64,000 nt of DNA from positions 3,823,001 to 3,887,000 of the forward strand of contig NW_024067666.1 of assembly GCF_009389715.1 (NCBI RefSeq), given 5' to 3'. This stretch comes from Phoenix dactylifera. Lineage: Eukaryota; Streptophyta; Magnoliopsida; Arecales; Arecaceae. Below the pieces are notes generated by a model. It saw only the letters and a program-made list of their open reading frames with translations, was not told the DNA's origin and did not search any database. The first letter of the stretch is position 1. Every line of letters begins with the position of its first letter. A program made the position numbers and the translations under genes. Positions 1 through 64,000 of the stretch are shown in pieces.

Positions 1-1212
1 GTAGTGGGTAATTGGGCCATTTGGTTGTTGTTTTGTTGCGACATCTAACCGTGTGATGTTTTGCTTGTGACTGGGGGAATGAAGGGGAAGGACATTGTTC
101 AATCAAGAAAAAGAAAACTTGTAGTTGCTTTGGCCAGCCAATTATACTGCTGGTCTTTTGCCCAGTTACGGGCTGCTTGGGAGGTGTTACAAGCTGCTGC
201 CTTTTTGACTCAGGATCTATGAATATATTGTTAAAGCGTGATTCGATGTCTGTAATTTATCAGACTTTGGATCCATCATTTTGCACTTAGTGGGGATATC
301 ATGGGATCTAATGTATGTAACAGAGGGGTTTTTGTTTTTGTTGCTGCTCTGCAGCCAAATCTTGTAAGGGCAGACGGCTGTTGACCCATCTTCCAACAGT
401 GATAAGGCTTGACCTCCATCCTTATCATAGGGTTAAAAATGAAACAAGCTGACTTTTGACAGCAAATTATTTGGCCATTTCCAACCTAATTATCAAATGG
501 ATATGTTATCAAATTATTTGCTCCACGGCATAGGATTCAGCAGGCGTACGACAGTAAAATCATACTGGGAACTATCAAAGCGAAGAAACATTTGCTTGAT
601 CAACTAATAATCTGCATCCTTAGGTCATTGTTAGGTTGCTGAGGAAAGTGAAGCCTCATTCTCTCCTACACCATTTTACAGGAGAAACTTCAGAATTAGG
701 TCCACCCACCTTATGATTGAGCTTGATCATGCTGTAAGCAGCCGCAGGAGTTATATTACAATGCACCTAACCTTGGACCAGGTATTCAATTTAAGGAAAA
801 TTCCACCTGCAATTTTTTTGTTGTCGCATTCAAGGGACCTGCCAAACTAACCTACTCTTAGTGGAACAACTTGAAATCTATATCTGATCAAAATCTCCCA
901 TGTAATTTGCTTTTGAAAGAATGTGAGATCATTTTTCATCTGTGCACTTTTCTCATGTACAAATATGTTTTTCGCAAAAAAAAGAACATTGTAGTTATAA
1001 CTTAACAGCATATATTTAGTCTTGGTGATGTTTTGGTATTACAATGCAATAATAAAATGAATTTCATATGCGAAATCAAAAAAATATCATCTATTAATTC
1101 ATTTGTAGCTGCAGATATATAGCTTTAAATTATGGTCTGGATATCTGAAAATTTTTGATTTAGGATTATAAGAACATTAACCCGCGATTAATTCTTTCAA
1201 TGCACATTATTG
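1..1212. other. gene-free AT-rich flank
   Basis: No reading frame with family resemblance and no clear repeat structure is visible on either strand. The stretch is AT-rich with short A/T runs and leads into the 60-bp tandem repeats in front of the PPR gene. It probably holds the distal promoter region of that gene, but nothing specific can be pointed to. Confidence 0.5.
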
Positions 1213-1452
1213 CTGACTCCTTGTTATTCTTGTAATCCTATTCCACTTTTGATGACTTTCCGACCGTTATTCCTGACTCCCTGTTATTCTTATAATCCTA
1301 TTCCACTTTTGATGACTTCCCGACCGTTATACCTGACTCCTTGTTATTCCTATAATCCTATTCCACTTTTGATGACTTGCCGACCGTTATTCCTGTCTCC
1401 TTGTTATTCTTATAGTGCTCTTCCACTTTTGATGACATCCCGACCGGGGACT
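1213..1452. repeat. four 60-bp tandem repeats upstream of the PPR gene
   Basis: Four head-to-tail copies start at 1213, 1273, 1333 and 1393, with an exact 60-bp period. Each begins CTGACTCC (CTGTCTCC in the last) and carries CTATTCCACTTTTGATGAC and then CCGACCG. The last copy decays into the PPR leader about 32 bp before the ATG. Copies differ at only a few bases, so the array is recent or homogenised. It lies in the likely 5' UTR or core promoter. Confidence 0.9.
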
Positions 1453-1484
1453 GCGAGAGCGAGCAAAGGAAGCTGGGGGTAGCA

Positions 1485-4400
1485 ATGGCGTCCCCAACTC
1501 CGGTCCCGTTGCAGCGGGTCCCGATCACACGCTCGAAAGCCAACTCCCATGGCCACACCCCCTCTCTCGGGAAATATCCCATCGGCAACTCGTCCCCGCC
1601 GTTGCTATCTCTCCTCCAGCAATGCTCTTCCACTCGAGAACTCTCCCAAATCCACGCCCGACTCCTCAAATCCAATGCCGTCCAAGACCCTCTCTACCTC
1701 TCCAAGCTCCTCTCCTTCTACGCCTCCCTCGAGCCGGATGGCGACCCCTGCTGCTACGCTCTTCGCTTGTTCTCTTCGCTCTCGTATCGTGACTCTGCTC
1801 TATGGAATTCTTTGATTCACGGGTTTAGCCTCGGTTCGACGCCGGCACAATCCATACTGCTCTTTATTAGGTTGCTGGAAGAAGACCCGATTCTTCTGAA
1901 TTCCCATTCCTTCCCCCCGGTTCTCAAGGCATGCGCGAGGATTAGGGCGGTCTCGGAGGGGACCCAGATCCATGGTTTTGCTACCAAGTGCGGAGCAGCG
2001 GCGGATCCCTATGTGCAGAGCTCGTTGGTTCGGATGTACTTTGGTTGCGGGAGATCTCGCGACGGGCAGCTCCTGTTTGATAAAATGCCAGAAAGGAGTG
2101 TTGTTGCGTGGAATTGTGTAATTGGGGGCTACGCAGAGTTGGGCTTGTGGGAAAAAGTGAAATCTCTGTTCGGGATGATGGTTTCGGAGTTTCGTTGTGT
2201 GCCCAATTCGATCACGTTGGTTAGGGTGATCACTGCATGCGCTCGGTCGGGGGACTTTGAATTGGGAAAGTGGGTTCATCAGTACATCAAGGAAAATGGG
2301 GTTCCTTTGTGTTTGAATTTGAGGAATGCACTGATGAATATGCACGCTAAATTTGGTGAGATGGGGGAGGCCAGGAGATTGTTTGATCAGATGCCAGAAC
2401 ACGATATCGTGTCATGGACTACATTGCTTAGTGGGTATGCTACCAAGGGACATTTGAGGCTAGCTCGCGAGCTTTTTGATAAGATACCTGATCGAAATGT
2501 TGTCGCATGGAATGCAATGATAGCTGGATATGTGCTAAATGGCTGCTTTGGAGAGGCGATTTTGCTTTACAAAGAAATGCTGGTAGGAACTCAACTTACT
2601 ATTGGTTCATAGACAGCAGTAATTTAGACCTTTTCTTTCATTTCTAATGTCAGAAACATTAAGATGTGGGGAAATGCATGATTGCAGTGCCCACCTTACA
2701 CTTCTGTCAGTGGTTAAATTCAGGGTAGTCGAAGAAGTTTATTGTTTTAACAATAGGGGATAAACTGTTAAAGAAAACCTTTTAAGATTGCATGGCCATG
2801 TGCAATGAGGACCAGAGGAGGCCTTGAGGAGATGACCTTAATTTCTTGTCAAATAAGAGAGGTTTAAGAACACCGAGATAGAAAATGCGTGACATGAATG
2901 TGCTTAAAAATCTGCACTGTTTGAGCATTTTGCTCTTGGTGGTTACATATTTCTTAGGATTATTCCAAGAGTATACTCAAATGGCTGGATCGAGACTCAT
3001 TGGTCATGTTTGTTATGTACTGCTAGAATCAAGATACTTGCCGCATACTAAAATCACATGTCCAAATTTCTACAGTGGAGTTAGTGCTTCACCGTGGGCA
3101 GTATAAATATCATTTATGATGTAACACTTATTTTTCTTACATAATAGTCTTTGATTATATCTATTTTTGTCCTATACTATCTTCAGAGTTGTGAAAGACA
3201 GTGCAACTTTCAAGTTGATAAACCAGTAACAACTGTTCCAAGCAGCATTCTTAGTAGGGATAACAAATCAGATCTTATAAGTCAAGCAATCAAGTTTATT
3301 AAAGATTACTTATCACATTAATTTGACTGCCACAGGCTCTCAATGTGAAAATTGACAAAGCCACAATGATTAGCGTTCTATCTGCTTGTGCAAGGTCAGG
3401 ATATCTACTCACTGGAAAAATGATTCATGGATACATCTATAAGGTTGGTATTGAAATGACTCTCGATTTGCTTCACTCTATTCTAGGCCTGTATTCAAGG
3501 TGTGGGAAGATGGACTTGGCTGAGTTTTTGTTCAGTAAAATGGATGTTAAGAATGAGATCTCCTGGACTTTAATCATGGTGGGATATGTGAATCATGGAG
3601 AAATAAAAGCTGCACTTGAAATCTTCAATCAGATGCCCCACAAGGATTTAGCTGCATGGAATGCCTTGATAAGTACACTGGCCCAATGCAATTATTTCAG
3701 CGAAGCCTTGGACATCTTTGAACAGCTGCAGAGGATGAAGGTGAGTCCTAATTGTTTGACTTTGGTTAGCATATTGTCCGCTTGTGCCAGGGTTGGGGCT
3801 CTTGAACTAGGCAAATGGGTTCATGCTTACATAGAGAGGAACGACATTGAAATGGATGCCTACTTAAGTTCTTCACTTATCGATATGTATTCAAAGTGTG
3901 GACGCATTGATCTATCCCTTGAAGTGTTCAATAGAATGCCCACAAAGGATCTATTATCTTGGAGTGCCATGATTGGAGGGCTGGCCATACATGGCCACGG
4001 CGAGTTTGCTATAGAGTTCTTTAGACAGATGGAAGACTATGGAGTGCAACCAGATGCTGTTACCTTTGTTGGAGTTTTGAGCGCTTGTAGTCATGCAGGA
4101 TTAGTAGAAGAAGGCCAGCATTATTTCGATATGATGACTAAAAAGTATGGCATCACTCCTACAACTGATCATTATAGTTGCATGGTGGATCTCTTTGGTC
4201 GCCGTGGTCTCTTGAGGGAGGCCAAGGAATTCATAGACAAAATGAACATTTCCTCAAATGGGGAGGCTATTTGGGGAGCTTTACTTGGTGCCTGCAAACT
4301 TCATGGAAATGTTGAACTGGCTGAGTATGCTACAAGTCATCTTATAGAGGAGGATCCAAACAATTCAGGAGCATATGTGCTGCTATCCAATGTATATGCT

Positions 4401-4598
4401 AGTGCTTACAAATGGGATGATGTTGGAAAGGTCAGGAATATAATGAAGAAGAAAGGAATTGAAAAAGTTCCTGGTTGTAGCTCAATTGAAGTAAATGGTG
4501 AAATACATGAATTCCTTGCTGGGGATGCTTCTCATCCGCTGTCTAGAGAAATCTACATGACTTTAAATAGATTGGAGAAATTAATGGAAGCAACATGA
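1485..4598 (+). CDS. PLS-class pentatricopeptide repeat protein, E/E+ type
   Basis: Two exons, 1485-2582 and 3336-4598, give 786 aa. The 753-bp phase-0 intron runs from GTAGGA to CCACAG, and the repeat pattern continues across the junction (KEML then ALNVKIDKATMISVLSACARSG). Family knowledge: such proteins bind organelle transcripts base by base and act in RNA editing, splicing or stability. The sequence shows an N-terminal leader of about 45 residues that could be a targeting peptide. PLS repeats follow from about residue 60, with recurring (V/I)(V/S)(A/S)WN..I.GY, LFD.MP and LG.WVH signatures. An E motif starts near residue 670 (IWGALLGACKLHGN..LAE), then an E+ tail (PGCSSIEVNGEIHEFLAGD.SHP) ending at about 786. 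There is no DYW deaminase domain, so if it edits it would need a DYW partner. Introns are uncommon in this family. The start is the first in-frame ATG. Target RNA and organelle cannot be read from sequence. Confidence 0.93.
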
Positions 4599-4820
4599 CA
4601 TAACCTCAACTTGAGCATGAATAAAGAAGGAAATGGACCCAATATCATTTATTTATCGGACTACGATCGCAGACTATGGAATGATGATAAAAAGTGGCTA
4701 AGTTTTGAATTCACTCATTTGGCGCTGGGGGCAAGATTCCATCTCATTTATTTCTACTAGATTGGTTTATAAGTTGTGAAGCATGATTCTCCACAATGGA
4801 CATAACAGTATTTGTTAATG

Positions 4821-5330
4821 GATGCTTTTGATACACTACAGGGAGACAATAATTCGCAGAAGTTTATCCTCTGCCATCAAATATGCTATTGTACATATTG
4901 AACATCTGTAATTAAATGCATACATTTTTAGAGCACCGATGTACAAAATTTTATGTCCCTTAAAGCTATTATTCCTACAAATGATGTAACCTTTGACATA
5001 CAGATGCTTCTGGTCACTCAGAGACTAATTTAAAGAGGATGCATGGATGCTTTTGATACAGCATAGTTAGACATTAACTTATCCAAGTCTTTCCCGCCTA
5101 TCAAATTTTATGTGTATATGCTCGCATACATATTGGACATCTTTAACTGAATTTGTATATTTTGAGTATTGATAAGCAAAAGTTTATGTACTTTTCTGCT
5201 ATCTATTCCTCCGAACTATGTAACCTTTGGTATACACATTCTTCTTGTCACTCAAAGTAACTAATTCAAAGAGTGTCATTAGATGCTTTTGATACAGGAT
5301 ATGTAACTTTGTACCGATCGACACTTGTAC
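4821..5330. repeat. diverged tandem duplication of about 230 bp after the PPR gene
   Basis: Two diverged units, and the start of a third, begin with GATGCTTTTGATACA at 4821, 5046 and 5282 (periods about 225 and 236). Both units share the order ATTGNACATCT, CAAAATTTTATGT or close variants, ATGTAACCTTTG, CACTCA and CTAATT. Many substitutions and small indels show the duplication is old. It lies in the likely 3' flank of the PPR transcript. No protein is encoded. Confidence 0.75.
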
Positions 5331-5837
5331 AGGTGCTAGGAATTGAAAACAATGGAACAGTCACAAGGTGGCACTGGTGGGATGCTGAAACAAGCAGAAA
5401 CAAAGGTTGTTAGATATATGGTCCATATGTGCTTTTATTTCCATATGCAGAACAAGCTTCTTGAGGTCATGGAGGCGGAGAAAAGAGGATTTGAGGGAGG
5501 AAGAGATGGGGGGAGGAGGAGGACGGAGAGGAGAGGAGGGATAAGGTGGCCATTTGGAGGGGAGTGAGTGGTGGATGGAGGTTTTTTCCTGCTTGTGCTG
5601 GAGGTTTTGGGGTTTGGGGTTTGAAGCAGGGTTTCTATGGAAGGTGGGATGCCTATCTGGAGGTTGGTGGGATTATTAGAGTATATATATAGATGGTCAT
5701 AAGCAATGGATAGTCTCAAATGGATGGTTGGTCATAATAAAATTTGTGTCTTTTTTACCGGTTTCAAGAGTCTAGTTGTATATCATCACAACCATTGGAT
5801 GCCCCCTTTTTTTTTTTTTTTTGTCTCCATACTATTT
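5331..5837. other. gene-free stretch with purine-rich tract
   Basis: No supported gene. A strongly purine-rich tract (GGAGG and GAGAGG runs) spans about 5480-5570, and the short frames across it are low-complexity artefacts. A T-run at about 5806-5822 marks the edge of the AT-rich repeat that follows. Confidence 0.5.
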
Positions 5838-6262
5838 ATTTATGTTTTTTTATTAATATCATTCTAAAAATTTAAATTTGTATGAATATTTTTTAAAAAA
5901 TTTATATTTATTTTTATATCAGTATAAAATACTATTTTTACATAAATATTCCTAATATAACACGGTTAATAAAAATCAAAAATATTTTAATTAAAAATAA
6001 AATAGAATTTTAAAATTATTTTTTGTCCTCTATTTCGATCGTCTTATAAATATTTTTTTGCACATTTATCCATTAAAGATATTTTATTTATTTAATGTAA
6101 AATCGTTAATTTAATGGCGTTAGATTGTGTGGGTACATATGTAAAAATAAGGATAAAAAAATAAAATAGTAAAATAAGTATTTTTTGAGGATATATATGC
6201 AACTATAAATTTTGAAAGAATATTTATGCAAAATTCGATAGATCACAGGATATTCAAAAAAT
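5838..6262. repeat. AT-rich dispersed repeat, related to the inverted-repeat element near 57-58 kb
   Basis: About 85% A+T. It carries the chain TCCATTAA, then a TTTA-rich run, then CGTTAATTTAATGGCGTTAGATTGTGTGGG and CATATG (broken here by short gaps in the comparison), which lines up with the arms at 57240-57330 and 58000-58100. The two repeated line-ups in one window show a dispersed family. Ends and target duplication could not be fixed. It is probably a non-autonomous DNA element or fragment lying 190 bp or more upstream of the PITH gene. Confidence 0.55.
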
Positions 6263-6396
6263 ATTATTTATTTATTTTTCGTACTATGATTTTTATTTAT
6301 TTATTTATTCATTCCTCGAACCAGGCCTTTAAAAACCTCCGCACTTCCTCGCGAATCAAGTACTGAAAGCAAGCCCGAGGGGATTTAGCGCTGCTC

Positions 6397-6426
6397 TCTC
6401 TCGCTCTCGCTCTCGCTCTCGCTCGC
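6397..6426 (+). repeat. (TCTCGC)n microsatellite in the PITH gene leader
   Basis: About five hexamer units of TCTCGC sit 27-56 bp before the ATG, in the likely 5' UTR. CT-rich leaders are common in plant housekeeping genes. A TTTAAAAA stretch near 6328 could serve as a weak TATA element. Confidence 0.6.
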
Positions 6427-6452
6427 ACGCATCGATCGCTCGCTACCTCCCC

Positions 6453-13564
<7,112 letters not shown>

Positions 13565-14433
13565 GTGTGTGATATCTGATGAGATGTAAGCGATGAAAAC
13601 CAATACACATTTTTATGTTTCCCTCTAATGCATTCTCTTTTAACAGAATCAAATCATAATTTTTTAGGTTCTTACATTGTCCCCTTGAAGCTTCGTAGAG
13701 TGCTCCTTATGGTACTGGTCTTGCATTTTGTGGTTCCTATGGTCCTGGATTTCTATTTTGTATCACATAAAATAATGCATTCTCTTTCTCATTCGTGGGG
13801 ACAAGGTGTTATGAGGGGTGGGGGCATGATCTCCATCTCTAGATTTTTGATTTGCTCCTCCCGTTCTTTATTGATGTGATCTCCTCTACCATTGCTTCTG
13901 TGCTATACTTCTATATTCTCTCTCTTTTCTATCCTTTCTCCTCTCTTTTGTTATAGGCACATCCCTCAGTTTACCTTTTACTTTCTCGTATCTTGCGGTA
14001 CCATTGGATGGACAAAAATCGGTACCATTGGATGGACGAAAATCCTCCGGTGATCTCACTGGAGGATGTATGGGTGGCTCTCTGTAGACTGACATGCATA
14101 CTGTAGACACATTTCTAAAAGTAAGAAAAGCAATAAACACTGATATAAAAGAAATAAGAAATTGACGGGAGTGGATCCTGTTTGTTTTCTCCCCTTCTCT
14201 GTTCCTATCTCGTCTCTCTCCTCCAGTATGCTGATCTAGCTCTGCTCCATGCATCATTAAGGGCTCCATACATCTTTTTTTCTGTCGCCTTCTTTCTCTT
14301 ATACTCAAACCTCAACATCTGAAATTTGCTCGAATCTGATGTTCTTTGCCTCGCTGCCAGCAGCCTTCACTTCTTAGCATTCATTGTCCTCATCGGACAA
14401 GGATAGTACCGAACCTTAGATCAAACTGGATAG
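13565..14433. other. 3' flank of the PITH gene, no gene seen
   Basis: Presumed 3' UTR followed by unique-looking non-coding sequence. The minus-strand frame at 13886-14308 is rich in Arg, Lys and Glu because it reads CT-rich DNA backwards, and it resembles no family. Confidence 0.5.
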
Positions 14434-14757
14434 AGGCTCAAGTGTGTGACTTAATGATGTATTATGTATTAGCAGGATAACAGTTTAGATTATGGATTAC
14501 TTCAGTTTGATATGTATATTAACAAAACACAAGATATGTATTAACAAAGATAACGAGTGTGTATTAATGAACTATTAAATACATATTGGTGCATGAGGCT
14601 CATGTGTACTACTTGGACATATGTTATATATTAGCCAAGTAATGATCCAGACTGTATTACCTCACTTGGAGAGGTATGTACTAATACATGTTAAGGTGTG
14701 TATCAAGAAAGCAACGGACATGTATCAATGATCTGTTGGGTATGCACCAACACACTG
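14434..14757. repeat. diverged 162-bp tandem duplication
   Basis: Two units start AGGCTCA at 14434 and 14596. Both then carry GTGT, TATTAGCNNNNTAA, ATTACNTCANTT, ATGTATTAA- or ATGTACTAA-like words, GTGTGTAT and ATGATCT or ATGAACT. Similarity is patchy, so the duplication is old. No coding signal is seen. Confidence 0.55.
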
Positions 14758-15055
14758 AGAAGTTTGTATTAGGGATGGCGGTATGTCGATTCTCTGGCCA
14801 GGTTTCATATAGAGAGAGAGAGGAGGAGAAACAAGAGGGAAGTAGTGACACAGATGGTGAGGAAGGTTAACATCAAAGGGGTCTTGCAGAAGAAAAGAGC
14901 AGAATGATAGAGAAGAGGGATGCTATAATGTTGATTTGGAGGAGCTGGCATTAGAAGCCTTCGAGTTTAAGAGACGGTAAAGGAGAGTGTAGGGAGAGGT
15001 TGGAAGGGGAAGGGATGGATCACTAAGCTACTCATCGTCTTCCACTATATATGTA

Positions 15056-15102
<47 letters not shown>

Positions 15103-17913
15103 TTTTGGTTTGGCCTACCAATGGAGGCGCCGATCAGCTGGGTGAGAGAAGTGATTGGGGCTTTATGATCCGTGAATAATGCAACGTGGCGCGATAACAT
15201 TACCTCCCTATACGATTTCCTATGATGAATTTCCCAGAGAATTCCCACCCCCGTTGAACTACAAGTTTTGACCGTCTGCTCTCCTCTCACCCCGCTCGCC
15301 CTTCTCTCTTTTTGTTTCCTTTGTAGCTTTCGAATGACCTGCATGATGTCCGGTTTCTATTACGTGAATGACATTTCTTTTTGCTCGAAACTTTTAGTTG
15401 GATCGACATATCAAGTTTGCCGTCTCTTGGCAGTGTTCTGGATCGGTGCGATGCAGCGAAGGAGCCACGAGGTAGGGTATGGCTGAATTAAATATTTTGA
15501 GCGTGTGGGCTCTAAATTGCTGTCGTGTGAGCGTTGGGCCATACGTTAATGGCAACAAAGACTCATATATTGAGTTGTGGTTTTGGTAGTTGGATCAGTG
15601 GCAGGTGTGGCTGCAAGTGATCTTTTTGGATGGCCCCTGTGAGTTGGATGCTTTAGATTAATTAGCTTGTGGCTCTTGTTCTGGAGTACAGGGAGAGTCT
15701 TTATGACCATATCACAACCAATGGGTCTTTTGTTTCAACTAGTTGTGGTTAGTTTTATGGAATCCTTTTCACCATTCACTCTTTGTTATCACAGAGGATG
15801 GATATCTTCTCTCATACCCAGACCCCACTTTGCAGCCTTAAAGGTTCGGGCACCCTGGGAAAAGTCCTGAGTGGGCAGTAGTCTCAAATTAGTAAAATCA
15901 GATGCCATTACTAGTCTCAAATTAAACATTATATACTTGAGCTTCTACTAATATTTCACAGATCATGGGTGCAAAAAGTTAGTCAGTGAAACCTTTACAC
16001 TTAGCCTAACATGGCTTATTTTACCTTCGTATCTTAATTTCTATCATAGATGCAGTTATATCACGGTACGCTAAGTCGACACCTCCTTCCATCTGCCTGG
16101 TCGCCAGTGATGGATATTCCAAGACTCACTGTAAGCGAATATGAGCAGGTATTGAATTTGTCCCTAGCTATACCATTGATCCCAAAAGCCTAGCAAACCT
16201 CTCTCTCTTCATCTACAGTGGTACTGCAATTGGCAGCCTTATTCATCCATGCTCGTGACCCATACTGGTATTTGTTTGAGAAAACGCTAAACTTTATTTC
16301 GTGCCTCTCTCCTCTTTGTTTCAATGCAGGGCATGGCTTTTTGTTCAACCTAGGTCCAAAATTTCAAACTCTAGGCTGGTTTGAAGGCTAGTGGGGGTAA
16401 GGATGGAGTGGGGAGACAACTGCTTTCTTTGGTCCCTTTCCTTTCCGTGCGTCCATCAGATTTGGAGCAGTCGGAGGCTTACTCCAAGTTCTCTGCTTTC
16501 CACGGGAGGACTGTGTGAGAAATTAACTTCCTCACTGGAGACACTGAACACCAATACACTTGTTTGTGCATGAGACAATAAATTAAATGAGATTCTCCAA
16601 AATTTTATGCTGTGGGGGGCATCAACAGGGGTACAACATAAGGAGGCTTTGTTGGGTCAAGTCCAGCTTGAGATTTAAACCTGAACAGACCCACTGATGA
16701 TTCAAGCCGGGTCGGGTTTGTTTTCGAAGTTTTCTGACATGAAGTGAATCAGCATTTTCTTTCAATTAAGGTCTAATTTGGTTGGCACAAAATATATCAC
16801 ATTGGAAGCTATCAACTTTAGGGTGAAAATCAAAAACTCAAGTGGTTCGCAATGACGGTGATAATGCTATCACCACCACAACCACCCACCCAACCTCAAT
16901 CTCAGACAGAAGCAAGGGCTTGATAAAGGTGGATGAATCTCTCATTTGAAAAAGTCTAAGAAGTATGGTGAGTGAGGCCAGTCTGTGGTGGCCTTTTTCC
17001 TAGGCACAACTTTGGATTGTGTTGTTGACTTGCACCAACAGATGCTAAGAAGATCCCTGATACACTTGGCCATGAACTGTGGTTAGTGATGCCATTTTGT
17101 GATGTGCTTTTCGTGGACGCAGCTTTGGATTGTGTTGTTGACTCTCAATCCAAGCACTAATTGGATGCCATGGAGATTCCTTGTACACTTGGTTTTAGTG
17201 CCTAGTCCAAAATTGTAGATGGAGACACCTCCTCCTACCTCTCTTGTGCACCTGACACACCCCCCACCATCTCATCCTCACCTAAATTCCCATTCCATCA
17301 TGGGAAGGACCAATGGAGGCCAATTCCCACTTAGCTCCAATCACATCCTAGCCTACAGTCTTCTCAATCCAACCTTTCATTTAGTGGTGGACATCAAAGA
17401 AAATCAAGTAGCATTGCAGCAATATTGCTGGTGTTGCTGCCATTATTGCTGCCATTTACTATTAGAAACGTCCCTTGTATCAAGAAAATACATATCTGCA
17501 TCATTAGTGGTTGAAAAGGAATCCAGAGCTCCTTCTTGATGACACTATGCTACAATTTGCAGCACCATTGCCCTAGTCCAATGTGCGCTTCCTTTGCTTA
17601 TATTTCTTTTAGGACATCATTGGACTAGCTTGTAGTAGTACATCCATATGTTTTCTGAAAACAATGTTAAAGAAGATGCCGTTGGTTTTTCTCAAAAAGG
17701 ATAAAGAAGATATGTGCCTCACTCGAGCAAGAGATTGATGATTTTATTAGACGATGAAGTCTAAGGATATTAATTAAGAACTTGAAGTAGAGCAAGAGAA
17801 TTTTAATGTACAAGGTTGAACAATGGGAGTAGAATGTCTGCTTAATGTTGCCATGAATCCAAATTCCCCAACCCTTGAAGAGCTTTATGCTTGATATCCA
17901 GCGTGGGCGACAA
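14758..17913. other. long gene-free stretch
   Basis: No supported gene on either strand. A (TA)n/GTATA tract lies at 15045-15099. The remaining short frames have no family resemblance. A few stretches could be worn transposon sequence, but no ends, target duplications or coding remains can be identified. Confidence 0.5.
15045..15099. repeat. (TA)n microsatellite
   Basis: A TA run of about 55 bp with a GTA interruption near its left end. Confidence 0.9.
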
Positions 17914-18262
17914 TTTTTTTTTGTACTAAAACGGGTGAATTATACTTGACAAGTATGCATGCATCCAATAAAATCAAAAAACAAAATACTTCGAAATGTT
18001 AGGGACAACTTCCCATCACCAGTCTACAGAATATTACCGGAGTGATTGGCTACATAATTAGTCACCCATTCTGTAGCTCCATTAGCTTCACGAAAAATAT
18101 ATTTGGTATGAAAGATCAAGACGGTGGATCCTATTTGTTGACACTCCATTGCTAAACCCATAAACAATCCTCGAAGACAGCTCTTACCGGTGCGTCTTAA
18201 CCTATCAGAAATTGTCTTGCCGAGGAGACACCAACCTAGCATGCTGCCCTTCACATCCAACT
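17914..18262 (-). mobile_element. 3' fragment of an RNase H-bearing L1 LINE
   Basis: On the minus strand the frame ends in YIFREANGATEWV..YVANHSGNIL, matching the RNase H tail of the large LINE at 33780-39675 (HIYREANGAADWV..FVACHSGDTL). A short A-tail (T-run 17914-17922 on the plus strand) follows a 3' UTR with CCCGTTTTAGTAC, close to the CCCGTATTAGC end of that LINE, so the two belong to one subfamily. It is strongly 5'-truncated: only about 350 bp remain, and the RNase H motif upstream of REAN is worn. No target duplication was found. Confidence 0.75.
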
Positions 18263-18452
18263 GTTAGTACTTAGTGACTCTATGTTGTTGAGGGTTGTAC
18301 AAAGGAGTTGGTCTTTGTTATGCCCTTCGCTGTGACTTGACGAGGGGTCCGGGCTCCACTTGTCGGGCTTGAGGGCTGCTCCTGCGAGCCCTGTACTTGC
18401 CACTTAACTAGAAGATATTTTGCTCACATATTTGTCAAGTTCCTGTTTCGTA

Positions 18453-18454
<2 letters not shown>

Positions 18455-18504
<50 letters not shown>
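18455..18504. repeat. (AT)n microsatellite
   Basis: An uninterrupted AT run of about 50 bp. Confidence 0.9.
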
Positions 18505-18506
<2 letters not shown>

Positions 18507-20236
18507 ACAGGCGCCTGACTAGTAGATATCTAATTCATTAAGAGGGTCCCATGCAAATTAAGTCACATAACATTTTAGTCCAGCTAGCATTTCTCATAAA
18601 TGCGTGACAAGCCAAACAATAAAAAAAGTTCGACATACAACACTATCAATGAGAATGAAGTTTTAATCTCTTCTCTTCCTAAGTTCTGACTTTCACAACA
18701 ATAATGTTACCTGTTAGTGTCATAAACATCTCAAAAAAAAAAAAAAAAAAAGGGTATTGCTCCTCTAATGGTGAATGATGAATTGAGGAGAAAATTACAC
18801 CTCCCTGGAGACTCTTTAATGTGTAACGAGGCATATCTAAACTGAAGAATTCTTCCTTCCTCGGAGCCCCTCCAGTTTCTGGCTCTGCATCATGAGCTAG
18901 CCGTCAAAAGGGTGTCAAGGGGGTAGCCTTTGGAATTCTACTACTGCCATTATTCTTTGGTACTTCTTGTCTGGGACCTACGTATTTGCTTTCTTTTTTC
19001 TTTTACTTTGTTTATTTATCAGGAAATAGGGGCGCCCTACCGTGAGCAGGTTCATGATGATCCCCAGATGCCCATTGTCCTCCACAATCCTCTCTTACCT
19101 TTCGCTTTCAGATTGTCCTTTTTCATTTCATCAGTGCACATCACTCTCTCTTTCTCTCTTATTCGCACCTTGATTTATCTTATTCTAGATGGATGAGGGA
19201 AAGGGAGATGGAGGATAATAGCTGATAACCAAATCCATTTGTGATGATTTTAATATTTATAATATGGCCATGGTTCCATTGTTGGGCATGTCTCTATTAG
19301 GATTAATATCGTCCACATATATGACTTAGTTGTCAAATAATTATTGATGATAGGTTATGATAACACTATCCACTCTCTCTAGTTGTAGCTGAGGTATGGT
19401 TATCTAATGAGGATTTCTGGACCAGCCTATTTAAGCCTGGGATATCCCATCATTTTTATGATTTTTATGGAGGCATACGTTAGAAAATTTTTTATTCTTA
19501 AAGTTTTCTTCTAGATTTGCATAGAAAGAGATTTTGATCAAATACTTAAAAAATCATGGCTGGAGACTCCATAACATGTAACTTATTGTGTTTTGGCTTC
19601 AAAGATCTCTTAAACCCACAAATGAACGTGAAGTTTATTTGGAGCTCTCGGAAATAAATGATGACAAACCCCACGAGAAGCAATGCAGCAGGGCCGGAGA
19701 CACTAGGAGGACAACAACATGATGGTGAAGCAAACAAATAAGCCAAGTGAAGCAATCACTCAAGCCTTTCTTCCTTGGCCATGACTGTCTGTGAAGTAGA
19801 AATTCTTAGCGCAATCATATATTATACCATCTAACCTGTGAGAGATTCTCCAGTCCTGGAACTTTTTTTTCGTTTTTTTGGGGTGGAATCTAATCCAGCT
19901 GGAACTTTGTGCCGTGGCTCCCCAGCCCCGGCAGGGTGGTCCATCACAAGGATGGCTCAAACTCGTGATCATTTCATGGCCCCATTCTGGTCCTAATGTG
20001 GAGATGAACCCTTCATACATATAAAAACACACATATAGCTAAAAAAAAAAGGACAAAAAGAGAGAGAGAGAGAACGAAAGCAAAAGAAGGAAAGGATTCA
20101 TGTTGCCTTTGATTTTTACTGCGCAAGTTGCTGATCCTGTTGTTGGGCATTCAATAGCTCAGGGCAACCGGCAGTCAATATCACTATGGAAGAATATATA
20201 ATGCTTCTCTCAAAGAAGAAAACGATTAAAGATATG

Positions 20237-20237
<1 letters not shown>

Positions 20238-20277
<40 letters not shown>
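20238..20277. repeat. (TA)n microsatellite
   Basis: An uninterrupted TA run of about 40 bp. Confidence 0.9.
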
Positions 20278-20281
<4 letters not shown>

Positions 20282-20719
20282 GATCTGGATTTACAAAGTT
20301 TATTTAAAAAGGGTTCACATATATATTTTTAATTCTTGATGATTCTAATAGGTCTTAAGAAAACCTAAAAAATGGAAGCTCAGGAAACAATTTCAGTAAA
20401 CTCTTTCTACTACCTTTTTTTTATGCCTTGCAGCCTTAGAATTCCTGAGAAGACAACTGAAATGGATAGATGTGCAACTACCCCTAGACCTTTCTATGTC
20501 CATGGGACATCCCAACATTACTAACACAACAATTGTAACTCTGCTAGCAAATTGAACATTTCTGTGTAATACGAAAGGATAGAAATTTCCTGTATCTTCC
20601 AACAAAAATCTATGGTTGCCCAGCAGTATTTTCTTAATCAGAAAAGCCATGCAACTGGCTAAGGAATTTAATCACTACCCAATATGAAGAGATCTTAAAT
20701 ACAATAGCAAGGCATCATA

Positions 20720-20724
20720 GGGAT
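20720..20724. repeat. left target-site duplication (GGGAT) of the LTR retrotransposon
   Basis: GGGAT immediately before TGTTGG of the 5' LTR is repeated at 33472-33476 immediately after the ...CAACA end of the 3' LTR. Five bp is the normal size for Ty3/Gypsy integrase. Confidence 0.93.
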
Positions 20725-20762
20725 TGTTGGGGGAAAAACCCCAAGTCATACATCCACGGAGG

Positions 20763-20884
20763 CGCTCGGCCAAAGAGCGCCGACCGGAAAGCTGCTCGGC
20801 CAAGGAGTGCCGACCAGAGAGCTGCTCGGCCAAAGAGCGCCGACCGAAAAGCTGCTCGGCCAAGGGGTGCCGACCAGAGAGAGC
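20763..20884 (+). repeat. four 30-bp repeats in U3 of the 5' LTR
   Basis: Four tandem units of GCTCGGCCAA plus (A/G)GAG(C/T)GCCGACC and a GAAA or AGAGA spacer. The same array recurs in the 3' LTR at about 32298-32419. Its position in U3, upstream of the TATA box, suggests enhancer-like repeats, but that is inference. Confidence 0.85.
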
Positions 20885-21541
20885 GCCAAGAAGAGGCGCC
20901 CAGCCAAAATAATCAAAGTAGGGATGCTCGGCTAAAAAGAGCCGACCAGGGGGCAAAAAGCGCCGAATAGAGGCGCTCTGCTAGAAGGTGCTCGCCTAAA
21001 GAGCGCCGACCAGGAGTACTCAGAGCGGCCCCGCCACAGGGCGCCCCATTGGGCGACCAGCTCGGCTCGGCACCCCTGCCGAGCCGATGCCTTAATGTTT
21101 AACCTCCGCCTAAAGTCCAAGTGACTTGACAACTCTTACAGCTTGTAACCTGCCGTTATCTCCAAGCCATCAAGGCATAAGATCTTCGCAGGCATTCGCC
21201 ACGACCTGCCATTAATGCATGAGACTCCCTCAAGTCTCCGATGCACTCAGTCATTTAATGAACACGGCCCAAGACGATCTCCGGATCACTGAACCATCAG
21301 AGCGTATGGCTCTACCTGACCGCCGGTTCATTCGGTAATAAATGCACTTACCATCCACGGACCCCAGGCCCACCATGGCCGGCGGTTCAACAACTCCAAC
21401 AGGTCCGATCGACCGTGACAACTCCCTGGTTCCGGTCTGATCCGGTCCCGTTCTCCACTACGCCATTAATGGGCTAAATCGTGCCCAATTATCACAGAAC
21501 AGGACAAACCTCCGGTCACCTCCCAGGTAACCAAATCTTTT

Positions 21542-21549
21542 TATAAAAG
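21542..21549 (+). promoter_or_regulatory. LTR TATA box
   Basis: TATAAAAG lies 817 bp into the LTR. The same box sits at the same offset in the 3' LTR (33077-33084). Transcription would begin about 30 bp further on, which sets the U3/R boundary. Confidence 0.75.
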
Positions 21550-21937
21550 GAAGCCTGGGGGGAAGAGGGAGGGGACTCTCAGGACCCTTGGGACTGAACC
21601 CTCTTGGACAGCACAGATACAATGGATGACATCATCTTCTTCATCTTCTTGATCTAATCTAAATATTCTGGCTGTCTTCTCCACATACTCTCCTCCCTGC
21701 TCTCTCCACATACTTGCCCCCTCTGACTTAGGCATCGGAGGCCGGCGCCGGGGAGCCCGGCCACCGGCTTTTTTGCAGGACAGGACAGGATTGGATGCAC
21801 CACCCCTCTTCGGACGCTCCCACGCCCCACGGTGGAGGACGCAGCCGGCCGGCGCATCGCCGTCCGCCCCCTGCAGCAGCGGAGCTCCTCCTTCCCCGGC
21901 TTCGCGGCGGCCCCCGGGTCCAATTTCCAGCAACAGT

Positions 21938-21954
21938 TGGCGCTAGAGGAAGGG
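21938..21954 (+). other. likely primer-binding site
   Basis: TGGCGCTAGAGGAAGGG begins two bases after the 5' LTR. It starts TGG, as expected for complement of a tRNA CCA end. It is not the initiator-Met site TGGTATCAGAGC, and Tat elements often use other tRNAs. The tRNA cannot be named from this alone. Confidence 0.5.
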
Positions 21955-22110
21955 CCCGAGTTTGCTGCCATGAAGCTAAGAAGCAAAGGGGCTTCCAATG
22001 CCTCTCAACGTCCTCCACCTAGCCCGGAGCGTTCCGTCCGGAACTCATCACCTCCGACCGAGTCAGTTCATCAAGTTCGGCCGGAGTAGTTCGATGCCCT
22101 GGTACAACAG

Positions 22111-23120
22111 GTGCAGGCCCTGGCTACTGCTGTCCAAAGCCTGCAGCCCAGGGGCATCCCAACGGCACCGCCTCCTCCAGCTCCGGTTCAGCCGGAGCCT
22201 CCTACAAGTGGACTTCCCCTTCAAGGTCAGGACTCCCAAGTCCAGGCCTCCCCCTGGAGAGAGCGCCCAGCCAGAGGCCACGGAGGTTGGCCACAGCCTT
22301 CAGAAGCTGAGTCGGTTCCAGGGCAACCTGCGCCCGAACGAACCGCTGCAGCAATCCTCCAGAACGATGAACTCGACCGGAAGGTCGAGAAGCTGGAACG
22401 TCAAATCCAGACACTCCATGGGAGGAAGTCAGGACATAACGGCGACTTCGAGTTCAATACAAAGTCGCCCTTCTCCCAGGAAATTGAAGATGAACCGGTT
22501 CCGTTGCGGTTCAAGATGCCCCAGGTAGAGCCCTACAACGGCAAGGCTGATCCCCTGGACCACCTGGAAAGCTACCGGGTCTTAATGGCCCTACAAGGAG
22601 CCTCGGAGGCCATGATGTGCAAAGCTTTTCCGGCGACACTCCGAGGACCAGCCCGGTTGTGGTTTACCGGGCTGAAGCCGAGTACTGTCTCCTCCTTTGA
22701 GCAGCTCGGCAGACAGTTTGCTGGCAATTTCGCCGCCAGCCAGCCCCAGCGGCGGACATCCGACTCCCTCCTCGATATCAAACAGAAGGAGGGAGAATCC
22801 TTCAAGGAGTATTTGGATCGGTTCACCTCCGCAACATGGGAGGTCCGGGAGCTTGACCAGTCAATCGCCATGTCGGCGCTGAAGACTGAGCCCGGTCCTA
22901 CAGATTTCTCTTCTCGATCGAGAAGAGTTTTCCCGCGGACCTCACCGAAATGTTCGCTCGGGCGCGGAAGTACGCCAAGGCAGAAGAAGCCGTGGCAGCT
23001 AGGCGGGGCGGAGCCGAGCAGAACCCCAAGAAGAGACGCCGCGAGGAGCGCGGCCAGCCTAAAAGCCCGTCTCCGCAACGAGCTAAGAATCCGCCCCGCC
23101 CAAAGAGTCCACCCCGGCTG
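22111..23120 (+). other. LTR element gag region
   Basis: Fossil capsid-like region of the Ty3/Gypsy element. It shows the plant retrotransposon gag signature (DPLDHLESYRVLM, then MMCKAFPATLRGPARLWF and FKEYLDRF). A short coiled-coil-like Glu/Lys stretch precedes it. It belongs to the defective element at 20725-33471. Confidence 0.85.
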
Positions 23121-23299
23121 AGGGGACCGCCACGGCAGAGGTCACCACCCCGCCCGAGGTTCCCACTGCAAGCCCCTGCACCTGAAGGGAGGTATGAAAG
23201 ATACATTCCCCTCAACGCTCCTCGGGCCGAAATCCTCATGGAGATCGAGAGTCGGGATCGCATCCGGCTCCCACCTCCGAAGCCTGATACCCGAACCCG

Positions 23300-24150
23300 G
23301 CGCGATAACCGGAAGTATTGCCGTTTCCACCGGGATCAAGGCCATGATACCGAGGAGTGTTACCAGCTCCAAAATGAGATCGAAGCACTCATCCGCCGGG
23401 GGGTGCTCGATCGGTTTGTGCAAGGCCGGCGTGAAGAGAAGCAGCCCGCCGAAGGAGCAGCACAGCCTGAAGGTTCGAATGCCAACAGGCCCATCGCCGG
23501 CGTCATCAACACTATCCGAGGAGGAGCCTCGGCTGGAGAAGCTTCGGAGGAAGAAACCTCCTCAAAGCGCCTGCGCGCCTCTGAAGCCATCTCCTTTTCA
23601 GATGATGATTTAGAGGGAGTCGAAACTCCCCATGATGATGCAGTGGTCATCTCCATGATCATAAATAGATTTGATGTAAAACGCATCTTAGTTGATAATG
23701 GAAGCTCGGCGAACGTTTTGTACTTTGGTGCATATTGTAAAATGGGGATGACTAAAGAGCAGCTACGGAGGATGAATGCTCCGTTGGTTGGATTTACTGG
23801 GGATTCAGTCCCAGTAGAGGGCGAGATCGACCTTCTGGTCACAGCCGGGCTCGCCCCCCATGAAAGTACCGTGGGGATGAGCTTCCTCGTGATACGCCAT
23901 CCCTCGGTCTACAATGCCATCCTCGGAAGGCCAGGCCTCAACGCCCTTCGAGCGGTGGTCTCCACTCACCACCTGCTCATGCGATTCCCCACCAGCCAGG
24001 GGGTCGGCGAAGTCCGAGGAGACCAAATGGTGGCAAGGCGATGCTACCTGGCGACCCATGAGGCAAAGCGACCCGCCAAGGTGCCTGCCCCAGCGACTGA
24101 CCAGCCCTCAACCGAGGTTATGGAGGCACGGGTCGACCCTCAGAAAGAGC
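23300..24150 (+). other. LTR element zinc finger and aspartic protease region
   Basis: A Tat-type CRFHRDQGHDTEECYQL zinc-finger motif is followed by a protease with the VDNGSSANVLY active-site motif and the family context (MGMTKEQLRRM, then VYNAILGRPGLNAL). Fossil part of the element at 20725-33471. Confidence 0.85.
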
Positions 24151-24189
24151 GGGTAGAGCCTGTCGTCTCGTCAATTTCCTGCGAGACAA

Positions 24190-25550
24190 CATGGATGTCT
24201 TCGCATGGTCGCCTGCAGACATGCCAGGGATAGATCCAGAGATCATGGTCCACCGGCTCCAAGTAAAGCCGACCAGCAAGCCTGTGCGGCAGAAGAAGCG
24301 AGGTGCCGCCCCTGAGCGCCAGCGAGCAGCAGCCGAGGAGGTCAGTAAGCTCCTTGGAGCTGGCTTCATCCGGGAGATAGCCTACCCGGAGTGGCTCGCC
24401 AATGTGGTCCTCGTCAAGAAAGCCAACGGGAAGTGGCGTATGTGTGTGGACTACACCGACCTGAATAAAGCCTGCCCGAAGGACAGCTTCCCACTTCCCA
24501 GCATCGACCAGCTCGTGGACTCCACCTCGGGTCACGAGCTGCTGGCATTCATGGACGCCTTTTCCGGATACAACCAGATCCGCATGGCGCCAGAAGACGA
24601 GGAGAAGACCGCCTTTATCACCGATGGGGGAACCTACTGCTACAAGGTGTGCCGTTCGGCTTGAAAAATGCCGGGGCAACCTATCAAAGACTGGTCAGCC
24701 GGATCTTCAAAGATCAAATAGGCCGGAATATGGAGGTCCATGTGGATGACATGTTGGTAAAAAGCAAGGTGGCGCAAGATCATATAGCTGACCTCAATGA
24801 AGCATTCTCCACACTCCGAAAGTACCAGATGAAGCTCAATCCAGCCAAATGTGCATTCGAGGTCACCTCCGGCAAATTCCTCGGCTTCATCATTACACAG
24901 CGAGGAATTGAGGCCAATCCAGAGAAGATCCGAGCCCTCCAAAAGATGACGCCCCCCAGGACGGTCAAGGAGATACAACGGCTCACAGGCCGAGTTGCAG
25001 CCCTCGGGAGATTCATCTCCCGCTCGGCTGAGCGCTGCCTTCCATTCTTCGCAGCCCTCAAGAAGCCGAAGAATTTTTTGTGGTCGGACAAGTGCCAGCA
25101 ATCTTTTGAAGAGCTCAAGCACCTCCTGGCTTCCCCTCCCCTGCTCACAAAGCCTCACCAGGGCAAGCTTCTCTACCTGTATCTGGCCGTCTCCCCTGTG
25201 GCAGTAAGCTCGGTCCTGGTCCGAGAGGAGGGCAAACTTCAAAAGCCAGTATATTACACCAGCCGGGTCTTGAGGGACGCCGAGACCCGATACACCAAGC
25301 TTGAGAAGACTGCCTATGCCCTGGTCATCTCAGCTCGGAGGCTCCGACCCTACTTCCAAGCCCACACAGTGGCTGTGCTGACCGACCAGCCGGTCAAGCA
25401 GATCCTGCAGAAATCAGATCGCGCGGGACGGATCGCCAAATGGGCCATCGAGCTCGGGGAATTCGACAAGACCCAGACCGGCGATCAAAGCACAAGCGCT
25501 CGCAGACTTTATTGTCGAGTGCACTATACTGGATGAGATCGAGCCCGAAC
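24190..25550 (+). other. LTR element reverse transcriptase and first RNase H region
   Basis: RT motifs in order: KWRMCVDYTDLNKACPKD, FMDAFSGYNQI, PFGLKNAGATYQRL and the catalytic VHVDDML. The thumb/connection and first RNase H region follow (FLWSDKCQQSFEELK, then YYTSRVLRDAETRY). It is typical of the plant Tat group. Fossil part of the element. Confidence 0.88.
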
Positions 25551-25561
25551 CTGAACCACCA

Positions 25562-26000
25562 GTGGAGCAGACCCCGAGTTTGACATGGACTCTGCATGTC
25601 GATGGCTCTTCAAACTCGGGGGGTAGCGGAGCAGGGCTCATCCTCACTAGCCCAGAAGGGGTGGTCGCCGAGCAAGCCTTGCGCCTCGAGTTCCCTGCTT
25701 CCAATAATATGGCGGAGTACGAAGCGCTCGTCGCCGGGCTCAAGCTAGCCAAAGAGCTAGAAGTGAAGGACTTGAAGGCCTTCAGCGATTCTCAGCTCGT
25801 CGTCAACCAAATTGTGGGCGACTTCGAAGCCAGAGACCCGACCATGCAGAAGTATCTTCAGAAGGTACGGGATCTCGCCTCGACCCTGGACTCTTTTCAC
25901 ATTCAACATGTTGCCAGGTCGGAGAACCTCAGGGCCGACCAGCTATCAAAGCTGGCGTCCTCTCGCATGAGCGAGCTTCCCAAGGAGGCAGTACTGGAGT
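25562..26000 (+). other. LTR element second RNase H region
   Basis: HVDGSSNSGGSGAGLIL, then NNMAEYEALVAGLKLA and FSDSQLVVNQI: the D, E, D acidic residues of an RNase H fold, followed by an HVARSENLRADQLSKLA tail. A second, archaeal-like RNase H between RT-RH and integrase is characteristic of Tat elements. Confidence 0.8.
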
Positions 26001-26149
26001 ATCTCCAAAAGCCTAGTACAGATGAGCCCGAGCAGACCCTCTGCACTGAGTTCGAGCCAAGCTGGATGGACGAACTCATCGGCTACCTGCAAGACGAAGT
26101 CCTCCCCACCGACGAAGAAGAGGCTCGCCGGATCAAACGCCTCGCTACC

Positions 26150-27295
26150 CGGTACATATTGTACGAGGGAAAGCTCTATCGGAGATCCTTCACCTCTCCC
26201 CTCCTCAGATGCCTCCGCCCAACGGAGGCTGATTATGCCCTACGCGAAGTCCACGAAGGGATTTGCGGGAACCATTTGGGAGGGCGAGCATTGGCCCATA
26301 AAATTCTGCGCCAAGGATATTATTGGCCGACACTCCAGAAGGATGCTATGGACTTCGTCCAAAGATGCGACCGGTGCCAAAGGAACGCCAATGTTCAGCG
26401 CCGGCCTTCGGCTCCTTTGACTTCTATCAGCTCCCCTTGGCCCTTTGCCCAGTGAGAAATTGACATCCTAGGGCCATTTCCACTGGCCACCGGGCAAAGA
26501 AAATTTCTGGTCGTCTCCATCGACTATTTCACCAAGTGGGTGGAAGCCGAGCCCCTTGCCCGGATCACCGAGCAGAAGATGCGGGATTTTGTTTGGAAGT
26601 CCATTATCTGCAGATTCGGGCTTCCCCGCATCCTCATCTCTGATAACGGTCGCCAATTCGACAACATTCACTTCAGAGAGTTCTGCTCCGAGCTTGGCAT
26701 TGACCACCGCTTCACCTCGGTCGCGCATCCTCAAACGAATGGAGAAACCGAGGTAACAAATTGTACTATTTTGCAGGGTCTCAAAGCCAGGCTCGACAAA
26801 TCCAAAGGACAATGGGTCGAAGACCTATATAATGTCCTGTGGGCTTACCGGACCACGTTCCGTGTCCCCACCGGTGAGACTCCCTTCAACCTAACATATG
26901 GAACGGAGGCCGTCATCCCACTGGAACTTGGGCTTCCCTCTCCAAGAGTCGAGCATCATGATGCCGGCTCCAACTCTTCGCAGCTCAGAAGCAACCTCGA
27001 CTTGATCGAGGAAACAAGGGAGGCCGCCCGAGTTCGTATGGCGAGGTACCAGCAAAAGACAGCTCAGTACTACAACGCCAGGGTCAAAATCAAATCTTTC
27101 AGACCAGGAGACCTTGTCCTCAGGAGAGCTGAAGTCTCCCGACCAACTGAGCAAGGGAAGCTGGCCCCAAACTGGGAAGGACCATATCGAGTCACGCGCA
27201 TCCACCGACCCGGGACTTATCAGCTAGAGTCCCTAGACGGGACTCTTATTCCGCGGAGCTGGAGCTCTGAAAATCTCCGCGTGTACCATCAGTAG
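26150..27295 (+). other. LTR element integrase region
   Basis: An HHCC zinc-binding part (GNHLGGRALAHKILRQGYYW, then CDRCQRNAN) precedes the catalytic core (KWVEAEPLA, SDNGRQFDN and HPQTNGETE give the D, D, E residues). A GPY/F-like C-terminal end follows (NWEGPYRVTRI). No chromodomain is seen. Fossil part of the element. Confidence 0.88.
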
Positions 27296-27439
27296 AACCA
27301 TATGGGGTTTCCCATTATTCAACTATTGAATTTCGTTTTATGAATTCCATTTTATAATAAATTTATGGTCCGCATACTCATTTTGAGCTCACCGATTTTT
27401 CTGATTATCTCATGGTGTCAGGTTTATTTCTCCTACCTT

Positions 27440-28290
27440 GACCACGGTCAGGATGCCCTGCCGCAACGGGAGGCCCCGGCTATAGGGATGCTCGAGACGC
27501 CGGGATATGAGTTAACGGTCCTCTCTGACCGGACGAGCTCGGCTCGTGCTCCATCGGCTATGAGTTAGCGATCCTCTCTGACCGGACGAGCTCGGCTCGT
27601 GCTCCATCGGCTATGAGTTAGCGGTCCTCTCTGACCGGACGAGCTCGGCTCGTGCTCCTACCCTGAGACGTCAGGATGCCCCAATATATTGGGATGCCCT
27701 GCCGCAACGGGATGCCCCGATCCGTCGGGATGGCCCGAGACGTCGGGATATGAGTTAGCGGTCCTCTCTGACCGGACGAGCTCGGCTCGTGCTCCATCGG
27801 CTATGAGTTAGCGGTCCTCTCTGACCGGACGAGCTCGGCTCGTGCTCCTACCCTGACCACGGTCAGGATGCCCCGAGACGTCGGGATGCCCCGATCCGTC
27901 GGGATGCCCCGAGACGTCGGGATGCCCCGGCTATAGGGACGCTCGAGACGTCGGGATATGAGTTAGCGGTCCTCTCTGACCGGACGAGCTCGGCTCGTGC
28001 TCCATCGGCTATGAGTTAGCGGTCCTCTCTGATCGGACGAGCTCGGCTCGTGCTCCATCGGCTATGAGTTAGCGGTCCTCTCTGACCGGACGAGCTCGGC
28101 TCGTGCTCCTACCCTGACTACAGTCAGGATGCCCCGAGACGTCGGGATGCCCCGGCTATAGGGATGCTCAAGACATCGAGATGAGTAAGCGGTCCTCTCT
28201 GACCGGACGAGCTCGGCTCGTGCTCCATCGGCTATGAGTTAGCGGTCCTCTCTGACCGGACGAGCTCGGCTCGTGCTCCATCGGCTTCAG
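27440..28290 (+). repeat. array of about 53-bp tandem repeats in the element's 3' region
   Basis: About ten copies of a unit that reads GTTAGCGGTCCTCTCTGACC, then GGACGAGCTCGGCTCGTGCTCC and ATCGGCTATGA across short boundaries. They are grouped in twos and threes and separated by a shorter repeat, GGATGCCC(C)GAGACGTCG. Copies are nearly identical. Amplified tandem repeats in this position are a known trait of Retand-type elements. Confidence 0.9.
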
Positions 28291-28323
28291 CCAACGAGTT
28301 CGGCCCGCTCTTCATCACCGGAT

Positions 28324-28880
28324 CTCTGCCGGCGTCCCCAAAGAACGGAGTCCGAGCAGAGAAGTGTCTTCAGTCGCCTTGGCGCAAGGACACATGGTAC
28401 AAGAGAAGCGTCTTCAGTCGCCTCGGCGCAAGGACGCACACGGTACAAGGTACCCATTTATGTAATGCTTTTACATTATTCTATCTATTTTTGGATTTCT
28501 CTGCCAACATCCCCAAAGAACGGAGTCCGAGCAGAGAAGTGTCTTCAGTCGCCTCGGCGCAAGGACACATGGTACAAGAGAAGCGTCTTCAGTCGCCTCG
28601 GCGCAAGGACGCACACGGTACAAGGTACCCATTTATGTAATATTTTTACATTATTTTATCTATTTTCGGATTTTTCTCTGCCGACGTCCCCAAAGAACGG
28701 AGTCTGAGCAGAGAAGTGTCTTCAGTCGCCTCGGCGCGAGGACACATGTTAAAGGTACCCATTTACTTAATGTTTCTACATTAATGTTTTTACATTACCT
28801 ATTCTGTTCTCGGATTTTCTCTGCCGATGTCCTCAAGGAACGGACACCGAGCAGAGGAGCGTCTTCGATCGCCTCGGCGA
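28324..28880 (+). repeat. four tandem units of about 175 bp in the element's 3' region
   Basis: Units start CTCTGCCGGCGTCCCC-like at 28324, 28499, 28676 and 28819 (periods 175, 177 and 143). Each has one or two GTCTTCAGTCGCCTCGGCG sub-repeats and an AT-rich CCCATTTATGTAAT stretch. The third is shortened and the fourth is the most diverged. Confidence 0.85.
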
Positions 28881-29387
28881 AGGAGTGCTCGTGACACCAG
28901 CACATTATCATACAAAGTCCGGCGAATCCCCGTCACAAGCTGACGGGCATTCGACTTGTTCGTTAGAAACGAACGTATTCCGCCCCGGCAACGCGAGGAT
29001 TGAAAATAGGTAACTTCGCTGAAGTTTGAGTCCTGGTGACCGCCTTAGGGCTCGGTCAAGTCCTGGACTAGGCACCGAAAAACTCTCCGAGCTCGAATCC
29101 TTGGTATAAGCTCAAGCGTTGCTATACCACTGGTTGAAGGACCGAGCAATGGAGCTCGGGAAGCCAAACTTAAACTCAAACCCTGTGGCGGGAAAAGCTG
29201 AGGCCCTAGAGCCCATATCCTCGGAACCTAAAACGGATCCGAGCAGAAAAACTTGGACTACGACAGACGAGTTTCCCAAAAAGGAATATATATTCATTTC
29301 AAAAAGGCCCGTAGGCTAAGTACAAAATTCGGGTTTGGCCCTTACAAGTATGGGAGGCCATCCCGACTTTACAAGAAATAACAAAAA

Positions 29388-30239
29388 TTACATCAAAGGC
29401 TCGAGCTCGACCACCTCGGCCTCGGCAGTACCGGGACTGGTTGGCTCAGCACCCGGGACCTCTTCGGTGGCCTCGACAGCAATGGGGGTAGCCTCGGAGG
29501 CGACCTCGGCAACTTCGGGGACGGCTTCGGCCGCCTCGGCCAGACCTCCCTGGTCGACTTCCGGAGTCTCTGCCTCCGCCCCCGGCCTTTCGACCCCTGC
29601 TCCCGGTTTGAGCAGGTTTACATCGAAGTCCGGGAGAAGCCGCCGCAACTGGTTGCGGAAATCCCGGAAGCCTTGGATCAGCCCGTTCACGCCCTCCTCT
29701 GCCATGAGTTCGCAAAACTCCTCCGACTCGCGGAAGAGCTTCACTGCGTTTTGGGCGTTCTCCCGGGCCTCTATCTCCCGGGCCTCGTGGTACGCGGCTC
29801 TCCGCTCGAGGCCCCTCAGCTCCTGCTCGAGCTCCGAATGTCGGAGGCGGGCATCCCCCACCTCCTGCTCGCGGGAGGCCAACGCCTGCTCGGCTTTGGC
29901 CAATCGAGCCTCTGCGGCGCGCAGCTCGGACCTCGCCAATGCGTGCGCGCCCTTCTCTTCATCGAGCTCAGCGGTCAGAGCTCGAATCTTTTCATCAGAT
30001 GCTCCGACTTTCCCTTGGAGCACCTGCTGTTCGGCCTCAGAGGCCTGGTATTTCTCCTTGGAGGCCAGGTACTTCGCCTCGGCGGCCATGTACCTCTTCT
30101 GGGCCTCCTCGTAGCTGCGCTGGCACCTCCGGGCTTTCTCCCGGTACTCTTGAACCAGGTGCATCAGCATCTCTGTCTCGTGCAAGTGCTGTAAAAGAGA
30201 GACGTAAGGCGCCACGAGTAAAAAATCTCTACAAATCAC
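29388..30239 (-). other. antisense frame of the LTR element: coiled-coil protein part
   Basis: A long Glu/Ala/Arg-rich frame on the strand opposite to gag-pol. It has heptad-like coiled coil (repeats of LASREQEV, EARLAKAEQAL, ELRGLERR type) and an acidic tail. Antisense frames in the 3' region are a known feature of several Tat elements. A consensus splice donor and acceptor pair separates it from the next frame upstream, as expected for a spliced antisense transcript. Its function is not known. Confidence 0.6.
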
Positions 30240-30987
30240 GTAAGAGGAAAATTTTACTCACCCGGACGGTATTGCAGCGGGTAATGTCCATGAAAGCGTT
30301 GTAGCTCATGGACTGCATCATGGCCCGGTCAGCCGGGAGCAGCGCGAGCCGAAATACCTCGCGCGCCACTTGTGGGTTTTCGAGGGCTGAGTCACCCTCG
30401 AACACTGACCAGGTGGGTGCATAGGGCACCCGTTCCTCCGAGCCTGATAGGCCCGGAAGGCCAGCATCGGCTGGCCTAGGCAGAGCCGACCCCGGGGCTC
30501 CCTGACTGCTCCCCGTCGCGGAGCTAGGGGGCTGGGGTCGGATGAGCGGCCGATCTGACCGCCGCACAACTATAGCGGGGCGTGCAAGCACGGGACTCGC
30601 TGAACTCCTCCCCTGGTCGGCAACTGGAGCGTCCTGCCGACCAGGGACCTGCGCCAAGGGCGCCAGGCATAGGGGCACCATCGGGGCTCTGGAGCCCGAG
30701 CCCCCGGAGCCCGCGCCCTCTCTCCGATCAGCCTCAGGGCGTGCGGGCTGAGAAGGACCCGCCTCGGAGTCAGCGGGGCGAGAAGGCCCCGCCTCGGGAT
30801 GCGCAGGGCGAGAAGGCCCCGCCTCGGGATGCGCGGGGCGGGAAGGACCCACCTCGGCCACCACTGCCGCCGAGGGAGTCGAGGTTGCCGAGACCTTCTG
30901 CTTCTTTCTCGACTCGGTGGGCTCTCCTGAGAGCTCGGCCGCTCTCTTCTGGAAGCGAGTATAAAGAACTTCGCTCTTCGTCACCAT
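30229..30987 (-). other. antisense frame of the LTR element: Pro/Ser/Ala-rich part with repeats
   Basis: A disordered Pro-rich frame with a 10-residue peptide repeat (GPSRPAHPEA, four to five copies). An intron-like segment with GT and AG ends lies on each side. It shares strand and spacing with the frames at 29388-30239 and 31129-31725, so the three probably belong to one antisense unit. Confidence 0.55.
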
Positions 30988-31128
30988 CTTTGCGATGTCT
31001 GCAAAGACGAATAAAATTAGAACATTAGAACAATTAAGGAAATAAAAGGTTGCTGTAACTATCCTTACCCTGAGGACGTGCCGAGCTCAGGCCCACGTTC
31101 ACCAGAGCGTCCTCGCTAATGAGGCCGT

Positions 31129-31725
31129 TCAGCAAAATCCCGTCCCCAAGGCTGCGGATGGTGTCGAGGATCTCCTGCTCACGCGGAGAAAGCTGGGGGG
31201 GCCTGTTGATGGACTTAAGCTGGGCCGGCCTCCACCTGGGGTCAAACCCCAGGACCGTTCAGAGCCCAGGAAGAAGAATTTCTCCTTCCAGCCATGAATG
31301 GATGAGGGGGCACCATGGAAGAGTGGCCGACCCGCCCGAAGGGCAATGTAGAGCCACTCCCCGTCTCCCGGATTCGACTTAAAAATAAAAAGTCGCCGGA
31401 AGACGTTGACAGAGGTAGGAATCCCCTGCAGTAAACACAGTGACAGGAAGCCCATCACTGTCCTCCAAGCGTTCGGAGTAAGTTGCGCCGGAACCAACTG
31501 GCATACCGCCAGCAACTCATTCACGAAGCTGTGAAGAGGAAACCGGAGGCCGGCCCAGAGTGACTCCGAGTGCACTCCGATCCGGCCCACCGGAGGATCG
31601 GTTATCCGATCCCTTCGCCTGGCGGGTTCCAAACGGAACCCGTGAAGAGGGAAAAACCACTCTTCGGTCATCTCGACCTCCAGGACACTCATGGTGGACA
31701 CTACTTCACTAGGCAAAGAACCCAT
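31129..31725 (-). other. antisense frame of the LTR element: putative gypsy-type domain (PF04195-like)
   Basis: The frame begins at an ATG. It contains FPLHSFVNELLAVCQLVP and LTPNAWRTVMGFLSLCL, then FRRLFIFKSNPGDGEWLYI and GWKEKFFFL. These match my memory of the plant domain called putative gypsy type transposon (PF04195), which accompanies Ty3/Gypsy elements. It lies about 140 bp downstream (in antisense sense) of a TATATAAA box. It is probably slightly broken. Its role is unknown. Confidence 0.65.
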
Positions 31726-31862
31726 TGCAAGAGAGAGAAGTCAAAAAGAAGGGGGACCTGGGGAAGATGCCGGAGAAAAGGGACTTCGGTCTGAGGAAGA
31801 CTGGAAGAATAGGAAGCTGGAAGCAGAAAGCAATAGAAAGAGGACAGGGGGCCGGGGGAGAG

Positions 31863-31870
31863 TTTATATA
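31863..31870 (-). promoter_or_regulatory. TATA-like box for the antisense unit
   Basis: On the minus strand CTATATAAAC lies about 140 bp before the ATG of the antisense frame. It is the only strong TATA match in the vicinity, so an internal antisense promoter is plausible. No transcript evidence is available. Confidence 0.5.
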
Positions 31871-32242
31871 GACCTCCCCAACGGCCCGGATCAGCGAAGA
31901 AAACGCTGCGTCCCGGTTAGATGATAACACGTGTCGGTCTAAAAGACAGAACGACGCATTTAATTAGGGCTAGCGCTTCGAACATCGAAGCGCCCCATCG
32001 GATCGTGCGGAAAGGCGTCCGCAATCGAAGATCGTGCGGCCCCATCATGAGCCCACGACGCGAGGACGCTTCGCAAAAAGTGTCCCAATAATGAGGCTTT
32101 TCGGGAAAGAAGAGACGCCGCCTATTAAAGGCACCTCGAAGCTTCCGATAATTCAAAACGCGCAGTAAATCGAAATTTTCGGAATTCGTAATGACCCAAC
32201 TAAAGCTACTTCCCGCGCTCCAGCTGGTAGCCAACTGGAACT

Positions 32243-32259
32243 CGGAAGTCGGGGGGTAG
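32243..32259 (+). other. polypurine tract
   Basis: GGAAGTCGGGGGGTAG-like purine run directly before the 3' LTR, where plus-strand priming is expected. Two pyrimidines interrupt it. Confidence 0.6.
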
Positions 32260-33471
32260 TGTTGGGGGAAAAACCCCAAGTCATACATCCACGGAGGCGC
32301 TCGGCCAAAGCGCGCCGACCGGAAAGCTGCTCGGCCAAGGAGTGCCGACCAGAGAGCTGCTCGGCCAAAGAGCGCCGACCGGAAAGCTGCTCGGCCAAGG
32401 GGTGCCGACCAGAGAGAGCGCCAAGAAGAGGCGCCCAGCCAAAATAATCAAAATAGGGATGCTCGGCTAAAAAGAGCCGACCAGGGGGCAAAAAGCGCCG
32501 AATAGAGGCGCTCTGCTAGAAGGTGCTCGCCTAAAGAGCGCCGACCAGGAGTACTCAGAGCGGCCCCGCCACAGGGCGCCCCATTGGGCGACCAGCTCGG
32601 CTCGGCACCCCTGCCGAGCCGATGCCTTAATGTTTAACCTCCGCCTAAAGTCCAAGTGACTTGACAACTCTTACAGCTTGTAACCTGCCGTTATCTCCAA
32701 GCCATCAAGGCATAAGATCTTCGCAGGCATTCGCCACGACCTGCTATTAATGCATGAGACTCCCTCAAGTCTCCGATGCACTCAGTCATTTAATGAACAC
32801 GGCCCAAGACGATCTCCGGATCACTGAACCATCAGAGCGTATGGCTCTACCTGACCGTCGGTTCATTCGGTAATAAATGCACTTACCATCCACGGACCCC
32901 AGGCCCACCACGGCCGGCGGTTCAACAACTCCAACAGGTCCGATCGACCGTGACAACTCCCTGGTTCCGGTCTGATCCGGTCCCGTTCTCCACTACGCCA
33001 TTAATGGGCTAAATCGTGCCCAATTATCACAGAACAGGACAAACCTCCTGTCACCTCCCAGGTAACCAAATCCTTTTATAAAAGGAAGCCTGGGGGGAAG
33101 AGGGAGGGGACTCTCAGGACCCTTGGGACTGAACCCTCTTGGACAGCACAGATACAATGGATGACATCATCTTCTTCATCTTCTTGATCTAATCTAAATA
33201 TTCTGGCTGTCTTCTCCACATACTCTCCTCCCCGCTCTCTCCACATACTTGCCCCCTCTGACTTAGGCATCGGAGGGCCGGCGCCGGGGAGCCCGGCCAC
33301 CGGCTTTTTTGCAGGACAGGACAGGACTGGACGCACCACCCCTCTTCGGACGCTCCCACGCCCCACGGTGGAGGACGCAGCCGGCCGGCGCATCGCCGTC
33401 CGCCCCCTGCAGCAGCGGAGCTCCTCCTTCCCCGGCTTCGCGGCGGCCCCCGGGTTCAATTTCCAGCAACA
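32260..33471 (+). repeat. 3' LTR (1212 bp)
   Basis: Near-identical partner of 20725-21935, with about twelve substitutions and one single-base length difference by eye. It starts TGTTGG and ends CAACA, followed at once by the GGGAT target duplication. Confidence 0.95.
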
Positions 33472-33476
33472 GGGAT
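33472..33476. repeat. right target-site duplication (GGGAT)
   Basis: It matches 20720-20724 exactly and so fixes the right boundary of the LTR element. Confidence 0.93.
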
Positions 33477-33764
33477 GTTGTGGTATCCTACCCAATCTAA
33501 CCTTCATCCTATCCTTCTTGTTTCGGCGGCCCCCACCCCTAGGAGTGCTCAAGACCATGATGGATTTCTGATTGGAGATTATGTGGGGAGACTCATTTGT
33601 GTTGCCTCCAGATTACTGCCTTTAAATCCAGTGCCAGCATCAGTCTTACAAGCAGCCTAGGAAGGCTTGTGTGCAACTTATTTTGGCTTAATGCCATATA
33701 GATATGGCTAAAGAGAGACTCACAAAATGTGCAAGGAATTCAATAATCTCCACCAAGTAACCCC
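33477..33764. other. short flank between LTR element and LINE
   Basis: About 290 bp of non-coding sequence separates the two insertions. It continues the pre-insertion sequence left of 20720 and right of 39691. No gene is seen. Confidence 0.5.
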
Positions 33765-33779
33765 TCCTCAAAATTCTTT
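33765..33779. repeat. left target-site duplication of the LINE
   Basis: TCCTCAAAATTCTTT (15 bp) recurs exactly at 39676-39690 on the other side of the LINE. It abuts the A-tail, as target-primed reverse transcription predicts. Confidence 0.93.
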
Positions 33780-33808
33780 TTTTTTTTTTTTTTGCTAATA
33801 CGGGTGGA

Positions 33809-36800
33809 TCATACCTGTCGGGTACGGATACACCCAATAAAGTCAAAAAATAGGATACTTCGGAGTGCCAAAGGCAACTCCCCATCACCAGTCCACAATG
33901 TGTCTCCGGAATGGCAAGCTACAAATGCAGCCACCCAATCCGCAGCCCCATTGGCTTCACGGTAGATGTGCTTGGCCTGAAAGGCCCCTCCATCCCTCGC
34001 CATAGTCCATATATCACGAAGCAAAGGGTGGTCACTACCGTCACCCTTAGGACCCTCTCGGATCCAACTGATAACGGTGGCAGAATCACCCTCTAGGGTG
34101 ATAGACCTAGCCTGTAACACGCACCGAGCATGACGAAAGCCTGCCCAGGCAGCGCTCAGCTCCGCACTCGGAACCGAGGTATCAAATAAGTGACTACCAC
34201 CAGCGGCTACAACCCTAGCGAAAGGGTCCCGAATGACGAAGCCCGCACCACCCCTCGTGCCACCATCTAGGACTGACCCGTCAAAATTGACCTTGAGAAA
34301 ACTCGGGGGTGGGGGCTCCTAGGTGAAAAACACCGTGTGAGATGCTGCCGAAGCAAGGTGGGGGCCCCAGATGTCCCGAGCTGTCAAGGTCCCTCCAGTG
34401 GAGGAGGCATGACACATCTCTGCCGCCTGACTCCGGGCGCTCTCGGCCACAAATCTCGGCGGCATACATCGTTCACCAAAAATACGAGCGTTCCTAGCCA
34501 ACCAGATCTGGTAGGCAGTGCAGCTCACTCGAGTCACCTCCTGACGAAGCGCCGGAGACTCCGAGGCCAGGCGCATGGCCTGTAAGAACTGGTCCCTACA
34601 GAACCATACCGGCTGCGGAACCCCAGCCAAACGCCAAGTATCCCTCGCCCTAGAGCACCGAAACAAAGTATGGTCGACCGTCTCGGCCACACCGCACACC
34701 CCACACTCCAGGGGGATCCTCAATCCTCGTCCACCAAGTACTGCTCTCGTTGGAAGACGATCCCAGACCACCTTCCAGAGGAACAGCGCAACCCTCGGGA
34801 GAAGGCCCAATCGCCAGATCCAGGCACAGTCAGGACCAGGTACATACTCCCGCCTAAGAATGCGGGAAAGGACGCTCATCCTGACTCTGGGACTGGTCGA
34901 GGAGCTCCACACTCGTACATCTGGTCCACCACTCTGTGGCAGAGGGAGGGAGCGAATCCGCTCCGCCAGATGCTCCCCGAAGAAGCGGGCTAACCGAGTC
35001 TTGTCCCATCCAGCCTCCCCGGGAGTCATAAGATCACAGACCTGTAAACCCTCCCCAGCCTCAACACTAACAGTAGTCGGCCAACGGCACAGGGGGAGGC
35101 CATCAACCCATGAGTCCCTGGTCACGTCAATACTGCGGCCATCGCCTATCAGCCATCGAGTGTGAACCGACACCATGGGCACATATCTCGCAATCTCACG
35201 CCATAAAAAGGAACACCCCCGCCCACCTCGAACCCCGCCCTCCCGGCCTACCCCCCATAGCGGGCGGTCATGATCCGGGTCCAGAAGCTCTGCGGCTCCA
35301 GGATGAAGCGGGAAGCGTGCCGGGCGAGGAGCACCTCTCGTCTCTCCCGGAGAGACAACACCCCAAGGCCACCCTCCCTGAGAGGGAGGCAAATACTCTC
35401 CCATGCCACCAGGTGCACCCCACGGCCCCCACCAAGCGAGCCCCATAAGAAGCCCCGAATCAGTCGTTCAATCTTTAGTAGGACGGATCGTGGTACCACC
35501 GTGCTAGTCATGAGATAGATAGGCATAGAGCCCAAAACAGATCTAATCAGCAAAACTCTACCCATCATAGATAGAGACGCTGCTCGCCAACCCTCTAGCC
35601 TACTCTGGACCCGTTGCACCATCCCGGAGCACTCAGATACACGCAGTCTCCTACCTGTGATCGGAACACCCAGGTATGTCCAGGTCCCGTCCTGCTCAGG
35701 CATCTCCAGAATCCTCCGAATCTCACGTCGAACCCCGAGTGGCGAACTCGGGCTAAAGGAGATAGAGGATTTCTGGGCATTCACTCTCTGACCAGATGCA
35801 TAGCAATAGGCAGCCAAAGCCCGCCTAATAGCCAGGGCATCTGCTACGCGGGCACGCGTCAGGAGTAGGCAGTCATCGGCGAATAGTAAATGGGATATCG
35901 GCTGGGCCCCTAGAGCTGGGACGTAAGCCTCCAGCTCTCCGGCGACACATGCAGCCCGCAGCAATCGAGACAAAACATCAGAACAGATGATGAATAGGTA
36001 CGGGGATAGCGGGCATCCCTGCCGAAGCCCCATAGTAGAGCTAAAGAATGGGGACGGAGAGCCGTTGATCAAGATGGAGAACCGCGGACTCCGAACACAC
36101 CCCATAACCCAACCAATCCAGGTCTCATGGAAACCCAGACTCTCCAAAGCTCGCCTAAGAAAACTCCACCTGATTCTATCGTAAGCTCGCTCCATGTCCA
36201 GCTTGATAGCCATCAGGCTTCGACGCTTCGGGGCCCGGCGAAGATCCCACATCATCTCTTGGGCCACCATAGCGTTATCGAAAATACTCCTACCTCCAAC
36301 AAAAGCACCTTGCTCTTGACAAATAATGCCGGAGAGGAAAGGCTTCATACGATCCATCAGAATTCTTGCCACCACTTTGTATAAAGTAGTGCACAAACTG
36401 ATCGGTCTAAAGTGGCACGGCTCGGACGCATCCGTTCGCTTAGGTATAAGCGTGACAAAAGTGGCCTTCCAGTCGTCAGGCATACCTGACCGACTAAAGA
36501 AACACAGGACCGCTTCTACCACTGCGAACCGAACGATGCTCTAGTATCTCCAGAAAAAGAAAGGAGGGAAGCCATCTGGGCCCGGAGCCCTGTCCTCGCC
36601 CAATGCCCAGACAGCCTCTCGCACCTCCCCCTCCGTCACTGGTCGAACCAATAGTGCATTCGCAGCCACCCCGATTTGGGATTCAGCTCTCGGGAGCAAG
36701 CCAGCAACGTCCGACCCACTATCCTCCGTCCAGCGGGAGCGAAAGAACTCGAGTAGGATGTGGCTAATCGCCGAATCATCGTCCACCCAAAGACCCCGCT

Positions 36801-37953
36801 CATCCCGCAAGGAACGAATAGTGTTCCTCTGCCTCCTAATAACCGTCGATCGGTGAAAGAAACTAGTGTTCCGGTCACCCTCTCTGACCCACTGAATTCT
36901 GGATTTCTGTCTCCAGAAAATCTCATGTTGCCGTAGGATCGAGTGGTGGGTGGCGAGTAGTCCCCGGAGGCTCACCATATCAGCCTCTGGGAGCACGCCC
37001 ACCTGATCCTCCCTGCTTTGGAGGGCAGCAATCGCACCCTCCACATCTTCCAGCTTCCTAAAAATATCACCTACGACCTCCCGATTCCAGCGACGTAGCC
37101 GTCGCTTGGTCAATTCCAGTTTTCGTGAAATCCTCTGCATGGCGTCGCCGTGGACCGGCAGACCCCAAGCTCCCCGGACGATGTCCCAGGATTGAGGAAA
37201 GGATAGCCAAACTTTCTCGAAACGGAATGGGCTACGATGACTCGAGCCTGATGCCGTCGAGAACAGCAGAGGACAATGATCCGAAGCAATCCGAGTAAGA
37301 TGGCTAACCCTATAGGACGGAAATTTGATGAGCCAGTCAGTAGAAGCAACAACCCTGTCCAGTCGCTCCCACACCCTAGCTCGTCCGGATTGGTTGTTAC
37401 ACCAAGTGAAGCGCGGACCTGAGAAACCCAGATCTACTAGGCCGTTCCGCGAGAGGAAATCGCGGAACTCCCTCCTATCCACTGAGTCAGTGAAGGCCCT
37501 GCCTCCTCGTTTCTCACTCTCCTCCAAGATACAATTGAAGTCACCCACCATCACAGCCGGAAGGCCCAGAGCAAGTAGGTGGGTGAGCTCATCCCACAGA
37601 ACCCTCCTGGTTCGATGGTTAGTGCTGGCATACACTCCGCACAAGACCCACGGAGCAGCGTTAGGTTCCGAGATGGTCATGATGACCTGTTGGGAGCAGT
37701 TGTGGAATACGTCAATCGTAGCCACACCCCGCTTCCACAGAGCCACAATGCCCCCCGACAACCCCTGGGAGTCTACTGCATACGACTCCCAGTCAACCTC
37801 TAACCGTCGTAAGACACGACTGAGTCCTCTACCGGAAAGTCGTGTTTCATAAAGTAGGCAGATCTCCGGACTATGGATCTGGACCAGCCGCCTAAAGGAT
37901 GACATAAAGGCCAGCTTAGCCGCCCCTCTACAATTCCACGCAAGAATCCTCAT
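33809..37953 (-). pseudogene. LINE ORF2: APE endonuclease, reverse transcriptase, zf-RVT, RNase H
   Basis: It starts at ATG 37953. APE motifs: RILAWNCRGAA, LLYETRL, VMVGDFNCIL and ASDHCPLLF (37953-37240). RT motifs: LIPKRTDASEPCHFRPIS, KLDMERAYDRIRW, LRQGCPLSPYLF and LLFADDCLLL (about 36480-35800). Then zf-RVT (RVALFLWKVVWDRLPTRAVL, CGVCGVAETVDHTLFRC) near 34810-34630, and an RNase H domain (VNFDGS, AELSAAW, LEGDSATVISW, YREANGAADWV) at about 34300-33850. Breaks: a TAG at 36541-36543, a frameshift near 35260 beside a run of six G, and a TAG at 34319-34321. Family knowledge: plant L1 elements with an archaeal-like RNase H are described, and this fits. The catalytic acidic residues look kept. 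Confidence 0.9.
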
Positions 37954-39674
37954 GGGAAAAAGTCCGAGAGGTCGGCCACAGGCTCATCGACCCTCTGGGC
38001 CATAGGGTCTATCACCATCTCACAATCAGGATCACCCTGCTGACCCTCATCCGTGCTAGTCCCAGACACTACTCGCAGCACAGCCGCCTTCACCCGTTGA
38101 ACAACAGTCGAGTGATCCACGGTCGAGCGAGTAGCCCCCTCATGACCACTGGGGTCCCCTACCCCTGGCTCCACCAGTACAAGCGTATCCCGCCTCATCG
38201 ACTCCACAGGTGCCGACGTATCCCGCCCCACCAAGGAGTCGCTCATGGGGCAGTCGTCGCAGATGGGAACCTCACTCGTACTAGTCGCGTCACCCAGCTC
38301 TGACTCGCCCGAGGCACCATCTCCCTGTCCCACAGCCACCTCTAGAGAACCTAGAGAGGCGAGGCAGACGGACGGCGGGTCCTGCCCCGGGGCCTGAGCC
38401 CCGAAGTGGAACTCGCTGGCACTGGGCCCCGCAGCCTGGGCTAGTGGGTTGGGCCCTGAATCGGACCCCATAAGGCCCGTTTGGGCCGTGAACAGTGGGA
38501 GGCCCCCGCCCACAGGGGCCTTCCCACGGTCATCCGCGCGAGGCCCAGCCAAGCTGGGCCACGCGTTAGCCTCCGCGCGACGGGCCAGGGGGCCCGTCGC
38601 GCGGTTCACCGCGTGAAACACGCGGGGCACACGTGCCCCGCGAGTCGCTAGTCCTCCGTGGCCCGCCCGACCTCGGCCCAAGGAACGGCCCACCTCCAGA
38701 AGCCCAGAGATCCTGTTCCGTTTCTTGGGCTGAAGCACGGGCTGGCCCATCGACCCAGAACACGGCCCGGCCTGATCCGACAGACCGGCCCGAGTCCCCA
38801 GCAACCCAGTCCTGTTAGCCGAGGGCACCGAGTCGACTCGTCCCGCGATCGAGTCACCAGCCATGTCAACTCGGGAGCTCTCCTCATGTCCGCCAGTGGC
38901 CCGGGCCGCCACCACCGGCGGGGAGTGGCGGCGGGCCACCTTCGTAGGCTTTTGCCAGCCCTCAAGATCCGGCGGGGACACCGGAGGGCTGGTCGAGGAG
39001 GGGGGACTCGGCGGAGTAGGTCGAGGTAAGGGGGACCCCGCAGAAGGCTCGGTCACCTTCCCCCGCTCCGGCGGACCCTTCTCCCGTGGCTGCCGGGCGC
39101 GGGATGTGACCAACCACGGGCCATAGATCAGGCCCGAACCCACATCCCCCGGTGAACTAGCTCCGGTCGGAGTCGGAGCCCCAAACCGGCACGCCGGCTC
39201 GAGGTGCCCGATTCTACCACACCGGACGCACAGGTCCGAAACGCTTTCGAAGACAAAGGGCTGCCAAATGGTCTTCGACCTTCCCTGTATCCGAATCCCT
39301 GGGAGGAGGGGTTCGGAGGCGTCGATAGCCACCTTAACCCTAGCGAAACCCATGGCACGCCGCCCCTCTGTGACACTGTCAACGGCCATGGGCCTCCCTG
39401 CCTTGGCGGCGATGTCCATAATGGTCGAGGGCGACCAATACTCCGGGGGGAGCCCCGGTAGCCGGAGCCAGACCACCACGGACTTCACAGGGGTTTCCCT
39501 GGGTAGAAAGTCCGGCGCCCACGGCTCCATAGCCAAAAGTTGGCCGGCCACCACCCAGGGGCCCTCCAACAGAGCTCGGTCCCGGAGCTCCGGCGACCGG
39601 AACCGCAAAGCAAAATGATCTTCAGCGAGGGAGACCCCCACCACCTCCCCTGTTTTCTTCAACCGGGCGGCCAC
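37950..39674 (-). pseudogene. LINE ORF1 (nucleic-acid-binding protein), N-terminally truncated
   Basis: 574 codons remain, open from the truncation edge to the stop. The front part is DUF4283-like: LRFRSPELRDRALLEGPWVV, then VVVWLRLPGLPPEYW and IAAKAGRPMAVD. A CCHC zinc knuckle follows (CVRCGRIGHLEPAC, about residues 150-163), then a long Pro/Gly/Ser-rich disordered tail. No ATG heads the frame; the first codon at the element edge is GTG, which fits 5' truncation of the LINE. The stop overlaps the ORF2 ATG as ATGA, so ORF2 may be reached by termination-reinitiation. In the family this protein coats the LINE RNA. Confidence 0.85.
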
Positions 39675-39675
39675 G

Positions 39676-39690
39676 TCCTCAAAATTCTTT
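39676..39690. repeat. right target-site duplication of the LINE
   Basis: TCCTCAAAATTCTTT, identical to 33765-33779. Confidence 0.93.
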
Positions 39691-39935
39691 ACTCAGCATA
39701 TTTGGCAAACTAAAAGAGCCGTCCAAGCTCTCATTATTGCGACAGATAGAGAGAATAACAAAAAAGAAAAGAAAAGAACAAGAGTGTACAATATTTATGT
39801 GGTTCGATTTATTGATCTATGTCCATAGGCAAAGATGCTGCAAAAATTTTATTATAGAAACTGAAGATTACAAAGCACGAGATTTCCTCGCAAATTCTAA
39901 CGTCCAATGCACCCAATTTCTAAAACACTCAATTC
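39691..39935. mobile_element. possible worn LTR fragment
   Basis: The string GAGAGAATAACAAAAAAGAA, then ATGTGGTTCG and CTATGTCCATAGGCAAAGATG resembles a stretch I associate with LTRs of plant Copia elements (acgtggttcgg..cctacgtccacgg). Only this similarity supports it. No ends, partner LTR or coding sequence could be found, so it is a tentative fossil. Confidence 0.3.
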
Positions 39936-41599
39936 TCCACTCTTTTTTTTTTATTTTTTTATAAGAGATATATAAAACAGAGTAAGTTGATTTGGACTCG
40001 AACTGGTGTCTAGTTGGTCCGGCCTGCATCCTGACCAGCTATTTGTGTAACTCAAACAAAATATGTACGGCAGTTTGGAGGACATTTTCCTTCGCTTTGG
40101 AAAAAGATCTCTTATTTTTGACTATCTAGCGCCTGTAAACTCTGATTGAAAGTAAATTCAAGACATGCTCAGCACCCACAATACATTTAGAGAAAGAAAT
40201 TAGTGGTGCTGACTTGCTGGCCAATAAAGTTTTTGAAGAAGATTGCAGTTTTGACCCTCTGCGTCCAATTCCTCTGCTCCTCCTCGGGCGTCTCACTGTC
40301 GTGCAAAACTTTCACCACCTTAAAGGTAAAATATTTTCAAGCTCGCCAGGGGCAATGCTTGCGAATAACCGCCCTTCACATGGAATTAAGAAGAAACACA
40401 AATTAACAAGATCTAATTCTTAGTTTGTCACAAAAATCCGAATAATACGAACTTTTTTTTCCTTTTTGAGCATAAAGGGTGAGACGAAGAAAAGGTTAAA
40501 GGGAAGGCCGGTGGGTTTTCGCTTTTGCTCAGTGGACGGTGCGTAGGGGACAGCAGCTCAGATGACGACGTCCCCAAGGCACGCTCTTGCTCTCAAATCT
40601 GCCAAAAAGAGAGAGGGTTTTGATCCCTAGAGGAGGTTAAAACACGAGCGAAGGAATCCGTAAATTTGAGATAGAAATAGAAAAAATCCTATGATAGATT
40701 GTTGTTTTTTTATAAAATAAATAAATGATTCATATAAATCAAATATAAATATATTCAAAAAAAAAAAGGTTAAAAGACAATAAACTTCAAAACCACTCCT
40801 TCTTTGACTCAAAAGATATATCCGAAGTGATTGGTTATGTCTAAGACTAGTTAATTCATAATTTTATTGATCTCTCTACAGATGAATTTAATTTAGAAAA
40901 TCATATGGTTCTATTTTGAAGCAAGAAGTGGCACCTATTCCTTCAAGGTGTTTTTCTGAATCCAGCGAATAATTCTGGCCGAATGTGACAGGCCTTGTAC
41001 ATGGAGGATGGAACCCAACATGAGACACCATCAACACGCCCCCTCGATCGTAAATCTGGCCCCGTTTTCCGAGATATATTGGCACCATTATTATAGGCAG
41101 TGAGCTTAATTAAATACTCTAGTTGTGTTCCATCACCATGTTATTGGGATTGGGATGGAGGAGCAAGGACGAAGGAGACCAAAAGATGGGGCCCTTTTTT
41201 GCCTCTTTAATTAGATACTTTGGTGGCTCGGCTCGAGGGAAAGGACGTTAAATGGCCGCTTTATCACGTGGCTAGGCGAAATCTTGGAACCGTGTTTAGA
41301 TGCGAGAGTAGATGGGCTCGAGTGTACGGATAAATTCCGAGACCGGCCACCATTCGCATGCATGGGTTGTATGTTTCCTCAAAATGATACGTACTTTTAG
41401 GAAGCTTGACAACATCATTTTGTTAAATCATTTGGCAAGTCTGTTTGTTTGTTTGTTTGTTTGAATTCTATATATTGAAGTTGCCTTGGATGCTCGCTTT
41501 GGATGGAATTCCCTTGCATATTGCAAGTGGGACTTCTTTCCTTCTTCTTTTTTTTTCCCCCTTAAAATAATAATAATAACATGAATGATATAATACTAA
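39936..41599. other. gene-free stretch
   Basis: No supported gene. A (TTTG)n tract lies at about 41443-41462. A 120-bp piece near 40200-40330 has a smooth minus-strand frame (VVKVLHDSETPEEEQRNWTQ) but no recognised family and no continuation. Confidence 0.45.
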
Positions 41600-42070
41600 A
41601 TTTGACATCTTTACACTTTATGATGAAGAGTAATCTTGTTATAAAGAATAAAGAGATTTGGATAGATGGATGTTGCTGGATCATATCTAAGATCCTCTAT
41701 GCATCATATAGAGGTGTGTTTAATCTTACATCAGTTATTCGTAGATAGATTTTAGGTACTTATACAGGATCAAGAAATTCAAATAATACTTTCTGCCTAG
41801 TCATTTTGGATGAGGTTTTAGGTTGTTACAAATGGTATCAGAGCAGATTCAACCCATAATCTATGTCAACTAAAAGACAATGTAGCATGAATCTATTGAG
41901 GGCCAATTGTGATGTTTGTAATTAGATTTAAATGTATTTGAATCTTTAGCCTAACAAGAACGTTAGTACTTAAACGAGAAGAGTATGCGAGGACCTATAT
42001 AAGTATGTGTTTAGTCCTACATTAGTTATTATTATTGTAAATTCTATTTAGAGTTTTCTTTTTTTTTTTT
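41600..42070 (+). mobile_element. possible TRIM-like LTR relic
   Basis: GTTACA (LTR-like end) is followed two bases later by TGGTATCAGAGC at 41833-41844, the classic initiator-Met primer site. The upstream sequence has GTGTTTAATCTTACATCAG, and a second copy GTGTTTAGTCCTACATTAG lies at about 42007-42025, past a short non-coding interior. Short LTRs, a tiny interior and no genes fit a terminal-repeat retrotransposon in miniature. The outer ends could not be placed and the copy is worn. Confidence 0.45.
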
Positions 42071-44602
42071 TCTTCTTTCTCTAAGAAGGGAGGCTCCAAA
42101 TCGGGCCGTCTGGCCTTTATGAAGAATCAAGAAGAATTTACGGTGGAGGTAATTGATAGATGGGAGGTCACAGAAGCAGGGGATGCAATGTAAATACCCA
42201 CATTACCTAGCATTACAAAAAAGCTGAGGAGACTAGACAAAATTTCAATGCAATATCAACATTTATGACTATATTGCTGAGGTGAGATACCTAGAAAGGG
42301 ACAAATTGTGACTGGTTGTCCTCATCTGGTCATGGGTCCATGTCCATTTAGGGATGAAAATGAAGCAACCAGCCAGTAGCCATTGGATACTTCGCAGGAA
42401 TTCACCATTGGATCACCACTTATGCTCTGAAATCTGCCAGGAGGATGCATAATAGGGTTGATTCATTCAAATGAGGGTAAATCCTCCTTTTACACAAAAA
42501 ATACAACCTCTATCCATGATACAAAGTTCATTTTCTTTATATATATATATAGGACATGTACCTTTGAATGCATTAGGGGTAACGGGCATCCAACTTTATT
42601 TGAATTACTTCAAAGATTCCCTTGAAGAGAGGTGCTGCACCTGTGCGGGTCCCTTCTTGTCAGCTCACAGTCTCTAGGCATGCTCGGATTTGGTAATCTC
42701 ACGGCAGGTACACTGATCTCCCAGTCTATAACCGGAGTGGAGTGCTCGCTTTGGGTGGTATGTGGACCAGCCACCAAGTTAATACGCTTGAAGTTGTTAG
42801 GTCTGTATATTAGGATTTGGAAAAGAATACTCTCTGCTAATCGAGCTTCATTTAGATGGGGATCGAAGGTGCCATAGCCGTTTTGGTAAAGTTGTTGCAA
42901 GTTATTACTTTTGATTTGGATTTAAATCATATATTTTTTTGTAATAAAAGAAAAATTATCTAGATATCTTCTAATTCAGGATCAGTTTTATTTAATGTCC
43001 TATGAGTTTAACAAGTTTCAAAGTGATCTTTAAACTTACTTAAAAAGTTCAAAACAGTTTCGAGTCCCATTTAGCATACAATCATAAGGTGGAATGATTT
43101 TATCTACTTTGAAAAAAAAAGACCTATTTATTAACAAATACACTCTTTTCTCCTTTTCCTATCATTTCTTGCTCCCACTACATTCTTCTCTTCCAACATC
43201 TCATTCCCTCTAAATTCTATGGCTCTTCTCATCCTTTTTCTTAACCGGTTTCACTCAAGCTCTCCATCCACTCCTACCGCCTTATCTTCCAACACCTTTT
43301 CTCTAAACTTGGCCACTATCCTTATCTCTTCATTTTATTCTCCTTTTCATCTAATTTGGTCCTAAGCTCCACCCACTCTCGCCACCTCCTTATTTTCTAA
43401 TGCTGCCTCCTCCTCCTTTTTAAATACTGTCATGCTCCTTATTCTTTGTTTTCATCTAACCTGATCTCCGAGTCCCACCCACTCCTCTTCTCATCCCTCC
43501 TCCTCAATGACCTCCACCTTGGTCTCCTTTTCCTCCTCTCCCGCATCGTCGGCCTCCTCTTCTTTGCTTCTACCGCCCCTGCCATGCTGCACCTTCAATC
43601 TCGTTTACGGCGTATCCTATACCATCCTCTCTATTGCTGTCATTAGCTTTGTCTCCTATTCTATCTTCATATAGTCATGCATTGCATGGAGATCAAAGAC
43701 CATAGTACCGACTTCAACTCTACCACTTCCGACCATGGTGCCATTAAAATGTGCTACCAAAACAAAATATTTTATCCTAAAAAATTCCACATTACCATTG
43801 CAGGATGGAGTCTTATGGTGGGCCCAGGTAAACAAAGACGGACATCAATTGAGTAATGCCATGGTTTGCAGCTTGATCACAATGACAATTTTATAACTAT
43901 GTCAATTTATTTAAATCCATTTATACATGAATCTCAAACTTACAATAGCCTCAGATGACCCTTATTTCATAGGATATAACCTTTGCTATTATAACACAAA
44001 TAAAAAATCGACCATTCATTATTTGTTCCCAAGCCTCATGTTTCCTGAAAAAAAAAAAGAAGCCCAATCCTGAAAAACCTGCTCACAGTGGGAGTACATT
44101 TGTGTAATTGGAGATCAGAAACTTCAGTTCAGGGCCACATTACCTTGAGCCCAGAGCTCTGTCTAACTGCAAAAGCCCCAAGAGCCCATCACATTCCTAT
44201 CCATCCATCAACAATTTAAAGCGAACCCAAAGCTAATTCTTAAGGAAACTCAAAGGTTACTCCTCCCCTTAGAACCATTTTTTTTTAAAAAAAAAGAGAA
44301 AAGGAAAAAGAAAAAGGTCACTCTTCCTTTTACCTCACTAAAACCTCCATTAGCAACCCTCATTGCAGCATGATTCCCCTGTTCGCAGTTGGATCCGAGT
44401 CGAGGGCATTTCAGTACTTCAAACTCAGTGAGAGAAGGTTACAGGAGAGTAGTGACTGGAGATTGACACAGTGCAGAGTCCACCGCGAAGGTCTTATCAC
44501 CTCTCTCTCTCTCTCTCTCTCTTTCGCGTTTTAAAACCCCATCACGAGCCGGGGAATTTGCATCATCATCATAACGCCAACCAGCGGCGAGAGCGGCTCC
44601 TG
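42071..44602. other. gene-free stretch with pyrimidine-rich block; promoter side of the VAN3-binding-like gene
   Basis: 43140-43640 is a long C/T-rich block without a believable frame. The final 200 bp holds a (CT)n tract (about 44502-44522) in the likely 5' UTR of the next gene. No other gene is seen. Confidence 0.45.
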
Positions 44603-46059
44603 ATGGACGACCACAGAGAAAGCTGGCGGCCGGAGCCCTCCGCCCTCCGGCCGCCGGAGGCCCCCCGAGACCCGATGGAGTTCCTCTCCCGCTCCTGGAG
44701 CGCCTCCGCCTTAGAAGTCTCCAAGGCCCTCGGCCCCCCTCTCCCCTCGCCGCCTGGGGCGATCCTGGAGGACGCCGCCGGCGAGCTGGAGGAGGCCTCC
44801 GTCGGTGGGAACCCCTTCTCCTTCGCTCCCTCCGCCACCTCGCAGCTCGTCATGGAGAGGATAATGTCGCAGTCGGTGAGTTGGTGCCCCAAAAGAGTTG
44901 CGAAACAGGGGAGGAGTTGGGTACTTGTTTGGTTTATTTCCTTCAGAACTGGATTTTTTTTCTGGATTTTTGCATATAAATGGATTGGTGTTGGTTCCTC
45001 CCACTTCTTTCTTAATGCTTTACAGTGGTAAAGGTTTTTACTTTGTCTATTTTTTAAATAATATCCATGAATCGTGGCAGAGTTTTCCCATCCATTTTAT
45101 CAAAACGAAAAAAGCATTCTTTTTCTCCCTTTGCTTGTTTACATTTCTTGTTTCTTCCATTTAGATCGACCTTATAGTGGCTTTTTTCTTGTATTTTTAT
45201 TCATTTCTCTTACATTTTTCATTCATTTGTACTATGATTCAACAGCTTTTTTTAAATTGTTTACTTAAACTTAAAAAAATATTTACAGAATCTTTATACA
45301 ATACCTTCCTTTGTTCTGAAGTTCTTTTATTTAAAGCAGAGCTATTTTTACTTTTATGTTCCATGGGTTCTAACAGGTGCTCTGCTTATTTTCTCGGTGG
45401 CATCAGAGCATAACGCATTATTCCTCCACAGATTCTTAGAACATTGGCAAGTGAATCCAGAGGAAAACAGACATTTTATTTGTCAACAGCTATTAACTCT
45501 CGTTGAAATTTTAAATTCTTAGAAATGTTTCTCTTAAGCTTTTCTCTTGGATTCTTCTGAGTTTACCTTAGATCATTGCACCTATTCAAACTTTTTTTAG
45601 TAAACCTGCAGTCCTAGAGACTTCCAAAACTACAAAAAGATTATATTTTTTTTCTTTATTTTTCACTGTTCAAAATCTAATCTTCTCCCTACTTTGTTCT
45701 CTTGCCCTGTTTCTTTCTAAACAGCAGGAAGTGTCACCACTCGCATCAGGGCGTTTATCCCACAGCAGCGGGCCTCTGAATGGCGGCCAGAGCGGCGGAT
45801 CCCTCTCCGATAGTCCTCCCGTCTCCCCTTCGGACATCGACGACGTTAAGGTCTCCTCCCCTGCTTTCCTTTCTCTCTCAAACTTTTATAATTTCTTATC
45901 TTTAGAAAAGCGTTGCTTGTTTTCTTTCTGTTTGCTTATTTTTGTTTAGTATACTGTTTGTTCCTTCTTTAGAAAAATAAAATTGTTTCTTTGAAATCTG
46001 GAGCGCTGAAGACAACGCGACCAAATCTCAGGCTCTCTAATAAGTAAAAATTTTCCGCG

Positions 46060-46101
<42 letters not shown>

Positions 46102-48331
46102 CTGCCTTTCTCTTGTCCCAATAAAGCACCTGACATTTCTTTCGCCAGGCTTGTAATTAAATGAACCACCCCCTTTCTTTAAGAGCCTGTGAGCTTTTGG
46201 CTCTCTGTTTTCTTGCCATTTTTAGTCCCTTTAGCGAGTCTTACCAATGTAGTCCTGCCTCGACACGAACAAGTTCCCAATCTTCATCTCAAAATGCCCC
46301 TATAATTAATCTCTCCTTCATCGTAATTTTCTTGTAATTCACGGAATACTCCCTGGATCATCCTTTTTACCTTTTGTATTAAGACAGAGCTGGTTTTTGT
46401 CCTCGGGGGTCAAAGTCAAAGTTTGCGTGAAGAGAACTGTGGGTTTTTTGGGCATTGGGATAGATCCAGAGGTGTGTTGTCGTCATAGATCCTGTCCTTT
46501 TTTTGTCTTGTAGCTCTGTGAGCTTAGCTTGTGCTGGGCTTTGGGCTGTTGTTTAGCTCTGTTGGACGCAAGAAGCTCTGGTTCTTCTGCAGAGCTGTCT
46601 CCTCTCTGTCCCAGTTAAACAAGACACCCCAGTCAGTGATTGCCCCCTTACTGCCTTAATGCCCGAGCCTGCCCATTACTTTTATCTTAGTTCAGAGAGT
46701 GATTCCTTCTTTATACGGCTCATGCCCCCTGCCATCCCTGAGGTCACCAAGTCTCTCTCACCATCTTCATGATTCCTTTGGTTTCCAATAGAGAAAAGGC
46801 ACTTTATTAGTAGTTATCAAACATTCATTTGTGAAAAAATTTGGCTAGCATCAATTAATCTCTCTAATAAGCTGGGAATAATCCCATGCCTGAAGAATGG
46901 AATGTAAGGATAAAAAGATGGTATTCTGGTAGTAGTATAGTAGAGCGCTTGCAATGAAGTAATCACTTCACTTGCAATGGATTAGCTGCAGTTGTGCCGA
47001 GCTGGCAACACGCCGAAGCTCCAAGCGTATAGAGGGAGCAGCAAGACGGTGGGGAGGTGGCTCAAGGACAGGAGGGAGAAGAAGAAAGAGGAGACTCGGG
47101 CCCACAATGCCCAGCTCCATGCTGCCGTCTCGGTGGCCGCCGTCGCTGCGGCGGTTGCGGCGATCGCAGCCGCCACCGCCGCCACCTCGGGGTCGGGCAA
47201 GGACGACCGTGCCACCAGGACCGACATGGCGGTGGCGTCTGCTGCAACCCTTGTGGCCGCGCACTGTGTTGAGGCTGCCGAGTCCATGGGGGCCGAGCGC
47301 GAGCACCTGGCGTCGGTCGTCGGTTCTGCTGTTAACGTCCGGAACCCTGGGGATATCATCACTCTCACTGCTGCTGCGGCCACTGGTAAGTGTAATTCTT
47401 GTTGCAGAGATATCCTCCATGGGCTGTTATTGGAGAAATAAGATTTGTTCTGGGTTGGCAGCACTGCGAGGGGCGGCGACATTGAAGGCCAGGGCGCTTA
47501 AAGAGGTATGGAACATAGCGGCCGTCATCCCGGTGGAGAAGGGAGGGATGGGAGGCCACCACGACCATCGCCACCACAAGCAACACAAGGAATTGGATAG
47601 CAATGGAAGCAGTTTCAGTGATGAGCTTGTACAGGACGAGGAGAACTTCCTTGGCCTCTGCAGCCAGGAGCTTCTCGCCCGGGGGACCGAGCTTCTCAAA
47701 CGCACCCGGAAAGGTCTGCAGTCGCTGCCAACCTTCTCGTTAACGATTGAAGTTAAAAAGAGTCCCAGGGAAGGATTGGCATTGATATTTTTTGTGTTTG
47801 ATGATTATAATTAATTGCAGGCGCGCTTCATTGGAAGGTCGTCTCGGTGTACATCAATCGCATGGGCCTGGTAAGGTGGTTGTGTAAAGCTTGCTACCGT
47901 TTGTTTCTCACTGTCATCATTCTCGCTCCAAGATGTTTTAAGTTATATTTTGTCCTGCCGAGTCTGCAGGTAATGCTTAAGATGAAGAGCAGGCATGTTG
48001 CTGGAACCATCACCAAGAAGAAAAAGAGTTAGTCTCACACAAGTGATTAATGAAGGTCAAGTATTGCAGGTCTATTTCCTTTGCATGGACTGATGACGAT
48101 GCTCCGGCATTGTTTGCTGCAGGCGTGGTTATGGAGGTTCGCAGGGATATCCAAGCATGGCCGGGCCGACACTTGCTGGAAGGCGGAGAGCAACGGCGCT
48201 ACTTTGGACTGAGGACGGCGGAGCGCCGGGTCATCGAGTTCGAATGCAGGAGCCAGAGGGAGTATGAGATGTGGACGCAGGGAGTATCCCGCCTCCTCAA
48301 CATTGCCAGCGAGAGGAAGCACCTCGCCTGA
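44603..48331 (+). CDS. VAN3-binding protein / FORKED-like protein (DUF828 + PH_2)
   Basis: Seven exons: 44603-44875, 45725-45850, 46992-47385, 47462-47713, 47821-47870, 47970-48027 and 48123-48331. All have GT-AG ends and agreeing phases, giving 1362 nt and 453 aa. DUF828 (about residues 20-330) shows [61 protein letters not shown] and [22 protein letters not shown]-like domain (PH_2, about 351-450) shows [18 protein letters not shown] and [18 protein letters not shown], then [13 protein letters not shown]. Family knowledge: such proteins bind the ARF-GAP VAN3 and phosphoinositides at the trans-Golgi or plasma membrane, and steer auxin-carrier traffic during vein patterning. The acceptor of exon 2 is a NAGNAG (ACAGCAG), so one Gln may be optional. 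ATG 44603 is chosen as the first in-frame ATG matching the family start. It looks intact. Confidence 0.93.
46061..46099. repeat. (GA)n microsatellite in intron 2 of the VAN3-binding-like gene
   Basis: A GA run of about 39 bp in the 1.1-kb second intron. The minus-strand frame across it (poly Ser-Leu) is an artefact. Confidence 0.9.
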
Positions 48332-48999
48332 CCGGGGAGAGCTGCCTGCAGACCATCAAAGTGATCAGCCATTTGCTTAGCTAATGGCCCAAACTGAAAA
48401 CTAATGGCTTGGCGAGGAATTTTTGTAATCAAAGAAATGTGTGAAGTGGGCTCCATCTGCCATTGTAGAAAAAGAAAAGGAGAAGTGAATCAAATCAACC
48501 ACTGGGGGTTCTTTTGTGGATTTGCTTTTGCTGTTTGGTTTTTGTTATGCAAGTGATACTGTACAAATACTAGCAGCAGGAAAAAGGGGACCATGTTCAG
48601 CTCTTAAACAGTTGCGGCCGGGAAGAATCTTTGACTGCAGAAAAGCAAACAGTTTAGTTCTTGAAAAGAGCACGACTGTGTGGGCTCCTCTCTATGTTCT
48701 TGATCTGCCAAAGGAAATCAGTCTATTTTGGCTCTTTATACATGATTCCACATTGAGGAATAATCTCAAACATGCAAGTACTTCATATGTAAAATTATAA
48801 TACCCTCTTCCATAGCAATACAGTATTTCAATTCAAAGACCGTCCATAACTACAAGGCCACTCTCAGAACCACATTACAATTTGATTACAGTTATGTTAA
48901 AGCATACAGGCAAAAACTGTTATCATGATCAACTTGAAGACTATGCACTTATATAAGGTTCGGTATCCATGGCAGTTGAAGGTAGGAAGAAGCCCGATA
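48332..48999. other. convergent 3' ends
   Basis: Space between the stop of the VAN3-binding-like gene (+) and the end of the first LIFEGUARD gene (-), so the two genes converge. It should hold both 3' UTRs. No poly-A signal can be assigned with certainty. Confidence 0.5.
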
Positions 49000-49113
49000 G
49001 AGGTGTCGAACTGCTCATGAATCACTAGCACTAAAGGCTGTTAACAGAGCCATTAATGGAGGCGTCGAGCTGCTCATGAATCACTAGCACCGAAGGCTGT
49101 GAGCAGAGCCATG
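49000..49113 (-). repeat. 60-bp duplication of the LIFEGUARD C-terminal coding end
   Basis: Copies at 49060-49113 (the real gene end) and 49000-49053 (after the stop) are offset by exactly 60 bp. On the minus strand both read MALLTAF(G/S)ASDS followed by TGA and GCAG(C/T)TCGAC(G/A)CC. Within the codons most differences are synonymous. The extra copy lies in the 3' UTR. Confidence 0.85.
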
Positions 49114-52043
49114 AAAAGGTTGACGATGTCAAGATACAGAGAAATGGCAGCACAGACATAATCGTCGTAGCTGTGGCGCTTGATCAGGTTGTCGGTGTCG
49201 TAGATGATGAAACCAGAAAAAATAAGCGCCGCCAAGCACCCATAGATCGTCGTTCCGACCTTTCCAAATGGGATGAAAATCTGCAGGAGCATAGCTAAGA
49301 TGCTCAGCCCCAGGTCATAAAGAAAGGAATTGGGAGAGCTAAAGCTTGGCATGGTCCACTGACCTGGATGAAGCAGTATATCATCAACACCAGAAGGGCT
49401 GCAAACAAGAATGGCCCTAGGAAGTTGAAATCATGGCCTCTTTTGGCAGCCCAGAATGTGTATAGTGTGAGCCCAATAACAACAACAACCGTCAGAGATG
49501 CAGCTTCCAGTATAACTTTTCCTGTGCCAAAATCGAAACAAATCACATAATGGATATGGTAAACCTAGAATGTCAACAGCATCATGCAATTCTGCTGCAG
49601 AGCTGTGTCCAAGTAGCAATTTCAAGGCTCAAAGACATTAAAAGATCAAAAAACATCAACAAAGTTGATAAGGACTTACTCATACAAAGCCAGTTTGAAC
49701 AATGAAATGAAGAAAAGAAAATAAAATAACTAAGAATGTAATATAACACCATCCTGCACATTTGACATCCACAGTGACCTTCTCTGGTGGATCTCTCTCT
49801 GTTCAAGGTACCCTTCTCATATGGCAGCCTCACTCTACTTCACCAGGTTGGACTTTCTCTATGGCCAGTCTCTTTGGTCTTTCTAGGTCGCCCTTCGCAG
49901 AGGCATCTTAGACTCTTATTTACTTCCCTTGGATGCTCATTGTTAATTCATGTAGATTATGGAATCCATGAACCAAAATTATCTGTCCATCATGCATTCA
50001 TGCAGGTAAAAAACCCTAGCTTGTGAATTGAGTCACAACTATATTTTCTTATGTGGGCCCCTCTAGCAATTGCTTTATGCATGGTTGCATTTCCTTATTA
50101 TGCCAAGACAGCTTCTCTTTTTCGATTTATGAGAACCCCTTGACAGCCACCAAGGTGGTAGCCTAGTGGTACTGGGCAGCAATTCTAACCACAAGGTCTC
50201 AAGTTCGAATCGCTGCGGCGACGATTAAATTGTGGACCGGAGCTCACTACTTTGGCCACTGCTTGGACTTGTGGTGTAGGACCGCTCTTGAACCGCTAGT
50301 AGCCGGGGTGGTGCCGGGTGTGACGTACTCACACGTGGGACTCGAGCCAGAGCTCAGAGGAGTAGCTGAGCCGGGCCCACGGGTGGGGAGGGTATGAGTA
50401 AAACCGGTCGGGGTGCCCAACACACGGCCATTTCTGCCCGCATCGAACATTCTCCTGGCGGGACGGGGGCCCAGTGGGGGCTGCTACGCGGGGGTGGGCT
50501 TGTCCCTTCCTCCCCCCTACCCCTTTTCTTTAGCAAAAAAAAAAAAAAAAAAAAAAAAAAACCCCTTGACAGTCTCCATTCTTGACTTTAATTTGGTGCT
50601 CAGGGCACCAACAACTCAAGGGAAACAAAGATCATGTGTTCATCTCACTACAACCCTATTTATATTCAACTCTGAATGCATTCATTGTTTTGATGAGTAA
50701 GGCAAATTCATGGGAACCACTTCATAGTGTAAGTTTACTTGTCAAACAAAAAGATTCTGGATACGGTCCCATTAAGTGTATTTTAAGATATAGGATCTTT
50801 TTTGAATACTATAATATAAGTTACTCCACCATGTATATTCAAGTGTTGAACGAGTATATAATTTTGATGGCTAACCAAAATTTTAGAAGCCAAAGCTTCA
50901 TGATTGCAAGCCATTAGAGGTAATTTTAAACACGAAGGCATTGAATATTGCTAGTCAAACAACCCAAAATTTTATATAGAATTCTATGTTTTTATCATTT
51001 TAATTAAGCACCAGCACTAAATCTGTAATGCATTGGTGTCAATTATGTTTTATTAAATCATACAGTTCTCATCGTGTTCTTTCTATTCTATTTTCGTAGA
51101 ACTTCACGACTCCACAGACATTTAAAAACAAATGATGCATCTTGATTGCGATGAAATACATCACTTATAGGTGTTTGCTTATTCTTCTATTTTCTCCTCC
51201 CAAAACTCAATAGCATTTACATTCCAACTACATCAGTTTCCTTCTCCAACTCAATATATAGAAATGTCGGATTCCGAAATATAAATGTTATATATTAAGT
51301 TTTAGTGGTGCTCTTTGTCCATTACACTCTCTATATAAAAATTTTTATTGTCGTTTTGTATTCTGTTTTCTTACTACCTCATAATTCAAAGAATATTTAG
51401 AATAATAATCTGATTACATTGTTTCCTTCTCAAATTCAAAATAACAAAGTAGAAGAATTCCCTTTGCGACAAACCTAACACAAAAACAGGCACCAAAATG
51501 ATTGTTTTCTTCCTCTGCTCATGGGATTTCTTTCAGCAGGAAGACAAATATGAATGCAAATTGAAAATAGTTTTCTCCTTACCGCTCCTTGTTGCGCATG
51601 CCAACCCGACCGTGAGGCTGATGCAGACCGTGAACAGCATGAGGAGAATCAGATTTATCGGATGGCGCTGCCGGAAGTATATCATCGGCAACATAACTGT
51701 TCCACGGAGGGGAACCATCATCAAAATCACAGCTTCTTTTGCTAAAACTCATCAAGATATCTAAATTGGATGGGATTCCGCAAAAATTACCGAAGAATGG
51801 CGCGATGATGATTAGAATAAAGACGGCCAATGAGGCAGGGGTATGGGCGAGGAGGAAGCGGGAGATGGCTGGGACAAAGATGACGACGCAGGCGACAGCG
51901 ATGGTGAGCAGAATCTGGATGACGACGATGGTGTAGACCTTTCGAACGAAGGCCCACCGAATCTGTGGGTTCTCCATCATGTTGGGGTATAGAGCGCCGC
52001 CGCCCACCCCAGCCTCGATGTCGTGCTGCTTGTTCTTCACCAT
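49074..52043 (-). CDS. LFG: LIFEGUARD / Bax inhibitor-1 family protein, copy A
   Basis: Four exons on the minus strand: 52043-51791, 51696-51583, 49521-49364 and 49280-49074 (732 nt, 243 aa; GT-AG, phases 1, 1, 0). Seven-TM BI-1 (TMBIM) family: YPNMMENPQIRWAFVRKVYT, then FRQRHPINLILLMLFTVCIS, LTLYTFWAAKRGHDFNFLGP, IIYDTDNLIKRHSYDDYV and the acidic end LDIVNLFMALL. The Asp pairs of the pore region are kept. Family knowledge: ER, Golgi or plasma-membrane proteins that restrain cell death, affect calcium leak and influence powdery mildew susceptibility. The ATG at 52043 is preferred; nine codons upstream an in-frame TTG offers no ATG. Compared with copy B the N-terminus is charged (MVKNKQHDIEAG). 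Intron 2 (2.06 kb) holds a SINE. A TATA box lies upstream, and a LINE is inserted just beyond it. Confidence 0.93.
50134..50146. repeat. left target-site duplication of the SINE
   Basis: AACCCCTTGACAG, repeated at 50560-50572 after the A-tail. The first one or two A residues of the right copy could belong to the tail. Confidence 0.88.
50147..50559 (+). mobile_element. tRNA-derived SINE in LIFEGUARD-A intron 2
   Basis: About 385 bp plus an A-tail of about 27. An A-box (TAGCCTAGTGG, 50159-50169) and B-box (AGTTCGAATCG, 50202-50212) stand 33 bp apart, as in a tRNA-type pol III promoter. The body beyond is unrelated to tRNA. Flanking 13-bp duplications and the A-tail prove LINE-type insertion. 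It lies on the strand opposite to the host gene and inside an intron, so splicing need not be affected. The family name is not recognised. Confidence 0.88.
50560..50572. repeat. right target-site duplication of the SINE
   Basis: AACCCCTTGACAG, matching 50134-50146. Confidence 0.88.
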
Positions 52044-52244
52044 CTCGTGCTCGTCGGGCGGTTCTTCCAAGAGGCGAATAGGATTGACGGGCGGTGGCCC
52101 AAGGGATCGGATTGGAATCGGGAGAAGGGGAGGAGAGGGGAATTGGGGTTTGGAGGGAGGCGGTTGAAAGGATGGTGGAGGGGCGGAAGAGAGGGGTGGG
52201 GAAGCCCGGCCACCGGTCGCGCAAACGAAAGGGACGCGGGTTTC

Positions 52245-52252
52245 TATTTATA
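52245..52252 (-). promoter_or_regulatory. TATA box of LIFEGUARD copy A
   Basis: On the minus strand CCATATAAATAG holds TATAAATA about 200 bp before the ATG. It would put transcription start near 52215 and a 5' UTR of about 170 nt. The LINE insertion begins 46 bp upstream of it. Confidence 0.6.
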
Positions 52253-52283
52253 TGGAGTTTCGCTTGAGAATTAGACCGTTACG

Positions 52284-52297
52284 AACCAACTGATGGT
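52284..52297. repeat. left target-site duplication of the short LINE
   Basis: AACCAACTGATGGT, repeated at 52986-52999 after the A-tail. Confidence 0.9.
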
Positions 52298-52985
52298 TGT
52301 GGTCTTCGCGGATGGTGGTGGATCATGCAGTGCTACGTGCAGGGAAGATCGTCGTGGCCTCTGCTTCTGTTACCTCTGGGATGGCCAGGGACATCTGGGG
52401 TACTTCCTCCGCTGAGATAGCGCCCAAGTTCGCCCTGGTTTCTTGGGTACCCCCACCCCTTGGTCATCTCAAGGTAAATTTTGATGGTAGTAGGCTGGTG
52501 GATGGTGTCTCTGGAGGTGTGGGATTTGTGATCAGAGACTGTGGGGGTAGACTGATAGCCGCTGGGGGCCGCAGCATTTCAGGACCTACCGTTGTCGGGG
52601 CAGAGTTGTGTGCTGCTTGGGAGGGCCTATCCTTTGCGAGGAGGGCTCTCGGTGCTGTCCGGGTGTTTCTCGAGGGAGACTCCTCGGCGGTGATCGACTG
52701 GATTCAGGGGGTGGATAGGTTCGGTGATGGCCATCCACTTATCCTTGAGACTAGGAGACTGGCTCAGGAGATGGGTGACTTTCATGCTGCACATGTGTAT
52801 CGGGAGGCGAACAGAGCGGCTGACTGGGTCGCCTCCTATGTTGCCCGGCACTCGGGAGGGTTTCTTTGGACATCAGTAGCTGAGTGTCCTACCCCGTTGT
52901 TGTCTTTACTTTCTTTTGATATGGCCGCATGTACTCAAGCTAGAGATATATGAATTGCCGTTTTCACCAAAAAAAAAAAAAAAAA
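52298..52985 (+). mobile_element. 3' end of an RNase H-bearing L1 LINE
   Basis: Only about 690 bp of the 3' end was inserted. It has an open frame to the stop near 52953 with the RNase H domain: LKVNFDGS, GAELCAAWEG, LEGDSSAVIDWI, YREANRAADWVASYVARHSG. A 3' UTR with TGCCGTTTTCACC and an A-tail of about 17 follow. The perfect 14-bp duplication indicates a recent insertion. It is the closest relative of the LINE at 59380-62973. It stands head to head with LIFEGUARD copy A. Confidence 0.92.
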
Positions 52986-52999
52986 AACCAACTGATGGT
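52986..52999. repeat. right target-site duplication of the short LINE
   Basis: AACCAACTGATGGT, identical to 52284-52297; the first two A residues may be tail. Confidence 0.9.
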
Positions 53000-53692
53000 A
53001 GGGACGCGGTTGTATCTTTAGCGCGAAAGAAGGATTCACCATCCGACCGTCGAGATTACTTTGAAATTTGTGCAGATACATGAATTCCATAGCCCATTTT
53101 TATCGAAAATTTTACTCTACCATAACATAAGTATCATGAGTTCCAATCACGTAGGCGGATAAAATAGTAGAAATGATATATCCGATCCTTCTCAAACCTT
53201 GCAGTAGTAAGCCTTGCTCATCAGGACACCTCTTTCAAAACATGCTCGATCTGATATCATAAATCAACATATAATCTCATCCTAATATATTCCTCATGAG
53301 TCATGATGCAACCTAGCATTGTCACCGCCTGCCTCTTTACACTGTTCTAGAGGAAGAAAAGCACAGAATTTTGGAATATAACAGATCGGCGAAACAGAAT
53401 GAGAAGCAGAAAAATGCATTGTGAAAGCCACAGGAAAGGAATTTTAATCAATCTGTCCCAGATCACTGTATCACCACAGAAAATTCTACTCTTGGCAAAC
53501 TTTCCACACAATTAAGAAATAAAAACAGGGCAGAAAACTGGACAGGACTGCATGACCTTGATACTCATTAGGAAGACAATATACAATTTTAATATCAGAT
53601 AACATCTGAACTTGTAAATAGCAAATGTTAATTTGAATTCATAGCATATGTTAATTTGATATTACATAGTTGGTCGGCTAACTGTGTTTATT
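53000..53692. other. spacer between the two LIFEGUARD genes
   Basis: It holds the displaced upstream region of copy A and the 3' UTR of copy B. No gene or repeat is seen. Confidence 0.5.
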
Positions 53693-56478
53693 TCAACTAT
53701 CAGCTGCTCGAAATAGAGTAAGCAGAGAAAGAAACAGGTTGATAATATCAAGATACAGAGCAACAGCAGCCCATATATATTCATCGTAGGAATAGCGCTT
53801 AATCAAGTTGTCCGTGTCATAAATGATGTATCCAGCAAAAATGATTGCAGCCAACCCTCCATATATCATGACAGAAATCTTTCCCAGTGGGAAAAACATC
53901 TGCAAGACAAGCAGATACGCACCCAATTGTTAAAAATATGCACAGATAAAATAAAAGAATGACACAAAATGGAGTAATAGCCTAATGGGTCTCGTTTACC
54001 TGGATGAGAGCAAACACCAGCAATACTAAAACAGCAGCAAACAGGAAGGGGCCAAGGAAGTTGAAGTCATGGCCTCTCCTTGCTGCCCAGAATGTGTAGA
54101 GAGTAAGACTAACAACCACCACTGCGGTAAGAATAGCAGCTTCCAAAATGACCTTCCCTGTTCGCAGCTAAGAACTATTAGCATCAAGATTGCACACCTT
54201 TACAATGCCAAAATCCAATACATGCTAGAAAAAAAGGATTTCTGAGCCTCTTACAAAGATCTAACGACTTATACTAAAAAATTAGAAATTCTACTTTAAT
54301 ATGGGATTTATAATTCTAAAAGACATAGTGAAGTAATTTCAATACAGAAAATCCAGCAACTGTCTTACGGCTCATTGTCACAAAAAAAAAAAAAGATCTT
54401 ACAGCAGATACAACAGGACATCAGACCACTGCAAGCTATTGGATCAACCCACAACATATTGTATTAATATTCTATGTAACTATAAGTTCTTAATGTATCT
54501 TCACCATTTTAATCTCTCTCTCCTTGTTCACCTACGCATACATTCATGCATTAACGGACATAGGCCTTAAGCCTTCAATTAAGATAGAATGGTGGGTACA
54601 ACTAAATCCAGTTTCACTAGAGCCGGTCAACCATGTGATAGCTGATCAATGTTGAAGTATAAAGTTATCCTTCAAATGTTGGCGCCCACAATGTTAGCTA
54701 ACCAATCTGCAGCACTATCGGAAGTAGAGGTGAAAATTTAACTTGTATGAAGCTCAATCACCAAACTTTCGATGCTTTCAGCCAGATTCAGTCGTACATG
54801 GGTGCACACACACACATATATATAGAGAGAGAGGAGGGAGGGAGGAAGGAAGAAAAGCAGAGACGGAGAGAGAGATGGACAGTCTTTAGCATTTCCAAAG
54901 AAGTATAATTAGCCCCTAAATTTCTAATCATTCTGAAGAGATATGGCTTATGTTTCAAGTATCAGCTTATGGTTATATAATACTGAGAGAATTCTTTACA
55001 AGCAGAATACCCTCAAGTCTGCTGTTGAGGAACGTTAAACAACATCCTCCTACCTAAAGTTTGCAACTTCATACAACTGACGGCCACCTGCCTACTGCTG
55101 ATCTAAGCATCATTTTTCCTTGATAAGAGAGTGCTATCTCTACCTCACAAGAAACCATGAGTAGGCATGAAAGCACCTTCTCATATTGAGACAAGGATTT
55201 GTTTCACTTCATATGTCAAATTATTATGATGAAATTCTTTCAAGAAGCAAATGCTTTTTTCAATTGAAATAGATCCTAACTGTTATTTATTTACTTTTGG
55301 TTGATGGGACTCTTAACTCTCAGTTGCAAATATCTATGCTAGCCAGTTGACTAATAAGCTTTAAAAGGATATTAATGAAAGCTATAGCAATTAAAACCCC
55401 CATCACCCCCTGCCCTCACCTCCTCCCCGCCCCGTGCCAAACCCCCCAAAAAAAGTCCCAATTGACCAATCTCCTAAATCAAAACCCGATTTTGACATAA
55501 CATTTCAGGTCATAGAGCATCCCCAGAAGGAGGCTTCAAAACAATCATCTAAACATCCAACTTTTGAACAACTGAAAGTGCATTATTTAAACTCTTCTTA
55601 TCAAAAATACAAAGGAAAAGGGTGGCCCAGTGCTAAGTTCGCACCACTATAGGATCTGAAGAGGGTCAAATATATGCAGCCTTACCCGTGGAAAAATTAT
55701 TTTCGAGGTCACAATAAAACAACCTTACGGTTGCGCCAAGGCTCACTCTCAACTTGAATTATCAAGAACAGTTTTAGTAAAATCCTCTTTCAAGGAATTC
55801 AATCAAGTTGTTGGTGTCATGAACTATTACTAGATTAGGGTTTCTTTCCAAATCCATAATCAATTCCCATTCCAGCAACAATTTTCCATACAATATAACA
55901 AAAAATTGGAGTCTATCCACCTTATCAATCTATGAAAAAGATTCCTTTCCACCAATAAAAATAGGACAAGGAATTAGATGTTACCACTCGTGAACGCGCA
56001 TGTCAATCCAACGGCGAAGCTTATCGACACCGTGAACAAACCGAGGAGAAGAAAATTCACCGGATGCCGCTGGTGATAGTAATACAGCGGACATAAAACT
56101 GTAGAAATTCCACAAAAATTGATTTCCCCCTTGTTTAGATAAAAGCCAGAGGAACAGAGTAAAAAAATAATGTAAGAAATGCCATAAAAACCGGAAATTA
56201 AAGAAAAATTCATAAAAGATACCAATGAAAGGGAGAATCAAGAGAAAGATGTAGAGGCCGAGGCCGGCTGCGGAAGAGACAAAGAAGTGTGAGATGGGCC
56301 GGACGGCGACGACGACGGAGGCGACGGCGACGGTGAGCGCCATCTGGGCGGTCAGGATCACGTAGATCTTCCTGATGAACGCCCACCGGAGCTCCGGGCT
56401 CTCCAGCATCATCGGGTAGAGCAGCCGCGGCCCGGCCTCGACGTCCCCATCCTTCCCGTACGACGGACGATGCCACAT
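53693..56478 (-). CDS. LFG: LIFEGUARD / Bax inhibitor-1 family protein, copy B
   Basis: Four exons on the minus strand: 56478-56223, 56098-55985, 54157-54000 and 53899-53693 (735 nt, 244 aa; GT-AG). Exons 2, 3 and 4 have exactly the lengths (114, 158, 207) and phases of copy A. Motifs: MWHRPSYGKDGDVEAG N-terminus, LYPMMLESPELRWAFIRKIY, VLCPLYYYHQRHPVNFLLLG, FAVGLTCAFTSG, YIIYDTDNLIKRYSYDEYIW and LDIINLFLSLLTLFRAADS. It is the more canonical member (the N-terminal tryptophan-rich start is typical of plant LFG proteins). ATG 56478 is chosen; an in-frame GTG 24 bp upstream is not a start. The role is presumed as for copy A, and which copy is expressed where cannot be read here. Intact. Confidence 0.95.
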
Positions 56479-57109
56479 CCTCTCGATCGAAATCGCTCGC
56501 ACCCAGCGAGATCACAATCTCGAAGAAGACTAGGTTTCTCTCGCCGATCGGGCGAGGATTTCTATCTTAGGGTTAGGGTTTTCAATTGGCGACGAAGGTA
56601 AGAAGGGAAGACCAGGAAGGCAATGGCAGGAGGGAACAGGTATACGTAGGCCCCGTGGCCACGATAGACGTTGACGTGCTTACTTCGCTGTGGGTTTTGA
56701 AACAGTGAATAGATACCTATCCAAAGGGAACGATACACGTGTCCGTTTTAAAGGTCGGGCCCACGGATGATGAATCTTTGAAGGCTGATTGCTGTTTGGA
56801 CGGAGCGTAACAGAGCCGGTTGTCCGCTAAATACTTCGCCTGAAAGGAACGCAAGGGGGCAACGGGGTTGCGGTTGTCATTCCGCGAGTTTCAGAACAGG
56901 AAACTAACTGAGCGATCGGACGGATGCGATTTCTCAGCGACCAACTTTGGGGATATCCATGTAATAGCGAGATATTGTGACCCATTTAGGTTGCTCAAGC
57001 CATATGCCGCCTCCTTCACTGTCCACCGCTCGAAAGAAGTTTTTTGGACATATTTTATAGCCACCCCTCCATCCTTAGGCCACTTTTTTTTTACTTTGTG
57101 GCAGCTGTT
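56479..57109. other. upstream region of LIFEGUARD copy B
   Basis: Presumed promoter and leader, moderately GC-rich, with CCCTAACCCTAA on the minus strand near 56565-56577, a telo-box-like motif often seen near plant transcription starts. ACGTGCTTACTT at 56674-56685 recurs after the A-tail of the distant LINE (see findings). No gene is seen. Confidence 0.45.
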
Positions 57110-58236
57110 GTACTTTTTTTTTTAGTATGTATCCTACTAAATATTTAAAATTACATGAATACCCTCCTAAAATTGATATTTATATGTATATTCTTATAAA
57201 ATACTTGTTTTGCGTATACACCCTTTATTTTTTTTTGTTGCATATATGCCCACACCATCTAACCCCGTTAAAAAATTAGCGGTTTAAAATTAAAAATAAC
57301 TAAAATATGCTTAATGGATAGATATGCAAATGAAAATATTTATAAGGGTATATATGCACATAATACTTTGAGAGGGTATTTATGTAATTCACATATTTAG
57401 GAGGGTTTGCATGCAAAAAAATCTAATTAATTTTTTTTATTTCAATCTGTTTTAATACTCGGATTCGTCTAGTATCTACTCCTCAATGTTTTCTATAAAA
57501 AATATTGCTTAAAAAAATTGATTCGACAATTAGATAATAAAAATAGTTGTGAAAGTTCTTTCACTAATTATGAAATTATTCTACGTTATTTCTCTTTATT
57601 TATAACAATATCTATATCTTATTTTCATCGAAACATAGCTTATAATATTTATTATTAGAGATGCACATATGAGGGCATATATTAGAATATAGAAAAGATT
57701 GGAATCTTTCAAAGGCACACGATAGATTGCAATGATCAAAATTTCTTGCTATTGCTATACTCATAGATGAAACAACATCAATCATCTCCAAGCAAAATCA
57801 TTCAAGGATTTCGAACTTTTCAAACTTATTCACAATCTCCACGACTATGTAGCAAAAGGCCACCCTACACAAATCCGAGTGTTAAAACAGATTGAAATAA
57901 AAAAAATAAAATTATAATTTTTTGCATGTAAACTCTGCTACATATATAAAATTACATGAATATTTTCACAAAATATTATTTGCATATTTATCCTTATAAA
58001 TATTTTCTTTTTTATATATATCCATTAAGAATATTTCAGTTATTTTTAATTTTAAACTGCTAATTTTTTGACGGCGTTATATGGTGTGGGCACATATGCA
58101 AGAAAAATAAAATAAAAGATATATATATATATATATATGAAATAAATATTTTATAAAATTATATATATAAATATTAATGTTAAAAAAGTATTCATGTAAA
58201 TTTTAATATTTAAGAGAGTATGCAAGGATGGGGAAA
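57110..58236. repeat. AT-rich element with long inverted arms
   Basis: The left arm (about 57110-57475) is matched in reverse complement by the right arm (about 57880-58236). Paired examples: ATTTTTTTTATTTCAATCTG, then GCCCACACCAT and TTTAAAATTAAAAATAACT. A less repetitive loop of about 400 bp lies between. The arms could fold into a hairpin. A single arm-like relative lies at 5838-6262. No transposase is seen, so it is a non-autonomous foldback-like element or two copies inserted head to head. Target duplications were not found. Confidence 0.65.
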
Positions 58237-59379
58237 AAAAAAAAACTTTTGCGGAGTGCAGGAGCTTTATGGCATAGCCGTTGGCCGTTAAGCGGGCCCA
58301 CAGCCGAGTAAAGGTGGCAGGAGTGGGAGAGAAAGAGATGTAGGCGAATAATTGCCGTCCAAATGAACTAAATACGTAACATTAATGTAGGCCGCCGGGG
58401 TGCCGAGTTTTTGAGGTAGGGAGGCTCCCGGCGGCCGGTTTGGCCACCAGGCAACGACAGTGGCCGGCAGCTTTGACTGAGGAATCACAGATTGTAGTTG
58501 AGGACCGGAGGGAAGAGAGAGAGAGATTTGTGATAGCGGAGAGATAAGGGAAGGAGAGAAGGACAAAGAAAAGGAGGGAGGCTTGCTCCTAATTCAAGTC
58601 GGGAAGGAATCCCTTTTTTTAGATGGAGATAAAGTCCGTCTCCTGCTCAACCTCCGATGAGTTTCTTCACCTATCAAATCCCACGCCACCCTTCTTCATG
58701 AAGTATCTTAGCTGTTTCTCTCTCTCTCTCTCTCTCTCCCCTTTCCCCATTTATTTCTTCCTACAAGATGGCTGAGCCCCTCTTTTTGTTTTTATTTCTT
58801 CTCTCTTTCTCTCTACCCACCATGTTCGCTCAACCGACATCGAGCTGGATCTCTTGACCAAGCTGGCCCAGAGGATTATGGCTCGATTTCGGCCGATCTG
58901 AAGGACTAGTTTTCATAGCTAGCCTTGATATGTGATATGTTGCAGTGTTGCACGGGTGGTTGGGTATTATCACTGCCATCGCAAGGGTAGGCTCATGACC
59001 CACCAGGGGACAAAGGAGGAGGAGAGAAGAGAGCAGATGGGATGGAGGGAGAAAGGGGCAGAGGGGGCTCCCGGGCCACAGAGGGGCAGAGGGCTGAGGA
59101 GCCCAAGTGGGGCCAGTGGTGACTACTAGAGATAGGGTTTCTTCGAGGAAAGAAAACCATGGTTTTTGTTTACTTTGAAATAATCAGTGATGTTACAAGG
59201 AACTTAAAGTCCCATTAATTAGCGGTTCACAATCTTGCAATTAGTAGACTCAAGCTTCGTCTCAAGCTTTATTAAAAGCAGCATTGGCTTTATTTTAAAT
59301 CTTGCAATTAATAAAGCTTCCCACTTTGATTTATATTCTTTTACAAAAGAATGATGCTTCTAGCCTTCTAACTAAAAAA
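58237..59379. other. gene-free stretch
   Basis: It contains a (TC)n tract at about 58710-58737 and purine-rich patches. The short frames (58288-58566 minus, 58932-59129 plus) have no family resemblance. Confidence 0.45.
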
Positions 59380-62300
59380 GATTGGACAGAGTCTATGCCA
59401 CACCGGGGTGGGTTCAGTGTTCCTCTGACTATCAGGTCCGTCACCTGCCGAGGATTGCATCCGACCATTGCCCCTTACTGGTTAGTACTGATGCAGTTGT
59501 CTTTTTTCGCTCCCCCTTTAGATTTGAGAAGTTTTGGACATGTTATCCACGGTCTTGGGAGATTGTGAGGGAGGCATGGGGCGTACCGGTGAGAGGGGAT
59601 GCTATGTATCGTGTGTCTTGCCGATTGGAGCTGACGAAAAGAAGGTTGAGAAGGTGGAACCGTGAGGAGGTAGGGAATATTTTTAGGAGGATTGAGGAGT
59701 CTGAGGAGGCCATTGCCAAGTTACAGGCTCAGGAGGCTGTGGAGGGAAGTTTGGCAGATGAGGAGATGGGGGAGCTTAGGTCACTTCTAGCCCTGCATGA
59801 TTCCCTTTTGAGACGGCAGGAGATCTTATGGAGACAGAAATCGAGGGTACAGTAGATCCAGGAGGGGGACCGGAATACTAGATTTTTCCACCAGACGGCA
59901 GTGATTAGGAGGCATCGGAACAGGATCAGGGCGATCAGGGATGAGGATGGGCAGCTAGTGGAGGACCCAGATATGATTCGTAGGGTGTTGGAGGGTTTTT
60001 TCATGGCCAGATGGTCTGAGCAGACGGGCACCGTGACTTCAGAGGGTATTGTGCCACCACTGATACGGGTGGCGGAGGAGGATACAGCAGCACTGATTAG
60101 GCTGGTATCGGAGAGGGAGATTCGGAGGTGATGTGGTCCCTTGAGGGGGACAAGGCGCCCGGTCCGGATGACTTTCCACCGTTTTTTTTCGGAGGTACTG
60201 GATGATTGTGGGACAGACTGTGACGGCGACCATATAGCAGTATTTCAGCACAGCCGTGATGTCTATAGATTGGCAGAGGACCCTAGTCACCCTGATACCG
60301 AAGCGACAGGATGCTTCTGAGCCGAGTCACTTTCGCCCGATCAGTCTGTGTACGACCTTGTACAAGGCGACGGCGAAGTTACTAGCCTTGAGATTGAGGG
60401 ATATTCTACCGAGACTGATCAGCCCGGAGCAGGGGGCTTTTGTGGGAGGGCGGAGTATCACAGATAATGTCCTTATTGCTCAGGAATTTATGTTTGATCT
60501 TGGTAGGGCCTCGAGTAGGATGAGTTTGATGGGGATCAAGCTTGACATGGAGAGAGCATATGATAGAATGAGATGGGATTTTGCGCAGCAGTCCTTGCAG
60601 GAATTTGGCTTTCCTGAGGTATGGATCAGATGGGTTATGGGGTGCATCAGAGCCCCCTCCTTTGCTATCCTGGTAAATGGATCGCCATCACGGTATTTTG
60701 TGTCTTTTGGTGGATTGCGTCATGGATGCCCCCTCTCTCCATTGTTGTTTATTATATGCGCAGATGCACTTTCCCGGGCCCTTCGGCATGCAGTGATCTC
60801 CCAGGAGCTGGAGGTTTATAGGCCGGTGGCGGAGGCCACACCGATTTCGCATTTGCTCTTCGCCGATGATTGTCTCTTGTTAGCCCGGGCGACTAGGCAG
60901 GCTGCTCGGATTATTTGGAGGATTCTTCGAGATTATTGTTCTATGTCTGGTCAACAGGTTAACTTATCTAAGTCAGCAATTATTTTCAGCCCGAGGACCA
61001 AACTGACTGTGAAGACCTTCATTTTGGAGATTCTGGGAGTGGGTGAGCAGGAGGGCACGTTGAGGTATTTGGGAGTACCGATCTCCGGTCAGCGCCTACG
61101 CAGTAGTGATTGCTCTTCCCTCGAGCTCAGTATCAGACACAGGCTGGAGGGCTGACAGATACACTCACTCTCCATGATGGGCAGGATTACTCTGGTACGG
61201 TCAGTTCTTTCCTCGATCCCTGTCTACCTACTATCTAATTCTCTTATCCCAGTAGCGACAGTGAGGAAAATTGAGCAGATCTGTAGGAACTTTATTTAGG
61301 GGAGGAACGGAGGCAGGGGGCATCCCTCTTATGGCATGGGAGGTTGTATGTCAGCCAACGAGATATGGTGGTTTGGGGGTGCAGTCCTTGGTGGCGAGAC
61401 GGGAGGTCCTAGCGGCACGGCACGCTGCTAGAGTTGTGTTGGAGCCTAGTGGCATATGGTCTTCACTGATGAGGGCCAAGTATGGCGTCCTAGTGCCTGG
61501 GGCCCATCTGGACGTTGCCATTCACCGGTCTGAAGGGAGATTTGTGCTAGGGCAGGGTTGGTGCTTCCCGCGATTAGATGGGCCATTGGAGATGGTCGGT
61601 CCATTGATGTGTTGGAGGATTGCTGGGTGACGGAGCAGCCTATCAGTAGATTACCGGTTATAGTGGATACGTCGAGGTTAGCTGGCCTCAGGGTCAGAGA
61701 TCTGATGGAGCCAGGGGGTGATCGCTGGAGGATGGAGTTGATCAGAGAGACTTTTGGGGAGCAGTTGGCAGAGATGATCCTGGCCCTACATATCCCTGCC
61801 CGAGAGGGGCTGGATAGACTAGTCTGGATGCCGTCAGGGCGATCGCAGGTGCGAGCCAGGGATATTCACACTTTTTTGAGCCGAGAGCCAGCCCGGCAGA
61901 TAGAGGGAGAATGAATTTGGAAGATGCGGATTCACCCGCGGGTGGCACTCTTCATCTGGAAGGTGGCATGGGGCTGCCTACCGACCAGGAGCTTGCTAGT
62001 ACGGCGAGGTATGAGGATCACTCAGTGTTGTGAGGAGTGCACGGAGACCGAGGAGACGATTGATCATGCTCTTCTGCAGTGTCCCAAAGCTAGGGAGATT
62101 TGGCGCCTATCACCATCCTTATTACCCCACTCAGTCGAGTCGACACAGGATTTGATTCACTGGTTGAGGGTTTCCATGAGGAGGCCTAGCACTGTTGCGG
62201 CCGGCATTTGCTGGGTATATTTGGTTTATTCTATTTGGTTGGACAGGAATGCTGGCATCTTTGAGGGCAGGCGATTACCCCCACGAAGGGTGGTGGACAG

Positions 62301-62942
62301 AGCCATGCTTTATGCCAGGGAGGTTACTATAGCTGCCATTAGCTTCACTTCTGAGATGGCCAGGGACACCTGGGGTACTCTTTCAGCTGTCACAGCGCCC
62401 AGGTTCGCCCTAGTTTTTTGGGTATCCCCACCCCTTGGTCATCTCAAAGTGAATTTTGATGGTAGTATGTCGGTGGACGGGGTGTCAGGAGGAGCTGGCT
62501 TTGTTATCAGAGACTATCTGGGTAGGCTGATTGCTGCTGGTGGATGCCGTACGCAGGGATTTACCGCAGTTGTGGCAGAGTTGCGGGCAGCCTGGGAGGG
62601 CATAGCCTATGCGAGGCGGGTACTCCGTGCTGAGCATATATGTCTTGAGGGAGATTCCTCTGTGGTGATCGATTGGATTCGAGGAGTGGACAGATATGGT
62701 GATGGTCATCCCCTCATTCGTGAGATGCGGCGATTGGCTCAGGAGCTGAGCGACTTCCAGGCTTCACATGTTTTTCGGGAGGCGAACAGTATGGCAGACT
62801 GGGTTGCCTCTTTTGTTGCCCGGCATTCCGGGGAGATCATATGGACATCTGTAGGAGATATTCCTCCCACCTTTTACTATTTGCTTTCCTTTGATATGGC
62901 TGGATGTACTCAAGTTAGAGTTATATGAAATGCCGTTTCTAT

Positions 62943-62973
<31 letters not shown>
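59380..62973 (+). mobile_element. degenerate 5'-truncated L1 LINE with RNase H
   Basis: Homology to the LINE at 33780-39675 starts inside the endonuclease domain (LDRV-type start, IASDHCPLL) and runs through RT (HFRPISLCTTLYKA, KLDMERAYDRMRW, LRHGCPLSPLLF, LLFADDCLLL), zf-RVT (RVALFIWKVAWGCLPTRSLL) and RNase H (VNFDGS, VAELRAAWEG, LEGDSSVVIDWI, FREANSMADWV) to the stop at about 62928 and an A-tail of about 31. Breaks: stops at 59853, 60235, 61153, 61297 and 61912, and frameshifts near 60130, 60190, 61300 and 61560. The 3' UTR (TGCCGTTTCTATC) matches the 52298 copy. Total loss of ORF1 makes it 5'-truncated. A clean target duplication at 59380 is absent. Confidence 0.9.
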
Positions 62974-62975
<2 letters not shown>

Positions 62976-63711
62976 GTGCTTACTTGTTGCAGGCTCTCTT
63001 TTGCTGCCGATAATAGCTGTCAGAAGTGATGCAAGCACCATCCTCAAAGCACTATTTGCTTTGTTCCACGCTTTGAATTTTCTTTAGTTCTTTGTCAAAA
63101 TAAAAATGCTCCCCGGTTAATAGAAAGAAACTCCTAACCGTAGAAGGTTGCATGGTCAAAAAAACAACCCCGTTGTTATGGACCCATTGAGGCGAATGGT
63201 ACTACCACACCGTTTTAAAACTCGATGATCCAACTGTGGGATTATCCGATTTAGAACAAACTGATGGTTTCCATGGTTGGACCATTTATAAGATTGCTCA
63301 ACTCTGAATAAATAATCCAATCAAAAACTTGGTGGTTCTTCTTTGAGGTTTTTATCTCTCCCACCCTAGAAAAACTTTGGACCAAGTTTTTAAGTGAATC
63401 CATGATCCAAATTAACTTAGTTTCCAGAAATGCTCTTCAAAAGAGTTTTCCTCGGCTGATGCACGGAGCAAAGCTTGGGCTGGTCAAATGGACTGGGCCA
63501 GGCGGGCCTTCACATTAGGCAACATAGATAAATCCGACGCACTGGAATCTGATGCCGGTTTTGGCTCATCCTCAAGTAATTCTTTCACTTTAGTAAAGAT
63601 GTGGCTTTGCCGGTGCAATTAGAAAAGAATATAGCAATGGAGGTGAACTGGGGCAATTTGCTTTTGAAAAGCAGTAATGTAGCTATATAGGCACCCTAGC
63701 TGCCCACAACC
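62974..63711. other. upstream region of the ankyrin-repeat gene
   Basis: No gene is seen. It probably contains the promoter and leader of the ankyrin gene that follows. Confidence 0.45.
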
Positions 63712-64000
63712 ATGCTTCCTACCACCTTGCGGTTCATCGAAGCCGGTCGGAGAGGCATGGCAGCCGTACCCATCTCTGACTCTCCGGCCCCCTTGAGCCT
63801 CGGTTCTGCTTGGTGGAGTCTCAACTCCTTTGTGGAATCTGCGTTCGAGAGCGCAATGCTCGGAGAGTGGGAAGATGCGGCAGATCTGTACAACCGCTTC
63901 GAGGAAGTCCGGGTCGCCACGATCATCCGGACTGGTGACACCTTGCTGCACTTGGCCGTGTCGAGCCGAGTGGAAGGCAACGTGAAGCTGCTCACGGGCC
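63712..64000 (+). CDS. ankyrin-repeat protein, ACD6/ITN1-like, 5' end only
   Basis: A frame open from ATG 63712 (second in-frame ATG at 63757) to the window edge, 96 codons. After a short leader it reads FESAMLGEWEDAADLYNRF, then RTGDTLLHLAVSSRVEGNVK. That is the N-terminal A..GEW..A..YN start and the first ankyrin repeat (GDT.LHLAV) typical of plant ankyrin-TM proteins with a PGG membrane domain (ACD6, ITN1 relatives), which act in immunity and stress signalling. The C-terminal ankyrins and TM region lie outside the window, so class and intactness are unproven. The second ATG would remove 15 residues. Confidence 0.75.
   Translation, partial: MLPTTLRFIEAGRRGMAAVPISDSPAPLSLGSAWWSLNSFVESAFESAMLGEWEDAADLYNRFEEVRVATIIRTGDTLLHLAVSSRVEGNVKLLTG

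Follow-up and report, generated by a model that had tools for sequence, protein, structure and literature searches.

The internal region of a Tat/Retand-like retrotransposon of Phoenix dactylifera quite probably carries an accessory gene of its own, which would be transcribed in antisense from a TATA promoter and whose three exons are predicted to be spliced into the message for one protein. The element lies in a 64,000-nucleotide stretch of genomic DNA, which is referred to here as the window. The conserved introns suggest that reading frames which appear to be separate belong to one selected gene.

A separately promoted, spliced antisense gene had been proposed in a sequence-only reading of the window, and on the comparisons described here it is still the best reading: the TATA box, the splice sites, the frame-preserving indels and dN/dS values of 0.15-0.33 all point to it. 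The same values show that the frames are conserved across copies, so that a Ka/Ks near 1, which that reading had named as the result that would count against it, was not what we found.

The host element and the antisense frames

A single retrotransposon bounded by long terminal repeats (LTRs) fills positions 20725-33471 of the window, with gag-pol on the plus strand (Table 1) and a pair of LTRs that are 98.9% identical (1213 columns; 12 mismatches, 1 gap opening). Besides RT_RNaseH matches, the Pfam search of pol returned a separate RVT_3 match (E=7.5e-21) and, further on, an RNase_H match (E=1.7e-07). In the frame at 25382-26455, downstream of the RT_RNaseH frame, RVT_3 (residues 73-191) lies ahead of Integrase_H2C2 (286-336), and it is from this position that we infer the second RNase H copy to be of the aRH type. 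The polyprotein of the window element has the second RNase H (aRH) that is a trait of the Tat clade, and it has it between RH and integrase, a Retand trait common to Ogre; PMC6317226 gives this placement as the mark of Ogre and Retand. Retand elements are also described as having a long region between pol and the 3' LTR (2.9-6.6 kb), with an antisense TRP28 ORF (PMC6317226, PMC11963269); in the window element this distance is about 5.0 kb (27295 to 32260), and PF04195 lies on the minus strand. The host is a Tat/Retand-like Ty3/gypsy element. A nested DNA transposon, a candidate prompted by the name Transposase_28, was set aside because the papers cited here place PF04195 in retrotransposon ORFs.

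Some further features of the neighbourhood may be recorded. Both LTRs contain a 30/60-bp tandem repeat (GCTCGGCCAA... units), at 20764-20881 and 32299-32416. Just past the 3' LTR is a minus-strand LINE-like element (33809-39692) with an Exo_endo_phos endonuclease (E=6.5e-10), in which RT-like, RNase H-like and zinc-knuckle-like frames were recognised by eye. Rfam gave no match at the gathering threshold over 20000-34500.

Table 1. Positions of the element's features and of the predicted antisense gene in the window copy
Feature	Position	Strand	Remarks
5' LTR	20725..21935	+	TG...CA ends; TSD GGGAT 20720-20724
gag-pol region	22090..27295	+	several frames in window copy; RT, RNase H, RVT_3, integrase (Pfam)
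Tandem arrays	27506..28748		between pol and 3' end of the antisense gene; repeated palindromic motifs
Exon 3 (predicted)	29388..30188	-	Glu/Ala-rich; stop 29388-29390
Intron 2 (predicted)	30189..30261	-	73 nt, GT-AG (GTGAGT...TTTTACAG), phase 0
Exon 2 (predicted)	30262..30998	-	Pro/Ala-rich; variable decapeptide repeat 30743-30857; basic cluster RKKQKV 30909-30892
Intron 1 (predicted)	30999..31068	-	70 nt, GT-AG (GTAAGG...TTTGCAG), phase 1
Exon 1 (predicted; PF04195/TRP28)	31069..31725	-	matched stretch about 31572-31381; frame shift near 31255 in window copy
TATA box TATATAAA	31863..31870	-	145 nt ahead of ATG 31725
3' LTR	32260..33471	+	TG...CA ends; TSD GGGAT 33472-33476

The sequence-only reading had placed three consecutive minus-strand frames opposite to gag-pol. 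The frames themselves are present in the ORF list of the window (31129-31740, 30229-31086 and 29388-30257), but they lie in antisense orientation between pol, whose last frame ends at 27295, and the 3' LTR. That reading had also described a PF04195-like domain, GT- and AG-ended segments between the frames, and a TATA box some 140 bp before the first ATG. A profile search matches PF04195 in exon 1 (E=2e-14; score 54 bits, cut-off 26.2), both gaps have GT...AG ends, and the TATA box stands close to the distance given there. Worked by hand, the joins are in frame at both introns, exon 1 to exon 2 in phase 1 and exon 2 to exon 3 in phase 0. The first frame does hold the PF04195 match, but its end at 31129 lies past a frame break: exon 1 of the window copy changes frame near 31255, and the remainder, up to the donor (31068), is read in a different frame. 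The parts on either side of the change were read separately and left unjoined, and the window copy, given this shift, probably makes no full protein.

The decapeptide repeat of exon 2 is real (3.8 units of 30 bp, or ten residues each), but its number differs among copies by a loose pattern and it was not found on reading through a single distant exon 2, that of L090, a locus of another family. Because of this variation and this absence, the repeat is not a defining feature of the gene. The basic cluster in the same exon, which we take to resemble a nuclear localization signal (NLS), is kept as RKKQK/RKKAK in 36 of 38 copies and reads RKKAR in L090. The product of exon 3 is, from its sequence, probably helical; the coiled coil once assigned to it draws weak support from a heptad heuristic applied to one copy (L042), with 33 of 500 shuffles reaching the observed value. 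A PDB sequence search with the window protein gave no match. Just past the antisense stop, a T-rich stretch (29280-29400, minus strand) with TTGTA and AATGAA is a plausible plant polyadenylation region.

Conservation and selection across copies

The genome (773 Mb, 2391 contigs) was searched with exon 3, and at least 135 places were scored from 3886 first-look candidates. Forty places were taken across the range of identity; L027 and L031, which align over the 3' part only, were dropped, so that the set for comparison consists of 38 copies and the window. The cassette does recur in other genomic copies, a point that the sequence-only reading had put forward as a check. The TATA position is in view in 37 of the 40 places, and all 37 have the box (TATATAAA in 32, TATTTAAA in 5), as do six of six upstream stretches examined from other families, where it reads TATATAA(A/G); such a conserved core promoter motif is a trait of the Grande gene23 type. 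The eight TATA columns have a mean conservation of 0.958, against 0.867 and 0.851 just below. The stretch above the box is fairly conserved too (0.888; K 0.124), which could reflect either promoter or plus-strand constraint.

Splice dinucleotides are kept in 35 to 38 of the 38 copies (donor 1 in 35, acceptor 1 and donor 2 in 37 each, acceptor 2 in all 38), with intron lengths of 67-71 nt for intron 1 and 73-90 nt for intron 2. Exon 1 measures 657 nt in 32 of the 38 other copies. All three exons are open in 14 copies and at least one is broken in 24, by a strict count in which any stop, or any length not divisible by three, makes an exon broken and in which the ends of the pieces are alignment-based.

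Taken across copies, the TATA box, the splice sites, the codon-position pattern and dN/dS go beyond what chance would give. Third codon positions are the most variable in all exons, as judged from per-column variation. Relative to the window, indels are multiples of three in 76 of 87 cases in exon 2 and 101 of 118 in exon 3, as against 0 of 43 in intron 1 and 2 of 33 in intron 2; the corresponding figure for exon 1 (1 of 47, the other 46 not being multiples of three) is mostly due to the window's own shift, to judge from the 657-nt lengths. Values of dN/dS were obtained from 20 of the 39 rows, at less than 97% pairwise identity (190 pairs). They are 0.151 and 0.228 for the two parts of exon 1 (31725-31261 and 31249-31070), 0.331 for exon 2 and 0.254 for exon 3, and the dS of the exons (0.28-0.37) is near the intron K of 0.307. 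The remaining minus frames and two of the three plus frames have dN/dS of 1.08-2.15.

Could the antisense frames have arisen by chance, or be relics, in a GC-rich sequence and be devoid of function? Plus-strand frames in the region are also long (264 and 270 aa), and the mirrored plus frames have a dN/dS of 0.17-0.36, a low value that arises because third positions are shared. However, stop-codon cells number 154-1235 in the mirrored frames and 0-75 in the minus frames, and different families share a well-conserved exon 1 (see below), so that we consider this explanation extremely improbable. Another proposal would make the antisense unit mainly a non-coding RNA, which regulates or silences the element by forming double-stranded RNA with the genomic RNA. 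An antisense transcript would necessarily overlap the genomic RNA, and the possibility has been raised in PMC7264820, but the protein frames have a dN/dS of 0.15-0.33 and a dS near the intron divergence, which makes it very improbable as the main function, while being compatible with an additional RNA effect.

A comparison with pol gives a measure of how tightly the antisense protein has been kept. Twenty pol regions were taken; 16 of them gave alignments longer than 800 bases, and the 97% filter left 13 rows, one of which is the window. In these same 13 rows, dN/dS is 0.07-0.12 for the pol pieces and 0.156-0.315 for the antisense exons, and dN in exons 2 and 3 exceeds that in the pol pieces by a factor of about 2.5-4. 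This comparison argues for selection on the antisense protein that is weaker than that on pol; as read from these alignments, selection kept the protein during the spread of the family, less tightly than pol.

How could introns persist in an element that moves through RNA? A sense-strand intron would be lost on reverse transcription. Reverse transcription takes the sense RNA as its template, where splice sites of the opposite strand go unread, and the introns of an antisense gene would survive each round because the copied RNA does not expose their splice signals. In line with such survival, probes for the two spliced junctions found 0 matches each in the genome at up to 3 mismatches, while a probe for the unspliced exon-3 acceptor found 27 at the same stringency (junction and acceptor probes of 41, 48 and 38 bases, the exon-3 acceptor serving as control for the junction of exons 2 and 3). 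L023 and L025 were considered as intron-less copies on account of a 775-aa open frame and were rejected, as both keep intron 2. In these copies the intron is 81 nt long and lies inside the open frame, which its retention would not break.

Relatives in other families and the adjoining tandem arrays

A genome search for PF04195, in which the best 150 of 3465 candidates were scored, extends the comparison beyond the window family. Among the matches listed, those with the best PF04195 scores come from families other than that of the window, and 12 of the top places were taken. Exon 1 of seven other-family loci (alignment A1) is 56-75% identical to that of L011, a window-family copy; a PDB sequence search with A1 gave one match, at chance level (E=0.33). 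Ten of the 12 other-family loci have the signals of intron 1 in the same position and phase: (G/A)GTAAG(G/A) stands directly after the end of exon 1, and CAG and then AYAT, across the acceptor, come about 108-117 nt further along. In the scan of the 12 loci, neither intron-1 signal was found in L070, and the exon-1 end motif was absent from L076. PF04195 was found in 0 of 14 control genomes, and a pattern scan of IMG/VR for relatives returned 25 matches, none of them confirmed.

Exons 2 and 3 were both seen in only one of four downstream stretches, that of L090. L087 and L088 have an exon-2-like frame at the start and no clear exon 3, and the L089 stretch has no frame of more than 70 aa. Exon 3 of L090 is 36% identical to that of the window over 200 columns, and a 74-nt GT-AG intron occurs at the same codon boundary as intron 2 (CNTVR-HLHE versus CNTAR-HIHE, the hyphen marking the boundary). 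The homology at first seemed to end sharply at the L090 splice sites, but these edges were an artefact of cut queries; with uncut queries, weak similarity extends upstream of exon 3 by about 23 residues and past the end of exon 2 by 8. The L090 locus supports the position of the intron-2 signals, and not an abrupt edge of homology.

This run-on similarity slightly raises the probability of another reading, namely that there are three separate antisense frames, each translated alone, with the intron-like segments as mere spacers. An ATG lies near the start of exon 2 (30987), and L090 has an in-frame ATG inside the intron upstream of exon 3, a segment into which the weak similarity with the window reaches; some of that similarity may come from a pyrimidine-rich acceptor sequence common to both. 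The ORF-based survey in PMC11963269, moreover, lists 104 antisense ORFs in 63 clusters. Separate translation is nevertheless quite improbable: splice sites are conserved in the 38 copies, the intron-1 signals recur in 10 of 12 other-family loci, the phases join the frames, and the supposed spacers gather the frame-breaking indels described above (multiples of three in 0/43 and 2/33). A single three-exon gene is the reading that we prefer.

The tandem arrays next to this predicted gene have units whose length varies from about 119 to 175 bp in the window and five divergent copies (L091-L095), with their motifs kept. Each of the six holds 1-10 exact copies of ACGAGCTCGGCTCGT, 4-16 of GACGTC (about 0.5 being expected from base composition, ignoring tandem copying) and 5-9 occurrences of a 20-base core when up to 5 substitutions are allowed. 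The 17-bp array of the distant L096 is unrelated. For two array units, folding into paired hairpins was better than for most shuffled sequences (z -2.0 and -3.0).

How might the arrays relate to the gene? VANDALs are DNA transposons, unlike the retrotransposon of the window. The VANC system of VANDAL elements resembles the window element in combining an element-encoded protein with family-specific tandem arrays in the element (PMC5735166, PMC10398659), and VANC targets are often tandem repeats (PMC5735166). VANC proteins bind such repeats of their own elements and take away methylation and silent chromatin. By analogy, the same antisense gene could have an anti-silencing role, with a protein that binds the element's own arrays and removes silent chromatin. 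The arrays adjoin the gene in five of five divergent copies, the palindromic motifs are kept despite the change in unit length, and the NLS-like cluster is found in 36 of 38 copies. Exon 1, however, is conserved across families, yet one distant array (L096) is unrelated, which favours a partner shared among families over binding of specific arrays by exon 1, and tandem homogenisation alone could yield such arrays. We judge the anti-silencing role rather unlikely. A more specific version would unite the gene and its downstream arrays in one self-recognition system, in which the TRP28 protein re-enters the nucleus, binds the array palindromes and shields or de-silences its own family. This version, also built on the VANC analogy, is distinctly unlikely; if true, it would be a VANC-like anti-silencing device of independent origin in LTR retrotransposons.

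Known antisense genes and the proposed role

Genes of this kind are already known from other elements. Antisense ORFs with PF04195 occur in 97% of recently active Retand (PRARE) clusters (PMC11963269). The Retand antisense TRP28 ORFs (Vicient 2025, PMC11963269) are like those of the window in their position between pol and the 3' LTR, their orientation, their PF04195 domain and their tandem arrays, and the window domain, compared by eye, agrees with all six conserved TRP28 positions reported there (G21, P25, L34, P46, N47 and F55). Maize Grande gene23 has its own promoter and encodes a nuclear protein; like the window gene, for which the promoter is predicted, it is an accessory gene that lies in antisense in the 3' part of the internal region (PMC7264820). 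ORF4 of Silene Retand, also antisense and with PF04195, has been reported to be weakly and ubiquitously expressed (PMC7264820).

The sequence-only reading had considered the combination of features worth describing. This holds for the introns, which go unmentioned in the main texts of PMC11963269 and PMC7264820, where the word "intron" is absent (as is "TATA" from the former); it does not hold for antisense PF04195 ORFs and an own promoter, both already published. PMC11963269 describes separate ORFs, whereas the window gene would have three exons with conserved introns. No paper among the matches listed reports introns in such antisense genes, though Gomez-Orte 2013 and Steinbauerova (Genetica) may do so. 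The kind of gene is known, and the conserved introns are an added detail.

The simplest account of the gene is as follows. Transcription would start at the TATA promoter, which is situated between the 3' LTR and the gene, and proceed in antisense, and splicing of both introns would join the three exons. The predicted protein would begin with the TRP28 (PF04195) module, continue with a Pro/Ala-rich linker that bears the basic NLS-like cluster, end in a Glu-rich C-terminal part, and be imported into the nucleus. It is probably a nuclear accessory regulator whose target is the element itself, be it the DNA, the RNA or the chromatin, a guess based on motif and composition; a nuclear regulatory role is also favoured in PMC7264820 and PMC11963269.

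A spliced gene of this type would bear on how extra ORFs are counted. PMC6317226, which found PF04195 in 23% of Retand elements and asks whether extra ORFs function, set a limit of at least 250 codons; exon 1, with 219 codons, and exon 2, which has about 245 in the window, are too short for it. PMC11963269 accepted ORFs of at least 600 bp, plus shorter TRP28 ORFs, and under that limit the three exons would be tallied as separate ORFs. Perhaps the antisense ORFs labelled Smc and polIII gamma/tau in that survey are exons 3 and 2, respectively, of the TRP28 gene. Study of antisense and spliced transcripts has been urged in PMC7264820, and the present data offer a testable gene model together with selection on its protein frames.
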